Shown piece by piece: positions 1-64,000 of a DNA stretch of 64,000 nucleotides; within the stretch, counting starts at the first letter, position 1, and every line of letters begins with the position of its first letter. The DNA lies in contig WVZO01000533.1 in NCBI GenBank assembly GCA_011772425.1, forward strand, positions 1 to 64,000, in the 5' to 3' direction. The translations under genes and the position numbers were made by a program. The DNA comes from Candidatus Aminicenantota bacterium. GTDB lineage: Bacteria > Acidobacteriota > Aminicenantia > UBA2199. The notes beneath the pieces were generated by a model. It saw nothing but the letters and a program-made list of their open reading frames with translations. It searched no databases and was not told where the DNA came from.

Positions 1-118
1 ATAACATAGATTCCCAGGAGTGTAAATATATAAATATGTGACCCTCTCCCCTGAAAAACCGCCAACCATCAATGATTTCAGTTAAAGTATACAAAAATGT
101 TACCACATAAAAAGAGAA

Positions 119-322
119 ATTCGAAATCCTAAATCCGAAATCCGAAACAAATTCAAAATTCAAATGTTCAAAATTCAAAACAAAAACAATCTGGTCCTAC
201 TTCATATAAATTATATGATCTCCTTTAAAAGGGTGCCCGCGCCGCGGGCTTTTGGTCATTTGAATTTCGGTCATTTGGATTTGTTTCGAATTTCGTGCTT
301 TGAATTTCGGATTTCTATGCAC
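119..322. repeat. Dispersed long inverted-repeat element ('AAATCCGAAATCCGAAACAAATTCAAAATTCAAA' family), copy 1
   Basis: Left arm cctaaatccgaaatccgaaacaaattcaaaattcaaat; right arm ggtcatttgaatttcggtcatttggatttgtttcgaatttcg...gaatttcggatttc. Confidence 0.85.
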
Positions 323-369
323 TGACTCTGCAATTGTGTACGATTTATGTACAATTATATTATTACTGA

Positions 370-1932
370 CTACTTTATGGTATTTCTATAAAACTCCCTG
401 GCGTCATCCCTGAGTTTTTTTATCGAGGGATTGTGAATATACATCATATGACCCGCTTCATAATATTTCATGACAATATTTTTTGCCAGCGATTCAGGTA
501 AACCGATGTGATTGACCGTATAGAGAGCAGCAAAATAAGGGGTGGCAAGATCATAATAACCATTAGCGATCATGACTTTTAAATATTTATTATTCTCTAT
601 GGCCTTTCGAAGTCTTTCTGCTGCATTGACATACCTGTTACCGCGCCCCCAATTCCAGGGATGTACCTGGAAGGTCAGGGGCCAATAAGGTATATCATTG
701 ACATATTTCAGCTCACTGCGAATATAATGATTAATGACCGCTACAAATGGACCGGCAATAACAAAACTGGGGTCTTCTTCAAAGAATTCACCGGCAGCAT
801 CCAGGGATTCATGTTTAAACCGGCTGTCCAAACGCCCCACCACCTGTTTTTCATCCCGCAGGAGTTCGCGGATAAACCGGAATATCTCGATACGCAGATT
901 GGTATTATCGATATATTTCCGGGAAAGTCCCGTATACTGAGCCAATTTATCAATGACGGTGTTTCGCTCTTGTTCTGTCAGTTTATCCCCTTTAGCCAAC
1001 GCCACCAGGTAGTCGGTTAACGCCCACTGTTCCACTTCTTTCAGGGTGCTTTCCAGGTCCTCCTGGTATTTTGCCGGGAGTTTTTTATGATACCAGGCAG
1101 TGGCTGTATAAGTGGGCAAGAAAAGCACACAGGGCATATCATTGCCAGGAAAAAACCGGCTGTTCTGATAGTGCAGGACGGTGGAGACCAGCACCAAGCC
1201 CTGGAGATACATGCCGTAGGTATCCTGCAAATAACTGGAAAGCCCGGCTGCCCGTGTCGTACCATAACTTTCTCCGCATATAAACTTGGGAGACAGCCAG
1301 CGGTTGTTTTTGGTGACATAAAGCCGGATAAAATCACCCACAGATTTGATATCCTCTTCTAACCCGTGAAACTTTTTTTTCTCTACACCAGGGGCAGGCC
1401 GACTGTAACCGGTACTCACCGGATCGATAAATACCAGGTCGGTAAAGGTTAACCAGGTGTATTCATTGTCCACATACTCATACGGCTGTGGTAAAACAAA
1501 CCCTTCTTCCGACAATCTTACCCGTTTCGGTCCTAACCCTCCCATGTGAATCCAACAAGCGGCAGCACCCGGTCCACCATTAAAAGCAAACGTAATGGGC
1601 CGTTTCTGTAAATCGTTTTTTCCCTCTTTGCTATAGGCAATAAAAAATATCGTTGCCTGGAGCTTGCCGGAATCGTCTTTCATTAACATGTAACCGGCAG
1701 TGGCCTTGTAATTTAATGGTTTTTTATCAATCACAATGGAATGATTCGTAACCGAAAGCTTTGCCAGCTTCGCTTCATCCACCGCCGGAGTCACAGGTTT
1801 TTTCCCTGGTTTCTCGGGTTTTACTTCCTTTGAACTCTCAGCCAGCACAGGACTGTTTAATACCAGACAAAAAATCGTGACCACGATTAAAACCGTAAAT
1901 AATTTTGACTTCATATGACCTCCTTTTTTCAT
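370..1932 (-). CDS. Serine carboxypeptidase-like (peptidase S10 family), secreted
   Basis: 520-aa ORF with signal peptide; FAFNGGPGAAACWIHMGGLGPKR, GESYGTTRAAGL nucleophile motif and C-terminal His region (YYEAGHMMY) typical of S10. Confidence 0.85.
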   Translation of the reverse strand: MKKGGHMKSKLFTVLIVVTIFCLVLNSPVLAESSKEVKPEKPGKKPVTPAVDEAKLAKLSVTNHSIVIDKKPLNYKATAGYMLMKDDSGKLQATIFFIAYSKEGKNDLQKRPITFAFNGGPGAAACWIHMGGLGPKRVRLSEEGFVLPQPYEYVDNEYTWLTFTDLVFIDPVSTGYSRPAPGVEKKKFHGLEEDIKSVGDFIRLYVTKNNRWLSPKFICGESYGTTRAAGLSSYLQDTYGMYLQGLVLVSTVLHYQNSRFFPGNDMPCVLFLPTYTATAWYHKKLPAKYQEDLESTLKEVEQWALTDYLVALAKGDKLTEQERNTVIDKLAQYTGLSRKYIDNTNLRIEIFRFIRELLRDEKQVVGRLDSRFKHESLDAAGEFFEEDPSFVIAGPFVAVINHYIRSELKYVNDIPYWPLTFQVHPWNWGRGNRYVNAAERLRKAIENNKYLKVMIANGYYDLATPYFAALYTVNHIGLPESLAKNIVMKYYEAGHMMYIHNPSIKKLRDDAREFYRNTIK

Positions 1933-1984
1933 TTAAATATATTGTACGAAATTATTTGTAAAAAAGTTTACATTAATAAATAAA

Positions 1985-2152
1985 AAGTTTTGCAGGGGTC
2001 CAGGGGGTGGTTTTTCCTAAAAGGGGGTCGGCGACCCCAGCCTATAGGCGTCGTTCATGACGTTTGGAAGTTATCAAACGGAAAAACGTTGTTTTTTTTA
2101 GCGCATTTTGCAGAGTATTAACAAAAGAACCCCCTGGCCGCCGGAGGCACTA
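1985..2152. repeat. Dispersed hairpin repeat (GCCAGGGG family), copy 1, arms split by about 100 bp
   Basis: aagttttgcaggggtccagggggtggtttttc ... aagaaccccctggccgccggaggca. Confidence 0.75.
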
Positions 2153-2153
2153 C

Positions 2154-4751
2154 TTAATTGTTAACCACTCTTGCTTTGGTCAAAAAGGCTTCCTGGTAAG
2201 AGGCTCCAAAATATTCTACCGGCTCTTTATCATCGGGATTATAACCGGGAATCCGGTTAAAAAACTCAAATGCTTCTTTCCGCTTTCCCTCCCAGAACAA
2301 CTGCTGTCCTTTCAGGTTATAACCGGTGGTGACCCAGTACTTTTCCAATTCCTTTACAATATTATCTTTGTTCTCGACAGCGGATCCCAGGTTCACCAGG
2401 TAATCCTTTACCGGGGTTCGATAGTTCAGCAGCGCAATATAATTATTGTAACTGGTGCGGCTCTTGCTCAACGCCCGGCCGGAAAGGTATTCCACTGCCA
2501 TATTATCATCAGTATGCAGCGGCACATCCCCCACAAACGCCCCTACTTTGCCGTTGGCAAAAAGAAAAAAATCCAGGATTTTGAAGGGGGTCTCCGTATT
2601 GATCTCCTGCAAATCCGCCGCCACTGTTGGCATAGCTAATCTCTTTTCTATTTGCGCATAGTCGATTTTCCCGTGGTCCAGTTTGCCGATGACAATGACG
2701 TAGGAGTTCATGGTGTTGTTGGTGTACCAGACCGATGTATAGGGAAAGACTTTGTAAAAGCTTTTAACAATCATCTTAAAGTTTTCAGGGGTAATACTGT
2801 AGAAAGGCAGCCACTGGGACACCAATCCCCCGGGTTTTAACCGTTTTTTCAGGAGTTTGTAATAATCATAGGTATAGAGGCTGCCGTTGCCGCTGAAACG
2901 CGGGTGGATGGAATCGGATAGAATCACATCGTACGTTTCCGTATCTGCCAGTACTTTGTTCCTGCCGTCGGTAAAAATCACTTCCACCCGAGGGTCGTTC
3001 AGTACGCCGTGATTGATCATCTGAAAATATTTGGATGCTTCTTCAATGATACTACGGCTGATTTCTGCAATGGTTATTTTTTCTACCGGGTAACGGGAAA
3101 CCGCCCAGGCAGTGCCCCCGCTGCCAAAACCAATATGAAGCACGCTTTTGGGATTTTTATGAAGCAGCAGCGGCAGATGACCCTGGAGTTTCTGGATAGA
3201 AAAAAGCTCACCGGAAGTTCCCGCCACATTCACACCATTCATGCTCAACTGCCGCCACGTTCCCCGTACCCCTTTGCGTTCTTCCACGGTAACCGTGGCA
3301 TAGATGTCTTCTTCAAAGGTCAACAGTTTGACTTTATTGCGGCCCGCATCCTGGAAAATACCGGCGGTCAGGATCACCTGGTCCGGGGAGGTTAAAAGGA
3401 AATAACCCCCGTAAAAAATTAGTACGCATGCTGCGGCAATGACCAGTTTTTTTAGTTTTGCTCCCTGGTCTTCAAACACCAGATAAACCCCAACGCCCAG
3501 GTTCAGGGAAGCCACCAGCAGCAGGCTCTTTTGTGCGCCCAAAAAAGGCAGTAGGACAAACCCGGCACAGAACGATCCCACAATGGTACCCAATGTATTC
3601 ATGGCATAAAGCTGGCCGGTCTCTTTGCCCAGCTCTTCTTTGCTGCGGACAAAAAGCCGGACAGCCAGGGGAAAACTAGCCCCCATCAGTACTGTTGGCA
3701 GGATTAACAGTTGCAGAGTAGAGAAAACCAGGGCTAATATAAAGGTCGAATATCTCTGGGCTGCCATTGCCTCTCCCATGGCGCCCATGAGATCGGAAAG
3801 GCTGCCGAATTGGTTGATAATAAGGATTAAATTTAGAGCCAGTGCCAGTTGAATGATGGCAAACACCCGGACCGGGTTTTTCAAGTTTTTAACAAAGTAG
3901 CTCATGATAGCCGCGCCCAGGGTAATGCCCATAAGATAGACGGCCAGCATAATGCTGTAAGCATAAACGCTGCTGCCCAGGTGCAGGGTGAGGATGCGGT
4001 TCCAGATAACCTCGTAAGCCAGGGCGGTAAAACCGCAAACAAAATATACCCACATGACCCAATGTCCTGGCATGGGTTTTACCTTGAATTTAAATAAACC
4101 TTTCCAGAAGAAGGAGGGTTTTTCGCCGCGGGTCAGCAGGAAAGCGGCTGCCAGGATGATAAAATTGACTACAGCAGCGGTTATCACAGTCATTTGCAGA
4201 CCCAGCATCGGGATCAGGAAAAAACCGGCAATAAACGTACCCAGGACTGCTCCCAAAGTATTGATGGTATAAAGGAAACCGATGCCGGAGCCGGCGGATT
4301 TTACATCCCGGGTAAATTGCCGGGCCAGCAGGGGCAGTGTAGCGCCCATGCAGATAGTGGGGGGTAAAAGGATAATAAGGGCCAGGAAGAATTTAATGAA
4401 TCCCATCAGCATATTATCGCCGCCGCTGAGGGAATACAAGGGAATATAAATCACGTGCAGCTTTGCGAATACCACCAAGGTTAACAGTCCATATAAGCCG
4501 ATAAAGCCTTCCAGGATACCGTACAGCCGCAGCGGTGACCCGGTGCGGTCGGCGATGCGGCCGAACAGCCAACTGCCCAGGGCCAATCCGGCCATAAAAG
4601 CCGTTAACAATGTACCGACTGCCCATACCGTGTTGCCAAATACCAGGAGCAGCATTTTTAGCCAGGCCACCTGGAACACCAGGGATATCAACCCCGATAA
4701 CAGGAAAAGCAGCATTGCTGCGAGTTTTTTATAATTAAAATTATTTTTCAT
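2154..4751 (-). CDS. Fused MFS-like membrane domain / spermidine synthase-like protein
   Basis: 865-aa ORF; multi-TM N-terminal half, C-terminal GFGSGGTAWAVSRYPVEKITIAEIS and DVILSDSIHPRFSGNGSLYTYDYY spermidine-synthase motifs. Confidence 0.85.
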   Translation of the reverse strand: MKNNFNYKKLAAMLLFLLSGLISLVFQVAWLKMLLLVFGNTVWAVGTLLTAFMAGLALGSWLFGRIADRTGSPLRLYGILEGFIGLYGLLTLVVFAKLHVIYIPLYSLSGGDNMLMGFIKFFLALIILLPPTICMGATLPLLARQFTRDVKSAGSGIGFLYTINTLGAVLGTFIAGFFLIPMLGLQMTVITAAVVNFIILAAAFLLTRGEKPSFFWKGLFKFKVKPMPGHWVMWVYFVCGFTALAYEVIWNRILTLHLGSSVYAYSIMLAVYLMGITLGAAIMSYFVKNLKNPVRVFAIIQLALALNLILIINQFGSLSDLMGAMGEAMAAQRYSTFILALVFSTLQLLILPTVLMGASFPLAVRLFVRSKEELGKETGQLYAMNTLGTIVGSFCAGFVLLPFLGAQKSLLLVASLNLGVGVYLVFEDQGAKLKKLVIAAACVLIFYGGYFLLTSPDQVILTAGIFQDAGRNKVKLLTFEEDIYATVTVEERKGVRGTWRQLSMNGVNVAGTSGELFSIQKLQGHLPLLLHKNPKSVLHIGFGSGGTAWAVSRYPVEKITIAEISRSIIEEASKYFQMINHGVLNDPRVEVIFTDGRNKVLADTETYDVILSDSIHPRFSGNGSLYTYDYYKLLKKRLKPGGLVSQWLPFYSITPENFKMIVKSFYKVFPYTSVWYTNNTMNSYVIVIGKLDHGKIDYAQIEKRLAMPTVAADLQEINTETPFKILDFFLFANGKVGAFVGDVPLHTDDNMAVEYLSGRALSKSRTSYNNYIALLNYRTPVKDYLVNLGSAVENKDNIVKELEKYWVTTGYNLKGQQLFWEGKRKEAFEFFNRIPGYNPDDKEPVEYFGASYQEAFLTKARVVNN

Positions 4752-4847
4752 TTTATCTTATCCTCATTTCTTGTTTCATTTGACCCCCTATTATACCATA
4801 CTAAAATTTTTATTAAACCACGAAGGCCACGAAGGGTTTTTTCTTTT

Positions 4848-5092
4848 TATTTTTAGCCACGAAGATACACGAAGATACACGAAGATACACAAAGAAAAAA
4901 AGATTAGGAGGTAGGGAACCAATAGAATGTAGATGGCATAAGGGGCCTCTCTGCCGATAGGTTTCAAAATGAACATATCAATTGCTAATAAATTTAAAAT
5001 CCTGAATCCCGCTGCTTCCAACAAATTCAATTGGCCAAAATTCAAATATTATTTTATTCGTGTAACTTCGTGTACCTTCGTGGCTAAAAAGA
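4848..5092. repeat. Inverted copies of GCCACGAAG(RTACACGAAG)n flanking an intergenic segment
   Basis: ttttagccacgaagatacacgaagatacacgaagatacac at 4850-4890 versus attcgtgtaacttcgtgtaccttcgtggctaaaaa at 5056-5091. Confidence 0.75.
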
Positions 5093-5201
5093 AACAAAAA
5101 AAACAAAGGTGAAAATATTTCTTTTCTTTTTATAGTGTTTTATGGTATAAATAGGGGGTTAAAAAATTTAGCTGCGGTTGAACACGGAATAGGAGGCAAG
5201 T

Positions 5202-5627
5202 ATGAAATATTACCATGTAGCCGGGGAAAGCGAAGTAGATAAAATCTACAATAATGGTATCTATGCCAATGACAGGAATGAAATCATCCTGGTTGTACTT
5301 AAGGATGATTTTCTGTTGAAGAAATTTGTCCTTGATATGTATGCTTATGAAGAGTTGGGAGTCGACACGTACTGTGCCTTTGAAATTTCACCCGCCGGGG
5401 TGGAGGGACCGCTGTTTGAAACCAATATTAAGAGTATGTTTTCAGGTTCCTACAAAGCAAGCAAACAGCCGCATATTGAGAGTCAATATATAAAACCCTT
5501 TAAGGGGGAAGAGAGTTATGAAGGGATGGGTTTGATCGATGGGGTATTTCCTGTGGAGAATAAGGATAAATTCACGGATGAATACAAGCACCAGGTGTTG
5601 GAATATTTGCAAGAAGTAGGGAGTTGA
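5202..5627 (+). CDS. Hypothetical protein (141 aa)
   Basis: Complete ORF with GGAGGC-like RBS just upstream of ATG; no family recognised with confidence. Confidence 0.55.
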   Translation: MKYYHVAGESEVDKIYNNGIYANDRNEIILVVLKDDFLLKKFVLDMYAYEELGVDTYCAFEISPAGVEGPLFETNIKSMFSGSYKASKQPHIESQYIKPFKGEESYEGMGLIDGVFPVENKDKFTDEYKHQVLEYLQEVGS

Positions 5628-5696
5628 CCGGTATTGGAACCGGGATGACCCCTTTCGTTCTAGTATCACGTTAAGCCTCGATTGAGGTGCAAAAAT

Positions 5697-5868
5697 TTAA
5701 ATCCGAAGCACGAAGCACGAAATCCGAAACAAATCCAAAATCCAAATTTCCAAAATTCAAAACAAAAACAACATGATACGATACTTTCAGGTTCTTTTCG
5801 TTTTGGTCATTTGAATTTTGGTCATTTGAATTTGTTTCGGATTTCGATATTCGAATTTCGGATTTTTC
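5697..5868. repeat. Same long inverted-repeat element, copy 2
   Basis: Left arm aaatccgaagcacgaagcacgaaatccgaaacaaatccaaaatccaaattt; right arm ttttggtcatttgaattttggtcatttgaatttgtttcggatttcg. Confidence 0.85.
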
Positions 5869-5876
5869 TTAAGTCA

Positions 5877-6155
5877 ACAGTATCGGGACCAGGTCCCTGT
5901 CATACTTTTAATTTCAAACTATCATCCGGACCAGGTCCCTGTGATACTTTCAATTTCAAACTATCATCCGGACCAGGTCCCTGTGATACTTTCAATTTAA
6001 AACTATCATCCGGACCAGGTCCCTGTGATACTTTCATTTTAAAACTATCATCCGGACCAGGTCCCTGTCATACTTTCAATTTGAAACTATCATCCGGACC
6101 AGGTCCCTGTCATACTTTCAATTTGAAACTATCATCCGGACCAGGTCCCTGTCAT
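5877..6155. repeat. 42-bp tandem repeat, 7 units of GGACCAGGTCCCTGT(C/G)ATACTTTCAATTT(C/A/G)AAACTATCATCC
   Basis: Direct reading: GGACCAGGTCCCTGT recurs 7 times at 42-bp spacing; each unit has GGACC-A-GGTCC dyad symmetry. Confidence 0.95.
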
Positions 6156-6292
6156 TGATATAAAAAAACTCTCTCTGTGCTCTCTGTGTCCTCTGTGGCT
6201 CTGTGGTTTAAAAAAGAAATAATTCTTTTGGCTGGAAACTTTTTTGACAATAAGGTATAATGTTATATTAATCATCTGATGAGAGGTTGCGG

Positions 6293-9109
6293 ATGGGTAA
6301 GGTTTTTATTAGTTACAATAAAGCAGACCGTAAATGGGCCGAGTGGATTGGCTGGCAATTGGAAGAAGCAGGCTATTCTATTATTTTACAAGTCTGGGAT
6401 TTCAAGCCCGGTTCCAATTTTGTGCTGGAAATGCAGAAAGCAATAAAAGAGGCAGAACGAACCATTGCAGTTCTTTCACCGGATTACCTGGATGCCTCTT
6501 TTACGCATCCTGAATGGGCAGCCGCATTTGCCCAAGACCCAACGGGAGAAAAGGGGATACTGGTTCCTGTCCTGGTTCGGCAGTGTGACCCGGATGGATT
6601 ACTAAGTCAAATAAACTATATTAATCTTGTTGGACTGGATAACGACACAGCCAAAAACACTTTAATTAACGGTTTAAGCCAAAAACGTTTAAAGCCGGAT
6701 AAACCTCCGGTTTTTCCCGGTAAACCGATACCTTCAGTAGAACGCTCTATTCATGAAAAGCCATCTTTCCCGCCGGATGACATTTTACTATACAAACTAC
6801 CGGTGACCGGGCCGAAGTTGTTTGGGAGAGAAAAGGAATTAAAGATTTTATATGAGGCGTGGAAGGAAAAGAAAATTCATGTGATAACCCTGGTGGCCTG
6901 GGGCGGTGTGGGAAAAACCGCTTTAGTCAACTATTGGCTAAACTTGATGGAACAGGATAACTTCCGGGGAGCGGAAAAAGTCTATGGCTGGTCCTTTTAC
7001 AGCCAGGGCGCTGCCGAAGGAAAACAGGCATCCGCTGATGAATTTATGCAAGACACATTAAAATGGTTTGGGGACAAAAATCCGAAGGAAGGTTCTGCGG
7101 TAGATAAAGGCCGGCGATTGGCGCGGTTGATTCGCAAGCAGAGAACGCTGCTTATATTGGATGGATTGGAACCATTACAATATCCACCCGGTGAAGCGTA
7201 CGGCATGGAAGGCCAGGTAAAAGACCCGGGGCTGAAAACCATGTTAAAGGAGTTAGCAGCTTCTCAACCGGGACTGTGTGTGATTACCACTCGTGAATCG
7301 GTAACGGATTTAAAGAATAAAATCGATTTTACAGTAAAGGAAATTTGTTTGGAGCATCTTTCCGATAAAGCAGGTGTAGAATTGTTAAAGAATTTTGGAA
7401 TCAAAGGCTTGGAAAAAGAGATATTAGAGGCAGTGCAGGACTTTGACGGCCATGCACTGGCATTGAACTTATTGGGCCAATACCTCAAAAGCGTTCATCA
7501 AAGTGATATCCGTAAACGGGACAAAATCCCGAAATTAACCAAAGAAAAGAAACAGGGCGGCCATGCCCGCCGGGTGATGGAAGCCTATGAAAAATGGCTG
7601 GGTAAATCAGCAGAGCTTGATATATTAAGGATAATGGGATTATTTGATCGTCCTGTCGAAATTGGAGCTATCAATGCTTTGAAAGCAAAACGGCCGATTC
7701 CAGGTGTGACAAAAAAATTAAAGAAAATATCAATAGAAGATTGGCAGTATGCCTTAAACAATCTCAGAGATGCCAATCTTTTGGCAAAGGAGAACCCGAA
7801 GAAACCAGATGTATTGGACTGCCACCCCTTAATCCGTGAGCATTTTGGTGAAAAGCTGCAAAATGAAAACCCAAAAGGCTGGAAAGAAGCCCATAAAAGG
7901 CTTTACCATTATTACAAAGAGTTGCCGGAGAAAGAACTGCCCGACACCCTCCAGGAGATGGAACCCCTGTTTGCCGCCATTGCCCACGGCTGCCAGGCCG
8001 GATTGCACCGGGAAGCATTGTATGATGTGTATTATTCACGAACTCAACGAGATAGCAACACGAAGTACTGTTGTAGTAACCTCGGTGCATTTGGTTCCGA
8101 TCTTGCGTCTGTATCTCATTTTTTTGAGAAACCCTGGAGCCAACCGGCTGCCGGTTTAAACGATTACGAAAAAGGCGCTGCATTGAATTGGGCCAGCTTT
8201 AGTCTCCGCGCATTGGGGCGTTTAAATGAGGCACTCCGACCCATGAAAGTTAGTATGGAGGTGGCAATTCAACAAAAAGAATGGTTAAGTTCCGCAAAAG
8301 CTGCCGGGAACCTCAGTGAACTGGCGCTGACGTTGGGTCAGGTGGAGAAAGCAGTAGAATATGCCCGGCAATGTGTCACATATTCCGACCGAAGTGATGA
8401 TGAATTTCGGCAAATGGCAACTCGAACCATCCTTGCCGATGCCCTCCACCACTCTGGCCAATTGGAGGACGCAGAAAAATTGTTGATAGAGGCGGAAGAA
8501 ATGCAAAAAAAGAGGCAGCCGGAATATTCCTACCTTTATTCCTTATGGGGCTTTCGATTCTGCGACCTCCTGCTGGCACAGGGAAAGTACCAGGAGGTAA
8601 TTGAACGGTCCGGGCAAACGCTTAAATGGGCAAAACATGTAAAATGGCTTTTAGACATTGCCCTTGACCAACTCTCACTGGGACGGGCATGGATGATAAA
8701 AGCGCAAAAAGAGAAAAAAGAATACTTTACTCAAGCAAACGATTACCTGGACCAGGCGGTGGCTGGATTGCGAAAAGCTGGCTACCAATATTACTTAGTC
8801 ATTGGTCTTTTAGATCGTGCAGCCTTTTACCGGTTGCAAAAGGACTTCTCCAAAGCCCGGGACGATTTAAACGAAGCGTTAGAAATCGCAGAACTGGGGT
8901 CCATGAAACTCTACCTTGCCGATTACCACCTGGAAGCGGGAAAATTATACGAAGCCGAAGGCAACGCTGAAGAAGCTCTTCATCATTTCCAGACCGCAAA
9001 AGAAATGATGGAAAAAATGGGATATAAACGAAAACTAAAAGAAGTGAACCTCTGTTTGAGTGGAGCCGCGAAGGCACGCGAAGAAACGCGAAGAAAAAAG
9101 TACCGCTGA
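6293..9109 (+). CDS. TIR domain - NB-ARC/STAND NTPase - TPR protein (putative defence/signalling protein)
   Basis: N-term KVFISYNKADRKWAEWIGWQLEEAGY...LSPDYLDASFTHPEW (TIR), FGREKELKILYEAW...AWGGVGKTALVNYW P-loop, TLLILDGLEPL Walker B, C-terminal TPR-like helices. ATG at 6293 preferred over the upstream TTG at 6287 of the ORF track. Confidence 0.85.
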   Translation: MGKVFISYNKADRKWAEWIGWQLEEAGYSIILQVWDFKPGSNFVLEMQKAIKEAERTIAVLSPDYLDASFTHPEWAAAFAQDPTGEKGILVPVLVRQCDPDGLLSQINYINLVGLDNDTAKNTLINGLSQKRLKPDKPPVFPGKPIPSVERSIHEKPSFPPDDILLYKLPVTGPKLFGREKELKILYEAWKEKKIHVITLVAWGGVGKTALVNYWLNLMEQDNFRGAEKVYGWSFYSQGAAEGKQASADEFMQDTLKWFGDKNPKEGSAVDKGRRLARLIRKQRTLLILDGLEPLQYPPGEAYGMEGQVKDPGLKTMLKELAASQPGLCVITTRESVTDLKNKIDFTVKEICLEHLSDKAGVELLKNFGIKGLEKEILEAVQDFDGHALALNLLGQYLKSVHQSDIRKRDKIPKLTKEKKQGGHARRVMEAYEKWLGKSAELDILRIMGLFDRPVEIGAINALKAKRPIPGVTKKLKKISIEDWQYALNNLRDANLLAKENPKKPDVLDCHPLIREHFGEKLQNENPKGWKEAHKRLYHYYKELPEKELPDTLQEMEPLFAAIAHGCQAGLHREALYDVYYSRTQRDSNTKYCCSNLGAFGSDLASVSHFFEKPWSQPAAGLNDYEKGAALNWASFSLRALGRLNEALRPMKVSMEVAIQQKEWLSSAKAAGNLSELALTLGQVEKAVEYARQCVTYSDRSDDEFRQMATRTILADALHHSGQLEDAEKLLIEAEEMQKKRQPEYSYLYSLWGFRFCDLLLAQGKYQEVIERSGQTLKWAKHVKWLLDIALDQLSLGRAWMIKAQKEKKEYFTQANDYLDQAVAGLRKAGYQYYLVIGLLDRAAFYRLQKDFSKARDDLNEALEIAELGSMKLYLADYHLEAGKLYEAEGNAEEALHHFQTAKEMMEKMGYKRKLKEVNLCLSGAAKAREETRRKKYR

Positions 9110-9320
9110 TAAACGCTGATTTTTTGATGGACTATGATGTTATGTATCAGAAAAAAAATCTGAATCTTCATGTTCCTTCGTGTCCTTCGTGGCTTCGTGG
9201 TTCCATCACGCCGAAGGCGTTAAAATCTGCCCGAAGGGCGCCATTTGTAAAGAATAAATCAACAAACTTCTTGACAAATAAACATTAAGCAATTATATTA
9301 ACCCCAGAGGTTATACCGAT

Positions 9321-9587
9321 ATGAAAAGCAATATGTTGCTAAACAGGATTAGCATCAATCCAAAAGTCATGACCGGCAAGCCCGTAATCAAAGGAACACG
9401 CCTAACCGTACAGTATATATTGAAACTCCTGGCTGATGGCATGTCTTACGAAGATATTAAAAAAGAATACAACGGAATCGAAGATGAAGATATCACCGCT
9501 TGCCTGTTATATGCTTCCGAGGTTATGCGAAATACAGAATTCTTCCCTTTAAAAGAGGAAAAGGCCATAGGGGCGTCATTTTCCTGA
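9321..9587 (+). CDS. DUF433-family (VapB-like antitoxin) protein
   Basis: ISINPKVMTGKPVIKGTRLTVQYILKLLADGMSYEDIKKEY is the canonical DUF433 signature. Confidence 0.85.
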   Translation: MKSNMLLNRISINPKVMTGKPVIKGTRLTVQYILKLLADGMSYEDIKKEYNGIEDEDITACLLYASEVMRNTEFFPLKEEKAIGASFS

Positions 9588-9715
9588 GACTGAAAAACGA
9601 AATGACTGAAAATAAAATAAGCGTGATTCAAAAGGTTTTGAACAAATTCAAGGATCACTTGAGCACAAGCTTTATCGTTGCCTCAGAAGATTTTGTCAGG
9701 ATTTCAAAGAAATAA
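9559..9715 (+). pseudogene. C-terminal remnant of a DUF5615-type (PIN-like) toxin
   Basis: Alternative frame reads GHRGVIFLRLKN...KISVIQKVLNKFKDHLSTSFIVASEDFVRISKK, resembling the DUF5615 C-terminus; the N-terminal catalytic half is absent. Confidence 0.6.
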
Positions 9716-9909
9716 ATTCCTATTATACTTGCCCGAAGGGCACCACTTTATCTCTCCTACCGCACGGGCACTCAAAAAAACTGATGCCCTCCGTGCGGAT
9801 CTACTAACCGCTATTTTTTATCTCCAGGATGGACAGAAATAACTGTGAGCTCAAAAAATATTTTGACTGTCCATCCTGAAATCTTATTAGAAATCTATCA
9901 GAACTTTTT

Positions 9910-9968
9910 TTTGTCTCCGACGGCCAGGGGCTCTTTTGAAAAACCGCCCCTGGACCCCGCAAAACTTT
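9910..9968. repeat. Dispersed hairpin repeat (GCCAGGGG...CCCCTGG family), copy 2
   Basis: gtctccgacggccaggggctcttttgaaaaaccgcccctggaccccgcaaaa; inverted arms GGCCAGGGGC/GCCCCTGG; similar sequence at 1985-2152 and 63900-63970. Confidence 0.8.
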
Positions 9969-10059
9969 TTATACACGGTCAGTCATCGTACTACGCTTCA
10001 CAATATCCTGCCTCACTGAAATTGTTTTCCGTTATTCCGTGTTCATCCGCAGCTCTATA

Positions 10060-11085
10060 TCAAATAATAAACATGGCATCACCATAAGAAAAAAAACGGT
10101 ACCCTTCCTTAACCGCCTCCCGGTAAGCCTCCTTCATTAACCCAAGCCCGGCAAACGCCGATACCAATATAAATAAACTGGACTCAGGCAAATGAAAATT
10201 AGTAATCAACTTATCCGCCATCTTGAACTCAAAACCAGGCGAAATAAATAACCGGGAATAAAACGTCTCCTCCTCCGGCCAGTGCAAAGCCCAGGTCTCC
10301 AACGACCGCACCGTGGTAGTACCCACAGCAATCAAACACTTTGATTGCTTTAATGCCCGGATTTCCTGTCTGACTTCCGCAGTAATAGTAATGGTCTCCT
10401 CCCCCATACGATGATCAGCAATATCTTCTACTTCAATTTTTTGAAACGTGGCCTCCCCTACTTCCAGGGTAATTTCAATGACCTGAGTTTTCTTCTTGAT
10501 ACTTTCAATAATATCCGGGGTAAAATGCAAACCTGCCGTGGGTGCGGCAATAGAACCGGGAACCGTTGAATAAACCGTCTGATACCGTTCCAAATCCAAT
10601 TCCCGGTATTTTACGGCATCATCATACTTTCGTTTGATATATGGGGGCAGGGGAGCATAACCGGCCTTTAAAACCACATCAACAGTTTTATTGAACCGCA
10701 ATACACGCCTGCCCCGCAGACCGGTTTCAATTACTTCCGCCCATAAATCCCGGGCACTCTCAATAATTACTTTCTCACCGGGTTTGAATGTTCTGGCCGG
10801 AAGAGTAAGGGCTTCGACGTCATTGTTGCCAATGGTTTTTACTATCAACATCTCCACCTGTTTCCCGTTGATGCGGCCAAACAGTTTCACCGGGATAACC
10901 CTGGAGTTGTTGATCACAAAAAAATCCGTCTCATCAACCAGGCCCACGATATCTTTAAACCGGTGATGAGAAATGCTCCGGGTTTTCCTGTCTACCATCA
11001 TCAACCGGGATTCATCCCGCTTTTCCAACGGAAACCTGGCAATACGGTCCCGGGGTAATGGGAAATCAAATTCCTTTAACTTCAA
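10060..11085 (-). CDS. queA: S-adenosylmethionine:tRNA ribosyltransferase-isomerase
   Basis: 341 aa, FDFPLPRDRIARFPLEKRDESRLM...AAPTAGLHFT...VGTTTVRSLET...NFHLPESSL are QueA hallmarks. Confidence 0.97.
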   Translation of the reverse strand: MKLKEFDFPLPRDRIARFPLEKRDESRLMMVDRKTRSISHHRFKDIVGLVDETDFFVINNSRVIPVKLFGRINGKQVEMLIVKTIGNNDVEALTLPARTFKPGEKVIIESARDLWAEVIETGLRGRRVLRFNKTVDVVLKAGYAPLPPYIKRKYDDAVKYRELDLERYQTVYSTVPGSIAAPTAGLHFTPDIIESIKKKTQVIEITLEVGEATFQKIEVEDIADHRMGEETITITAEVRQEIRALKQSKCLIAVGTTTVRSLETWALHWPEEETFYSRLFISPGFEFKMADKLITNFHLPESSLFILVSAFAGLGLMKEAYREAVKEGYRFFSYGDAMFII

Positions 11086-11864
11086 TGGTACATCTCTTCC
11101 CGGTACCGTAAGTCTAATTCCTGGTCCGGCCGGGTAAATATATCAGAGGAAACAGTAGGATTAAACGTGACCTCACTGAACTTAACTTCCATGTTTTTCT
11201 TTCCTTTCTGGTAATACACTATGCCAAAGGGAAACATGGCATCGCCTTTTTTCTTATAATCCATGTAGCGGATCCGTTTCTCAATGGTTTCTTTTGTTTG
11301 CTGCTGGCCGAAATAAAGGTCTTTGAAAAGGATTTCCAGGATGGTGTAATCGGTTTGATCGATAAAAAAGGTGGTTTTCTTTCCCTTAAATTCCACCTCT
11401 AAACGGATGGCTTTTTTTCCTTCGATCTCTTTTTCACCGGTAATTTTAAAATTCGCCTCTTTTTCAAGCAAAAGCGCAGGGGTATGATCTGCATCCGACT
11501 GGAGATTAAGAGACGGTTGATTAACAATGGTCCCCATCCGGTCCATCCAGGCAGTCTTGCCGTCAAAAGCCCGAACCGCTTTAAACTCGCTGCTGCCAAA
11601 ACTCAATTCCATTTGCGCCCAGTACCTTTTGCCCTTTTTAATCTCTTTTACTTTACCGGTAATCTTTCGCGTACCAAACGTTATATGCGCTTCACCCTTT
11701 GCTTCGAAATTGGAAAAATTCTCGATTCCCTTTTCTCCGCCAAGGGCTTTTACACATTTATCCACAACCTCTCCAGGAGACTGATTTTGCTGTGCAAAAC
11801 CAAAAGATAAGAAATATATGGTTAATAATATGAATATAATTTTTGCTTTCATGGTATCCTCCAT
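11082..11864 (-). CDS. Secreted LolA/MucB-RseB-like (outer membrane lipoprotein-sorting-like) protein
   Basis: Signal peptide plus FEAKGEAHITFGTRKITGKVKEIKKGKRYWAQM...FDGKTAWM...EGKKAIRLEVEFKGKKTTFFIDQTDYTILEI; 3' end overlaps queA start. Confidence 0.5.
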   Translation of the reverse strand: MEDTMKAKIIFILLTIYFLSFGFAQQNQSPGEVVDKCVKALGGEKGIENFSNFEAKGEAHITFGTRKITGKVKEIKKGKRYWAQMELSFGSSEFKAVRAFDGKTAWMDRMGTIVNQPSLNLQSDADHTPALLLEKEANFKITGEKEIEGKKAIRLEVEFKGKKTTFFIDQTDYTILEILFKDLYFGQQQTKETIEKRIRYMDYKKKGDAMFPFGIVYYQKGKKNMEVKFSEVTFNPTVSSDIFTRPDQELDLRYREEMYH

Positions 11865-11866
11865 TA

Positions 11867-13519
11867 TTATTTACCTTTCAATTGGGTTCCTGCCGGCAGG
11901 TTGCTTATTTCCCAGAGACTAAGGAAAACCAGGTGGGCTGCTTTTTCTACTTTTTCAACGATAATCCGGTCCAGGGTGTCCTCAGGGGTGTGAAGCTGAT
12001 CATGGGTCCCGGAATTGAATAACAGGCAGGGAACCTTATGCCGCATAAAGGGAAATTGATCCGAATTCCTGACAAACTCCTCGACACTGAGATTCAATTC
12101 AAAGTTCACGGTTTTTTTATTGACTGCTTCCATGATTTTAAAGAGCTTTGGGTATTGGTATTTACCCATCACGGATACCTGGTCCACATCATTACGCCCC
12201 AACATATCAAGGTTGATCAATGCCACGGTCTTTTCCAGGGGAAATATCGGGTCTTTTACATAATAACGTGCCCCCAAAAGTCCCCGCTCTTCAGCTGTAA
12301 ATAGTATAAACAGGATGGTGCGTTTGGGTTTTTGTTCTAAGTTATGGAAAGCGCGGGCCAGTTCCATGACCACGGCTGTTCCGGACGCATTGTCATCCGC
12401 CCCCGGGTACACCCTGCCCCGGTTGTCTTTTCCCTGATGATCGTAATGAGCACCCACGATAACCACTTCTTTTTTCAACTCAGGATCGCTGCCTTCTACC
12501 TTTGCTACAATGTTATTGGCCTTGACCGGCTCGCTGTTAAAAAAGATATCCATGGTGACCCGTTTACCCGGCAGCGGGAAGGAATTGGGTTTCATGTTTT
12601 TGTCAATCTGTTCCTGGATGTCTAATAGTGAATATTTTTCACCCAGTAAATAATCACCCAGCTTACCGCTAATGACAACCGCCGGGATTTTTACCCCAAA
12701 ATCATCCCCGATGATCCGCAGCATAGGTCTGAATTTCATGTACTTAAAATCTTCATGTTCTTTCATTCGCTCTTTTCTCAGGTACGTCCATGAGGTGCCA
12801 CTCATGAAAGAACCGCCCCTGACAGACCGTTCATCGTGGTTTAAGGGGTCAGTAACAAAAAGAATACCTACAGCCCCATGCTCCTGGGCATTGAGGATTT
12901 TACTCAAAAGAGTTCCATGCTTCGAGTTTTTCCGGCCTTCAAAGGGACTTTTGTCATCCTTCTCACCGGGCTCATGCCGCATCACCAGCACGATTTTCCC
13001 CCTGGCATTCAGGTTCTTATAATCGTCATATTTATGCTCAGGCGAGGTGATGCCGTAACCGGCAAACACCACCGGGGCGGTGACTTCCTCTTCTGCCGAC
13101 AGGTTTACCGGCAGAAAATCCCAATCCATTCGGGCATCTTTTACTCTCTTAACACCGGCGGCGGTCTCTTCGATCGTTAAACCGATGCCTTTCTCCAGGG
13201 AGAGGGCTTTTAGTTTGACATTCTGAAAATAGCTTCCGATACGACCGGCACCTTCAACACCCGCTCCACTGAGTACAGTAGTAATATACTTATCCGCCGC
13301 GTCCATCCCATTATCCCCGGTCTCCCGCCCCCTGCAGTATTTGGATGACAGGAAATCAATATGGGACCTCAACATACTTCCCTTAATGGAGGCTTTGGCC
13401 TTAAGGACCTCATCCGGGTATGTGGATGCCCATAAAGGCAGCAAAAGGGATGAAATAATAAAAAAAACAAAAACAATTCTTACCGATTCAATTGTTTTCT
13501 TTTGCATCTTCATAATCAC
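11867..13519 (-). CDS. Secreted M28-family aminopeptidase with PA domain
   Basis: VIVGAHYDHQGKDNRGRVYPGADDNASGTAVVMELARA and FTAEERGLLGARYY zinc-ligand motifs. Confidence 0.92.
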   Translation of the reverse strand: MIMKMQKKTIESVRIVFVFFIISSLLLPLWASTYPDEVLKAKASIKGSMLRSHIDFLSSKYCRGRETGDNGMDAADKYITTVLSGAGVEGAGRIGSYFQNVKLKALSLEKGIGLTIEETAAGVKRVKDARMDWDFLPVNLSAEEEVTAPVVFAGYGITSPEHKYDDYKNLNARGKIVLVMRHEPGEKDDKSPFEGRKNSKHGTLLSKILNAQEHGAVGILFVTDPLNHDERSVRGGSFMSGTSWTYLRKERMKEHEDFKYMKFRPMLRIIGDDFGVKIPAVVISGKLGDYLLGEKYSLLDIQEQIDKNMKPNSFPLPGKRVTMDIFFNSEPVKANNIVAKVEGSDPELKKEVVIVGAHYDHQGKDNRGRVYPGADDNASGTAVVMELARAFHNLEQKPKRTILFILFTAEERGLLGARYYVKDPIFPLEKTVALINLDMLGRNDVDQVSVMGKYQYPKLFKIMEAVNKKTVNFELNLSVEEFVRNSDQFPFMRHKVPCLLFNSGTHDQLHTPEDTLDRIIVEKVEKAAHLVFLSLWEISNLPAGTQLKGK

Positions 13520-13676
13520 GCTCCTTTTTAACCAAAAGTCTCAGCGGTTATTTTCCGCTAAATGTCTTATTTATAATTATTATACGTAAAATCTCCTAAA
13601 AAGTTTTATTAAAAATGCATCTTTACATAACATAGTCAATATTATACAATAATACTTTTTGAAGGAGAATAAAAAT

Positions 13677-14924
13677 ATGCCGAAAACGTTTGTAGAGAAA
13701 CTAATGAGCCAAAAAGCAGGAAAAGAAGTTTCGGCGGGTGCCATGGTTTCGATCCGGCCGGATTATGTGATGAGTCACGATAATGCGGCAGCCATTGCCA
13801 ATACCTTTAAGAAAATCGGTGTAAGCAACGTTAAATATCCTGAAGGCGTGGTAATTATACTGGATCATGAGGTACCGGCCCCAAAGGAATCGTCTGCCGT
13901 CAATCACAAAGAAATCCGGGAATTTGTTGAAGAACAGGGGATTGCCAATTTCTATGATGTGAACCATGGGATTTGCCACCAGGTGTTCGTGGAACAGGGT
14001 TTTGCCATGCCCGGCAAATTTATCGTGGGTTCCGACTCCCACACCACCACATACGGTGCACTTGGAGCCTTTGCCGCGGGTATCGGCCGGTCAGAAGTGG
14101 CTGCCATCTGGGCCACGGGTGAATTGTGGTTCCAGGTGCCGGAAACCATGAAAATCATTATCAAGGGAACCATCCCCCGGCACATTACTCCCAAAGATAT
14201 GGTGCTTTATATTATCGGCCAGATTAAATCCGATGGTGCCGATTACAAATCCGTGGAATTTACCGGAGAGACTGTTAGCTATATGGATATCGGAGAGCGA
14301 ATGGTGCTGACCAATATGGCAGCGGAAATGGGCGCCAAAAACGGGTATATCCCGCCGGACCCTGTTACCTTTGACTTCATCCGGGGACGGGCAAAAGCGG
14401 AATTCGAACCCCTTTACTCCGATGAAGACGCCGCTTACTATCAAACGTTTGAATTTGATATATCTAAAATCTCTCCTTCTGTGGCAAAACCCCACACGGT
14501 AGATAATTACGCTCCTATTGAAGAAGTAGAAGGAACCAAAATCCACCAGGCTTTAATCGGTACCTGTACCAACGGCGGACTTCGTGACCTGGAGGGGGCA
14601 GCCGAAATCTTAAATGGTAAAAAGGTGAAAGCCAGGACCCTTATCATCCCAGCGTCATGGGAGATCTATAAAGAGGCCCTGAAAAAGGGATACATAGAGA
14701 CCTTTATCGATGCAGGTGCCATGGTATTAAATCCTGGATGCGGCCCCTGCCTGGGTGCCCACCAGGGGGTCATGGCGCCGGGGGAAGTGACATTTTCAAC
14801 TGCCAACCGGAACTTTAAAGGCAGGATGGGATGCCGGGAAGCTGAAATTTACCTGGGCTCACCGCTGTCTGTGGCTGCGTCTGCCGTAACCGGAGAGATT
14901 ACTCATCCAGGGAGGTTCTTATGA
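13677..14924 (+). CDS. leuC: 3-isopropylmalate dehydratase / homoaconitase-type large subunit
   Basis: GSDSHTTTYGALGAF, GTCTNGGLRDLEGAAEIL, NPGCGPCLGAHQG Fe-S motifs; ATG at 13677 preceded by GAAGGAG. Confidence 0.85.
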   Translation: MPKTFVEKLMSQKAGKEVSAGAMVSIRPDYVMSHDNAAAIANTFKKIGVSNVKYPEGVVIILDHEVPAPKESSAVNHKEIREFVEEQGIANFYDVNHGICHQVFVEQGFAMPGKFIVGSDSHTTTYGALGAFAAGIGRSEVAAIWATGELWFQVPETMKIIIKGTIPRHITPKDMVLYIIGQIKSDGADYKSVEFTGETVSYMDIGERMVLTNMAAEMGAKNGYIPPDPVTFDFIRGRAKAEFEPLYSDEDAAYYQTFEFDISKISPSVAKPHTVDNYAPIEEVEGTKIHQALIGTCTNGGLRDLEGAAEILNGKKVKARTLIIPASWEIYKEALKKGYIETFIDAGAMVLNPGCGPCLGAHQGVMAPGEVTFSTANRNFKGRMGCREAEIYLGSPLSVAASAVTGEITHPGRFL

Positions 14925-15418
14925 TTACCCGATTTACCGGAAACGTTTGGAAATATGGAGACAATATCGATACGGATGTTATTTTTCCCGGCAAATACGC
15001 GTATCAAAAAATGGAACCGGGAGAAATGGCCAAACATGCACTGGAAGACCTGGACCCCGAATTTATCAACAAAGTAAAAGAGGGCGACATCCTGGTGGCT
15101 GGTAAAAATTTCGGCATGGGTTCTTCCCGGGAGCAGGCTGCTGCGGCTGTCAAATATGCCGGGATTCGCGTGATTATTGCCAAATCCTTTGCGCGTATTT
15201 ATTTCAGGAATGCCATCAATGCGGGTATGCCAGCAATCAAATCACCGGAAGCCGTAGAGGCTATTGAAAACGGCGATGAAGTGACCGTGGATATGCAAAA
15301 AGGTGAGATCATTACTCCCAGGGGTACGTTTACGTTTCCACCTTACCCCCGGACGGTAATGGACATCCTGGACAATGACGGCCTGATCAATTACATCAAA
15401 GCGAAGATAGAAAAATAG
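14921..15418 (+). CDS. leuD: 3-isopropylmalate dehydratase / homoaconitase-type small subunit
   Basis: GDNIDTDVIFPGKY, VAGKNFGMGSSREQA, ARIYFRNAINAG; ATGA overlap with large subunit. Confidence 0.88.
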   Translation: MITRFTGNVWKYGDNIDTDVIFPGKYAYQKMEPGEMAKHALEDLDPEFINKVKEGDILVAGKNFGMGSSREQAAAAVKYAGIRVIIAKSFARIYFRNAINAGMPAIKSPEAVEAIENGDEVTVDMQKGEIITPRGTFTFPPYPRTVMDILDNDGLINYIKAKIEK

Positions 15419-15451
15419 ATTACTACAATACTCAAACAAACGGAGGATTTA

Positions 15452-16642
15452 ATGTCAAAACGAACAATCGTCACGATGCCTGGAGACGGTATTGGAAAAA
15501 TAGTATTAGCGGAAGCGCTGCGGGTACTGGAAGCCGCGGGATTTCAAGCAGACTACGTGCACGCCGACATTGGTTGGGAGTTCTGGTGCAACGAAGGGAA
15601 TCCCTTGCCGCAGCGTACGTTGGATTTACTGGAAAAGCACAAAATCGGCCTGTTTGGTGCTATTACTTCCAAGCCCAAAGCAGAGGCAGCCAGAGAACTG
15701 GCGCCGAAACTGCAAGACAAGGGATATGTTTACTACAGCCCTATTGTCGGCCTGAGACAGCATTTTAACCTGGATATCTGCATGAGACCGTGCAAAACCT
15801 TTAAAGGCAATCCCCTCAATTTCATCCGCAGAGGAAAAAACAATGAAATCGAAGAACCGGAAGTGGATGTGGTGATTTTTCGCCAGAACACCGAAGGGTT
15901 GTATGCCGGTGTAGAGTGGACCAATCCCCCGGATAATGTATACCAGGCATTAGCGAGCCACCCTAAATTTAAAAAATTCGCCGATACCCCTAAAGAGGAA
16001 TTGGCGGTCTCTACTCGTATTCTTACTAAAAAAGCCACACAGCGTATTGTTAGAGCCGCCTTTGAACATGCTAAAAAGTTCGGCTATAAATCGGTGACGG
16101 TTTGCGAAAAACCCAATGTCATCAGGGAAACGTCCGGGATGATGCTGGCCATCGGCAGGGAGATTGCCAAAGAATACGAGGGTATCGAACTGTGGAACAC
16201 CAACATCGATGCCCAGATGATGTGGCTGACCAAGAACCCGGAAGATTACAGCGTGATTGTCAGCAGTAACATGTTTGGTGATATTGTTTCCGATGGTTTT
16301 GCCGGTTTGGTGGGCGGTCTTGGGTTTGCCTGCTCTGCTAATATCGGAGAAGAGGTGGCGATTTTCGAACCTACTCACGGTTCCGCTCCCAAATACGAAA
16401 CCTACGATCCCCCCATCGTCAATCCCATTGCCATGATCCTTTCGGCTTGCTTGATGCTGGATCATATCGGCGAAACCGAAAAGGCTCAAAAGATCAGGGC
16501 AGCTATCGCCAAAGTGGTAAAAGAAGGCAAGGTCAGAACCTATGACATGATGAAACTCAAAGGTTCACCGGAAGCTTTGCAACAAGGCGCTGCTTCTACC
16601 ACAGAAATCACCGACGAGATCATTAGTAAGATAAAAAGTTGA
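15452..16642 (+). CDS. Isocitrate/isopropylmalate dehydrogenase family protein (NAD-IDH-like)
   Basis: TMPGDGIGKIV, FRQNTEGLYAGVEW, NTNIDAQMMWLTKNPEDYSVIVSSNMFGDIVSDGFAGLVGGLG, EPTHGSAPKY. Confidence 0.9.
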   Translation: MSKRTIVTMPGDGIGKIVLAEALRVLEAAGFQADYVHADIGWEFWCNEGNPLPQRTLDLLEKHKIGLFGAITSKPKAEAARELAPKLQDKGYVYYSPIVGLRQHFNLDICMRPCKTFKGNPLNFIRRGKNNEIEEPEVDVVIFRQNTEGLYAGVEWTNPPDNVYQALASHPKFKKFADTPKEELAVSTRILTKKATQRIVRAAFEHAKKFGYKSVTVCEKPNVIRETSGMMLAIGREIAKEYEGIELWNTNIDAQMMWLTKNPEDYSVIVSSNMFGDIVSDGFAGLVGGLGFACSANIGEEVAIFEPTHGSAPKYETYDPPIVNPIAMILSACLMLDHIGETEKAQKIRAAIAKVVKEGKVRTYDMMKLKGSPEALQQGAASTTEITDEIISKIKS

Positions 16643-16698
16643 GATTAAGGTTGGGGTTGAGGAAAAGAAATCCCCTTGCAGTTCCCGGCGCCGAGGGC

Positions 16699-17385
16699 TT
16701 AATATCCTAAACCTACACCTTGCCACATGCCTTTGATGGGCGTTAAAGAGAGGACAGCGGAATCGACTAAATCCGTATAAGCGGTATTGTTGTACAGGTA
16801 ACCGTTATTGTAGAGATGCAGCGCCCGCTTCATATTCCCATTGGATTCTTCATAGTATTGTTTTAAAATTTTCAGTCCCAGGTCAATATTGTAAGCGACA
16901 TCAAAAATACGGTTTTCATCGATGTTCAATTCCTCCCGCCATACCGCAAGATTAACCTGCATCAACCCATAGGCTCCCCTAAAAGAAACAGCCGTAGGCT
17001 CATATCCACTCTCTACCTTGATAATGCCTAATACCAGGTCCGGTCGAAATCCATATTGAAGGCTTTTATCATACACGGTATCCACGATTTTGGCAAAAAA
17101 AGGATAACGGGAAGAAAACGCATTGATTTTGTATTCCATAAAATCGTAATTGGCGATTTTCTCACGATTATTATCAATCTTATACTGAAGCCTGAGAACA
17201 TGGTTGGACAACAAACTCACTACCTGGTGTTTCCTCTCATACTTGTCATTCAGCTCAGCCAGGGAAATGAATAAACCGGTTAACCCCATAAAAAACAGCC
17301 CTATCAGCAGATAGGCAAACGTTCTAATATTTTTCTTAACCATGGCTCCACTATTATATCCTAAATAAAAAAAAAATTCCAACAA
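16699..17385 (-). CDS. Membrane-anchored lytic transglycosylase (SLT domain)
   Basis: GIIKVESGYEPTAVSFRGAYGLMQVN and ALHLYNNG; N-terminal TM segment. Confidence 0.88.
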   Translation of the reverse strand: MLEFFFYLGYNSGAMVKKNIRTFAYLLIGLFFMGLTGLFISLAELNDKYERKHQVVSLLSNHVLRLQYKIDNNREKIANYDFMEYKINAFSSRYPFFAKIVDTVYDKSLQYGFRPDLVLGIIKVESGYEPTAVSFRGAYGLMQVNLAVWREELNIDENRIFDVAYNIDLGLKILKQYYEESNGNMKRALHLYNNGYLYNNTAYTDLVDSAVLSLTPIKGMWQGVGLGY

Positions 17386-17436
17386 AAAAAATTAAGAAAT
17401 AATAATATCGGCACATTTTCTTTTTTTCTTAAGTAG

Positions 17437-17456
17437 GGGCACGGCATGCCGTGCCC
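17437..17456. repeat. Perfect 20-bp palindrome GGGCACGGCATGCCGTGCCC
   Basis: Direct reading; lies between divergently oriented genes. Confidence 0.9.
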
Positions 17457-17544
17457 TTACAATATAATATGATCACGTAAGATGGTTGAGCCGGGTTGAC
17501 TGTATATGCATTTATGTTAAAATAGGAATTCAGAAGGTGTTGAA

Positions 17545-17943
17545 ATGGAACCGAAAAATAATGAGCATATTCGCATCGATAAATGGTTATGGGCGGTCAG
17601 GATTTTCAAAACCCGAAACACGGCCGCCAACGCCTGCAAAAAAAGCAAAGTCCTCTTAAACGGCAGAAATGTCAAACCTTCCCATACAGTCAAAATAGGA
17701 GATGTCATCGAAATCAGGCACTCTATTATTACCCGAACCTTTAACGTCAAAGGATTGCTGGAAAAAAGAGTATCAGCTAAAATAGCCGTGGACTACGTCG
17801 AAGAAATCACCCCACCGCAAGAATTTAAAAAATTAAGGGTTATCAGAGATACCCCCTTTGCCCTCCGGGAAAAAGGAACCGGAAGACCTACCAAAAAAGA
17901 CCGCCGCGAAATCACTAGATTAAAAAATAAAAATGTCCGCTAA
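17545..17943 (+). CDS. hslR: S4-domain RNA-binding protein, HSP15-like
   Basis: IRIDKWLWAVRIFKTRNTAANACKKSKVLLNGRNVKPSHTVKIGD...GTGRPTKKDRREI. Confidence 0.88.
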   Translation: MEPKNNEHIRIDKWLWAVRIFKTRNTAANACKKSKVLLNGRNVKPSHTVKIGDVIEIRHSIITRTFNVKGLLEKRVSAKIAVDYVEEITPPQEFKKLRVIRDTPFALREKGTGRPTKKDRREITRLKNKNVR

Positions 17944-17989
17944 TTTTCAAGAAAAATAGACATTACCTTTGATCATTGGAATTTGGAAT

Positions 17990-18982
17990 TTACATTAACA
18001 CTTCTAACTTACCCGGCATAACGGTCACTTCTAACGCCTCCACGCCCTCGATGATATCTCCATCTACCTGGATGTCAACGGGTTCTTTTGAAAAAATCTT
18101 AAATAAAGGGGAGTGAAAAAATTCCACCCGATTCTTCCCATCAGTAATATGGGCAAAAACACCCCGCCGAACCTTCATGCCCATCCGCAAGGTGTCCATA
18201 AAGGAATGCGTATAAATGACACAGCAATCCAGCATACCATCAAAAAGACCACCATTTTTTCCCAGTTTAAACCCATTGGCATAAAACGGCGTATTCAAAA
18301 TCACCAGTAACGAAAATCCGATTTCTTTCTTGATCGAAACTCCATCAGCAGGATTGGTGTATTGAATTTCCGTTTTAATGGGCAGTTTTTTCGCTGAAAA
18401 CGAATGGGAAATGCCCATTAGCCCTGCACCCAGTTGGGTAATGTTTAAAGGAATTACCCTGGAAAGGACCCGGTGATGCTGATGGAACTGTTCCACGTAC
18501 CGATTGACCGCGGCGCCCAACCCCACACTAAGGGTGCCCAGGAAAACAAGAGATTCCTCGTATTCATCTCCATTTCGTTTTATCTGCATCTTCAGGCATC
18601 CTACATCCATTTTTCCTGTATTTCCCCGGATAATGGCTTTGCAGGCATTTTCGATTTTAGCGATTCCCAACGCCCGGACAATGTCATTGGAAGAACCAGT
18701 GCCAATCATTCCCATTACCGGAGCCGGGTGATGGCAACAATTGATGATCTCTCGCGCCACGATGTTAAATGTGGTATCCCCCCCTACCCCTACAACAACC
18801 GGGTATTGTCCAACCGTCTCTGCTGCCAGTTCCTTCAGGTGCCCTTCGCTTTCAGATACAAACCAATCAAACTCAATACCATTGGCATTTACATTGAGAA
18901 TTTTTTCTATTCTCTTTCTTTCTCTTACAGACCGCCCCTTTCCCGAAGAGGGATTGAATAGTATCGCCACTTTATTGGTCAT
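17990..18982 (-). CDS. Diacylglycerol kinase/sphingosine-kinase-like lipid kinase
   Basis: ILFNPSSGKGRS, VVGVGGDTTFNIVAREI, MGMIGTGSSNDIVRALG. Confidence 0.88.
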   Translation of the reverse strand: MTNKVAILFNPSSGKGRSVRERKRIEKILNVNANGIEFDWFVSESEGHLKELAAETVGQYPVVVGVGGDTTFNIVAREIINCCHHPAPVMGMIGTGSSNDIVRALGIAKIENACKAIIRGNTGKMDVGCLKMQIKRNGDEYEESLVFLGTLSVGLGAAVNRYVEQFHQHHRVLSRVIPLNITQLGAGLMGISHSFSAKKLPIKTEIQYTNPADGVSIKKEIGFSLLVILNTPFYANGFKLGKNGGLFDGMLDCCVIYTHSFMDTLRMGMKVRRGVFAHITDGKNRVEFFHSPLFKIFSKEPVDIQVDGDIIEGVEALEVTVMPGKLEVLM

Positions 18983-19017
18983 TGGTCATTATACATAATT
19001 AATCCAATTTCTGCAAT

Positions 19018-21708
19018 CTACAACTGGAATCGGTAGGAAAATTTTATCATAAAGATATTGGTACCGGAAGCGCGCAGCAGGTCTCCAATATCCCTGGAAA
19101 AATCAAAATCACCGGGATGAGATTCATCCCAGCGGTTTTGAGTCCATACTAAGTAAAGAATGGAACGGGGTTTGAATTCCCACCGCAATACCAGGGTACT
19201 TCGCAGTGACTTGTAATTAAAATCAGGATTGTCAATATAACATGCCTCTGCCGGGCCGGCGCCGTCCGGATCAATGCGGTATTGATCTCCTTCCGCAGAT
19301 ATCTCCGAATCATTTTGGCCAAAATAATTGAAATCCAGGCTTCCGGGTCGGGCAAACTCTTTAAATCCTTCATATTTCCCCACTGAAATGAAGGGCTGCA
19401 AGAATAATTGAAGACTTAATTTCGGTGTAAAAATCCAATTCATACGGATGACCGCTGAGACTGTCTCCTGGTCAATGGTGGCAAAAATATGGCGGGTGCC
19501 GTAAGTATCTGTCATCAAGGTATCTTCAATATTGGCTACCCATTGGAGATCGGTGCGGTTGGTTTCATAAGCAGGGCCAATGGAAAAGGAAAAATTACTA
19601 TTTGGTCTTATTTCAACGTTCAATTGGCCGAACCAATACTTATAATCGTTGCGTCCGTTAAAATAATCGCCGTGGAAGGATAAAATAATGGGTTTCCGTC
19701 TGTCACTGGAGATGTCAAACCGTGAAAATACAAAGGAAGGTTGTCTCATCAGGGGACCACCGCGGGTCATGGTATTGGACCACTGGTCCGGGTAATAGCC
19801 CACCAGCAAATCCAGGCGCCAATAGTTCAACAGCTGTGCCCTGGAGATCAGGTAATAGGCTTCGCCAATGCGGTTGCCCCCAAAATCATAATTACGATGG
19901 GAAGCAGCTGCCACCATCCAGTTCCTGAATAATTTACCCGGATGATAGGAGCGATATCCGGCAACCACATGCGCGTTGATTATATCTCCACGCCACTGGA
20001 ATCCCAGGTCAGTGATGTTAAAACCCGGAGATATCGCCCCCAGAGCAGCATTAAACACGAGATGTCCTTTCTGCCGATTAACCGTTACTCTCCCGGCCCA
20101 TCCGCTCAATGTTGTTGTGTCCCCTGTCAATGTTACATGGGTGGTATCGGGACGCTGATAATAATGAGGGTACGATTTTTTAAGAGTCAACATGCTCGCT
20201 TCACTGCCGGAAACTCGTGTCCCCCCCAACCAACCGGTAACCACCCAGGATTTATCCTTATCCAGGGCGGTCCAGCCATCCACGGCAAAACTAAAGGCAT
20301 TTCTATTTAATTCATTAACCGCGTTTTCACTCTTTAAATCCCTGTATACTAAATTAGCAATCATCCCCAATCCCTGCCGACCGTTATTAAACTCCTTTTG
20401 GGCCCTGAACACCCCATAATAGGAAAAAGGCTCCACTTCCTCTTTCAAGCGTGTATCATTGAATTGGATTTCTGCGTATTCCCGTGATGTCAGGGCATTA
20501 AGTAAACCGATATTCCATCCGTTTCCAATCTTACCGGTGATTTTGGCAGCCGCCAGGATGGCGGTGCCTTCGGGGTAATCAACAAATTCGCCGTCAAGGG
20601 AACCCAACAACCGGGGTGCCTGGCCAATACGGCGACTGTAAAAAAACGTGGGATTGCCCCAATCAAAATTCCAGAAATCATTGGCACCTCCCTGGCCAAA
20701 GATAAACGTATTCGCCCCTTCTATAAAAAACGGTCGTTTCTCTTCATAGTAGGTTTCAACTGCACTGAGGTTGATGACCGCCGGATCCACTTCCACCTGA
20801 CCAAAATCCGGGTTTGCTGTAGCATCCAAAATTAAATTGCTTTTTAATCCTACTTTGAGGTCCAACCCGCCATTGGCCCAATAATCTTCACCCGTCTCAA
20901 AGGGATTGTTCTCTTCCACGGGTCCAAACTCCGCTTTGCCAACGGTAAAGGGAATTATTTCAATATAGCGGCCAGGATTGATCCCGGCAATTCCCTGCAG
21001 CCGGGCAAACCGGGAGACATATCCACTTTCTCCTTTGGGGACCCGTACGAAACTGATTTCTTCGTTTTTTCGTTTAATCACCCGCCGGAAGTTAACACCC
21101 CATATATAGTTCCGGCTTTTTTGCTTCTTAAAGCGGAGTTGGTGATAGGGAATCCGCAGCTCAACGCTCCACCCTTTTTCGTCGATATAGGTCCTGCCTG
21201 TCCAAACACCGTCCCAGGTGGTATCGTCCCATTCGTCATTGAAGAGGGTCCCATCCATGATGCTGCCAGAGGGGTTGATAGAAAACCAAAACCCGGTTCT
21301 GCGGTCGTAATAGGGATCGATATCAAAACCGAACCAGTCGGCTTCCACATAATCATCCCGCCGGGCCAGGTGGCGAGCAATTTTGTCCGGCTGTGAATCA
21401 TAAAGACGGGCAGCCACATAAAGGGCTTTATCATCATACGCCACCCACACCGTGGTTTTTTCCGTGGGAAGTTGACCATCAAGGGGTTCCGCTTGCACAA
21501 AATCCGAATAGCCCGGACCCTGCCACACCGTTTCATTTAACAGGCCGTCAATGTTAACCGGCTTTTCCAGGCGGACAGCTTCCACCACTTTCTGCTCCGC
21601 CCTTTTTGCTTCCAGCTTCCCTGGTGAAAAAAGAAACAGCAAAAGTACGGTAAACCATATGATTTGAAAGCGCTGCCATCTCGGTGTTGGCTGTTCCCGC
21701 ATGTTCAC
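19018..21708 (-). CDS. CBM9-like / DUF5916 outer-membrane-associated protein
   Basis: EAVRLEKPVNIDGLLNETVWQ...KTTVWVAYDDKALYVAARLYDSQPDKI CBM9-like start, then long beta-rich DUF5916-like region. Confidence 0.85.
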   Translation of the reverse strand: MNMREQPTPRWQRFQIIWFTVLLLFLFSPGKLEAKRAEQKVVEAVRLEKPVNIDGLLNETVWQGPGYSDFVQAEPLDGQLPTEKTTVWVAYDDKALYVAARLYDSQPDKIARHLARRDDYVEADWFGFDIDPYYDRRTGFWFSINPSGSIMDGTLFNDEWDDTTWDGVWTGRTYIDEKGWSVELRIPYHQLRFKKQKSRNYIWGVNFRRVIKRKNEEISFVRVPKGESGYVSRFARLQGIAGINPGRYIEIIPFTVGKAEFGPVEENNPFETGEDYWANGGLDLKVGLKSNLILDATANPDFGQVEVDPAVINLSAVETYYEEKRPFFIEGANTFIFGQGGANDFWNFDWGNPTFFYSRRIGQAPRLLGSLDGEFVDYPEGTAILAAAKITGKIGNGWNIGLLNALTSREYAEIQFNDTRLKEEVEPFSYYGVFRAQKEFNNGRQGLGMIANLVYRDLKSENAVNELNRNAFSFAVDGWTALDKDKSWVVTGWLGGTRVSGSEASMLTLKKSYPHYYQRPDTTHVTLTGDTTTLSGWAGRVTVNRQKGHLVFNAALGAISPGFNITDLGFQWRGDIINAHVVAGYRSYHPGKLFRNWMVAAASHRNYDFGGNRIGEAYYLISRAQLLNYWRLDLLVGYYPDQWSNTMTRGGPLMRQPSFVFSRFDISSDRRKPIILSFHGDYFNGRNDYKYWFGQLNVEIRPNSNFSFSIGPAYETNRTDLQWVANIEDTLMTDTYGTRHIFATIDQETVSAVIRMNWIFTPKLSLQLFLQPFISVGKYEGFKEFARPGSLDFNYFGQNDSEISAEGDQYRIDPDGAGPAEACYIDNPDFNYKSLRSTLVLRWEFKPRSILYLVWTQNRWDESHPGDFDFSRDIGDLLRASGTNIFMIKFSYRFQL

Positions 21709-21989
21709 TCCCTCTTTTCGGGGTACCAGACCCCTTTAAACCTCCCTTCCTGCGTTCCTACGTTCCTACGTTCCTCCGTTCCTAAATCTCATTCGCTGAA
21801 TTAAGTATTTTTCTTATAGAAGATTAATTATACATGAATATTCTAAAAGAAATCAAGTCAAAAATAGGTAAATTTTTATTTTTTTTGTCAACGATTATAT
21901 CCCCTCCACCAAAAATCTCAACCCGGCGGCGCGGGAAGTTAATGTAAAAAGGTTACCGGAATCACCGCAAGCGTTTCAAAAATTGATGG

Positions 21990-22397
21990 TTATCGCAATA
22001 AAACTAAAACAAGAATCAGGGTGTAAGCCAACGCCACTACATCAATTGCCCAATGGTAGAAAATCTTAATCCCTAAAAATTTGGGTCTCTTGGTGCGAAT
22101 TTTAAATACTTCTATAGAAAGTTGTTCCTCCAGTTCACACATGCGATCTCGCAGATCGTGCGCTTTATTGTGAAACCACCAGTAATGATAGAAACCAGCC
22201 ATAAATATCAACCAGCCGAATACCATGCCGGATTTCGTAAGAAGTGGCCTAAGCGCAGTTGTTTCCTTCAATACAAGGCCGCCAATTATGAAACTAACCG
22301 ATAAAAGAGCAGTAAACACCATCCAGCGGGTCTTGTTCAGTTCTTGCTCAAGTTTAAAAATGTAATCATATTCCTTCCACTTGTTATCATTACTCAT
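21990..22397 (-). CDS. Small membrane protein, function unknown
   Basis: 135 aa, about three hydrophobic segments; RBS GGAGG upstream of ATG. Confidence 0.6.
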   Translation of the reverse strand: MSNDNKWKEYDYIFKLEQELNKTRWMVFTALLSVSFIIGGLVLKETTALRPLLTKSGMVFGWLIFMAGFYHYWWFHNKAHDLRDRMCELEEQLSIEVFKIRTKRPKFLGIKIFYHWAIDVVALAYTLILVLVLLR

Positions 22398-22596
22398 TTG
22401 CGGGCCTCCTTATCTTTTAAGCATTTAAGAAGCCAACCGATACTAAAAAATTCGATCGATTAAACTACACTCTATTTATATCATAAATCAAAAAATTTTG
22501 CAATGCTGCTTTTAAGCAATTTCTTTGCGATTTTCTTGACAATTAGCGGCAAATAGATTAATATTCACTCTCTAAAAGGAAAAAGGAGGACAAACC

Positions 22597-23073
22597 ATGA
22601 GTACCCTTATTGCCTATGCAACCACTCACGGCTGTACGGAAAAAGCAGCTCAAATGCTTGAACAACTGCTTAATGATGAAGTCAGCCTTGTGAATCTGAA
22701 AAAGCGATTCCGCTCCGATCTGTCCTCATTCGACACCATTATCATCGGCGGCTCCATTCATGCGGGTCAAATTCAAGGAAAGGTGAAACGATTTTACCAG
22801 GAGCACCTGGACACCCTTAAACAAAAACGCCTGGGACTTTTCCTTTGCTGCATGGAAGAAGGAGAGACCGCCCACAAACAATTCGATGAGGCTTTTCCAG
22901 CAGAGCTCAGAAACCATGCCGCGGTTACGGGTTTGTTCGGTGGGGCCTTTGATTTCGATAAGATGAATTTCCTCCAGAAGTCCATTGTAAAAAAGGCTGC
23001 CGGTATTAACCAGAGTGTTTCAAAAATCAAGGAAGATAATATTCATCAATTTGCCGCCTTACTGAATGGATAA
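22597..23073 (+). CDS. Flavodoxin-domain protein (HemG/protoporphyrinogen oxidase-like)
   Basis: TLIAYATTHGCTEKAA...IIIGGSIHAGQIQGKVKRFYQEH; RBS AAAAGGAGGA. Confidence 0.85.
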   Translation: MSTLIAYATTHGCTEKAAQMLEQLLNDEVSLVNLKKRFRSDLSSFDTIIIGGSIHAGQIQGKVKRFYQEHLDTLKQKRLGLFLCCMEEGETAHKQFDEAFPAELRNHAAVTGLFGGAFDFDKMNFLQKSIVKKAAGINQSVSKIKEDNIHQFAALLNG

Positions 23074-23283
23074 ACAGCCAAGAAACCTAAGCCGCATGAG
23101 ATTTATTCCTAAGATGATTTAAAGAAAGCCTTCGTTGTAGTCGAACCAGGTAGACATAGATTTACAAGACTTCCCGATCCAGAGAATTAACAAGATGGAA
23201 TTTTTTTTTATTATGGGAGATTGAAATTCTTTTTATAGGATGTTAGAATATAAACTCAGTGAAAGATAATAAAGAAGGCTAAC

Positions 23284-23475
23284 ATGAAACCTAGAAAATT
23301 TGACAGGAAACTCATCTTAAACAAAATCACCATTTCTAATCTGGAAAATGGTGAAATGAAGAATGTTTATGGTGGATGTAAAACTGAACCTATAGGTAGC
23401 TGTGGTGCTGCTACTAATTTTCGAACGTGTACCTGTGATCCAACTTTCTTCCCTCATAATCCATGTTGCTATTAA
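23284..23475 (+). CDS. Putative RiPP precursor, 'LNKxTIxxL...GG' leader, 6-Cys core
   Basis: MKPRKFDRKLILNKITISNLENGEMKNVYGG | CKTEPIGSCGAATNFRTCTCDPTFFPHNPCCY; leader matches three other ORFs in window. Confidence 0.8.
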   Translation: MKPRKFDRKLILNKITISNLENGEMKNVYGGCKTEPIGSCGAATNFRTCTCDPTFFPHNPCCY

Positions 23476-23639
23476 GTGGTAAGACGTTGTAAGTGTAAGG
23501 GTTAAACTAAGTTGGCAGTTGGCAAAGAGGTACTCGACACGATGTAGTATCCTCTTACCTACTGCTTAACGTACAAAAAAAGTGCCAGGCAGCAAAATAT
23601 AACAGCCGTAAAAAGACTCAAGAAAACGCACCAGAGTGG

Positions 23640-23667
23640 AAGGCGGAGTTAGATGACCCCGCCTTCT
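23640..23667 (-). terminator. Hairpin downstream of precursor 23690..23899
   Basis: AAGGCGGaGTTAGATGACcCCGCCTT imperfect inverted repeat. Confidence 0.6.
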
Positions 23668-23689
23668 GGTGGTCCTAATGCTTGCCAGT

Positions 23690-23899
23690 TTAACACAAAA
23701 TAGTGGTCGTACATTCCTCACCGTCATCAGTAATACGACAAATGCAAACACTAAGAGGACCAAGAGGACAGGATTTGTAAATGGGGCATGTAGGGCTGCT
23801 GTCGTGCCCTCCATACACGTCATTCATCACTGCTTCACCCAAACTTGCAATGGTTTTTTTGTTCAAAACCAACCGTTTCTTTAAAACTTTAGGTTTCAT
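23690..23899 (-). CDS. Putative RiPP precursor, 'LNKKTIxxL...GG' leader
   Basis: MKPKVLKKRLVLNKKTIASLGEAVMNDVYGG | HDSSPTCPIYKSCPLGPLSVCICRITDDGEECTTTILC; RBS AGGAGGG. Confidence 0.85.
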   Translation of the reverse strand: MKPKVLKKRLVLNKKTIASLGEAVMNDVYGGHDSSPTCPIYKSCPLGPLSVCICRITDDGEECTTTILC

Positions 23900-24039
23900 A
23901 TTCCCTCCTTTTTTATGTTATTTTGTTTTTAATCTTACCTATCGCACCTGCCTCATGCCTTACCATGAATCTAAATTATATCAAATTCAAAAAAAAGGAT
24001 TTGCCGCAAAAAGACGAAAAAGAACGCAAAAAAAAACAG

Positions 24040-24062
24040 AGGGGGGGGATTTCCCCCCCTTC
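24040..24062 (-). terminator. GC-rich hairpin downstream of precursor 24070..24327
   Basis: AGGGGGGGGATTTCCCCCCCTT. Confidence 0.6.
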
Positions 24063-24069
24063 TTCTCTT

Positions 24070-24327
24070 TCAGCATGTAACATCTGTTTCTACACCTGTA
24101 CAAAGGCAAATTGAATCTGTATTACAGAGTGTTATGCAAGTACAACTATTACCACATGTATCAGGACATGTAGCACAAACATGTAAAACATCACTGCAGG
24201 TATCACAAAGGGTGACAGCTGTTTCTGCTGTGTTTCCCCCATGTACGTCACCCATTTTTGTTTTGCCCAGGTTAGCAATGGTTTTTTTGTTTAAAACCAA
24301 CCGTTTCTTTAAAGCTTCAGGTTTCAT
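24070..24327 (-). CDS. Putative RiPP precursor, 11-Cys Thr-rich core
   Basis: MKPEALKKRLVLNKKTIANLGKTKMGDVHGG | NTAETAVTLCDTCSDVLHVCATCPDTCGNSCTCITLCNTDSICLCTGVETDVTC; RBS AGGAGGG. Confidence 0.88.
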   Translation of the reverse strand: MKPEALKKRLVLNKKTIANLGKTKMGDVHGGNTAETAVTLCDTCSDVLHVCATCPDTCGNSCTCITLCNTDSICLCTGVETDVTC

Positions 24328-24442
24328 GTTCCCTCCTATTTTATGTTATTGTATTTTTTATTTGTAATCACACCTGCCTTATGCCTTACCTTAATTGCCA
24401 ATTCCAATTGAATTATATCATATTCAAAGACAATTTTCCACT

Positions 24443-26074
24443 TTATTTAAAAATTTCTACCAATGCTTTGCCCGATGAACCCGATGGGGCTTCGATTCCC
24501 AGCTTCAAAGCAACGGTGGGGGCAATATCTCGAGGAGAAACCAACCGGTACACCGCACGTTTTTTAATACCGGGACCGCAAAAGAATACCGGCACATGCA
24601 CATCGTATGATAAGGGAGAACCGTGCATGGCGGAATCCTGGTCATGAACATGATATAAAAACCAGAAGGGCTCCTGGAGTATTAAAATATTGCCGGACCG
24701 TTTGGGATGAAACGCCAGTTCCAATGATTTCAATTTGGGTGTATCGGGCAGGTTTCCTTTGAGCAAGTCCGAACGACCAACGGCAAAACCAATCCCCGGC
24801 ATGTTCATCAACGCTTCTACCGCAGCACCTTCCACCTCGGGGAGGTCCAGTTTGAGTTTTTCCACCACCTGGAGATTCAAATAGATAGAGGGATTGCGAA
24901 ATCCTACCACAAAATCCTCGTTGGTTTTGTATTTCTTTTGAAGTGCATCATTGACCTGTTTTTCGATTGCCTTCGGGTCCAGGCGGCCGGCAGGCATACC
25001 CAACCGGTGGCGAAATTCCGGGATCATGTCCACACCGTGATCACCGGTTAACAGGAGCAAGGTTCTTCTTAACCCGACGGTATTGTCGATAAACCGGAAC
25101 AGGTTTTCCAGTGTGGCATCCACCCGCAGGAGGTTGTCTTCATATTCAAGACTGCAGGGACCATAGGCATGCCCGATGCAGTCGGTGGCCGCAAAACTGA
25201 CGGTCAGAAGGTCCGTTGTACTCCACTGCCCCACTTTTTCCGCGTTCACCAGGTGAATGAGAAATTCCAGGTTCATTTCATCGGCAAAGGGCGTGTTGCA
25301 CAGTTGGAGATAATATTGATCGTCGGGATAATTAAGAGAATGGGGAAACACAGCGGACAGCCCGGTATACGTGGTCTCTTCGCTGCGGTCATCCTGGCGG
25401 CCGTAGATGTAGGAAGAGATTTCCTTTAAAAGTTCCCACTTTTTATTCCTGTATTGATCGACTTTTTTCAGGTTGTTCCACTCATCCAGCCATTGAGGGG
25501 GTGTCTTATAATAATATGGGCCGGTGATGAATTGACCGGTTTTTCTATCGTACCAGAAGGCTTTTCCCAGGAATCCGCCGGGAAGGATGGCGCCGCGGTC
25601 TTTAAGGGAAACATTAAAAACACGGGACTTACTTCCGGAAGCCAGGATCAATTGGTCGCTGATAGTGGTACTGGTTAATTGCCCGGGAGACATGTTTTCC
25701 ACGCTGCTGATCACTTTATTGGTTTGCCTGTCAATCCAGTAATTGCCGACAATTCCATGATCCGCGGGAATGGCTCCGGTAAAAATGGTGGCGTGCCCTA
25801 CTGCCGTAAGGGTGGGGGCATAACGGTACCGGGCATTTTTGTACCATACCCCGTTTTCCATAAGACAGCGAAAACCACCCTCCCCAAAGCGATGCTCCAG
25901 CCTTGACACCAGGTCTGCTCTCAATTGATCGATGACCACCATCAACACCAATTTGATTTCGCCGGGGTTGTCCCCACGGACCTTATTACTACAGCACGAA
26001 CAACCCGCCGCTGCCGACAACAAAAAAAACGTAATACAGCAGCCGATAAGCAATAAAAGAAAAATTTTCCTCAT
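24443..26074 (-). CDS. Alkaline phosphatase family lipoprotein (type I phosphodiesterase / PafA-like)
   Basis: LVLMVVIDQLRADLVSRLEHRFGEGGFRCLMENGVWYKNARYRYAPTLTAVGHATIFTGAIPADHGIVGN; Cys-rich lipobox-like N-terminus; late GDHGVDMIPE and HDQDSAMHG. Confidence 0.88.
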   Translation of the reverse strand: MRKIFLLLLIGCCITFFLLSAAAGCSCCSNKVRGDNPGEIKLVLMVVIDQLRADLVSRLEHRFGEGGFRCLMENGVWYKNARYRYAPTLTAVGHATIFTGAIPADHGIVGNYWIDRQTNKVISSVENMSPGQLTSTTISDQLILASGSKSRVFNVSLKDRGAILPGGFLGKAFWYDRKTGQFITGPYYYKTPPQWLDEWNNLKKVDQYRNKKWELLKEISSYIYGRQDDRSEETTYTGLSAVFPHSLNYPDDQYYLQLCNTPFADEMNLEFLIHLVNAEKVGQWSTTDLLTVSFAATDCIGHAYGPCSLEYEDNLLRVDATLENLFRFIDNTVGLRRTLLLLTGDHGVDMIPEFRHRLGMPAGRLDPKAIEKQVNDALQKKYKTNEDFVVGFRNPSIYLNLQVVEKLKLDLPEVEGAAVEALMNMPGIGFAVGRSDLLKGNLPDTPKLKSLELAFHPKRSGNILILQEPFWFLYHVHDQDSAMHGSPLSYDVHVPVFFCGPGIKKRAVYRLVSPRDIAPTVALKLGIEAPSGSSGKALVEIFK

Positions 26075-26222
26075 GGGTATGCCTCCTTCTTAATGCACTA
26101 TTATACCAGATACCGGAGAAAGTCAACAATCTCCCCGGAAACGGAATATGATTTTTCTTTAAATGCTTAGATTAGTTGAAAAATGTAAAGAAAATATTAA
26201 GAAGGAATAAAAGAATAAAAGC

Positions 26223-26258
26223 GGATACCGGGCAGTACACAGTACTGACCCGGTATCC
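26223..26258 (-). terminator. Hairpin downstream of peptide P1
   Basis: GGATACCGGGCAGTAC ACA GTACTGACCCGGTATCC. Confidence 0.8.
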
Positions 26259-26287
26259 TTGAGCTACCTTAATCCTCTTAATAGGAA

Positions 26288-26461
26288 TCAAGGATAAATG
26301 AAACCATAAACAATACCGGTTTCATCGAAATCTCCTTTTTTCTCGGCGGAAGTGATGATGGTTCCTTTTTTGTAGGAATCGTTAATGCTTTTCAGGATGT
26401 TACCGGTTTTTTGGGCACCATACCTGGATTCCAGCAGAGTTTTGACTGTGATTTGACTCAT
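26288..26461 (-). CDS. Small peptide P1 (57 aa), putative substrate of the B12-radical SAM enzymes; absent from supplied ORF track
   Basis: Hand translation: MSQITVKTLLESRYGAQKTGNILKSINDSYKKGTIITSAEKKGDFDETGIVYGFIYP*; RBS AAAGGAGGAC; homologous to 28857..29030 and 33654..33848. Confidence 0.88.
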   Translation of the reverse strand: MSQITVKTLLESRYGAQKTGNILKSINDSYKKGTIITSAEKKGDFDETGIVYGFIYP

Positions 26462-26499
26462 TTTGTCCTCCTTTAAATTTTTTTTACATTTGCTTGTGT

Positions 26500-28752
26500 T
26501 TATTTATAGAGTTCCACGGTACGGATTAACCTGGCTGCCGCTTCAGTATCCGCCTGTTTTCTCAATTGGCAATATTCTCCTTCGGACAAGGGATGGGGAA
26601 AGATACATGCGGCACATACCTCCTGCTTAGGGCAGCCGCGGCAGGTCCTCGTTTCCATGGTTTCCCGGTGTCGTGCCTCTATATTTTCGACGATCTCTTG
26701 CAGCGGCATGCCCACGCTGCCCACGGGTTGGCCGTTCCAGCAGGTGAAAACGTTATAGCCGGCATCGACAATAACGGTCTCCAGGCTCCGGCAATTGGGT
26801 TCTCCATCTTCCCAGCGGCACAGGGCGGCAAAATAGGGATAAACGGGCATATCGGCAATATCCTTAACAGAACCGGCGGAAGGGGAAAGACTGTCCAATA
26901 ATTCATACAGGCAAAAAGCATCCGTTTTATTCTTCTCAAAACAGAGGCTCAGCATCGGGTTGATGGACGATTGAGCCTCCGAAAGCCCTGTCTGCGTATC
27001 CACCCGGTGGATGGTGAACCCGCTTCGTTTACCGGTCATATGGACCCGGTACGGGGTAAGGGTCAGGGTATGATTGTCATGCCGAGTCTGATAGTAACCG
27101 GTATACGTATTGGTGGGAGCACAGTAGTTGATTAAGGCATCCTCATTATCCTGAAAATGTTCCCGCGCCCGGGAGTAATGGGAATAGATTTGAATGATAT
27201 TGCCACTCACTACCAGGTAGCCTTGCAGCCATGCCACCAGTTTCCGGGTAATAATATCACCGCAAAATATTACTATTTTAACGTGGTTGACCGGCTTCTC
27301 CCGTGAAGAAGATACGGGTAAAGACATGACTTTTATGTTCAGGTCATCCCGTGTTTTTCCCACCTCTTCAACATTGGAAAGAGGTTTTTCCGGCACCTCG
27401 ATTTGAGAGGTATCGTAAGGGTGAAGGGTTTTGTAATGAATTCGGTTTTCCAGGGGCTGCAATTTGAAGCCATATTTCTCATGATTGTAGAAAAGCGGTG
27501 TGCCGGGATATATCCGCAGTTTATTGTGGGAATAAAAATCCAGTGCTTTTTCCAGGGAACGAAGCAAATCAATGGTTTGCCTGCCTTCTTCCAGTGTCTC
27601 GGTGGGCAAGCCCACCATGATGCTGGTGTAAACGATCTTAAAGCCGATTTTTTTGGCATAGACTGCATACCTTTTGAATTTTTCGATGAATTCTCTCTCT
27701 TTTTCAAAGGTGTCACCGGGTTTGATGTGGGGTGGTTGAAGTTTGCCGATCATTCTCAGCACACGGGGTACGGCGCTTTCCAGGGAAAAGCCGACGGTTT
27801 GAAAACCCGCCTCCTTGAGTTTATTCAGCATTTCTTCATCGACATAATCACACCGGGTGAGGCACATCAGGGGGACGTTTATTTTGTTCTCGATAATTTT
27901 ATCGCAAATCTCCCTGGCCCTGTGGGGGTCGAGGGTAAAGGCATCGTCCCAGATATCCACAACTCCGGTATTTTCGTTGTAAAGGTGTTTGGAGATGTAA
28001 TCGAGCTCCCTGATAACCCGGTCCGCAGAGTGAGCAGTAACCCGCCGCCGGGACAATATCGAGCAGTTACAAAAGACACAATATTGATTGCAGCCCCTGG
28101 AGGAGAGCACCCCCATATGGGAAGATGAGATAACACCGGTGAGATAAGGGGAAGGAAATTTATCGAGGGGATCGGTAATTTCAGCACCCCCGGCCGGGGT
28201 GTCGCGGCGGGGTGTCTTGACAATGGCATCCCCGCAGCGGAATACGATTCCTTTGACCGTTTCCAGGGGGACATTTTCCAGGCGAAAATGGTCGTCAGCC
28301 AACAGGGAAAGCAATTCAAAAGCCGTATCTTCACCCTCATTTACCACACATATATCCACGAAGGGATTTTCCTCCAGGAGGGTTTGAGCCTGGACAGTAG
28401 GGGTAGGCCCGCCGAAGATGATGATAACAGCGGGATCGATTTCCTTTAATCCCCGGGCGATCAACCGGCAAATCCCATAATTGGCCTGGTAAACCGTGAA
28501 TCCCACGATTTTCGGTTTCTTAGCCAGGAGCCGGTTGACACATTGACGCACAGTGATGGGTTCGGGGGATTCCAAGGCAGCGGCGTTGAAACCCTTTTCT
28601 CTCAAGTAGGCAATAATATAAGCAGCTCCTAAAGATATCCTGAATCCGGTAGGATAACCTTTGGAAGAAGAAGGAGCAGGGGGACAAAGGAAAACCATAT
28701 GATTGCCGGCACTTTCTTTATTATGTATCTTCATGGTAAATGATCTCCCCAT
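26500..28752 (-). CDS. B12-binding domain / radical SAM / SPASM-like C-terminal protein (rSAM-1)
   Basis: MVFLCPPAP...GFTVYQANYGICRLIARGLKEIDPAVIIIFGGPTPT (B12-binding-like), SSRGCNQYCVFCNC (CX3CX2C), C-terminal CRWEDGEPNCRSLETVIVDAGYNVFTCWNG...CRGCPKQEVCAACIFPHPLSEGEYC. Confidence 0.92.
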   Translation of the reverse strand: MGRSFTMKIHNKESAGNHMVFLCPPAPSSSKGYPTGFRISLGAAYIIAYLREKGFNAAALESPEPITVRQCVNRLLAKKPKIVGFTVYQANYGICRLIARGLKEIDPAVIIIFGGPTPTVQAQTLLEENPFVDICVVNEGEDTAFELLSLLADDHFRLENVPLETVKGIVFRCGDAIVKTPRRDTPAGGAEITDPLDKFPSPYLTGVISSSHMGVLSSRGCNQYCVFCNCSILSRRRVTAHSADRVIRELDYISKHLYNENTGVVDIWDDAFTLDPHRAREICDKIIENKINVPLMCLTRCDYVDEEMLNKLKEAGFQTVGFSLESAVPRVLRMIGKLQPPHIKPGDTFEKEREFIEKFKRYAVYAKKIGFKIVYTSIMVGLPTETLEEGRQTIDLLRSLEKALDFYSHNKLRIYPGTPLFYNHEKYGFKLQPLENRIHYKTLHPYDTSQIEVPEKPLSNVEEVGKTRDDLNIKVMSLPVSSSREKPVNHVKIVIFCGDIITRKLVAWLQGYLVVSGNIIQIYSHYSRAREHFQDNEDALINYCAPTNTYTGYYQTRHDNHTLTLTPYRVHMTGKRSGFTIHRVDTQTGLSEAQSSINPMLSLCFEKNKTDAFCLYELLDSLSPSAGSVKDIADMPVYPYFAALCRWEDGEPNCRSLETVIVDAGYNVFTCWNGQPVGSVGMPLQEIVENIEARHRETMETRTCRGCPKQEVCAACIFPHPLSEGEYCQLRKQADTEAAARLIRTVELYK

Positions 28753-28791
28753 CTAAATCCTGGTCTTTGATACTATCTTTTAAATTAAAGT

Positions 28792-28827
28792 GGATACCGG
28801 GCAGTACGCAATACTTGCCCGGTATCC
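28792..28827 (-). terminator. Hairpin downstream of peptide P2, upstream of rSAM-1
   Basis: GGATACCGGGCAGTAcgcaaTACTTGCCCGGTATCC. Confidence 0.8.
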
Positions 28828-28856
28828 TTGTGCTGTCTTAATCCGCTTAATAGGAA

Positions 28857-29030
28857 TCAAGGAACAATGAAACCATAAACAATACCGGTTTCATCGAAAT
28901 CTCCTTTTTTCTCGACGGAAGTGTGAATGGTTCCTTTTTTGTAGGAATCGTTAATGCTCTTCAGTATGTTACCGGTTTTTTTGGCACCATACCTGGATTC
29001 CAGCAGAGTTTTGACTGTGATTTGATTCAT
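28857..29030 (-). CDS. Small peptide P2 (57 aa), homologous to P1; absent from supplied ORF track
   Basis: Hand translation: MNQITVKTLLESRYGAKKTGNILKSINDSYKKGTIHTSVEKKGDFDETGIVYGFIVP*; RBS AGGAGGAAAAA. Confidence 0.88.
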   Translation of the reverse strand: MNQITVKTLLESRYGAKKTGNILKSINDSYKKGTIHTSVEKKGDFDETGIVYGFIVP

Positions 29031-29067
29031 TTTTTCCTCCTATTATTTTATTTTACATAGTTAGTGT

Positions 29068-31302
29068 TTATTTATAGAGTTCCACGGTACGGATTAACCG
29101 GGCTGCCGCTTCGGTGTCCGCCTGTTTTCTCAATCGGCAATATTCTTCTTCAGGCAGAGGATAGGGAAAAATACAGGCGGCACATTTCTCCTGCTTTAGG
29201 CAGCCGCGGCAGTTCCTGGTTTCCAGGGTTTCCTTGTACCGTGCCTCTATATTTCCGACGATCTCCTGCAGCGGCATGCCCACGCTGCCAACAGGCTGAC
29301 CGTTCCAGCAGGTGAAAACGTTATGACCGGCATCGACAATAACGGTCTCCAGGGTCCGGCAATTAGGTTCTCCATCTTCCCAGCGGCACAGGGCAGCAAA
29401 ATAGGGATAAACGGGCATATCGACAATATCCTGGACCGAACCGGCGGAAGGGGAAAGACTGTCCAACAATTCATACAGGCACAGAGAATCCGCTTTATTT
29501 CTCTCGAAACAGAGGCTATGCATCGGGTCGACGCTCGATTGAGCCCTGGAAAGCCCCACCTGCGTATCCACCCGGTGAATGGTAAAACCGCTCCGTTTAC
29601 CGGTCATATGCACCCGGTACGGAATAAAGGTCACCGTGCGGCTGTCATGTGGGGCCTGGTAATAGTCGGTGTAAGTATTGGTGGGAGCACAGTAATTGAT
29701 TAAGGCATCCTGGTTATACCGGCAATGTTCCCGGGCCTGGTGAAAATCGGAATAGATTTGAATAATATCTCCATTTACCACCAGGTGGTCCTGCAGCCAT
29801 AGGATCAGTTCCCGGGTAATGATATCGCCGCAAAAAATTACTTTTTTAACGTGGTTGACCCGTTTCTCTTGTTCAGGAGATACGGGTAAGGACATGGATC
29901 TCAGGTTCAGGTTATCCCGTTCTTTTCCTACTTCTTCATTGGTGGAACGGGGTTTTTCCGGCACCTCGACTTGAGAGATATCGTAGGGATGAAGGGTTTT
30001 GTAATGAATTCGGTTTTCCAGGGGCTGCAATTTAAACCCATATTTCTCATGATTGTAGAAAAGAGGGGTACCGGGATATATAGAGAGTGCATTGTGGGCG
30101 TAAAAATCCAGTTTTTCTTCCAGGGAGCGAAGCAAATCAATGGTTTGCCTGCCTTCTTCCGGGGTCTCGGTGGGCAGGCCCAGCATGATACTGGTATAAA
30201 CGACTTTAAAGCCGATTTTTTTGGCATAGGATACATACCTTTTGAACTGTTCGATAAATTCCCTCTCTTTTTCAAAGGTGTCACCGGGTTTGATGTGGGG
30301 GGGCTGAAGTTTACCGATCATTCTCAGCACGCGGGGTACGGCGCTTTCCAGGGCAAAGCCGATGGACTGAAAACCGGCTTCTTTCAGCTTATCGAGCATT
30401 ACTTCATCGATGCAGTCACACCGGGTCATGCAGATCAGGGGGACTTTTATTTTATTCTCGATGATATTATCGCAAATCTCCACAGCCCTGGAGGGCATGA
30501 GGGTAAAGGCATCGTCCATGATGTCCACGGTATTGATATCCTGGCGGTAAAGATGTTTGGAGATGTAATCCAGTTCCCGGATCACCCGGTCCACGGAGTG
30601 AGTGGTAATGTGGCGCCGGGATAAGGAGGCACAGTTACAATAGACACAATATTGATTGCACCCCCTGGCAGAAATGACACCCATGGAGGGGGAAGAAATC
30701 ACACCGCTGAGATAAGGGGAAGGAAATTTATCCAGAGGGTCGGTGATTTCACCGCCCCCGGCCAGTAAACCGCGACGGGGGGTCTTTACGATGGTCTCCC
30801 CGGAACGGAACACGATTCCTTTGACCGTTTCCAGGGATACATTTTCCAGGCGAAAATGGACGTCATCCAACAGGGAAAGTAATTCAAGCGTCGTATCTTC
30901 ACCCTCATTGACCACGCATATATCCACGGCAGGATTTTGTTCCAGGACGGTTTGACCCTGGGCAGTAGGGGTAGGGCCGCCGAAAACAATAATAACAGCG
31001 GGGTCGATTTCCTTTAATCCCCGGGCAATCAACTGGCAAATCCCGTAATTGGCCTGGTAAACCGTGAATCCCACGATTTTCGGCTTCACAGCCAGGAGCC
31101 TGTTCACGCATTGACGCACAGTAATAGGTACGGGGGATTCCAATGCAGCGGCGTTGAAACCTTTTTCTCTCAAGTAAGCGATAATATAAGCAGCTCCTAA
31201 AGATATCCTGAATCGAGTCGGATGCCCTTTGGAGGAAGATGAAGCCGGGGGGCAAAGGAAAACCATATGATTGACGGTACTATTTTTATTATGTATCTCC
31301 AT
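29068..31302 (-). CDS. B12-binding domain / radical SAM / SPASM-like protein (rSAM-2), close paralog of rSAM-1
   Basis: SARGCNQYCVYCNC (CX3CX2C); near-colinear with rSAM-1; C-term CRWEDGEPNCRTLE...CWNG...CRGCLKQEKCAACIFPYPLPEEEYC. Confidence 0.92.
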   Translation of the reverse strand: MEIHNKNSTVNHMVFLCPPASSSSKGHPTRFRISLGAAYIIAYLREKGFNAAALESPVPITVRQCVNRLLAVKPKIVGFTVYQANYGICQLIARGLKEIDPAVIIVFGGPTPTAQGQTVLEQNPAVDICVVNEGEDTTLELLSLLDDVHFRLENVSLETVKGIVFRSGETIVKTPRRGLLAGGGEITDPLDKFPSPYLSGVISSPSMGVISARGCNQYCVYCNCASLSRRHITTHSVDRVIRELDYISKHLYRQDINTVDIMDDAFTLMPSRAVEICDNIIENKIKVPLICMTRCDCIDEVMLDKLKEAGFQSIGFALESAVPRVLRMIGKLQPPHIKPGDTFEKEREFIEQFKRYVSYAKKIGFKVVYTSIMLGLPTETPEEGRQTIDLLRSLEEKLDFYAHNALSIYPGTPLFYNHEKYGFKLQPLENRIHYKTLHPYDISQVEVPEKPRSTNEEVGKERDNLNLRSMSLPVSPEQEKRVNHVKKVIFCGDIITRELILWLQDHLVVNGDIIQIYSDFHQAREHCRYNQDALINYCAPTNTYTDYYQAPHDSRTVTFIPYRVHMTGKRSGFTIHRVDTQVGLSRAQSSVDPMHSLCFERNKADSLCLYELLDSLSPSAGSVQDIVDMPVYPYFAALCRWEDGEPNCRTLETVIVDAGHNVFTCWNGQPVGSVGMPLQEIVGNIEARYKETLETRNCRGCLKQEKCAACIFPYPLPEEEYCRLRKQADTEAAARLIRTVELYK

Positions 31303-33556
31303 GGTAAATCATTTCTCCATCTAAATCCAGGTCTTTGAAACCATCCAGCGAACGGAGTAATTGGGCGGGTACGGTGGTATTGACCTTTTTAAGGAGTTGG
31401 CAGTATTGGGAGTCAGGTAAGGGATGGGTAAAGAGGCATTTCGCACAACTGTCCTTTTGGCTGCAATTTGAACAATTCCTGGCGGCCAGGGCATTTCCGT
31501 GGTGTTTCTCGAGGTTCCGGGTTATTTGTGCCAGGGGCATGCCGACGTTTCCCACGGGTTTGCCATTCCAGCAGGTTTTAACATTGCCATGGGTATCGAC
31601 GATCACGGTTTCGAGCCTCCGGCAATTGGGAATCCCGTCCTCCCAGCGGCACAAGCTGCCGAGGTAAGGATAAATGGGGATATCTTCCAGTTCCTCTCCG
31701 TTTTTTCGCTTCTGTGCCAATTGAGACAACAACTGGTGCAGCTTCCGAGTATCGCTTCCTTCGCTGTCTACGGCAAAGGCATTGAGGGGATGGTAACGGG
31801 GAGGATTGGGGGAAACAGCGGTCCGGGTGGTCACCCGGTGGAGGGGAACACCGCATTGGACCCCGTAGGCCAGGGTCCGGTAGTGGAGCAGGGTGACAAT
31901 GCCGTCGGCATTCATGGTCTGGTAGTACCCGTGATAATAGACGGTGGGTGCAAGATAACGGCTGAGTTTCTCCTGGTTGAGGTGATAGGACTGGCGGATA
32001 CTGTCAGGGGAAGGGTATATGTGCAGAAAGACACCGTTGATGACCAGGTATTCCCGCAGCCACAACACCAGCTCTTCAGAAAGGGTTTCGCTGCAAAGGA
32101 TAACGGTCTTAAAGCTGTTGCCCCGGTGAGGCAGCGATTGGGGATTGTCCTGGGATAATTCCAGTGCCAGGGATTTAAGATTGGCTTTATCATTGAAGAT
32201 AGCGAAAATTTCATTACTGGATTTGGGGGCCAGTGGGATGCCTTCCACATCGTAGGAGTGGACGGTATTATAGTGGACCCGGTTTCGACATTGCTCTACT
32301 TTCACGCCGTGCCGCGGGGAGAAATCAAAGGCCGGAGTGCCGGGCCGCGCTTGAAAAATGTTATGCCCATAAAGATCGATGTATGGGGCCAGGGAGTGAA
32401 GAAATTCCATGGTTTGCCGGGCATCTTCCGGGGTTTCAGTGGGCATCCCCAGCATAATACTGGTATAAACATTTTTAAACCCGATGGTTTTAGCCAGTTT
32501 CACATATTTTTCTAATCGATGAATAAACTCTTTCTCTTTTTCATAGTGGGGATCGCCGGCGAAATCAGGGGGCCGGACTTTCCCCATTTTCCTGAGAATA
32601 CGGGGAACAGCACTTTCCAGGGAAAACTCGATGGTGACGATTCCTGCTTCTTTCATCAATTGTAAAAGTTCTTCATCTACTTTATCGCAGCGGGTCAGGC
32701 AGGCAAAGGAGAGCTTTATCTTGTTTTCGATGATTTTCCGGCAAATGTCTTTGGCCCGATGGGGCAGCAAGGTAAAAGTGTCATCAAATATATCCACGAT
32801 ACCGTTTTCGCCGGGATTTAGGTATCTGGAGATGTAATCCAGTTCTTCCACTATACGGTCCGGGGAATGGGTGGCAATGGTATGATTTGCTATGAGGGGG
32901 CAGACACAAAAAGAGCAGTGTTGATTGCAGCCCCGGGCAGTAATGATACCGAGTCTATGGGAATCCGCCAATCCCGTCAGGTAAGGGGACGGGTATTTAT
33001 CCAGGAAATCGTGAACGCCCTGGTTATTGGCATAAACACCCCGGTCAGGGTTATTGTAGATATTTTCTCCGTCCCGGAAGGTAATTCCCCTGATTTTATC
33101 GAGGGGGGACCGCCCCGGCTGGAAATTGGCATCATCAAGTAATGGGATCAATTCCAGGCAGGTTTCTTCTCCTTGGTTTCGGACGCATATATCCACGAAG
33201 GGATTGGTTTCCAGGATAGTCCGGGCATGGAGAGTCGGTAACAATCCGCCGAAAATCACGGGGATATGTGGAGACACCTCTTTGATCTTGCTGGCGATGA
33301 GCTGGCCCAGGAAATAATTGGAATTATCGATGGTAAAACCCACCATACGGGGGTTTAATTCCAGGATAGCGGCGGTGCAGTGGTTGATGGTAAGGGGTTC
33401 ACTGCTGACGAATTGACCGGCGGCGATTCCCTTTTGGTTAAGGTAAGAAATTATAAAAGCAGAGCCCAGGCACATCCGGAACCAGCACCGGGCATTTTCG
33501 GCAGAAGCGCTGACAGCGGGGGGATAAACAAATATAATATGCGGACGGTTCACCAT
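31289..33556 (-). CDS. B12-binding domain / radical SAM / SPASM-like protein (rSAM-3), divergent paralog
   Basis: TARGCNQHCSFCVC (CX3CX2C), IPVIFGGLLPTLHARTILETNPFVDIC, C-term CRWEDGIPNCRRLETVIVDTHGNVKTCWNG...CSNCSQKDSCAKCLFTHPLPDSQYC; 14-bp overlap with rSAM-2 start. Confidence 0.92.
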   Translation of the reverse strand: MVNRPHIIFVYPPAVSASAENARCWFRMCLGSAFIISYLNQKGIAAGQFVSSEPLTINHCTAAILELNPRMVGFTIDNSNYFLGQLIASKIKEVSPHIPVIFGGLLPTLHARTILETNPFVDICVRNQGEETCLELIPLLDDANFQPGRSPLDKIRGITFRDGENIYNNPDRGVYANNQGVHDFLDKYPSPYLTGLADSHRLGIITARGCNQHCSFCVCPLIANHTIATHSPDRIVEELDYISRYLNPGENGIVDIFDDTFTLLPHRAKDICRKIIENKIKLSFACLTRCDKVDEELLQLMKEAGIVTIEFSLESAVPRILRKMGKVRPPDFAGDPHYEKEKEFIHRLEKYVKLAKTIGFKNVYTSIMLGMPTETPEDARQTMEFLHSLAPYIDLYGHNIFQARPGTPAFDFSPRHGVKVEQCRNRVHYNTVHSYDVEGIPLAPKSSNEIFAIFNDKANLKSLALELSQDNPQSLPHRGNSFKTVILCSETLSEELVLWLREYLVINGVFLHIYPSPDSIRQSYHLNQEKLSRYLAPTVYYHGYYQTMNADGIVTLLHYRTLAYGVQCGVPLHRVTTRTAVSPNPPRYHPLNAFAVDSEGSDTRKLHQLLSQLAQKRKNGEELEDIPIYPYLGSLCRWEDGIPNCRRLETVIVDTHGNVKTCWNGKPVGNVGMPLAQITRNLEKHHGNALAARNCSNCSQKDSCAKCLFTHPLPDSQYCQLLKKVNTTVPAQLLRSLDGFKDLDLDGEMIYHGDT

Positions 33557-33602
33557 TTATATCCCTTCTCTTTGGGAATTTCTAATTATTGAATAAGAAA
33601 GA

Positions 33603-33634
33603 ATGCCGGGCGGTACGCCGTACCGGCCCGGCAT
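33603..33634 (-). terminator. Hairpin downstream of peptide P3, upstream of rSAM-3
   Basis: ATGCCGGGCGGTACGCCGTACCGGCCCGGCAT. Confidence 0.8.
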
Positions 33635-33653
33635 CCACTAATTAAGTTTTACG

Positions 33654-33848
33654 TTACTGCGGAAACACAATGGGGTAAAAAAAACCATTGACAATGCCGC
33701 TTTCATCTAAGACGCTTTTTTTCGCATTACTCATGCATTTGACCTTTTTTCCTTTCCTGTAAGCATCGTTGATTCCTTTCAGCACATTACCGGCAGTGCC
33801 CTTGCCAAACCTGGATTCTAACAGATTTCCTAACGTAATTTGACTCAT
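33654..33848 (-). CDS. Small peptide P3 (64 aa), divergent homolog of P1/P2
   Basis: MSQITLGNLLESRFGKGTAGNVLKGINDAYRKGKKVKCMSNAKKSVLDESGIVNGFFYPIVFPQ; shares MSQIT..LLESR(Y/F)G and DE(T/S)GIV(Y/N)GF with P1/P2. Confidence 0.88.
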   Translation of the reverse strand: MSQITLGNLLESRFGKGTAGNVLKGINDAYRKGKKVKCMSNAKKSVLDESGIVNGFFYPIVFPQ

Positions 33849-34014
33849 TTTAACCTCCTTTTAATTTATTTTATATTTGGCTTACCTAACTTACTTATTA
33901 ATTTTTTTTTATAACATATAACAGGAAATTTTTCAACCCTCAAGGAGAAAAAAAAAATTTTTTCGGAATTTCCGGCGGAAAGAATCGCCACAAAAATACA
34001 AACGAAATAACGGC

Positions 34015-34042
34015 AGGCGGGGTTGATTAGACAACCCCGCCT
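34015..34042 (-). terminator. Perfect 11-bp-stem hairpin downstream of precursor 34075..34275
   Basis: AGGCGGGGTTG ATTAGA CAACCCCGCCT. Confidence 0.8.
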
Positions 34043-34074
34043 TTAACGGTTTCCTTATTCGTTTCTTTTACGTG

Positions 34075-34275
34075 CTAATCGGTATTGGGATAACAAAGTG
34101 GCGGTTCTGACGGAATACAATGACACGTGGCATAAGGACAACGAACTACAGCAGAAACATAACTGGTACAGTGCGTGCTGGTCCCTCCAATGACTTCATC
34201 CATTTCCGGTTTACCCAGGTTAACAATGGTCTTTTTGTTTAAAACCAACCGTTTGCTAAAAAATTTAGATTTCAT
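34075..34275 (-). CDS. Putative RiPP precursor, fourth 'LNKKTIxNL...GG' leader peptide
   Basis: MKSKFFSKRLVLNKKTIVNLGKPEMDEVIGG | TSTHCTSYVSAVVRCPYATCHCIPSEPPLCYPNTD; RBS AGGAGGG. Confidence 0.85.
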   Translation of the reverse strand: MKSKFFSKRLVLNKKTIVNLGKPEMDEVIGGTSTHCTSYVSAVVRCPYATCHCIPSEPPLCYPNTD

Positions 34276-34504
34276 GTTCCCTCCTATTTAATTTTTTAGC
34301 CGCAGTGTTACACAAAGAAACACGAAGGATGTATCTTCGTGCCTTTATGGCTGTCGAATTTATTGTTGGCCAATCCATTGCAAATTCCATAAAAATTATA
34401 TCAAATTAAAAGCAAAATTCAACAATAAAAAAGAATTGAATTTGAAAAAAGATGTTTTGTTGACTTTTATTCACAAATGAACTATTATTTGTTCGGAGGC
34501 TGAA

Positions 34505-34978
34505 GTGGTAACTTCAAATGAAAACACAATGTCAAAAACCGAGATAGAGCAATTTGTTTTAAAACTCATGGAAAGCCGCTTGCAGCAAGTGGTTGAAGAA
34601 TACATTTCCAGGAATGACGGCCGCATCAAAGAACTGGCATTAGTAGAACGTGTGGTCCGGGTCGAAGAAGAATTGAAATCCCTACGGGAAATGTCCGAAT
34701 TAAGATTCGATGCCTCGGAAAAACGATTCGACGTACTTCAAAAAACCATGAATGAACGCTTCGAGGCACTGCTGCGAGAAATGAATGCCAGATTTGAAGC
34801 ATTACAACGAGAGATGGATGCCAGATTTAAGGCAGTAGACAAACGATTCGAATCCGTAGATAAACGATTCGATGCGATGGACAAGCGGTTTACAACCCTT
34901 CAATGGATGATCGGTGTTGTGGTAGGAATTCCTGCGTTGGTTATCGCCATCGCACAGGTGATACAGTTATTGAAATAA
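34505..34978 (+). CDS. Coiled-coil protein with C-terminal TM segment
   Basis: Heptad-like RFEALxREMxARFxAVDKRFESVDKRFDAMDKRF then hydrophobic MIGVVVGIPALVIAIAQVIQLL. Confidence 0.7.
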   Translation: MVTSNENTMSKTEIEQFVLKLMESRLQQVVEEYISRNDGRIKELALVERVVRVEEELKSLREMSELRFDASEKRFDVLQKTMNERFEALLREMNARFEALQREMDARFKAVDKRFESVDKRFDAMDKRFTTLQWMIGVVVGIPALVIAIAQVIQLLK

Positions 34979-34990
34979 TTTAATAGGAAA

Positions 34991-35809
34991 TTAAAAAGAA
35001 GGCGGCAGGATGGGAGGGGCTGCCTTTTTACTAACGAAAAAGTAATGCTCCGGGGGCCACGCTCCCACCAATTCGGCAACCTGCCAACACCACGGCTCCG
35101 GTAAAGCCTTTAATTTTTCCGCGGTGCCGGTGTCTTCGACATACCGGGCCGGATTGTAATATCCCGGGAATACCCAATCCACCAGACCACCGCCGCAGGC
35201 ATCGATACTGTCCAGCAGCCGGGATACGGTAAATATCTTATCGGCAGAAAGATAAATCAACTGCCTGAAGGCATTTTTATCACCTTTTTCCAACCGTTCC
35301 ATAAACGCTTTCTGTTTACGCGCCGGATGGCTGGCAGGCAATTGGGCAATCACCGCTTTTGCCACTTTCATCACCCTGGAAAAATTCTTCTGATGGGAAA
35401 TATCATCGATGTCCGCTGAAAAATTCTTTATAATGGTGCTGAGCATGTTCAGACCATAATACCCGGCATACCCGTAAACACCGGCGGCAATCGCTCCCCC
35501 AGGTGTCAAAGACGATAATAAACGGGTCATCCACTGATGAAAATCGCAATTGCTGGATTTTAATCCCAGGGCCACAATATAATCGCAGGGTGCAGCGGAA
35601 AAATCATCCGCTAAAACAGCTTCGATGTCCGATTGCTGGACAACGGCTTCCGGGAACTGCTCTTCCAGGACAGGCAATGTCTCCGCTGCCCCACCTATAT
35701 TAAGAATACGTTTATCTTTCCATGTGGTCTGAAATGGAAATAGTAGAGGATTCACAACATCCTTTAAAGCCACAACATGTTCAACATTCACGTTTTCATC
35801 ATTCATCAT
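34991..35809 (-). CDS. Degenerate SAM-methyltransferase-like protein
   Basis: RILNIGGAAETLPVLEEQFPEA and YGYAGYYGLNML resemble the neighbouring methyltransferase but motif I is degenerate. Confidence 0.6.
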   Translation of the reverse strand: MMNDENVNVEHVVALKDVVNPLLFPFQTTWKDKRILNIGGAAETLPVLEEQFPEAVVQQSDIEAVLADDFSAAPCDYIVALGLKSSNCDFHQWMTRLLSSLTPGGAIAAGVYGYAGYYGLNMLSTIIKNFSADIDDISHQKNFSRVMKVAKAVIAQLPASHPARKQKAFMERLEKGDKNAFRQLIYLSADKIFTVSRLLDSIDACGGGLVDWVFPGYYNPARYVEDTGTAEKLKALPEPWCWQVAELVGAWPPEHYFFVSKKAAPPILPPSF

Positions 35810-35812
35810 TCA

Positions 35813-37096
35813 TCATTCATTCCTTTCAAGAAATACAATGGCCAGCCGGTCCATGGCCCGTTTAAGCAAATCTTCCACGGCTGTGTCTATTTCTTTTTCG
35901 GATTTAAAGGGTATCTCCTTTTGAACCGCGGGAAGTCGCAGTACCTGCTCGAGTGTGATGTCGGGTGTGATGTGACCTAAAAACATCAACTGCCAGCGAG
36001 AGATTTCCAGGGGACCCCAGGCGTCCTGGATAATGGTAAAAGGAACGGCATAGAGGTTCTCTTTCCCCGGCACGGGTAACGTCCGGTTCCAGGCCATGCA
36101 GGGGGTTAATTTGGCGTGTAATTTTCGCCAATTTCCAGCGGTTATGGAGAAATCGGGGGGTGAAAATTCCGGCCGGACAGCAATAAAGCTGTGTTTTGAA
36201 TTGCGTCCGTGGGCCAGTTCCGCGGTTTCCTCCTGCTGCTGACGTGACATTTTTGCTTTAGCCATCCGGTTCAGCAGGAACGGATCGTTAAAAAAGCTGT
36301 CCATCTTGTATATTAAGGGAAAAAGCCAGCGGTAAAAGCGCATACCTGCGTCTTCGCACATTTTATAGACGGCCGGCACATCAAAGGGGATGTCGTTGGC
36401 GTGGAGCAGGAGGTCCACCACACCGGCTTCTTTTCCTTCTTGCATTTCCCGTCCCCTTGACCGGGAGGCCATGGGATGACGCGGCGGTACCTGCTGTGCC
36501 AGTTGATAGGCAAAGCGAATTTGCTCACCGCTGAGTGTGGGTGCTGCCTGCGCTTCCGCTTGATTCACCAGTCTCAATGCTTCCTGGAGCATATAGACGC
36601 CGGTTCGTCCATATTTTCCATAGAGCATAATAGAGATTGCGCCCTGGGGGTCGAGGACGTCGCCAATGGCTTTTAGACCTGCCGCGGGATCAGGCAGGTG
36701 ATGCAGTACCCCACTGGCACTAACAAAATCAAAGGTCAATCCCAACTCCGGCAATTGTTCAATGGCACGGTTATAAAAACGCACATTTTTTACATGGTGC
36801 GTTTCAGCCAGCCTTCGTGCTTTATCCAGTGATGTTTCACTAAAATCCACTCCCACGATATCGGCATCCGGGAAGGCCATGGCCATGGCCACCAAGGCAC
36901 TGCCGGTGCCGCAACCGGCATCCAGCACCCTCAGGTCTTTGGGAGACTTCTTGCCGGCCCAGAGGACCTCGCACATGAGGCCCAGGTGACCGGAGACCAG
37001 CAATTGCGGCCTATCCCAATCCGGATCACAATCAGGATAGGGAAATTGCTCATACTGCCGACGAACCTGTTCACGAATTTCGGAAAGATCTTTCAC
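35813..37096 (-). CDS. Class I SAM-dependent methyltransferase
   Basis: RVLDAGCGTGSALVAMAMAFPDADIVGVDFSETSLDKAR...FDFVSASGVLHHLPDPAAGLKAIGDVLDPQG. Confidence 0.9.
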   Translation of the reverse strand: MKDLSEIREQVRRQYEQFPYPDCDPDWDRPQLLVSGHLGLMCEVLWAGKKSPKDLRVLDAGCGTGSALVAMAMAFPDADIVGVDFSETSLDKARRLAETHHVKNVRFYNRAIEQLPELGLTFDFVSASGVLHHLPDPAAGLKAIGDVLDPQGAISIMLYGKYGRTGVYMLQEALRLVNQAEAQAAPTLSGEQIRFAYQLAQQVPPRHPMASRSRGREMQEGKEAGVVDLLLHANDIPFDVPAVYKMCEDAGMRFYRWLFPLIYKMDSFFNDPFLLNRMAKAKMSRQQQEETAELAHGRNSKHSFIAVRPEFSPPDFSITAGNWRKLHAKLTPCMAWNRTLPVPGKENLYAVPFTIIQDAWGPLEISRWQLMFLGHITPDITLEQVLRLPAVQKEIPFKSEKEIDTAVEDLLKRAMDRLAIVFLERNE

Positions 37097-37914
37097 TCTA
37101 CATTAGATTCGATAATCTCGGGGTCGATATTGATAATACCGGAACTCAACACGTCGTCCGGGTGGATGACTTTGCCCCTGTGATCATCTTCGTCTTTGGG
37201 TTCTTCGGGCATATCGCCGATTTTTGGGAATATCAGGGAGCGTTTCATTCCCCCGCCTACGTAGAAATATTCCACCAGGTGGTGGCGGATGGCTTCAAAG
37301 GACCAGTCGGGGTGGTAGACGGCTCCACCGCCTCCGGGTATTCCATATCCCCGGTTGGTTTCCCCCAGGGTCCCGACAACTTCTTGCAGGAATTTCCAAT
37401 CGGATTGGTCGTGCACATCAATCACTGCCGGTACCAGTTGAAAAGTGGGGAAGAGGTCTTTGGGTATTTTTTTGGTCATTTTCCAGCCTCTTAATCCTAA
37501 CTGGATAGCGCCAGCAGACACGCCCACCAACACAGCACCATTGTGATAGCAATCCACGACTCTTTGCTGCAGTTCGGTTTTTTGGATGGCTTTCCACCCT
37601 TTGATGGTACTGCCTCCGGCCAATAAAACCAGGTCTGCGGTTCGCAAATATTTGTAATCGTCTTCCGTAGGTTTTGCTTTGATGTGGCGGCAGTTGGTGA
37701 TTTCGATTTGTTTCATGGCCGTCACGAATATATCGTAATAATCGGGATTATCGCCATTGGAAGCCCCGATATATGCAGCTTTTAACTCTCCTTCCGGCCG
37801 CTCCTGATCGTCTTCAATGGTTTGTCGCAAACGCTCAATAAAATGTCCCTCTTTACTTTGCCAGAATAATACCTGGCTGTCGGCAAAAAGAAAAATCGGC
37901 TTTATTTTTCTCAT
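37093..37914 (-). CDS. Peptidase S51-like (dipeptidase E/cyanophycinase-like) protein
   Basis: AYIGASNGDNPDYYDIF, ADLVLLAGGSTIKGWKAI, VLVGVSAGAIQLG nucleophile elbow. Confidence 0.82.
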   Translation of the reverse strand: MRKIKPIFLFADSQVLFWQSKEGHFIERLRQTIEDDQERPEGELKAAYIGASNGDNPDYYDIFVTAMKQIEITNCRHIKAKPTEDDYKYLRTADLVLLAGGSTIKGWKAIQKTELQQRVVDCYHNGAVLVGVSAGAIQLGLRGWKMTKKIPKDLFPTFQLVPAVIDVHDQSDWKFLQEVVGTLGETNRGYGIPGGGGAVYHPDWSFEAIRHHLVEYFYVGGGMKRSLIFPKIGDMPEEPKDEDDHRGKVIHPDDVLSSGIINIDPEIIESNVE

Positions 37915-37938
37915 GGTTTTAAACTCCTCATTCTCATT

Positions 37939-38664
37939 TTATGAATAATCCGAATATGTCCCATTATAACCAGGAATAAAATGTTTGATTAATTGCCCTG
38001 GCGTTATCATATGGACATCCCGGGGAATCCGGTCATGTGCTGCGCAAACAGCCATTTTATATTCTTTATCAATATGATATTGTCTAAAAAAGATATCCTG
38101 GATTCGTTTTCCTTCCACTTTGATGATGATTTCATCGATATCGATAAACGTTATGGAAAATGCGTTCAATGGATGAGACAGTCCTTTACCCAGTATTTTA
38201 ATGTAACTTTCTTTCAATGCCCAGAGGGTAAAGAAATAGTCGAATTTGTCCGCTTTGCTCATCAGGTCTTCGTGTTCATCCGGGGAAAAGTAGTTTTGGG
38301 AAATACCCAGGTCAATGGATTGTACCTGTTCCACATCGATGCCCACGGGCTGGGTATCGATGACCCCGACTACCCACCCACCGGAATGGGATAAATTAAA
38401 TTGAACATGGTCATGGTCTTTTAAAAAGGGTTTTCCATACTCATTGGCGGTAAAGGATATTTCCTGGTTGTGCAGACCGGTTTTCTGTCGGATCAGGTCA
38501 CGGATCAGGAGGTCGCCAAAGAGTCCCCTGAGTTTATCTTCTTCCCAATAAAACCGGCGGAGACGCGCGCTTTTATCCGCTGCGACGCAGGTCAATAACT
38601 GTTCGAAAATATAGGGTTCGAGTTTCTTGGTGAAGTCCAATCGCACCGCATATACATCCATCAT
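37939..38664 (-). CDS. 4'-phosphopantetheinyl transferase, Sfp type
   Basis: FNLSHSGGWVVGVIDTQPVGIDVEQV...FFTLWALKESYIKILGKGLSHPLNAFSI. Confidence 0.95.
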   Translation of the reverse strand: MMDVYAVRLDFTKKLEPYIFEQLLTCVAADKSARLRRFYWEEDKLRGLFGDLLIRDLIRQKTGLHNQEISFTANEYGKPFLKDHDHVQFNLSHSGGWVVGVIDTQPVGIDVEQVQSIDLGISQNYFSPDEHEDLMSKADKFDYFFTLWALKESYIKILGKGLSHPLNAFSITFIDIDEIIIKVEGKRIQDIFFRQYHIDKEYKMAVCAAHDRIPRDVHMITPGQLIKHFIPGYNGTYSDYS

Positions 38665-38675
38665 GCCAACATCAC

Positions 38676-39401
38676 TTATAATGCACAGTGAATGGCGTCA
38701 TTGATGATCTTCAATACTCGTTCGGGTTCATCGTGGATGAAGAAATGACCTCCGTCAAAATAGTGAATATCGCAATTGCCTTTAGTATTGACTCTCCAGG
38801 CTTCCACTTCCTCCTCCGTATCCTCGTCCTGTCTCCCGCTGAGTACAGTAATATCACATTCCAGGGGGCTATCTTTTTCAGGATGAATATAGGTTTCGGT
38901 CAAGCGAAAATCGCCTTTTAGAAGTGGCAGGAATAAATCCATCAATTCCGGGTGTTCAAAAAACTCTTTAGGGGTGCCGCCCATTTCCAGCATTTGTTCT
39001 TTGAATTCTTTTTCCGGGAGGTGATGCAATTTTCTTTTTTTATCTCTGGGCACCTGGGGTGCAGCCCGGCCGGAAAAGATGATGTGGATAGGCCCCGGAA
39101 GATTAATACGCCGTATTTTATAGGTCAATTCAAAGGCAATCATGCTGCCCATGCTGTGACCAAATAAGGCATAGGGTCCTTGCTGTAATTCATCGTTGAT
39201 AATATCAAACACATCATCCACGGCATCATCGATGGAATTATAATTGGGTTCGCGCATGCGCCGGCCTCGAGCCGCCAATTCAATGGCCCGCATTTCAATA
39301 TCGGGGCTTAACAATTGTTTCCATGGACTATAAGAAGCTGCTGCGCCTCCAGCATAAGGAAAACAGAAAAGTTTAATTCGACTCATGGTTTCACCTTTCA
39401 T
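38676..39401 (-). CDS. Type II thioesterase (NRPS/PKS-associated)
   Basis: KLFCFPYAGGAAASYSPWKQLL, YALFGHSMGSMIAFEL, FDGGHFFIHDE. Confidence 0.95.
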   Translation of the reverse strand: MKGETMSRIKLFCFPYAGGAAASYSPWKQLLSPDIEMRAIELAARGRRMREPNYNSIDDAVDDVFDIINDELQQGPYALFGHSMGSMIAFELTYKIRRINLPGPIHIIFSGRAAPQVPRDKKRKLHHLPEKEFKEQMLEMGGTPKEFFEHPELMDLFLPLLKGDFRLTETYIHPEKDSPLECDITVLSGRQDEDTEEEVEAWRVNTKGNCDIHYFDGGHFFIHDEPERVLKIINDAIHCAL

Positions 39402-39737
39402 TTTATTTTTTCATTTATTTTGACAGCCGCCGCCGTAAGGAAATTAACGATTTATTATACCATATTTTCTCTAGTTGTCCATAGGAAAATTTATAAACCA
39501 CGAAGCCCCGGGGCCTGCGGCGCCGGCACCCCATCTTTTTCCTCTGTGTCTTTTTTGAATGGATTTTCCGGCCTGGCAATTTTTTTATGGCAATTTTTTT
39601 AACCGTCCATTTGAGCACCTACAAAACCAAAGGGTGTCTTTCCCGGAGGCCCAGTTTGACTGGAAAATAGGGAAAACAAAAATTGGTCCCTCTTATCTGT
39701 ATCAGTGGCCTATAATAAAAAAGGAGGTAAATAAAAA

Positions 39738-39797
39738 ATGAAATGGTCAAAGATTCTTCTATCACATGAACCTCCTGATTTAAACGTTAGCGGTTAA
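39738..39797 (+). CDS. Possible 19-aa micro-ORF upstream of radical SAM gene
   Basis: AAAGGAGGTAAATAAAAA-ATG; MKWSKILLSHEPPDLNVSG*; strong SD at good spacing. Confidence 0.35.
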   Translation: MKWSKILLSHEPPDLNVSG

Positions 39798-39993
39798 AGA
39801 GGTTAAACAATGATCTTGGCATGCGGCACTCAAAAAAATAATTTTTTTCATCCACAACTATTGACAATATATCAACATTTATTATAATATGATTTCAACT
39901 ATTCATTTTTTACTTGGTACGCTTGTTGGTTGATAAAGAGTGTCGGTTCCGAGCTGGCATTAAAACCGGCAAAAACGAAACCGGGAGTTTAAA

Positions 39994-41415
39994 ATGAAAG
40001 TATTGGAGAAGGCCAAGACTGTCAAAAAAGAAATCAAAGTACAACCATATAAATCGTCGAAGTACAATCATTTCTTCGAACAAAATGGGTTTATCCTGGC
40101 CTACAATGCGTATACCAATTGCTTTGCTGAAGTGACCCCGGAAAAATACAAAATAATCAAAGCAATCCTTAAAGACCCGGGAAAATTCCAATATAAGACG
40201 GTCGAAGAAAGAAAATTAAAGGACGACCTGACGAAAGGTGGTTTCCTGGTCCCGGAAGAATTGGATGAGTTTGAATTGTTGAAATTACAGAATAGACTGG
40301 GCAGGTTCCAGCAAATATCTTTAGGGTTAACCATTGCTCCCACTGTTGCCTGTAATTTCAGGTGTACCTATTGTTTTGAATCTCACCAAAAAGAGAGAAT
40401 GACAAAAGAAGTGGAAACGGCCCTGGTAAAGTTTGTGGACGAGAAATTGAAAATTGTTAAAAGCCTTAATATAACCTGGTTCGGTGGAGAGCCCCTGATG
40501 GCCCTCGATGTCATTGAACGCCTGGCAAAGTCATTTAAGGAGTTGTGTGAAACGCATCATGTGGATTTTCCCCCCGCCAGTATCATCACCAACGGCTATT
40601 TATTAACCAAAAAAAGGGCAGAAATATTAAAACAATCAAACGTTGCCAGCGCCCAGATTACCATCGACGGTCCATCGCGAATACACGACAGGAGAAGAAA
40701 GTTAGCCAACGGCAAAGGGACGTTTGCACGGATTATTAAAAACATCAAGGAATCCATGAACATTATAGGCATCATGGTCCGGGTAAATCTCGATAAAACC
40801 AATGAAAAATATTTAGATGAGCTCTACGAAATCTGGAGAAAAGAGGGATTAGCCAATAAGGTTCCCTTTTATTTCGGGCATGTCCAGGCTTATACGGAAG
40901 TATGTGCCGACATCTCCTCTCAATGTTTCTCCACGTCGGATTATTCGGCCTTACTGATAAAGAAAATTAAAGAAGCCCAACAACAGGGGGTCTGGCTGGC
41001 TTCCTACCCGTCGCTGCACCGAAGCGGCTATTGTACGGCGGATAAATTCAATACTTACACCATCGCCCCGTCCGGATATCTTTTTAAATGCTGGGGAGAA
41101 GTCAGTGATGGCCTGGAGAATTCCATCGGCAGTTTGGACGGTAAAAAATCTAAACCGGTGCAAATAAAAAATCTCACCAGATACTTAAACTGGGATCCAT
41201 TTGAGAAGGACGACTGTAAAAAGTGCAATATTTTACCTATTTGTGCGGGGGGATGTCCGTATACCCACTTAAATCCAGCAGCACCCACGACAGGGGATTG
41301 CAGCTTTTGGAAATATAACCTTCATGATATGTTGAGATTGAAGTACGATGCATTACAAAGACATAAAAAAATAAAATCCAATAAAGGAGGGAAACATGAA
41401 TTTTCTGATCTTTGA
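39994..41415 (+). CDS. Radical SAM/SPASM peptide maturase
   Basis: APTVACNFRCTYCFE (CX3CX2C), WFGGEPL, C-terminal SPASM-like FKCWGEVSDG...CKKCNILPICAGGCPYTHLN...C. Confidence 0.93.
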   Translation: MKVLEKAKTVKKEIKVQPYKSSKYNHFFEQNGFILAYNAYTNCFAEVTPEKYKIIKAILKDPGKFQYKTVEERKLKDDLTKGGFLVPEELDEFELLKLQNRLGRFQQISLGLTIAPTVACNFRCTYCFESHQKERMTKEVETALVKFVDEKLKIVKSLNITWFGGEPLMALDVIERLAKSFKELCETHHVDFPPASIITNGYLLTKKRAEILKQSNVASAQITIDGPSRIHDRRRKLANGKGTFARIIKNIKESMNIIGIMVRVNLDKTNEKYLDELYEIWRKEGLANKVPFYFGHVQAYTEVCADISSQCFSTSDYSALLIKKIKEAQQQGVWLASYPSLHRSGYCTADKFNTYTIAPSGYLFKCWGEVSDGLENSIGSLDGKKSKPVQIKNLTRYLNWDPFEKDDCKKCNILPICAGGCPYTHLNPAAPTTGDCSFWKYNLHDMLRLKYDALQRHKKIKSNKGGKHEFSDL

Positions 41416-41584
41416 TCCCCTTGCAAATGTCGCAGAACAGATCAGTTCAGACGTTCTGGCAGCGAAGTTCGAATGCGAAGACCACTCCTCGAATTGTACT
41501 GTCTGGTGCGGAGGAGTTAGTTGTTCGGGCTGGTCGTGCGATGATTACGCCTGTGGTGATCCAGCACAAGTGACATTTGATTGA
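41396..41584 (+). CDS. Putative six-Cys RiPP precursor peptide (62 aa)
   Basis: MNFLIFDPLANVAEQISSDVLAAKFECEDHSSNCTVWCGGVSCSGWSCDDYACGDPAQVTFD; RBS AAAGGAGGGAAAC-ATG; overlaps 3' end of maturase by 20 nt. Confidence 0.85.
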   Translation: MNFLIFDPLANVAEQISSDVLAAKFECEDHSSNCTVWCGGVSCSGWSCDDYACGDPAQVTFD

Positions 41585-41606
41585 TTGAATCATTAAGGTG
41601 GATGGT

Positions 41607-41638
41607 GGGAAGGGCAGCGGTTAAACGAAGCCCTTCCC
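41607..41638 (+). terminator. Hairpin between six-Cys peptide and ABC transporter (attenuator-like)
   Basis: GGGAAGGGC ... GCCCTTCCC; a second GC-rich imperfect hairpin plus CCTTTTTT follows at about 41660-41695. Confidence 0.65.
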
Positions 41639-41716
41639 CCATCTACCGCTATTTGAAAGCGGGGAACCTTCGAAAAGGAACCCCACCTTTTTTGCTAAAT
41701 AAACCAGGTAGAAATT

Positions 41717-43450
41717 ATGCGTAATAAAGATATTATACTTAAATTTCTTAAATTTTACAAGCCTTATATTTCAAAAGTGGTTAAAGCAGCGCTTTTAATG
41801 ATTACGGTCTCTTTATTGCAGCTTCCGCTCCCCCTGCTTACCATGTATATTATCGACAATGTCCTGGTGAAAAAAGATTATCATTTATTAACGATTCTAT
41901 GTGCTTTACTGCTTTTTATCGGCCTGGTGAGTATCGCGGCGAGTTTTTTACAGGGATACTACCTCCAATACATCCGGCTGCGGGTAATGAGTGATATACG
42001 CAATCGCTTGTTTAACCATATCATCCGGTCTAATATCTCCTTTTTCAAAAAACATCAAACCGGGGACTTGATGGCAAGAGTTTTAAATGATATTTCCGCT
42101 TCACAGGGATTATTCGCCGATACCATCGTCAATTTATTAAGGAATTCGGCTACCTTAATTTTCGGTGTGATTATCATATTTACTCTAAACTGGCGTCTGG
42201 CAATACTATCGCTGCTGTCACTGCCGTTTTTTATATCATCCCTTCTCATTTTCGCGGAAAAAATAAAAAAAATGAGCAAGAAATCCCAGCAAAGATACTC
42301 CGAAGTTTCCCTGACACTCAACGAATCGCTGCAGGCACCGGAAGTGGTTAAAGGGTTTTTAAGAGAGAACCGGGAAAAATTAAAGTTTTTCTCCCGGATC
42401 AATCGACTGGTAAAACAGAGAATTAAAACCATTATGTTATCGATGACCTCCAGCAATCTGACATCATTGGTGGGAATGCTTGCACCATTGATGGTGTTGT
42501 GGTACGGGGGCCAACAGGTTATGGCCGGACATTTAACCCTGGGGGGATTTGTTGCTTTCAACTCCTTTTTAATGTACCTGTTTAATCCCATCCAGAGCCT
42601 GATCGGCTTAAACCTCTCCATTCAATCCTCCCTGGGGGCAGCCGAACGAATTTTCGAGCTGCTGGGGAAAAAAACCGAAGATTATGACCGGGGTCAACAC
42701 ATCAACATATTGCAAAACAAAATTTCCGTCCGCCGCCTGTTTTTTTCCTATGACGGTAAAACCAATGTGCTCAACGATATCAATTTCGATATCCATGCCG
42801 GGGAGAAAATCGCGGTTATTGGAGCCAGCGGTTCGGGAAAGTCCACACTGGTCAACCTGCTGCTCAGGTTTTATGACGTAAAACAAGGAAAAATCCTGGT
42901 AGACGGTATGGATTTACAGGATTTATCGTTGAAATGCATCAGGGAACAAATCGGTATTGTCCACCAGGATTCCTTCCTATTCTCGGGAACGATTTTAGAA
43001 AACATTTCCTATGGTAAACGGGAGACGGGACACGCACACATCATCGAGGCGGCAAAAGCCGCCAATATGCACGATTATATTATGAAACTTCCTGCCGGGT
43101 ACCATACCTACGTGGGGGAACGGGGTCTGCAGTTATCCGGCGGCGAGCGCCAGAGAATCGCACTGGCCAGGATGTTCTTGAAAGCACCCTCGGTGATCAT
43201 TCTTGATGAATCCATGTCCCAACTGGATTGCGAAAATGAAAAACAAATTTTGGAAAACCTGTTTTCCTCTTACGCGGATAAAACCATTATCATTATCACT
43301 CACCGTCCCAGTTTGATCAACTATTTCGACCGGGTGCTGCTGCTGGATAAAGGACGGTTAACGGCCATCGAGGAAAAAAAGGATATTTTATTAAGTCTCA
43401 AAAATAATACATTGTTTGATACAAAGGAGATGTTCTATGGAAAAAATTAA
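41717..43450 (+). CDS. ABC transporter, fused TMD-NBD (MsbA-like exporter)
   Basis: GASGSGKSTLVNLLLRFYD Walker A, LSGGERQRIALARMFLKAPSVIILDE signature/Walker B; no N-terminal C39 peptidase domain. Confidence 0.93.
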   Translation: MRNKDIILKFLKFYKPYISKVVKAALLMITVSLLQLPLPLLTMYIIDNVLVKKDYHLLTILCALLLFIGLVSIAASFLQGYYLQYIRLRVMSDIRNRLFNHIIRSNISFFKKHQTGDLMARVLNDISASQGLFADTIVNLLRNSATLIFGVIIIFTLNWRLAILSLLSLPFFISSLLIFAEKIKKMSKKSQQRYSEVSLTLNESLQAPEVVKGFLRENREKLKFFSRINRLVKQRIKTIMLSMTSSNLTSLVGMLAPLMVLWYGGQQVMAGHLTLGGFVAFNSFLMYLFNPIQSLIGLNLSIQSSLGAAERIFELLGKKTEDYDRGQHINILQNKISVRRLFFSYDGKTNVLNDINFDIHAGEKIAVIGASGSGKSTLVNLLLRFYDVKQGKILVDGMDLQDLSLKCIREQIGIVHQDSFLFSGTILENISYGKRETGHAHIIEAAKAANMHDYIMKLPAGYHTYVGERGLQLSGGERQRIALARMFLKAPSVIILDESMSQLDCENEKQILENLFSSYADKTIIIITHRPSLINYFDRVLLLDKGRLTAIEEKKDILLSLKNNTLFDTKEMFYGKN

Positions 43451-45908
43451 CCCACCGTGGAAAACCAGGTCATTTATTAAGTTAACCTCAACGTTTCTTA
43501 TCCTTGAATTATTTCTTTTCTGTCTCGGCTACGGCCAACAAAACACATCTCCAAGTCAATATGACCGCATCGTTAGTAACGCCCAAAAATCCTATAAAGG
43601 GTTATTTAACCTGTTCATCACTGAGGGTAATACGTATTGCGAGATTCCCGGGAAACTCCTGGGTAAAGAAATGATATTGGTATCCCGTGCGGTCAAAGTC
43701 CCCCATTTCTTTGATTTTCCAGGAAAAAAAATACAGGAGCGCATCATCCGCTGGGAGAAATTTAACGGAAAAATCCTCCTCAGGGACATTTCCTGTGTTT
43801 ATATCACCGATAAAAAAAAGAAATCACCCTTTGATCAAGCGGTGGAAGACACAAATTTCCAGCCGATCCTGGCTGTTTTCCCAATAATCACGACGAACAA
43901 TGAAAAAACCACATTTATCATTGATATCGAATTTCTTTTCATCTCCGACTCCCAATTCATCAGTTTTAACCAAGAATTGAGAAAGAAGTATAAAATTCGC
44001 GGCCTGGATAAAAGAAAAAGTTTCATTCTTTCTTACAACAGTTTTCCTAAAAATATCGAAATACGAAACTTGTTAACCTATTATTCATCGTTGGATGACT
44101 TTCCGGGCTCGTTTTCCGTCGAACTGTATCATACGATATATTTATTACCTGAAAACCCCATGCAGCCCCGGCTGGCGGATCAACGCACCGGGTATAGCCA
44201 AGTGAGTGTTAAAGACTATAAAGAAGATAAGTATATCATCGGCGATTGCCACTATATCACGCGCTGGAGATTGGAACCCAAAGACAAAAACGCCTATTAT
44301 AAAGGGAAATTGGTAGAACCGATTCAACCCATTGTTTTTTACATCGATCCCGCCACCCCGGAGAAATGGCGTCCGTATATTAAAAAAGGGGTGGAGAATT
44401 GGAATGCCGCATTCGCAGCCGCGGGCTTTAAAAATGCCGTTATCGCCAAAGACCCCCCGGGTTTAAAGAAAAACCCGGATTTTCATGCCGATGATATCCG
44501 GTATTCGGTGATTCGTTATTGTGCGTCAACCCAGGAGAACTGCCTGGCTCCCCGGGTGGTTGATCCCAGAACCGGCGAGATCCTTGAAAGCGATATCCTC
44601 TGGTCTCATAGTATCATGAATCAATTAAGACGATGGTATTTTGTGCAAACCGCCGCGTCAAACCCGGAAGCCCGTAAAATCCCCCTTGATGATGACGTTA
44701 TGGGAGAGTTAATCACCTTCCTGGTGTCCCATGAAGTGGGGCACAGCCTTGGGCTGAAACATAACATGAGGGCCAGTGCCTCTGTCCCGGTGGAATCCCT
44801 GCGTTCTGCTTCTTTTACCTGGGAAAAAGGATTGGCCCCCTCGATTATGGACTACGTCCGTTTTAACTATGTTGCGCAGCCGGGGGATAAGCGGGTTCGC
44901 TTTATTCCTAAGATTAGCGATTATGATATCTTTGCCGTTCGCTTTGGTTACCGGCTCATCCCCAATGCCAAATCACCGGAAGATGAACAGCCTGTCCTGA
45001 ACCAATGGTTCAAGGAAAAGGAGAATGATCCCCGGTATATTTACGGCGACGAAAACCTGATGGACCCGGCAGCGCAAACGGAAGACCTGGGGGATAATGC
45101 CGTCAAAGCCGGGGAATACGGAATCGCCAACTTAAAACGAATTACGGCCAACCTGGTCAAATGGACCTGCAAAACCGGCCATGACTACAGTGAATTAAAA
45201 ACATTGTACAAGGAGATTTTTCGCCACTGGAACCATTTGATGGTCCATGCCGCCAAAAACATCGGCGGTATTTACAAAACTCCAAAGGTGACCGGTCAGG
45301 AGGGCCCGGTTTATGAATTTGTCCCTGCCAATATTCAAAAAAATGCGTTAAGATTCCTCTGCAAACATCTCTTTAACACGCCGCGCTGGCTCATCACTGA
45401 GAATATCTTTCCACTGACCCGCCATTCAGGGATGGTGGAGCGTATTCGGCTGTACCAGGTGAATATCTTACACTTGATCATCAACCCGGCAACGTTACAG
45501 CGTCTCATCGAGGCTGAAGCGAGAATCGGCAATCACGCCTACTCCCTGGCAGAGTTTATGACTGAGCTGCGGGAGAGCCTGTGGAAGGAATTGAAAACCG
45601 GTGAAATCCCCGACGGATATCGAAGAAACCTGCAGCGGGGATACCTGGCTCGTTTGCAATACCTGGTAACCAGGGAACCCAAACCCATGCCCTTGAAATA
45701 TCAACGCCTGACTACCGTGGTAAATGTGAATCAATCCGATATACGGCCGGTCATTCGTTTCCAATTGAAAACACTTAAAAAAGACATTGAAATGTCTTTA
45801 AAAAATGACCCGGATCAGCTCACCCGCATACACCTGGAGGATGCCCTGGTACGCATCACAAACATCCTGGAATTCAAACCAATAATGGTAAAGGACAATG
45901 AAAAATAA
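43437..45908 (+). CDS. Secreted zinc-dependent metalloprotease (metzincin, DUF5117-like)
   Basis: VSHEVGHSLGLKHNMRAS = HEXXHXXGXXH; start MEKINPPWKTRSF overlaps ABC transporter stop. Confidence 0.9.
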   Translation: MEKINPPWKTRSFIKLTSTFLILELFLFCLGYGQQNTSPSQYDRIVSNAQKSYKGLFNLFITEGNTYCEIPGKLLGKEMILVSRAVKVPHFFDFPGKKIQERIIRWEKFNGKILLRDISCVYITDKKKKSPFDQAVEDTNFQPILAVFPIITTNNEKTTFIIDIEFLFISDSQFISFNQELRKKYKIRGLDKRKSFILSYNSFPKNIEIRNLLTYYSSLDDFPGSFSVELYHTIYLLPENPMQPRLADQRTGYSQVSVKDYKEDKYIIGDCHYITRWRLEPKDKNAYYKGKLVEPIQPIVFYIDPATPEKWRPYIKKGVENWNAAFAAAGFKNAVIAKDPPGLKKNPDFHADDIRYSVIRYCASTQENCLAPRVVDPRTGEILESDILWSHSIMNQLRRWYFVQTAASNPEARKIPLDDDVMGELITFLVSHEVGHSLGLKHNMRASASVPVESLRSASFTWEKGLAPSIMDYVRFNYVAQPGDKRVRFIPKISDYDIFAVRFGYRLIPNAKSPEDEQPVLNQWFKEKENDPRYIYGDENLMDPAAQTEDLGDNAVKAGEYGIANLKRITANLVKWTCKTGHDYSELKTLYKEIFRHWNHLMVHAAKNIGGIYKTPKVTGQEGPVYEFVPANIQKNALRFLCKHLFNTPRWLITENIFPLTRHSGMVERIRLYQVNILHLIINPATLQRLIEAEARIGNHAYSLAEFMTELRESLWKELKTGEIPDGYRRNLQRGYLARLQYLVTREPKPMPLKYQRLTTVVNVNQSDIRPVIRFQLKTLKKDIEMSLKNDPDQLTRIHLEDALVRITNILEFKPIMVKDNEK

Positions 45909-45960
45909 AACACCATCAATAACCATAACAATAGAAATGCAGCAGGAGGTGTGGAAACAA

Positions 45961-47120
45961 TGAAAAAGAAAAAAATAAGTGTTGTGATCCTGTGTATCTT
46001 GATCGCATCTTTCTTCGCCCGGTTATATCCCGGAACAGTCGAGGAAAAGGACGAAAACACCGCTGTTCCGTTAAACAAGGATGCCGGGAGAATTGTGCAA
46101 TTAAAGGAAATAATGAGATTTTCAGATGACCCGGAGAACCCGACCGCCTATTTTTTTAAATATCCCCGCAGACTAAAAATAGCCCCGGACGGCAGTATTT
46201 TTGTTGCCGATAGGAAACAATTGTTGAAGTTTGATGCCACCGGGAAATTCGAAAAAAATTATTACCGACATGGTCAGGGTCCCGGGGAGATGCTTTATTT
46301 AAGTAATTACACCTTTAACCGCAGCGACAACACCATTATCCTTCACGACAATGGTCAGAATAAAATCATCATTATGGATATGAAGGGCAACCTGGTCCGG
46401 GAGTTTAAATACAGGCCCAGGGGAAGAAAGATTTTTATCAAGGCTTACGACAAGCATTACTTTTTTTTCGAAAAGAAACCAGCCGACACCAAAGGTAAAC
46501 TGAAAATATATGAAATCCCCATGAGTTTAGTATCGGTATCGGCGGATGGGAATGAAATTGCGGACAGGTTCCAATTCCCCTTAAGATACATGATATTAAA
46601 ATCCGGGGACCGCTCCTTTACGACGCCGCGAGCAAGATTAATTGTTCGTTCCCTTGAACCGCATTTTTTGATTATTTCACATACCCCGGAATATCAAATC
46701 AAATGGTTCAGCTTAAAAGAAAACCGGGTAATTTTACGATTTAACCGGGAATACCGGAGAATAGAGGTCACGCCTGAGACGCGGGAATACGCCCACGGCG
46801 GCAATTATGATAAGATATCCATCGGCGGACAATTTCATAAGGTGCCGGTGGCTAAGTACCTGGATGATATTCAAACATTTTTCCGGATTCAGGATCGGTT
46901 GTGGGTGGTCACCTCAACAGTGGATAAAACCAAAGGGATATTGGTGGACGTGTTTGACCGGGAGGGAAAATACATCGATAATTTTTACCTTAAATACCCG
47001 GAATATGTGGAACCCTATCGCGCTGCCCGTTGGCTGAGCACGGTTCACAACGAGTTTATTTTCGCCATCGAGGAAATAGAAGGTGAATGGTTCCTGGTGA
47101 AATATAAAGTAGAAACGTAA
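45961..47120 (+). CDS. 6-bladed beta-propeller (NHL-like) protein, secreted
   Basis: KIAPDGSIFVADRKQLLKFDATGKFEKNYYRHGQGPGEM...IIMDMKGNLVREFKY; ATG at 45961 follows AGGAGGTGTGGAAACA. Confidence 0.8.
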
Positions 47121-47160
47121 CCGGGAGCTTTTTTACTCCTTTTGACAAGTTCCCCGGATA

Positions 47161-47385
47161 TTAGTGGCGGAAGTGGAAAAGGCCCAGGCCTATTAAGAGA
47201 AAAAGAAAGGCGAAGCCATCGCTGCGACAGAAGCGCGGGACCGGGTTCTTAAAGAACTGGAAGAATGGGTCACATCGTTCTGGAAGGTGTGTCGAATCGC
47301 CATGGGGGATCAACCGGGATACAAAGTAAAATTGGAGATGAAACTGAGATCAAAATCCTTAAAGGGGACGGCGTCCCCACCCTAA
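47161..47385 (+). pseudogene. Decayed ORF (coiled N-terminus, basic C-terminus) with one in-frame stop
   Basis: LVAEVEKAQAY*EKKKGEAIAATEARDRVLKELEEWVTSFWKVCRIAMGDQPGYKVKLEMKLRSKSLKGTASPP*; TAA at 47194-47196. Confidence 0.55.
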
Positions 47386-47428
47386 GAAGGTCCTTTTAAT
47401 ACAGTAAACAGCAGGCATGGAGGATGAA

Positions 47429-47468
47429 AAAAAGCCACCTTCTTCACCATTAAAGAAGGTGGCTTTTT
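47429..47468. terminator. Bidirectional rho-independent terminator
   Basis: AAAAAGCCACCTTCTTcaccattaAAGAAGGTGGCTTTTT. Confidence 0.9.
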
Positions 47469-47503
47469 AGTGACGCTGGTGTGTTAAAGCGATCAGCCGT
47501 TAA

Positions 47504-48760
47504 TTATTTCCCATATATCGGCTCTGGCGGATCGATGGGATCTTCATGAATGCAGGGGTCCTGCATCATCTCCACCACCTGGTCCGGGCAGGCTATCTCC
47601 AAATATCTGACTTCATTATTTACCTCTATCCTCCAGAAGGGCTTGGAGCGAAGACAGGTGAAATAGCAGGGGGTGAAAACCACTTCAGCCTGAGCAGTAC
47701 TCATTTCTTCCATTGTCAGTTCCAGGTTATAGGCCACCGCCTCAAAGGCTTTGTTCTTATCCACATAGGTCAGGGGTTCGTCATAGGCGGTCACTTCCTC
47801 GAAGTTACCGGTGAAGGCATTCACCAGTACACAGATCCTGGTAAGCTTTTTTTCAGCTTCATTTTCCAGGGCATAGGGTACAATATAGTAATAGGGAACC
47901 ACTGCACCTTTTTCTAAGTTGGGATTGATTTCTTCGCGAACAAGAATGGGATCAAGAGGCTTCACTTTTTTATCAGATTTTTTTAATAAGGCGTAGGCCG
48001 GGTCTTTTTTGTACAGCTTTAATTTCTTTTTCCAGTAATCAGCATAGTCAATAGCTTGTTGAGGGGTAATAACCACATCGCCGATTCTACTTTCCACTGC
48101 GGCGTATACTTTTCCCAGTGGGACCGGAGGGGGTTCGATAATGGCCACATAATAACCATACCAGGTTCCGGGAGCATTCACCGGACCATACCAGTAGTTG
48201 CTGTACCAGACCGATCCGGACACGGTGGTGGTCGCCCCTTGATTGGGAGGCCAGGGGTCCCGGATGGTAATCTCCTGCAGCACCGGGTTGCTGCCGGCAA
48301 CCGGTTCAACATCAGTCTGAAACGCCTTAATAACCACCCAATGCTGCGCTTCATAGATGAGCGTGGGTACCCCGTAATGCCTGCTGTTCATCCAATAAAG
48401 GACATCAAACATCAACTCTTCCCTCACCGGGTCTGTCATGAGTGACCATGTTCCCGACGGCGGTGGATTGAGACTTAACAGCGTCAGTTGTAGACCTTGA
48501 GGGTCTGTGGCCCAGTTAGCGGGCTCACCCGGCTTATTGTTGATCTGTATCTCATCCCAAATGATTGATTGCTGGATATATTCGCAGTCGTTGGGGTCCG
48601 GGTATCCATTCATGATCATTTGAGCCGATGCGGCCCCGCACCAGTTCCAGACTTCTTGACCATACAGTGGAATGTTAAGATCTACCACCCACTGGCCAGA
48701 AACCGGGGAAGCCAAAACCAAAACACACACAAATAAAAGCCCAAACGCTTTCTTAACCAT
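47504..48760 (-). CDS. Secreted papain-like/C39-like cysteine protease
   Basis: Signal peptide, LYGQEVWNWCGAASAQMIMNGY (Cys) and YEAQHWVVIKAF (His), EITIRDPWPP. Confidence 0.75.
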   Translation of the reverse strand: MVKKAFGLLFVCVLVLASPVSGQWVVDLNIPLYGQEVWNWCGAASAQMIMNGYPDPNDCEYIQQSIIWDEIQINNKPGEPANWATDPQGLQLTLLSLNPPPSGTWSLMTDPVREELMFDVLYWMNSRHYGVPTLIYEAQHWVVIKAFQTDVEPVAGSNPVLQEITIRDPWPPNQGATTTVSGSVWYSNYWYGPVNAPGTWYGYYVAIIEPPPVPLGKVYAAVESRIGDVVITPQQAIDYADYWKKKLKLYKKDPAYALLKKSDKKVKPLDPILVREEINPNLEKGAVVPYYYIVPYALENEAEKKLTRICVLVNAFTGNFEEVTAYDEPLTYVDKNKAFEAVAYNLELTMEEMSTAQAEVVFTPCYFTCLRSKPFWRIEVNNEVRYLEIACPDQVVEMMQDPCIHEDPIDPPEPIYGK

Positions 48761-49098
48761 AGCTTCTTCTCCTTTTTTATTTATTTTTAATTATACTTAG
48801 CCTATGAATAGCTGGATGTTATCTCTTTCCTGGCACTCGAAAGAGTAAGAAAAATAATCCCGGATACTGGTGCGTGTTACTTTTGCCTTTACCCTGTGCA
48901 AACCACATGATTCCACTCCGGAACGTTGCGTACCTTATTCTAAACCATTCGTGGAAAAAGTCAAGCGCTGGGAAGAAAAAAATTTTTTTATTAAAATTAG
49001 CAATATTATATATTATAATAGTATTGTAAAAATATAAAAAGGAAGGCAATAGATGAACGCTCAAGACCAGCAGATAGGAAATATAAAAGGAGGGAATC

Positions 49099-50457
49099 AT
49101 GAACACCATACTTCCGGGATTTAAACCGGGTGTAATCTGTTTGTTAATGTCATTGGCATTGGTTTTTTTCTTTAGTGCCTGCCGGCAGGGCAGCAATGGG
49201 GTGTCACCGGTTCGCAATGGTAATGAGCTCAAGTCTCCCCTGGCGCGTGATACGTCTCCAGCCTACAGCGAAAACGAATTAAGGCAATTGGTCAGCAACA
49301 ACAACACCTTTGCTTTTGAGTTGTATCAAATGATTAAGGACAAAGCGGATAATTTGTTTTTTTCCCCTTACAGCATTACGGTGGCCCTGGCAATGACCTA
49401 TGCCGGAGCCAGGAGCCAAACCGAAACCCAAATGGCAGCGACATTACATTTCAATTTCCCGCAGGACAAACTGCATTCGCTTTTCAATGCCCTGGACCTG
49501 GAACTGGCCAACCGGAAACAGAGTGAAACCAAGGAAGACGATGAGGGCGGTAAATATCTAAAGCTAAACATCGCCAATGCCATATGGGCCCAGGAGGACC
49601 ATCCGTTTCTTGATGAGTACCTGGATATACTGGCAATTAATTATGGTGCGGGGATATGGCTGGTGGATTTCAAGTCCAACCCGGAGCAGGCGCGTCTGAC
49701 CATCAACGATTGGGTTGCCCGGCAAACAGAAAATAAAATAACGGATCTCCTGGAGGAAAGCCAGATTGACCGGTTTACCAGGCTGGTATTGACCAATGCC
49801 ATTTACTTTAACGCTGCCTGGGCAATTCCTTTTAACGAAGAGGTTACTTATGACGGCGATTTCTATCTCTCGAACGGCAGCACAATAACGGTTCCCATGA
49901 TGATACCCCAGGAAGGTTCCGGTGAAAATGGCGAAATATATACCACTGCCGAAGGACCCGGGTACCAGGCGGTAGAACTGCCCTATTATGGTGGGGAATT
50001 CTCAATGCTCATTGTTATCCCGGACCAGGGAACGTTTGCCACCTTTGAACAGAACCTGGATTACTCGTTGATCGAGGAGATTGTCAACAATTTGCGGGGG
50101 GAAGATATCACGTTACGGATGCCTAAGTTTGGCTGTGAATCGGAATTCGATCTGGCAAATGCTCTTGCCGGGATGGGCATGCCCGATGCGTTTAATAGTA
50201 ACCTTGCTGATTTTTCCGGCATCGATGGTGGGGTGGGCGGCCTTTATATCGGCGCGGTTGTTCACAATGCCTTTATAACCGTGGATGAAGCCGGAACAGA
50301 AGCGGCTGCCGCCACCGCAGTGGTTGTTTTCGGGGTCGGCGTCCGGAACCCCCGGGAAATAATCATTAACCGGCCTTTTATTTATATGATCCGGGATATG
50401 AAAACCAATACGATATTGTTCCTGGGCAGGGTAAAAAAACCAATCCCTCAAACATAA
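49099..50457 (+). CDS. Secreted (lipoprotein) serpin
   Basis: NLFFSPYSITVALAMTYAGARSQTETQM, LTNAIYFNAAWAIPF, VDEAGTEAAAATAVVV hinge, RPFIYMIRDMKTNTILFLGRV; lipobox-like FFSAC. Confidence 0.95.
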   Translation: MNTILPGFKPGVICLLMSLALVFFFSACRQGSNGVSPVRNGNELKSPLARDTSPAYSENELRQLVSNNNTFAFELYQMIKDKADNLFFSPYSITVALAMTYAGARSQTETQMAATLHFNFPQDKLHSLFNALDLELANRKQSETKEDDEGGKYLKLNIANAIWAQEDHPFLDEYLDILAINYGAGIWLVDFKSNPEQARLTINDWVARQTENKITDLLEESQIDRFTRLVLTNAIYFNAAWAIPFNEEVTYDGDFYLSNGSTITVPMMIPQEGSGENGEIYTTAEGPGYQAVELPYYGGEFSMLIVIPDQGTFATFEQNLDYSLIEEIVNNLRGEDITLRMPKFGCESEFDLANALAGMGMPDAFNSNLADFSGIDGGVGGLYIGAVVHNAFITVDEAGTEAAAATAVVVFGVGVRNPREIIINRPFIYMIRDMKTNTILFLGRVKKPIPQT

Positions 50458-50481
50458 GAGGGATTTTCCTGGGGAAGAAAT

Positions 50482-52125
50482 TTATATGTTTACCCGGTTA
50501 AAAATACATTGAGTGGACTGCGGTTCAACAATGACAAAATAAAGAAGTTTATTTTTATCCATCTTCTTTTGTTCAAGGGCAATGGCTTCGATATCCGCCG
50601 CTGTCCTGCTTTTCATGGTGATATGAGGATTGGTGAGGTCTTTATCAAACCAGATAAAAAAGACATCAACACGGCGTCCATTCATTTCTTTTGGCATTTT
50701 GACCAGGATGTTCTTCTTCCGGTTATCCTCCCACCAATATAAAGCCTCTTTTGTATTTCTTGTGGTGTGTGCCCAACTTCGTTTCAACGCCACATTAATG
50801 GCAAATACCTTTTTCTGTATTTTTTTCATATTGATATAATCGATATTGCTTTTGGCCTGGAGAATGGAGTCAATTCGGACCCCTTTTCGTTTACACTTAA
50901 TTTTAACGCCCATGGTGCTTCCGGAGCCGGTTTTTGGTACGAAGGCCAGTTCATAGTAAGCGGCAGTTGAATTGTGAATCTCTTTAACTATCCGTTCGGA
51001 AACATCGTCGTAAAATTTGGCGCCGCTGCCCACGGCAATATCCCTTAAACTACTGATACCGGAACCCCTGACAAAGGGTAGGATACTCATCTGGTCCAGG
51101 GTAAAGTCGTCGTGTTCGCTTCCGCCGCTGCCTCCTCCTCCGCCTTTCCCGGCCGAGGAGGTGCCATACATTGTCTTATATAATTTGGGCCGACCCGAAT
51201 ATATGGTATACATTAAACTACCACCTTCATTTATTTCTTTGACCAATTTTTTTATCTGGTCAACCACACTTGTGTCAGAGACAATATGCTCCTGGATATA
51301 GGGGTTGGAATCATAAAAAAGGATTTCCTCGATCCCTTCGGAAACCAGGAAAATCAATTTGGGTTGGTTGATGGCCTCAAGGCTGTATTTTAACTGGGAA
51401 AGAAAACTGCAAAAAATTTTCACCTTTTCTTTCTGATGCCATCTTTCTATCTTCTTTTCTACTCTACTGGCATAAGAACTACCCCCGCTAAAATTCCTTA
51501 CCGTAACATCATCACCTGATTCCCTGGAAATACGTTCGGGTAGTTTCGATATTTTTCTCAGGAACTTTTTTAATCTTTTTTTATCCTTCTCAGGACCGCC
51601 AATTAACTTGAGACCACCAAACAATGAATTCTCCATAATCACAAATTGACTGCCAAGAGAAAAAGAATTATTGTCGATCAATTCCTTACAAATCTTTTTG
51701 GCCCTCTTGATCCCATAAAAGCTGTTAAACATGGTGTCGATAACCAGGAAAACAATCCTCTCCTGCACAGGCGGCGCCGGTTTGATTTTTCTCTCTTTTA
51801 CTTTTACTTTCTTTGTGGTTTCCCAATCGTATTCAAACACTGTCCGGTTGAAATCGGTAATTTCAACCACTTCTCCATTAATATATAACCGCAGTTCTTC
51901 CTTTTTTAAATCGTAGACAGGATTTCCATCTGAATCATACGCATAAAACGGGATTAACATCCGGCTTACTGACACTTCGTGTTTGATGGGCTCATGTTCC
52001 TGGGGGAAGGCCAGTGACAGCCCACACAGGCCAAGGCCGATAATGATCAATGGAATAATCCACTGCGTTGAACCCCTGGTTTGATTTTTGTTTTTTGATG
52101 GAACGTATACTGGTGCTTTCTTCAT
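50482..52125 (-). CDS. VWFA-related domain protein (Acidobacteria-type)
   Basis: VSVSRMLIPFYAYDSDGNPVYDLKKEELRLYINGEVVEITDF...ERIVFLVIDTMFNSFYGIKRAKKI...AAYYELAFVPK. Confidence 0.8.
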   Translation of the reverse strand: MKKAPVYVPSKNKNQTRGSTQWIIPLIIIGLGLCGLSLAFPQEHEPIKHEVSVSRMLIPFYAYDSDGNPVYDLKKEELRLYINGEVVEITDFNRTVFEYDWETTKKVKVKERKIKPAPPVQERIVFLVIDTMFNSFYGIKRAKKICKELIDNNSFSLGSQFVIMENSLFGGLKLIGGPEKDKKRLKKFLRKISKLPERISRESGDDVTVRNFSGGSSYASRVEKKIERWHQKEKVKIFCSFLSQLKYSLEAINQPKLIFLVSEGIEEILFYDSNPYIQEHIVSDTSVVDQIKKLVKEINEGGSLMYTIYSGRPKLYKTMYGTSSAGKGGGGGSGGSEHDDFTLDQMSILPFVRGSGISSLRDIAVGSGAKFYDDVSERIVKEIHNSTAAYYELAFVPKTGSGSTMGVKIKCKRKGVRIDSILQAKSNIDYINMKKIQKKVFAINVALKRSWAHTTRNTKEALYWWEDNRKKNILVKMPKEMNGRRVDVFFIWFDKDLTNPHITMKSRTAADIEAIALEQKKMDKNKLLYFVIVEPQSTQCIFNRVNI

Positions 52126-52280
52126 TTTAAACCTCCTTATAAAAGGCTTTCGCCTTCCATTTTAACAATATTCCCTGGATTAGTCAATAAATTTATAATT
52201 GATAATTACAGGTTTCCACTATAAATTTAATCTCATCCTCCTTAACAGGTTCCTGGCGGGAATCAAAAATATAGGTCCCT

Positions 52281-55200
52281 TCATGCTTGCGTCTCTTTTT
52301 GGGGAACTTTGGGTTCATTATTGCGGGTGATTTCCTTGTTGCTTTTTGTCGACTGCTTGATCTGTTCCGCCAACTTGCTGATAGTGGGAGAGAGAAGAAT
52401 CTGACTGAGGGGAACTACAAACCCCTCTTGCTGCAACCTGGCAGCTATACGAGTGGCTTTTAACGAATGACCACCAAGTTTGAAAAAATTGGCATGGATA
52501 CTAATTTTTTCCAAAGGAACAGCCAACACTTCAGACCATATCTTTGCCAGTATTTCTTCCAGAGGGTTCCGGGGTGCTGTATATTCTTCAATTTCTTGCA
52601 GTTGAGGAGCCGGTAATCGTTTACGGTCAATTTTACCGCTAGTTGTCAGCGGTATCTTTTCAAGAAATACAAAATAGGAAGGAATCATATAATCGGGTAA
52701 CTCCTTTGACAGGTAATTTCGTAACTCTGCGTCGGAAAGTTCCCTTTCCGAGACAATGTAAGCACATAAGTATTTATCTTTGTTTTCATCTTCTCCTGCG
52801 ACGGCAACAGCTTCGTTTACAGCATCGTGATTTAATAATTGAATTTCTATCTCTCCCAATTCCACCCTGAAACCTCTTATTTTCACCTGGTGATCGATTC
52901 GTCCTAAGAATTCGACATTGCCATCCGCCAACCAACGAGCCAGGTCGCCAGTCCTGTATATAGTTGAGTGGGTGAGTAGGTGAGTGGGTGAGTAAGGTGT
53001 AGGGAACAGGCTTGCCTGTTCCAAAATATTGATAAATTTTTCTGCTGTTAATTGGGGTTGATTTAAATAGCCCCGCGCCACTCCATCCCCCCCGATGTAT
53101 ATCTCTCCGGTAACCATCAAGGGAACGGGGTTCAGATACTTATCTAATATATAGATCGATGTATAGGATATGGGCTGACCAATGGGAATGGTGACAGCAT
53201 TCTCGTCGATGTGATCGATTGGATAATAGGACGCATATACGGTTGTCTCGGTCGGGCCATACACATGAATGATCTTATCCCTGCCCAGGTACCCCAGGGC
53301 CTTTTTGCAATGTTCCACAGACACACGCTCTCCACCGAAAAGCACTTTTCTTACATGATCAAAACCGCTGATCTTTTCATCTACCAGGACATTAAATAGT
53401 GCCGTGGTAACAAAAAACAAGGTGATGGCCTCTTTTTTTATCAATTTCGCCAGTTTATCCACGGATAATACATCTTCCTCTCTTATCATCACCAGGGCAG
53501 CCCCATTTAACAGTGCACCGTATATATCAAACACTGATCCGTCAAAAGCATAATTGGAAAGCTGCAATACCCGGTCCTGCGATGTTATGTCGATATAATT
53601 GCTGTTCTTCACCACCCGGATGGCATTATAATGGGTAGTGAGCGTTCCTTTGGGCCTTCCCGTGGTTCCAGACGTGTAGATGACGTAACATAGGTGAGTG
53701 GGGTGAGTAAGGTGAGTAGGTTCTGCATCTTCGTTTCCTGCAATTGTCAAATTTACATCGATCACTTCAGTTCCCTTACTCACCTCACTTACCTTACTCA
53801 ACTCACTCAACAAAACCCTGGCATCGCTGTCCTTTAACATGTAATCGATACGTTCCTGCGGGTATGCCGGATCAATGGGTAAATAGGCACTACCGGCTTT
53901 TAATATTCCCAATATACCGATAATCATTTCCAGGGAACGTTCCACCATAATGCCCACAATGCTGTCAGGCTGGATGCCTTTGCTTCGCAGCAATTGGGCC
54001 AATTGATCAGATTTTTCATTCAATTCCTTATATGTTAATTGAACAGGTTCCTCGCTTCTCTCTTTCTTGCCAACTGCCAACTGCATACTGCCAACTACAC
54101 TAACGCCGTCAGGCGTCCTGGCTGCCCGTTCTTCAAATAATTCATGGATGGTTTTATCTCTATCAAACCGGGCCTCCGTTTCCATTGACATGTCCAGGAT
54201 TCTTTGTTTTTCCACTTCCGTCATAATTTCAATCTCTGCTAACCGTACTGCCGGATTCACCTGGATCTCAGATAAAATATTTTTAAAATACTCGATAATT
54301 CGTTCCATTGTTTTCGCTTTGAACAATTGGGTGCTGTATTCGAAACGGAGGACCACTTGATGTTCCCTGTCAATGGCTGTCAGCGTTAAATCAAACTTCG
54401 AAGATTTTGTCTGGTATACCAATGCTTTGGCTTCAGTGGTTTCCGATACTTCAAACTGGTACGCCCTCTCCTCCAGGAGGTTAAACACCGCATCAAACAA
54501 GGGATTGCGTCCTGCCTCCCGCGGTATTGCCAGGGTGTCAACCAGGTCTTCAAAGGGGTACTCCTGGTTCTCGTAAGCGGCAATCGTGTTTTGTTTCACT
54601 TCTGCGGCAAACCGGGCAAAGAGTTTGTCCCCCCTGGGATAATTCCGCATCACCAGGGTATTGACAAACATGCCAATGATGTTTTGCAAATCCTCATGCC
54701 GCCGCGCAGCCATGGGCGTGCCCACAATGATATCCTCCTGGCTGCTCAACCGGAAAAGTAATACATTAAAAGCGGAAAGAAAAAGCATATAAAGCGTCGC
54801 ATCCAATTCCTTTGCTATTTTTTTCAGGCCCATGGTTTCTTCTTCCGTCAGGATCAACCTGACGGTCCGACCGGCAAAACTCTGCAAGGATGGCCTTGGA
54901 TAATCACAGGGTAAATCAAGGACCGGCAATTCTCCTTCCAGGAGCTTCAACCAGTATTCCCCTTGCTGTTTCACTTCATCCTGTTGATACTCGCTGTTCT
55001 GCCATTGGGAATAGTCCTTGTAGTGCAGCCGCACTTCGGGTAAATTCACGTCTTCGTAGAGGGCCAGGTAATCCGCTTCCAGTAAATTCAGCGAGGCATT
55101 GTCTACGATAATATGATAAAAGTCAAACAGGATAAAATAATCTCCATCATCCTGCAATTTCACCAGGGCGGCCCGAAACAAAGGGGCCCTTAAAAGATCA

Positions 55201-57335
55201 AAGGGGGCAATAAATCGTCTGAAGACCTCTTGCGCCTCTTCCGGCGATGTTTCATAATAATCCAGGGTAAAATCCACTGCCTCAGGATTATGAACCCGCT
55301 GCACCGGTTCCCGGTTCACCATCTCAAACGTGGTTCGAAGAATCTCATGCCGCTGAACCAGTCTTTTGAACGTATTTTCCAACCGCTCCCTATCCGCATA
55401 CTTCCCAAGCCTGAAAAATAGCGGTATATTGTAAGTGGTACCCTCCGTATCCAACTGCCGGATGGAATACAACCGCTCCTGTACCGAAGATGCCGGGTAA
55501 TATTCCTTCTGCTCCACAGGGGCAATCCTTTTGTATTCTTTTCTCTTTGCCCGCACAATATACTCAGCCAACATTTTTACGGTCTGACGGTCAAACACCT
55601 CCGCCAGGGGCAACTGGACCTTAAACTCCCGGTGAATCTTCGATGTAAGCATCACTGCTCGTAACGAATGCCCACCCAGCTCAAAAAAACTATTGTTAAT
55701 CCCAATCACATCCTTGCCAATCTGCAGTAACTCCGACCATATTTCAACCAGCTTCTTCTCAATGTCATTGCCAGGGGCCGCATATTCTACCCTTAAAGCC
55801 AGGTCCGCTGCCGGGAGGGACTTCCTGTCTATTTTACCGGAAACCGTGACCGGTAATTTCTCCAACTGCCTGAAATAAGAAGGAATCATATAATCCGGCA
55901 ATCTCTCCTCTAAGAATTCCCTTAAGGAGTTCAAATCGATATTCTTCCTGGCAGCAAAATAAACGGCGATAAATTGCTCCCCCGAGGGATTTTTTACGGC
56001 AATGGCTGCCGCCTGGGTAACCATATCATACTGCATCACCGCGCTCTCGATCTCCCCCAATTCGACACGATATCCCCTTATCTTCACCTGGTTGTCTTTT
56101 CTTCCCAGAAATTCGATCTTGCCATCCCTTAAAAGACGACCCAAATCTCCTGTAAAATAGACCCGTTCACCCGACGGCATCCGGGTAAATCTCTCCCGGG
56201 TGCCCGCCTCATCTTGCCAATACCCCGGGGACACATACTCACTGATCAATATGATCTCCCCTACCTCGAGGGGTTCCACCTCATTGCCTTCTTCATCCAC
56301 TACCACGATTTCCGTACCCTCCACCTCATCTCCCAGGGTGACGGTTCCTCCACCCACAGCCTGGCTGGAACCGGCTTCGAAAAACTGCCCCGAATTGTAA
56401 GTGGACTCGGTCTGACCATATAGATTGTATAACCGGCACCCGGGGAAAAAGGAACGGAATTTCTCGATATCGCTCCTTAACACCTCTTCACCCCCCAGGA
56501 CTACATAACGAAGAAGGGAAAGGTCCGGCGCAGCCGCCAAACTGGAAACAAAATAACGATAAACCGTGGGAACCGAATGCCAGACCGTTATCTCTTCTTC
56601 ATCGAGCCATTGGGGCAATGTCTCGAATATCCCCCCCTTCTTTAAATCCAGGGGGAAAAGCGCAGCCCCGTTTAACAGGGAGGTATAGATATCCATTACC
56701 GCCGCATCATGGCTAAAAGAAGAGAATAAGGTGAATTTATCCTGGCATGTTAAATCCAGGTTTTCAGTAAACCGGTCGATAAAGTGCAAAATATTCCGGT
56801 GCGTTTGCCGCACGGCCTTAGGAAGCCCAGTGGACCCGGACGTATACAATAGATATGCATTGCCGTCGCTGCACACTTCCCGGCTAAACACTAACGTATC
56901 CCCGGCGTCCCCCGGCGTCCCCCCGGTGATTTCTTCGATCATTACAAAACAAATATCTTTTTTATTTGCCGCTCCGGGTAACCGGTGTTTATTGGTTTGA
57001 TCCGTGATAAGAATCCCAATTTCCGCATGATCCATGATAAAACCGATGCGTCTCCCGGGAAAATCCGCCACCAACGGCACGTAGGCATGACCGGCTTTTA
57101 AAACCCCTAAAATGGAGGCGATCATCGCCAGGGCATCGTCCATTAACAGCCCGATATTCCCTTTGCTGTTCCTGTTGGACCTGCCGGATTTCGACTGCGA
57201 TATTGCGTTTATTTTGTTGGCAATTCGATTGGAAAGCATGTTAAGCTCGCTGTATGTTACCGAACCTTTTTCGGTTTTTACAGCTAATTCATCAGGATAC
57301 TTTTTTACTTGCTGCTCAAATCGTTCAATAATCAT
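52281..57335 (-). CDS. Bimodular non-ribosomal peptide synthetase, A-T-C-A-T
   Basis: AYLLYTSGSTGLPKAV and CYVIYTSGTTGRPKGTL (A3), two YRVELGEIE/FRVELGEIE, two LGGHSL carrier sites, C domain YYPASSVQERLY...FYHIIVDNAS; no C-terminal TE. Confidence 0.96.
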   Translation of the reverse strand: MIIERFEQQVKKYPDELAVKTEKGSVTYSELNMLSNRIANKINAISQSKSGRSNRNSKGNIGLLMDDALAMIASILGVLKAGHAYVPLVADFPGRRIGFIMDHAEIGILITDQTNKHRLPGAANKKDICFVMIEEITGGTPGDAGDTLVFSREVCSDGNAYLLYTSGSTGLPKAVRQTHRNILHFIDRFTENLDLTCQDKFTLFSSFSHDAAVMDIYTSLLNGAALFPLDLKKGGIFETLPQWLDEEEITVWHSVPTVYRYFVSSLAAAPDLSLLRYVVLGGEEVLRSDIEKFRSFFPGCRLYNLYGQTESTYNSGQFFEAGSSQAVGGGTVTLGDEVEGTEIVVVDEEGNEVEPLEVGEIILISEYVSPGYWQDEAGTRERFTRMPSGERVYFTGDLGRLLRDGKIEFLGRKDNQVKIRGYRVELGEIESAVMQYDMVTQAAAIAVKNPSGEQFIAVYFAARKNIDLNSLREFLEERLPDYMIPSYFRQLEKLPVTVSGKIDRKSLPAADLALRVEYAAPGNDIEKKLVEIWSELLQIGKDVIGINNSFFELGGHSLRAVMLTSKIHREFKVQLPLAEVFDRQTVKMLAEYIVRAKRKEYKRIAPVEQKEYYPASSVQERLYSIRQLDTEGTTYNIPLFFRLGKYADRERLENTFKRLVQRHEILRTTFEMVNREPVQRVHNPEAVDFTLDYYETSPEEAQEVFRRFIAPFDLLRAPLFRAALVKLQDDGDYFILFDFYHIIVDNASLNLLEADYLALYEDVNLPEVRLHYKDYSQWQNSEYQQDEVKQQGEYWLKLLEGELPVLDLPCDYPRPSLQSFAGRTVRLILTEEETMGLKKIAKELDATLYMLFLSAFNVLLFRLSSQEDIIVGTPMAARRHEDLQNIIGMFVNTLVMRNYPRGDKLFARFAAEVKQNTIAAYENQEYPFEDLVDTLAIPREAGRNPLFDAVFNLLEERAYQFEVSETTEAKALVYQTKSSKFDLTLTAIDREHQVVLRFEYSTQLFKAKTMERIIEYFKNILSEIQVNPAVRLAEIEIMTEVEKQRILDMSMETEARFDRDKTIHELFEERAARTPDGVSVVGSMQLAVGKKERSEEPVQLTYKELNEKSDQLAQLLRSKGIQPDSIVGIMVERSLEMIIGILGILKAGSAYLPIDPAYPQERIDYMLKDSDARVLLSELSKVSEVSKGTEVIDVNLTIAGNEDAEPTHLTHPTHLCYVIYTSGTTGRPKGTLTTHYNAIRVVKNSNYIDITSQDRVLQLSNYAFDGSVFDIYGALLNGAALVMIREEDVLSVDKLAKLIKKEAITLFFVTTALFNVLVDEKISGFDHVRKVLFGGERVSVEHCKKALGYLGRDKIIHVYGPTETTVYASYYPIDHIDENAVTIPIGQPISYTSIYILDKYLNPVPLMVTGEIYIGGDGVARGYLNQPQLTAEKFINILEQASLFPTPYSPTHLLTHSTIYRTGDLARWLADGNVEFLGRIDHQVKIRGFRVELGEIEIQLLNHDAVNEAVAVAGEDENKDKYLCAYIVSERELSDAELRNYLSKELPDYMIPSYFVFLEKIPLTTSGKIDRKRLPAPQLQEIEEYTAPRNPLEEILAKIWSEVLAVPLEKISIHANFFKLGGHSLKATRIAARLQQEGFVVPLSQILLSPTISKLAEQIKQSTKSNKEITRNNEPKVPQKETQA
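52964..53000. repeat. GTGAGTNG short tandem repeat inside NRPS gene
   Basis: gttgagtgggtgagtaggtgagtgggtgagtaaggtg. Confidence 0.85.
53692..53810. repeat. GTGAGTNG-type repeats in inverted orientation inside NRPS gene
   Basis: ggtgagtggggtgagtaaggtgagtagg (53693-53720) and cttactcacctcacttaccttactcaactcactc (53776-53809). Confidence 0.8.
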
Positions 57336-57587
57336 AGGATTCTCCTATATTCCATTATTGTCTTCCACACTATTCATGGTTGAAATAAAAAGAATGATTG
57401 ACAGGGATATGGGCGTAGAGCGTAGAGCGTAGAGCACAGAGACATGAGGAGTATGGCAAAAAGCACAGAGAGATTATCGTCAGTTTGGGTTTATTTATAT
57501 ATCACACCGGGTCTTAGCTGTAAATCTATAAATACGTTACCTTTTCAATGCTGCAAAACCTTTTTACATAGGCTTCATGTTGTGATA

Positions 57588-57710
57588 TCATAAAAATGTT
57601 ACCTGCCCCTTAGCCAGCCGAGCCGGAACCAAAAAGGGCTCGTTGGATTCGTTTGCTTCTTGAGCAATTTCGTGCTTCCAGGACTTTAACGTGCTCCTGA
57701 CTTTTTTACC
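57588..57710 (-). pseudogene. 41-codon ORF tail, possible transposase/IS remnant
   Basis: Minus-strand frame GKKVRSTLKSWKHEIAQEANESNEPFLVPARLAKGQVTFL* with no start codon found close upstream. Confidence 0.3.
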
Positions 57711-57798
57711 TTTGAGAGTTGACAAAAATGTACTTCTTATTTATTATATAAGGGTAGTTTGCTGCAATACAATTAACAGCTGCAAAAGGAGGCCGTGA

Positions 57799-58866
57799 AT
57801 GAAGAAAAAAGTTGTATTAATTGGCATCATCTTCCTGGTGGGTTGGGTTTTCGTGTTTTCAGCCCTCCAGGACAGCCGGGAATTATACATTCAAGCTGTG
57901 TCCGAAAAAGATCCTGAAGTGAAAATACAATTACTTAAAAAATATGAACAGGAGTATGGTGAAAAAAAAGATGAATACATAAAATTCATCCATATACAGC
58001 TTGCGGATACACTTTTCAAGACCAGGAATTATGATGAAGCCATTCAATATGGAGAAAAGGCACTGGGATATGAAGAGCTAGCCCCCACCAACAAACTTCT
58101 TATATTCTATGTTCTTGCCTGTTCTTACCAGGCATCACAAAAGGAGCTGTCCAAAGCCTATGATTATGCCAATTCTATGATTGACCTTGCCCAATGGGTC
58201 ATCAATAAGGCAAAAAATTCAAACCTGGAGAAAGAACAATTAGAGCAATTTGTAGAAACTTACAAAACGTATTATATTGCAACTGGTTACAGGATCCAGG
58301 CGATGGTTTTGTTTTCCCGGGGAAAAGATAACGCCGATACGCTTAAAGAAGCGGCACAAAAAGCACTTGACGCCTATATTCTGGATAAATCGGAGAATTC
58401 TGCCAAAATGGTGTTTTCTTTGGCGGGTCAATTATTTAAAAAAAATAGGTTGGATGATGCCATTGCCATCGTTGAGAAAATATTTGATGAAAACACTCCC
58501 AACGAACGATTTGCCAACTTTTTAGGCACATTATATTACAAGAAAGGCAGTAAGGATAAAGCCATCCATTACTTTGAATTGGCTTATAAAACCGGCAAAA
58601 AACTTAAAACCGCAATGACAATCGGTAAACTGGTATATAAGAAAGATATCGATAAAGGCATTAAATATTTCGCTGATGCATTTGTGCTGTCCAATTTCGA
58701 CGAAGGCTCCAATGCTTTTAAATACTTACAGCAATTGTATTACAATCAAAAAGCAAAGAACCTGCCTCCCGGGGAAAAAGAGAAAGGGTTCAAAGAGATT
58801 ATTAAGGAAGCCAAAGTTCGCATGGGTGTAGCAGGCACCGAGGAGAAAGCTGCCACGATTAATTAA
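57799..58866 (+). CDS. TPR-repeat protein, secreted/membrane-anchored
   Basis: Signal-like N-terminus; repeated helical pairs (IHIQLADTLFKTRNYDEAIQYGEKAL; NFLGTLYYKKGSKDKAIHYFELAYKTG). Confidence 0.75.
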   Translation: MKKKVVLIGIIFLVGWVFVFSALQDSRELYIQAVSEKDPEVKIQLLKKYEQEYGEKKDEYIKFIHIQLADTLFKTRNYDEAIQYGEKALGYEELAPTNKLLIFYVLACSYQASQKELSKAYDYANSMIDLAQWVINKAKNSNLEKEQLEQFVETYKTYYIATGYRIQAMVLFSRGKDNADTLKEAAQKALDAYILDKSENSAKMVFSLAGQLFKKNRLDDAIAIVEKIFDENTPNERFANFLGTLYYKKGSKDKAIHYFELAYKTGKKLKTAMTIGKLVYKKDIDKGIKYFADAFVLSNFDEGSNAFKYLQQLYYNQKAKNLPPGEKEKGFKEIIKEAKVRMGVAGTEEKAATIN

Positions 58867-58933
58867 AAAAATTGCCCCATCAGTTGAAAATCTCTGTTTT
58901 TCATTTAAAATATAAAGGCAGGAGGTGATTATT

Positions 58934-59518
58934 TTGAAAAAAACAGAGACGTTAAAAGATGGGGCCAAATTAACCATAAGAACGTTAAGATCTACCGATA
59001 TCGATAAATTAATGGAATTCTACCGCTCGCTTCCTTATGAGGACAGAAAATACCTGAAAATTGATGTCACCAACAGGAGCCTGGTGGAAACACGTATCAA
59101 GGCTGTTGAAGAAGGAAAAGCTGTCCGGATTATCGCATTACGTGACAATGATATTATTGCCATCGGTGTGCTTGAATTGGGCATCGATGACTGGCATAGA
59201 AGTCAGGGCGAGATGAGGGTGGTGGTATCCCGGGAATATCAGCATAAAGGGCTGGGAATGATTATGATAAGAGAACTTTACCTGCTTGCCGCGGAGCATA
59301 AGTTAGAGAAAATTGTCGCAAAGATGATGAGACCTCAAATTAACGCACGAAAAATGTGCAGGAAACTTGGATTCCGGGAGGAACTCTTCATCCCGGACTA
59401 TGTGAAGGACATGGACGAGAAGGAACAAGACCTTGTCATTATGACCTGTGACATGAATGATTTGTGGAATGAGCTTGAATTCATTTACCACGATACCGAC
59501 TGGAGGCGGTGCAGATAG
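58934..59518 (+). CDS. GNAT-family N-acetyltransferase
   Basis: LTIRTLRSTDIDKLMEFYRSLP...VVVSREYQHKGLGMIMIRELYLLA; TTG start at 58934 after AGGAGGTG preferred over GTG 58925. Confidence 0.85.
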   Translation: MKKTETLKDGAKLTIRTLRSTDIDKLMEFYRSLPYEDRKYLKIDVTNRSLVETRIKAVEEGKAVRIIALRDNDIIAIGVLELGIDDWHRSQGEMRVVVSREYQHKGLGMIMIRELYLLAAEHKLEKIVAKMMRPQINARKMCRKLGFREELFIPDYVKDMDEKEQDLVIMTCDMNDLWNELEFIYHDTDWRRCR

Positions 59519-59528
59519 ATTGTAAAAG

Positions 59529-61862
59529 CTACAGCACAAAGGTCTTCTTCACTAACGTCATGAAACTCTCATAATCGGTATCCGGGATAATAAACTCAGG
59601 CAGTGGCTGAATTCCAGGCAAATCCGGTAACCCCAATTTCTTTTCCACCACGATGATGTTGAGTTTACGATTTTCCTGGCACTCCAACTCCACATCAATG
59701 CCTTTATCCGAAACACCGTAATAGATAATTCGGAAATAGTTAGATTTCCCCGGTTTAAAAATCTTCGCATCCTTTACCGGTTTCCCATCCAGTTCCATCC
59801 TGGAAATACCGGCATTCTTATTGATGATCAACTCCATGATAGGGGCCTGCCGGAGCGAGGAAAGATTGAAACGCAATCTTCTTAAACCGCTTTCTGTAGC
59901 ATCCTCCAGCAGGGTTAAGCAAGGCACATGTATCCCCACAACAGGAGCGTCATTTTTCAGTACTGGTCGTTTTCTGATCTCAGGGGGATAAATCTCTTTT
60001 AACGGTTCTTTCCTGGGTTTGGGAAAGAATTGCCGGTTCCATTTATCGGGTTCCGGGTATTTTGAAACCCATAAGGCTTTTTGTTGCTCCGAATCAGCAT
60101 CAAGACAATACATGACATTGCTCTGCAAGGGTTGTTTCTTGTCATAACCAGAGAAAGAATCCCCGCCCCAATAAAACAATATACCCATCAATATAGCCAT
60201 TACAGGCAAAGCCCATTTACCCGTATTGTACGATGTCTTCCATTGAGGGAGAAGGAACCCCAGCACCAGGGTAAAAAGTATAACCCCGGGCAAGACAAAT
60301 TTCAGACTAAACACCACAAACAGCATTTTCACCATCGGTGCAAACATGGCAATAATAGGAAGAACCGCTGCCAATTGCACCAGGACAAAAAAGTAGGGTT
60401 TGTCCTTTTCCGAGAACTGGAATTTAAAACAAATTGTACCGCCAATTAAACTGAACATTAAGGGAACAATCATTACATACGTCCCGCTCTCCATAAACAA
60501 GTAAAGGAAAACCATTAAGATTAATGCAATGGTCAAAAAACCGGCGGATAGGTTTTCTATTTTTTGCCTGGAAAACAAGATATTATAGAGACCAATAAAT
60601 ACTCCTACGCTGACGGCAATAAAGACCACAAAATAGAACCAGGCATTATAATAATTATGCATGTAAAAATGGGCATAATGGGGATAAAGCGAGTGAATCA
60701 AACGTTGAATAATCCAGGCAATACCACAAACCACAGCCAGAATGACCAGGAAAGAAATAACCCCAACCATGATGCCTTTCAAAGAGAGACGCTGTTTTTT
60801 AATTCCCAGGGAAACATAAACCCAGTAAAGCAGCAGGATCACAACCACCAGCGGCAAATTCAGCCAATTGGGATATTGGACCAGCCAGTGACCGATGGGG
60901 TTAAAGAAGGTGACATCCCCGGCTTTGGTGTGGGCCAGCGGCAGGTTGCCAAAATGACGGGCAATATTTATGATGTAACTGCCGTGATGCTGTAAGCTTC
61001 CCAGGTCCAGGTTTTCCGGCGAATCGGTCATACTGTGGTAACTGACAAAACCGTCGATAAAAGCAGCGTTGAAACCAGGTAATCCGGCCCGCCGGAAAAC
61101 AGTAAAATCCGTATTGTTGGGCATTAATTTATACACTTCATACATGATAGAAGCGGCAACCGGGTAAGGAACCGCCTTTGCATATTCCCGCATGATCCAG
61201 CCGTTCTCCGGGCTGACTTCAAAAGTAACACTGGGACCTGAATTACCGCGGGCCTCCAGGTTAAGCACAATCCCCACCTGCTGGTTTAAAGGGTGCTCAG
61301 CCATGAAGGCTTTGGCCCCCAGGAGTCCGACTTCTTCAGCGTCGGTAAATAAAAATATGATGTCGCTTTTAAGGGAAGGCGAATGTTTCAGTGCCCTGGC
61401 GGTTTCCAGCATGGCAGCCACCGCAGCTCCGTCGTCCGCCGCCCCCGGGGTATGGGGCTGCGAGTCGTAATGCGCCGCAATTAATACTCCTTTGGAATCA
61501 GTCCCGGGAGAACCGCTGCCTTTTAAAACAGCAATGATGTTATGTACTTGCCCGGCTGTGACCCTTCGGAATTCAAGTAACGAAGTGGTGGTTTGAATCT
61601 CGGTCTCCAAACCCAGTTCCCGGGTTTCATTCACAATATAATTCTTTACCCGTGCATGCTCTTTTGTACCCATTGAATGGGGTTTTTGACACATGGCTTT
61701 TACATGCTCAAAGGCCCGTGCAGCAGAAAACGCCGACAGGGAAGCCTCCTTGCCAACAGGCTGCGGCGGCGAATATAATTCAAGCGAATAAATATAAAAA
61801 AAGAAAACCACCATAAGCACCAGGCCGCTTAACAAAAAGGAATGGTCAAGTTTTAATTTCAC
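59529..61862 (-). CDS. Membrane-anchored M28-family peptidase with multi-TM C-terminal region
   Basis: VLIAAHYDSQPHTPGAADDGAAVAAMLETARALK and LFTDAEEVGLLGAKAF; multiple TM helices. Confidence 0.92.
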   Translation of the reverse strand: MKLKLDHSFLLSGLVLMVVFFFYIYSLELYSPPQPVGKEASLSAFSAARAFEHVKAMCQKPHSMGTKEHARVKNYIVNETRELGLETEIQTTTSLLEFRRVTAGQVHNIIAVLKGSGSPGTDSKGVLIAAHYDSQPHTPGAADDGAAVAAMLETARALKHSPSLKSDIIFLFTDAEEVGLLGAKAFMAEHPLNQQVGIVLNLEARGNSGPSVTFEVSPENGWIMREYAKAVPYPVAASIMYEVYKLMPNNTDFTVFRRAGLPGFNAAFIDGFVSYHSMTDSPENLDLGSLQHHGSYIINIARHFGNLPLAHTKAGDVTFFNPIGHWLVQYPNWLNLPLVVVILLLYWVYVSLGIKKQRLSLKGIMVGVISFLVILAVVCGIAWIIQRLIHSLYPHYAHFYMHNYYNAWFYFVVFIAVSVGVFIGLYNILFSRQKIENLSAGFLTIALILMVFLYLFMESGTYVMIVPLMFSLIGGTICFKFQFSEKDKPYFFVLVQLAAVLPIIAMFAPMVKMLFVVFSLKFVLPGVILFTLVLGFLLPQWKTSYNTGKWALPVMAILMGILFYWGGDSFSGYDKKQPLQSNVMYCLDADSEQQKALWVSKYPEPDKWNRQFFPKPRKEPLKEIYPPEIRKRPVLKNDAPVVGIHVPCLTLLEDATESGLRRLRFNLSSLRQAPIMELIINKNAGISRMELDGKPVKDAKIFKPGKSNYFRIIYYGVSDKGIDVELECQENRKLNIIVVEKKLGLPDLPGIQPLPEFIIPDTDYESFMTLVKKTFVL

Positions 61863-61872
61863 TTTTATAATT

Positions 61873-61922
61873 AATGCCTAATGCCTACTGCCAACTGCCA
61901 ACTGCCTACTGCCTACTGAACA
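61873..61922. repeat. Heptamer repeat (CTGCCAA / CTGCCTA)n in intergenic DNA
   Basis: taatgcctaatgcctactgccaactgccaactgcctactgcctactgaac. Confidence 0.85.
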
Positions 61923-63791
61923 CTAGCCCCTGAACTGCGGGCGGTGGGAAACCAACATCGGTAAATTTAACGGCCGCAAAACCTTACCCTTCATTTCCCC
62001 ATCAAAATATTCACACACCTGCTCAACCGTCAGGTTCTCTGTTTCTTTCTTGCCCCGGATTCGCACCGGCAATGTATCAGAGTCGATTTCCTTATCACCC
62101 AATACGATAATCAATGGTATCCATTCCTTTTCCGCCATTCGTATTCGTTTACTAACCGTTTCACTTCTATCGTCGATATCGATTCGTCCCGGCAATTTTT
62201 TGGCCAATTCCAGCGCATGGGGTAAATGATCGTCTTTCACGGGAATGAGCCGTATCTGGGTGGGAGACAGCCAAAAGGGGAAGCTTGTTTTCTGTCCTTT
62301 CTTCATTTTGATGGCTTCCTGCTCCAAAAGCGCATAAAGGTTACGATCAATGGAACCGGAAACAGAGGTATGAAGCATCATGGGATGCTGCGGTTCTGAA
62401 TTTTTATCAATGTAGGTGATACCGAAATCCGCCGGGTTTTTTACATCGATTTGAACCGTACTGAGTGCACTTGCTTTACCCTGACTATCCACGCAGTTGA
62501 CTTCGAATTTGGTAATAAAATAGAAATATTGTTCCGGCCATAATTCGATCAATATAGGGGTACCGCAATATTCAGCAATCCTCTTTACATAATCGCCATT
62601 CTCCTCATAAAATCCCTTTACAGCTCGAAGGGCCACCACATATTCATCTCGCTTAAAACCTAAATTATCCATCCATTCCAGGCATAGTTTAACCTGGTTC
62701 AGCATTTCTTCAATGGACTGGGGAATGTCGGCGCACAGCGTATGCATATCCGGCATGGTAAAGGCACGAAGGCGTTTGAGCCCCACCAATTCACCGGTTT
62801 GCTCACGTCTAAAACTAAAGTGTGTGAGCTCATAAAGACGAATGGGAAGCTGCCGGTAGCTGATTTGCATATCATGCTTCATCAAATACTGCCCAAAGCA
62901 AGCGGCGAATCTTAAAAAGTACTCGGATTTGTCCGAACTGACGGTATATTGCCGTGCCGGAAATTTGTCCAGGTACTTGGCCAGTGCCGGATGATTTAAA
63001 CTATACATAATCGGCGTTTCCACTTGCATGGCGCCATACTGATTGAGCACGGCATTGATCTGTTCTTCCAGGATTTTTTTCATCACATACCCTTTGGGAT
63101 ACCACCTGAAGTTTCCTGCATCCGATGCGGGTTCATAGTCCACCAGTTCATGCTCCTGCATCAGCCGTATGTGGGGCGGTGCTTCCTCTGAGAGGCGTGA
63201 CCCCTGGGTTTCATAATCGAAAAACGTCTTAAACAGCCGATGTTCCTGGAAATTAAAATCATCCGCGCTGGTAACCTTACCATCCGGGGTCATGATCAGC
63301 CATTCACTGATCTTCTCCTCTTCCGCTTTTAAACCGGAGCTTTCTTTTTCTCCTTCTTCCACACGAATGGTACGTCCCAATTCAGATAACGGATGGCCTT
63401 TAACCTTTATATCAAATCTCTTATAAAAACCAAACGGCGCTCGGTAAACTGTAAATTTATTAAGGCCGGACAGAGACACGGCAAGTTGGTCTAAAATCTT
63501 TACCGCTGTTCGCGGCGTTTCTAATGTGGGCGAAAGATGGGCGTAGGGATAAAGAAAAACATTTTTGCTGTCCACTTTTTCACATTGATCAGCAATATCG
63601 GCAGCGGCTTTGTCCACCACTCCTTGCAGGGTATCTCCGTCTCCTTTTTCAATTGAAATCATACATACCAATACGTTATCGGCATTTCCTTTGAGCATCT
63701 CAGGAGGAATGGGATCCAGTTGTTTGGTAATGGATGTTTCTCCAGTAACCTCGTACGAAAAACGATCTGCATGCAAAAACAAAACTCGCAT
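61923..63791 (-). CDS. thrS: Threonyl-tRNA synthetase, archaeal type with N-terminal editing domain
   Basis: N-term MRVLFLHADRFSYEVTG...VFLYPYAHLSPTLETPRTA...RAPFGFYKRFDIKVKGHPLSELGRTI (archaeal Thr editing domain), class II core HFSFRREQTGELVGLKRLRAFTMPDMHTLC, anticodon-binding C-term. Confidence 0.93.
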   Translation of the reverse strand: MRVLFLHADRFSYEVTGETSITKQLDPIPPEMLKGNADNVLVCMISIEKGDGDTLQGVVDKAAADIADQCEKVDSKNVFLYPYAHLSPTLETPRTAVKILDQLAVSLSGLNKFTVYRAPFGFYKRFDIKVKGHPLSELGRTIRVEEGEKESSGLKAEEEKISEWLIMTPDGKVTSADDFNFQEHRLFKTFFDYETQGSRLSEEAPPHIRLMQEHELVDYEPASDAGNFRWYPKGYVMKKILEEQINAVLNQYGAMQVETPIMYSLNHPALAKYLDKFPARQYTVSSDKSEYFLRFAACFGQYLMKHDMQISYRQLPIRLYELTHFSFRREQTGELVGLKRLRAFTMPDMHTLCADIPQSIEEMLNQVKLCLEWMDNLGFKRDEYVVALRAVKGFYEENGDYVKRIAEYCGTPILIELWPEQYFYFITKFEVNCVDSQGKASALSTVQIDVKNPADFGITYIDKNSEPQHPMMLHTSVSGSIDRNLYALLEQEAIKMKKGQKTSFPFWLSPTQIRLIPVKDDHLPHALELAKKLPGRIDIDDRSETVSKRIRMAEKEWIPLIIVLGDKEIDSDTLPVRIRGKKETENLTVEQVCEYFDGEMKGKVLRPLNLPMLVSHRPQFRG

Positions 63792-63899
63792 TTAGTACCT
63801 CTTATAAATCATTTGTAGTAATATATACTACTAATTTTATCAGGGATTGTCAATGTTTTGAAACTGGTAACAGTAATTTTAATTTCAAAAATAAACAAA

Positions 63900-63970
63900 A
63901 GCTTTTGCGGGGGGTCCAGGGGGGTGGTTTTCTCGAAAAGAACCCCCCTGGCCGCCGGAGGCAAAAGGTA
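63900..63970. repeat. Dispersed hairpin repeat, copy 3
   Basis: agcttttgcggggggtccaggggggtggttttctcgaaaagaacccccctggccgccggaggcaaaaggt. Confidence 0.85.
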
Positions 63971-64000
63971 TTTTCATGGCAGTAAATATCAATCTTTATA

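Follow-up and report, generated by a model that had tools for sequence, protein, structure and literature searches.

A candidate Clo7bot-like radical SAM/SPASM peptide operon with exported propeller and metalloprotease genes in Candidatus Aminicenantota

Introduction

SPASM-type radical SAM maturases of RiPPs form thioethers from cysteine residues and generally rely on a leader. The ranthipeptide maturase PapB installs non-alpha Cys-Asp/Glu thioethers with a mass loss of 2 Da each, and for non-alpha thioethers MS/MS spectra without fragments inside the rings have been reported (PMC9413430). In the products of CteB-type enzymes, Cys is linked to Thr (reviewed in PMC8326336). A further family, Clo7bot (TIGR04333/TIGR04334), is represented by curated models and by true loci in Clostridia, and our literature search found no paper naming Clo7bot or TIGR04334. 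The same search found no paper combining Aminicenantes, radical SAM and RiPP, while queries on related family names returned unrelated papers only.

Here we describe a locus from a Candidatus Aminicenantota bacterium, contained in a stretch of 64,000 nucleotides that we refer to as the window (GenBank assembly GCA_011772425.1, contig WVZO01000533.1, positions 1 to 64,000). The locus very probably serves to produce, cross-link and export a Cys-rich peptide, and is a distant cousin of the clostridial peptide family with different, variable exported helper proteins.

Results

The locus comprises five genes, all on the forward strand. A radical SAM/SPASM peptide maturase (39994-41415, 473 aa; Pfam PF04055) overlaps by 20 nt a precursor peptide gene (41396-41584, 62 aa with six Cys), which was recognized from its sequence and a strong ribosome-binding site (AAAGGAGGGAAACATG). 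These are followed by an MsbA-type ABC exporter (41717-43450, 577 aa; ABC_membrane and ABC_tran), an exported metzincin-type metalloprotease that overlaps the exporter gene by 14 nt (43437-45908, 823 aa; DUF5118-DUF5117-DUF4953) and an exported six-bladed beta-propeller (45960-47120; DUF5128), whose start we take as ATG 45960, with GTG 45951 as an alternative. A preliminary description of this DNA had given the same five genes and overlaps on one strand, a peptide with the pattern C-x6-C-x3-C-x4-C-x4-C-x4-C, a leader without GG and an exporter without a C39 peptidase domain, all of which were confirmed by the ORF listing, the sequence and Pfam/NCBIfam searches; the six cysteines are C27, C34, C38, C43, C48 and C53, and the only GG of the peptide sits between C38 and C43.

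The exporter/metzincin overlap and the short gap before the propeller suggest a single transcript. Upstream of the maturase gene, a promoter-like TTGACA-16-TATAAT (39861-39888, forward strand) agrees with the consensus at 12 of 12 bases, a consensus match alone that says nothing of function. Between the peptide and exporter genes (41585-41716, forward strand), RNA folding gives a long GC-rich hairpin (-55.4 kcal/mol, z -5.8 versus shuffles) and a second terminator-like stem with a T run, and these intergenic stems may reduce the share of transcripts that continue from the peptide gene into the exporter gene. We regard the locus as a real operon and, with good confidence, as one of the radical SAM RiPP type.

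Several neighboring features of the window were also recorded. A 19-codon ORF upstream of the promoter-like site (39738-39797; MKWSKILLSHEPPDLNVSG) has a strong ribosome-binding site (AAAGGAGG), lacks Cys and begins M-x-W as leaders do; it is possibly a remnant or a regulatory peptide. The operon is followed by a gene for a secreted protein that shows weak similarity to C39 (47504-48760, reverse strand) and by one for a serpin protease inhibitor (49099-50457, forward strand). A separate module (23284-34275) encodes Cys peptides with a GG leader (K-x-L-x-L-N-K-x-T-I...GG) at 23284-23475 on the forward strand and at 23690-23899, 24070-24327 and 34075-34275 on the reverse strand, together with three B12-binding radical SAM proteins (26500-33556, reverse strand).

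The maturase has intact catalytic motifs, with a CxxxCxxC cluster motif (CNFRCTYC) and the full set of seven SPASM cysteines (C347, C366, C408, C411, C417, C421 and C436). An alignment of 12 sequences, two of them true Clo7bot maturases, shows no variation at any of the ten radical SAM and SPASM cysteines. It thus carries the SPASM auxiliary-cluster cysteines by which ranthipeptide maturases are judged. The N-terminal ~100 residues are likely to bind the leader. The closest solved structure is that of CteB (5wgg), and a single-sequence AlphaFold2 prediction of the maturase was unusable (mean pLDDT 38).

Among curated models, the maturase was matched best, and over its full length, by the Clo7bot model TIGR04334 (E = 1.8e-106), followed in descending order by TIGR04463, CefB, FlmE/OhkG, the geopeptide maturase and PapB, and it reached no curated NCBIfam cut-off. 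Its 356 bits against TIGR04334 compare with a cut-off of 600 and with 829 and 775 for two clostridial maturases. The window peptide misses TIGR04333 (31-bit cut-off), which is passed by all three peptides taken from true loci, and it matches no NCBIfam family. Like Clo7bot, the locus has a short Cys-rich precursor adjoining the maturase, an ABC exporter nearby and, probably, the N-terminal leader pattern described below; unlike Clo7bot, it has one precursor rather than the tandem arrays of the clostridial loci L111 and L112, and adds an exported propeller and a metzincin. We read the locus as related to Clo7bot but outside the curated family, and as distinct from SCIFF.

Other described systems are less similar. 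The Cys-every-fifth maturase CefB (NF038107) is the third best model at 230 bits and part of the window core does have Cys at every fifth residue, but the cut-off of 600 is missed, the core holds only three x4 gaps and the peptide has no CefA match. PapB/freyrasin and CteB/SCIFF likewise combine a radical SAM/SPASM maturase with a Cys-rich precursor. However, the window maturase scores 133 bits against a cut-off of 340 for PapB (NF047865), with no CX3D array in the peptide, and 85.7 bits against 425 for SCIFF (TIGR03974), with a peptide that is not SCIFF. Membership in SCIFF, PapB and CefB was rejected because the maturase falls below each cut-off. The preliminary description had not recognized the peptide as SCIFF, which these scores bear out, and the neighborhood search that it proposed, once run, places the locus near Clo7bot, a family it had not named.

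Maturase homologues are scattered among the genomes searched (60 relatives, 396 from the phylum and 143 from the class), with the nearest at G038:C7 (44%) and G038:C61 (40%) and with three paralogues in the same genome at 35-37% identity. A quick tree groups the window maturase with the loci L061 and L076-L079 at moderate support (SH-aLRT 92 and 89 in two runs). The sole match from a search of genome contigs was one remote lachnospiraceal locus.

The core of the precursor extends from about residue 27 and has Asp or Glu near C27, C48 and C53. When the 20 kb around the locus was shuffled 60 times with a Markov model, none of the 371 resulting ORFs with a ribosome-binding site packed six Cys into a similarly short span, whereas 3 of the 10 such ORFs in the actual DNA did. 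We also collected Cys-rich ORFs preceded by a ribosome-binding site from regions of up to 20 kb surrounding 31 homologous loci. A short leader pattern, M-x-Aromatic-hydrophobic-x2/3-P, emerged both at true Clo7bot loci of Clostridia and at numerous loci from the phylum of the window. It occurs in 34 of the 52 Cys ORFs near such maturases versus 0 of 33 control Cys ORFs (p = 7e-11), a test that is partly circular because the pattern was drawn from the same loci. Examples are MQFIIEPIK (L061), MIFLLEPIT (L062), MEWIVEPMN (L068) and MDWIIEPLS (L081), while the precursor arrays of L111 and L112 have starts such as MKYIVKP. The window peptide begins MNFLIFDP, which fits given one inserted residue before the Pro. 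Ranked by leader, it came 1st with a gapped PSSM (insertion allowed post hoc) and 71st with a local HMM, against a background of 18 matches among 2,541 start codons in the window, so its assignment to the shared leader pattern is likely rather than proven.

Cores at related loci differ greatly in how many Cys they contain and how these are spaced, and the C-x4-C spacing seen here is therefore no family signature. No Cys-rich peptide turned up in our search of L076-L079, four loci from the window maturase's own group in the tree. The peptides adjoining the homologous maturases at L071 and L073 are of another type, with a GG leader (MTKIKFDFIETPEKTLDAADALMPHLSTLSEADLEKMKGG); two or more leader types are thus served by this group of maturases. 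At L081 (1164-4100), one maturase gene precedes a series of at least six short Cys peptides, all of the same type. At L080, a leader-motif peptide, the maturase and two propellers are preceded by two small Cys-containing proteins with apparent signal peptides (MKKARILIG... and MGKTRKLLV...).

The exporter is 55% identical to that at L061 (G038:C7), the closest maturase locus, and the best matches of both exporter and maturase fall at that locus. Of 32 loci, 14 have an exporter of the same family no more than 7 kb from the maturase, on the same strand in all but one, and 7 have exported DUF5128 propellers; both counts are minima because many loci stop at contig ends. One such exporter, at L070, has a C39 domain. 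On G001:C12, propellers alternate with peptide genes. Within the genome of the window, 10 of 40 DUF5128 propellers lie within 5 kb of radical SAM genes versus 1.2 expected (p = 3e-7, or 1.4e-3 with each contig counted once). Clusters of exported DUF5128 propellers with SPASM-type radical SAM genes were seen on contigs C759, C621, C633, C68 and C491 of this same genome (G000).

The zinc motif of the metzincin, HEVGHSLGLKH, matches HExxHxxGxxH, its DUF4953 domain scores 373 bits (Pfam cut-off 24.2) and a signal peptide can be read from its sequence; the PDB held no sequence relative. It is the sole copy found in this genome, and none was found in 33 other same-family genomes sampled or at any of the 31 other related radical SAM loci. 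Class relatives carry five metzincins, all of them away from peptide genes. On these data, the metzincin was rejected as a conserved partner of the maturase.

Discussion

We estimate a probability of roughly 0.7 that this locus is a Clo7bot-like radical SAM/SPASM RiPP operon, combining leader-guided Cys thioethers with MsbA-type export and an extracytoplasmic propeller, with or without the metzincin. The maturase would bind the short N-terminal leader, probably through its own N-terminal region. With its radical SAM and SPASM auxiliary clusters, it would then form thioethers between several of the six Cys thiols and residues close by. The exporter would carry the product out, and the exported propeller, perhaps with the metzincin, could then act on it outside the cytoplasm by binding, trimming or immunity.

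Judged from sequence, the product is probably of the thioether-forming radical SAM RiPP type, with non-alpha (ranthipeptide-type) linkage more likely than alpha. A sactipeptide, whose maturase would make sulfur-to-alpha-carbon links and whose product would be antimicrobial, shares the general enzyme class (SPASM), a Cys-rich core and a dedicated exporter with what we observe, but is very unlikely given that the sactipeptide maturase RumMC scores 61 bits versus 133 for PapB, the best-scoring model with chemistry confirmed in a paper (PMC9413430), and 356 for Clo7bot, and that no immunity gene was recognized. Other radical SAM chemistry, such as cyclophane formation at Trp or Tyr, is possible.

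What happens after export bears on the two downstream genes. The preliminary description had joined the maturase, the Cys-rich precursor and the C39-less exporter in one likely operon, which stands, and had proposed the metzincin as the leader protease, which fared less well. As a dedicated leader protease, the metzincin would cut the whole modified precursor after its export, outside the cytoplasm; the overlap of its gene with that of an exporter without a C39 domain, its signal peptide and its zinc motif are consistent with this. Yet it occurs at no other maturase locus, leaving the idea no direct comparative support, its class relatives lack peptide genes nearby and most related loci have no protease nearby, and we regard this role as unlikely. 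The only indirect support comes from L062, where a pair of exported M16 peptidases (HLVEH in one of them) lies in a comparable slot between the maturase and the propeller/exporter genes, so that a dedicated exported protease is possible. That similar operons carry exported zinc proteases of two kinds is suggestive, with two cases only. The metzincin and propeller might instead be an unrelated pair of exported proteins merely downstream of the peptide operon, as the absence of the metzincin from related loci and the 30 of 40 propellers in this genome that lie more than 5 kb from any SPASM-type radical SAM gene would allow. This reading is somewhat unlikely, since the gene spacing suggests a single transcript and the propellers are enriched near radical SAM genes here, are found again at related loci and are interleaved with peptide genes on G001:C12. 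Beyond the Clo7bot-like operon that we favor, the locus might represent a RiPP subclass in which protease-less MsbA-type export is combined with a dedicated extracytoplasmic set, a propeller and an exchangeable zinc protease (the metzincin here, the M16 pair in G038), that would finish, hold or deliver the cross-linked peptide; we consider this quite unlikely.

Together, these results widen the range of Clo7bot-like radical SAM peptides from Clostridia to another phylum. The recurring exported propeller is a concrete and testable candidate component of such peptide systems, and the short N-terminal leader pattern could find many unannotated precursors.
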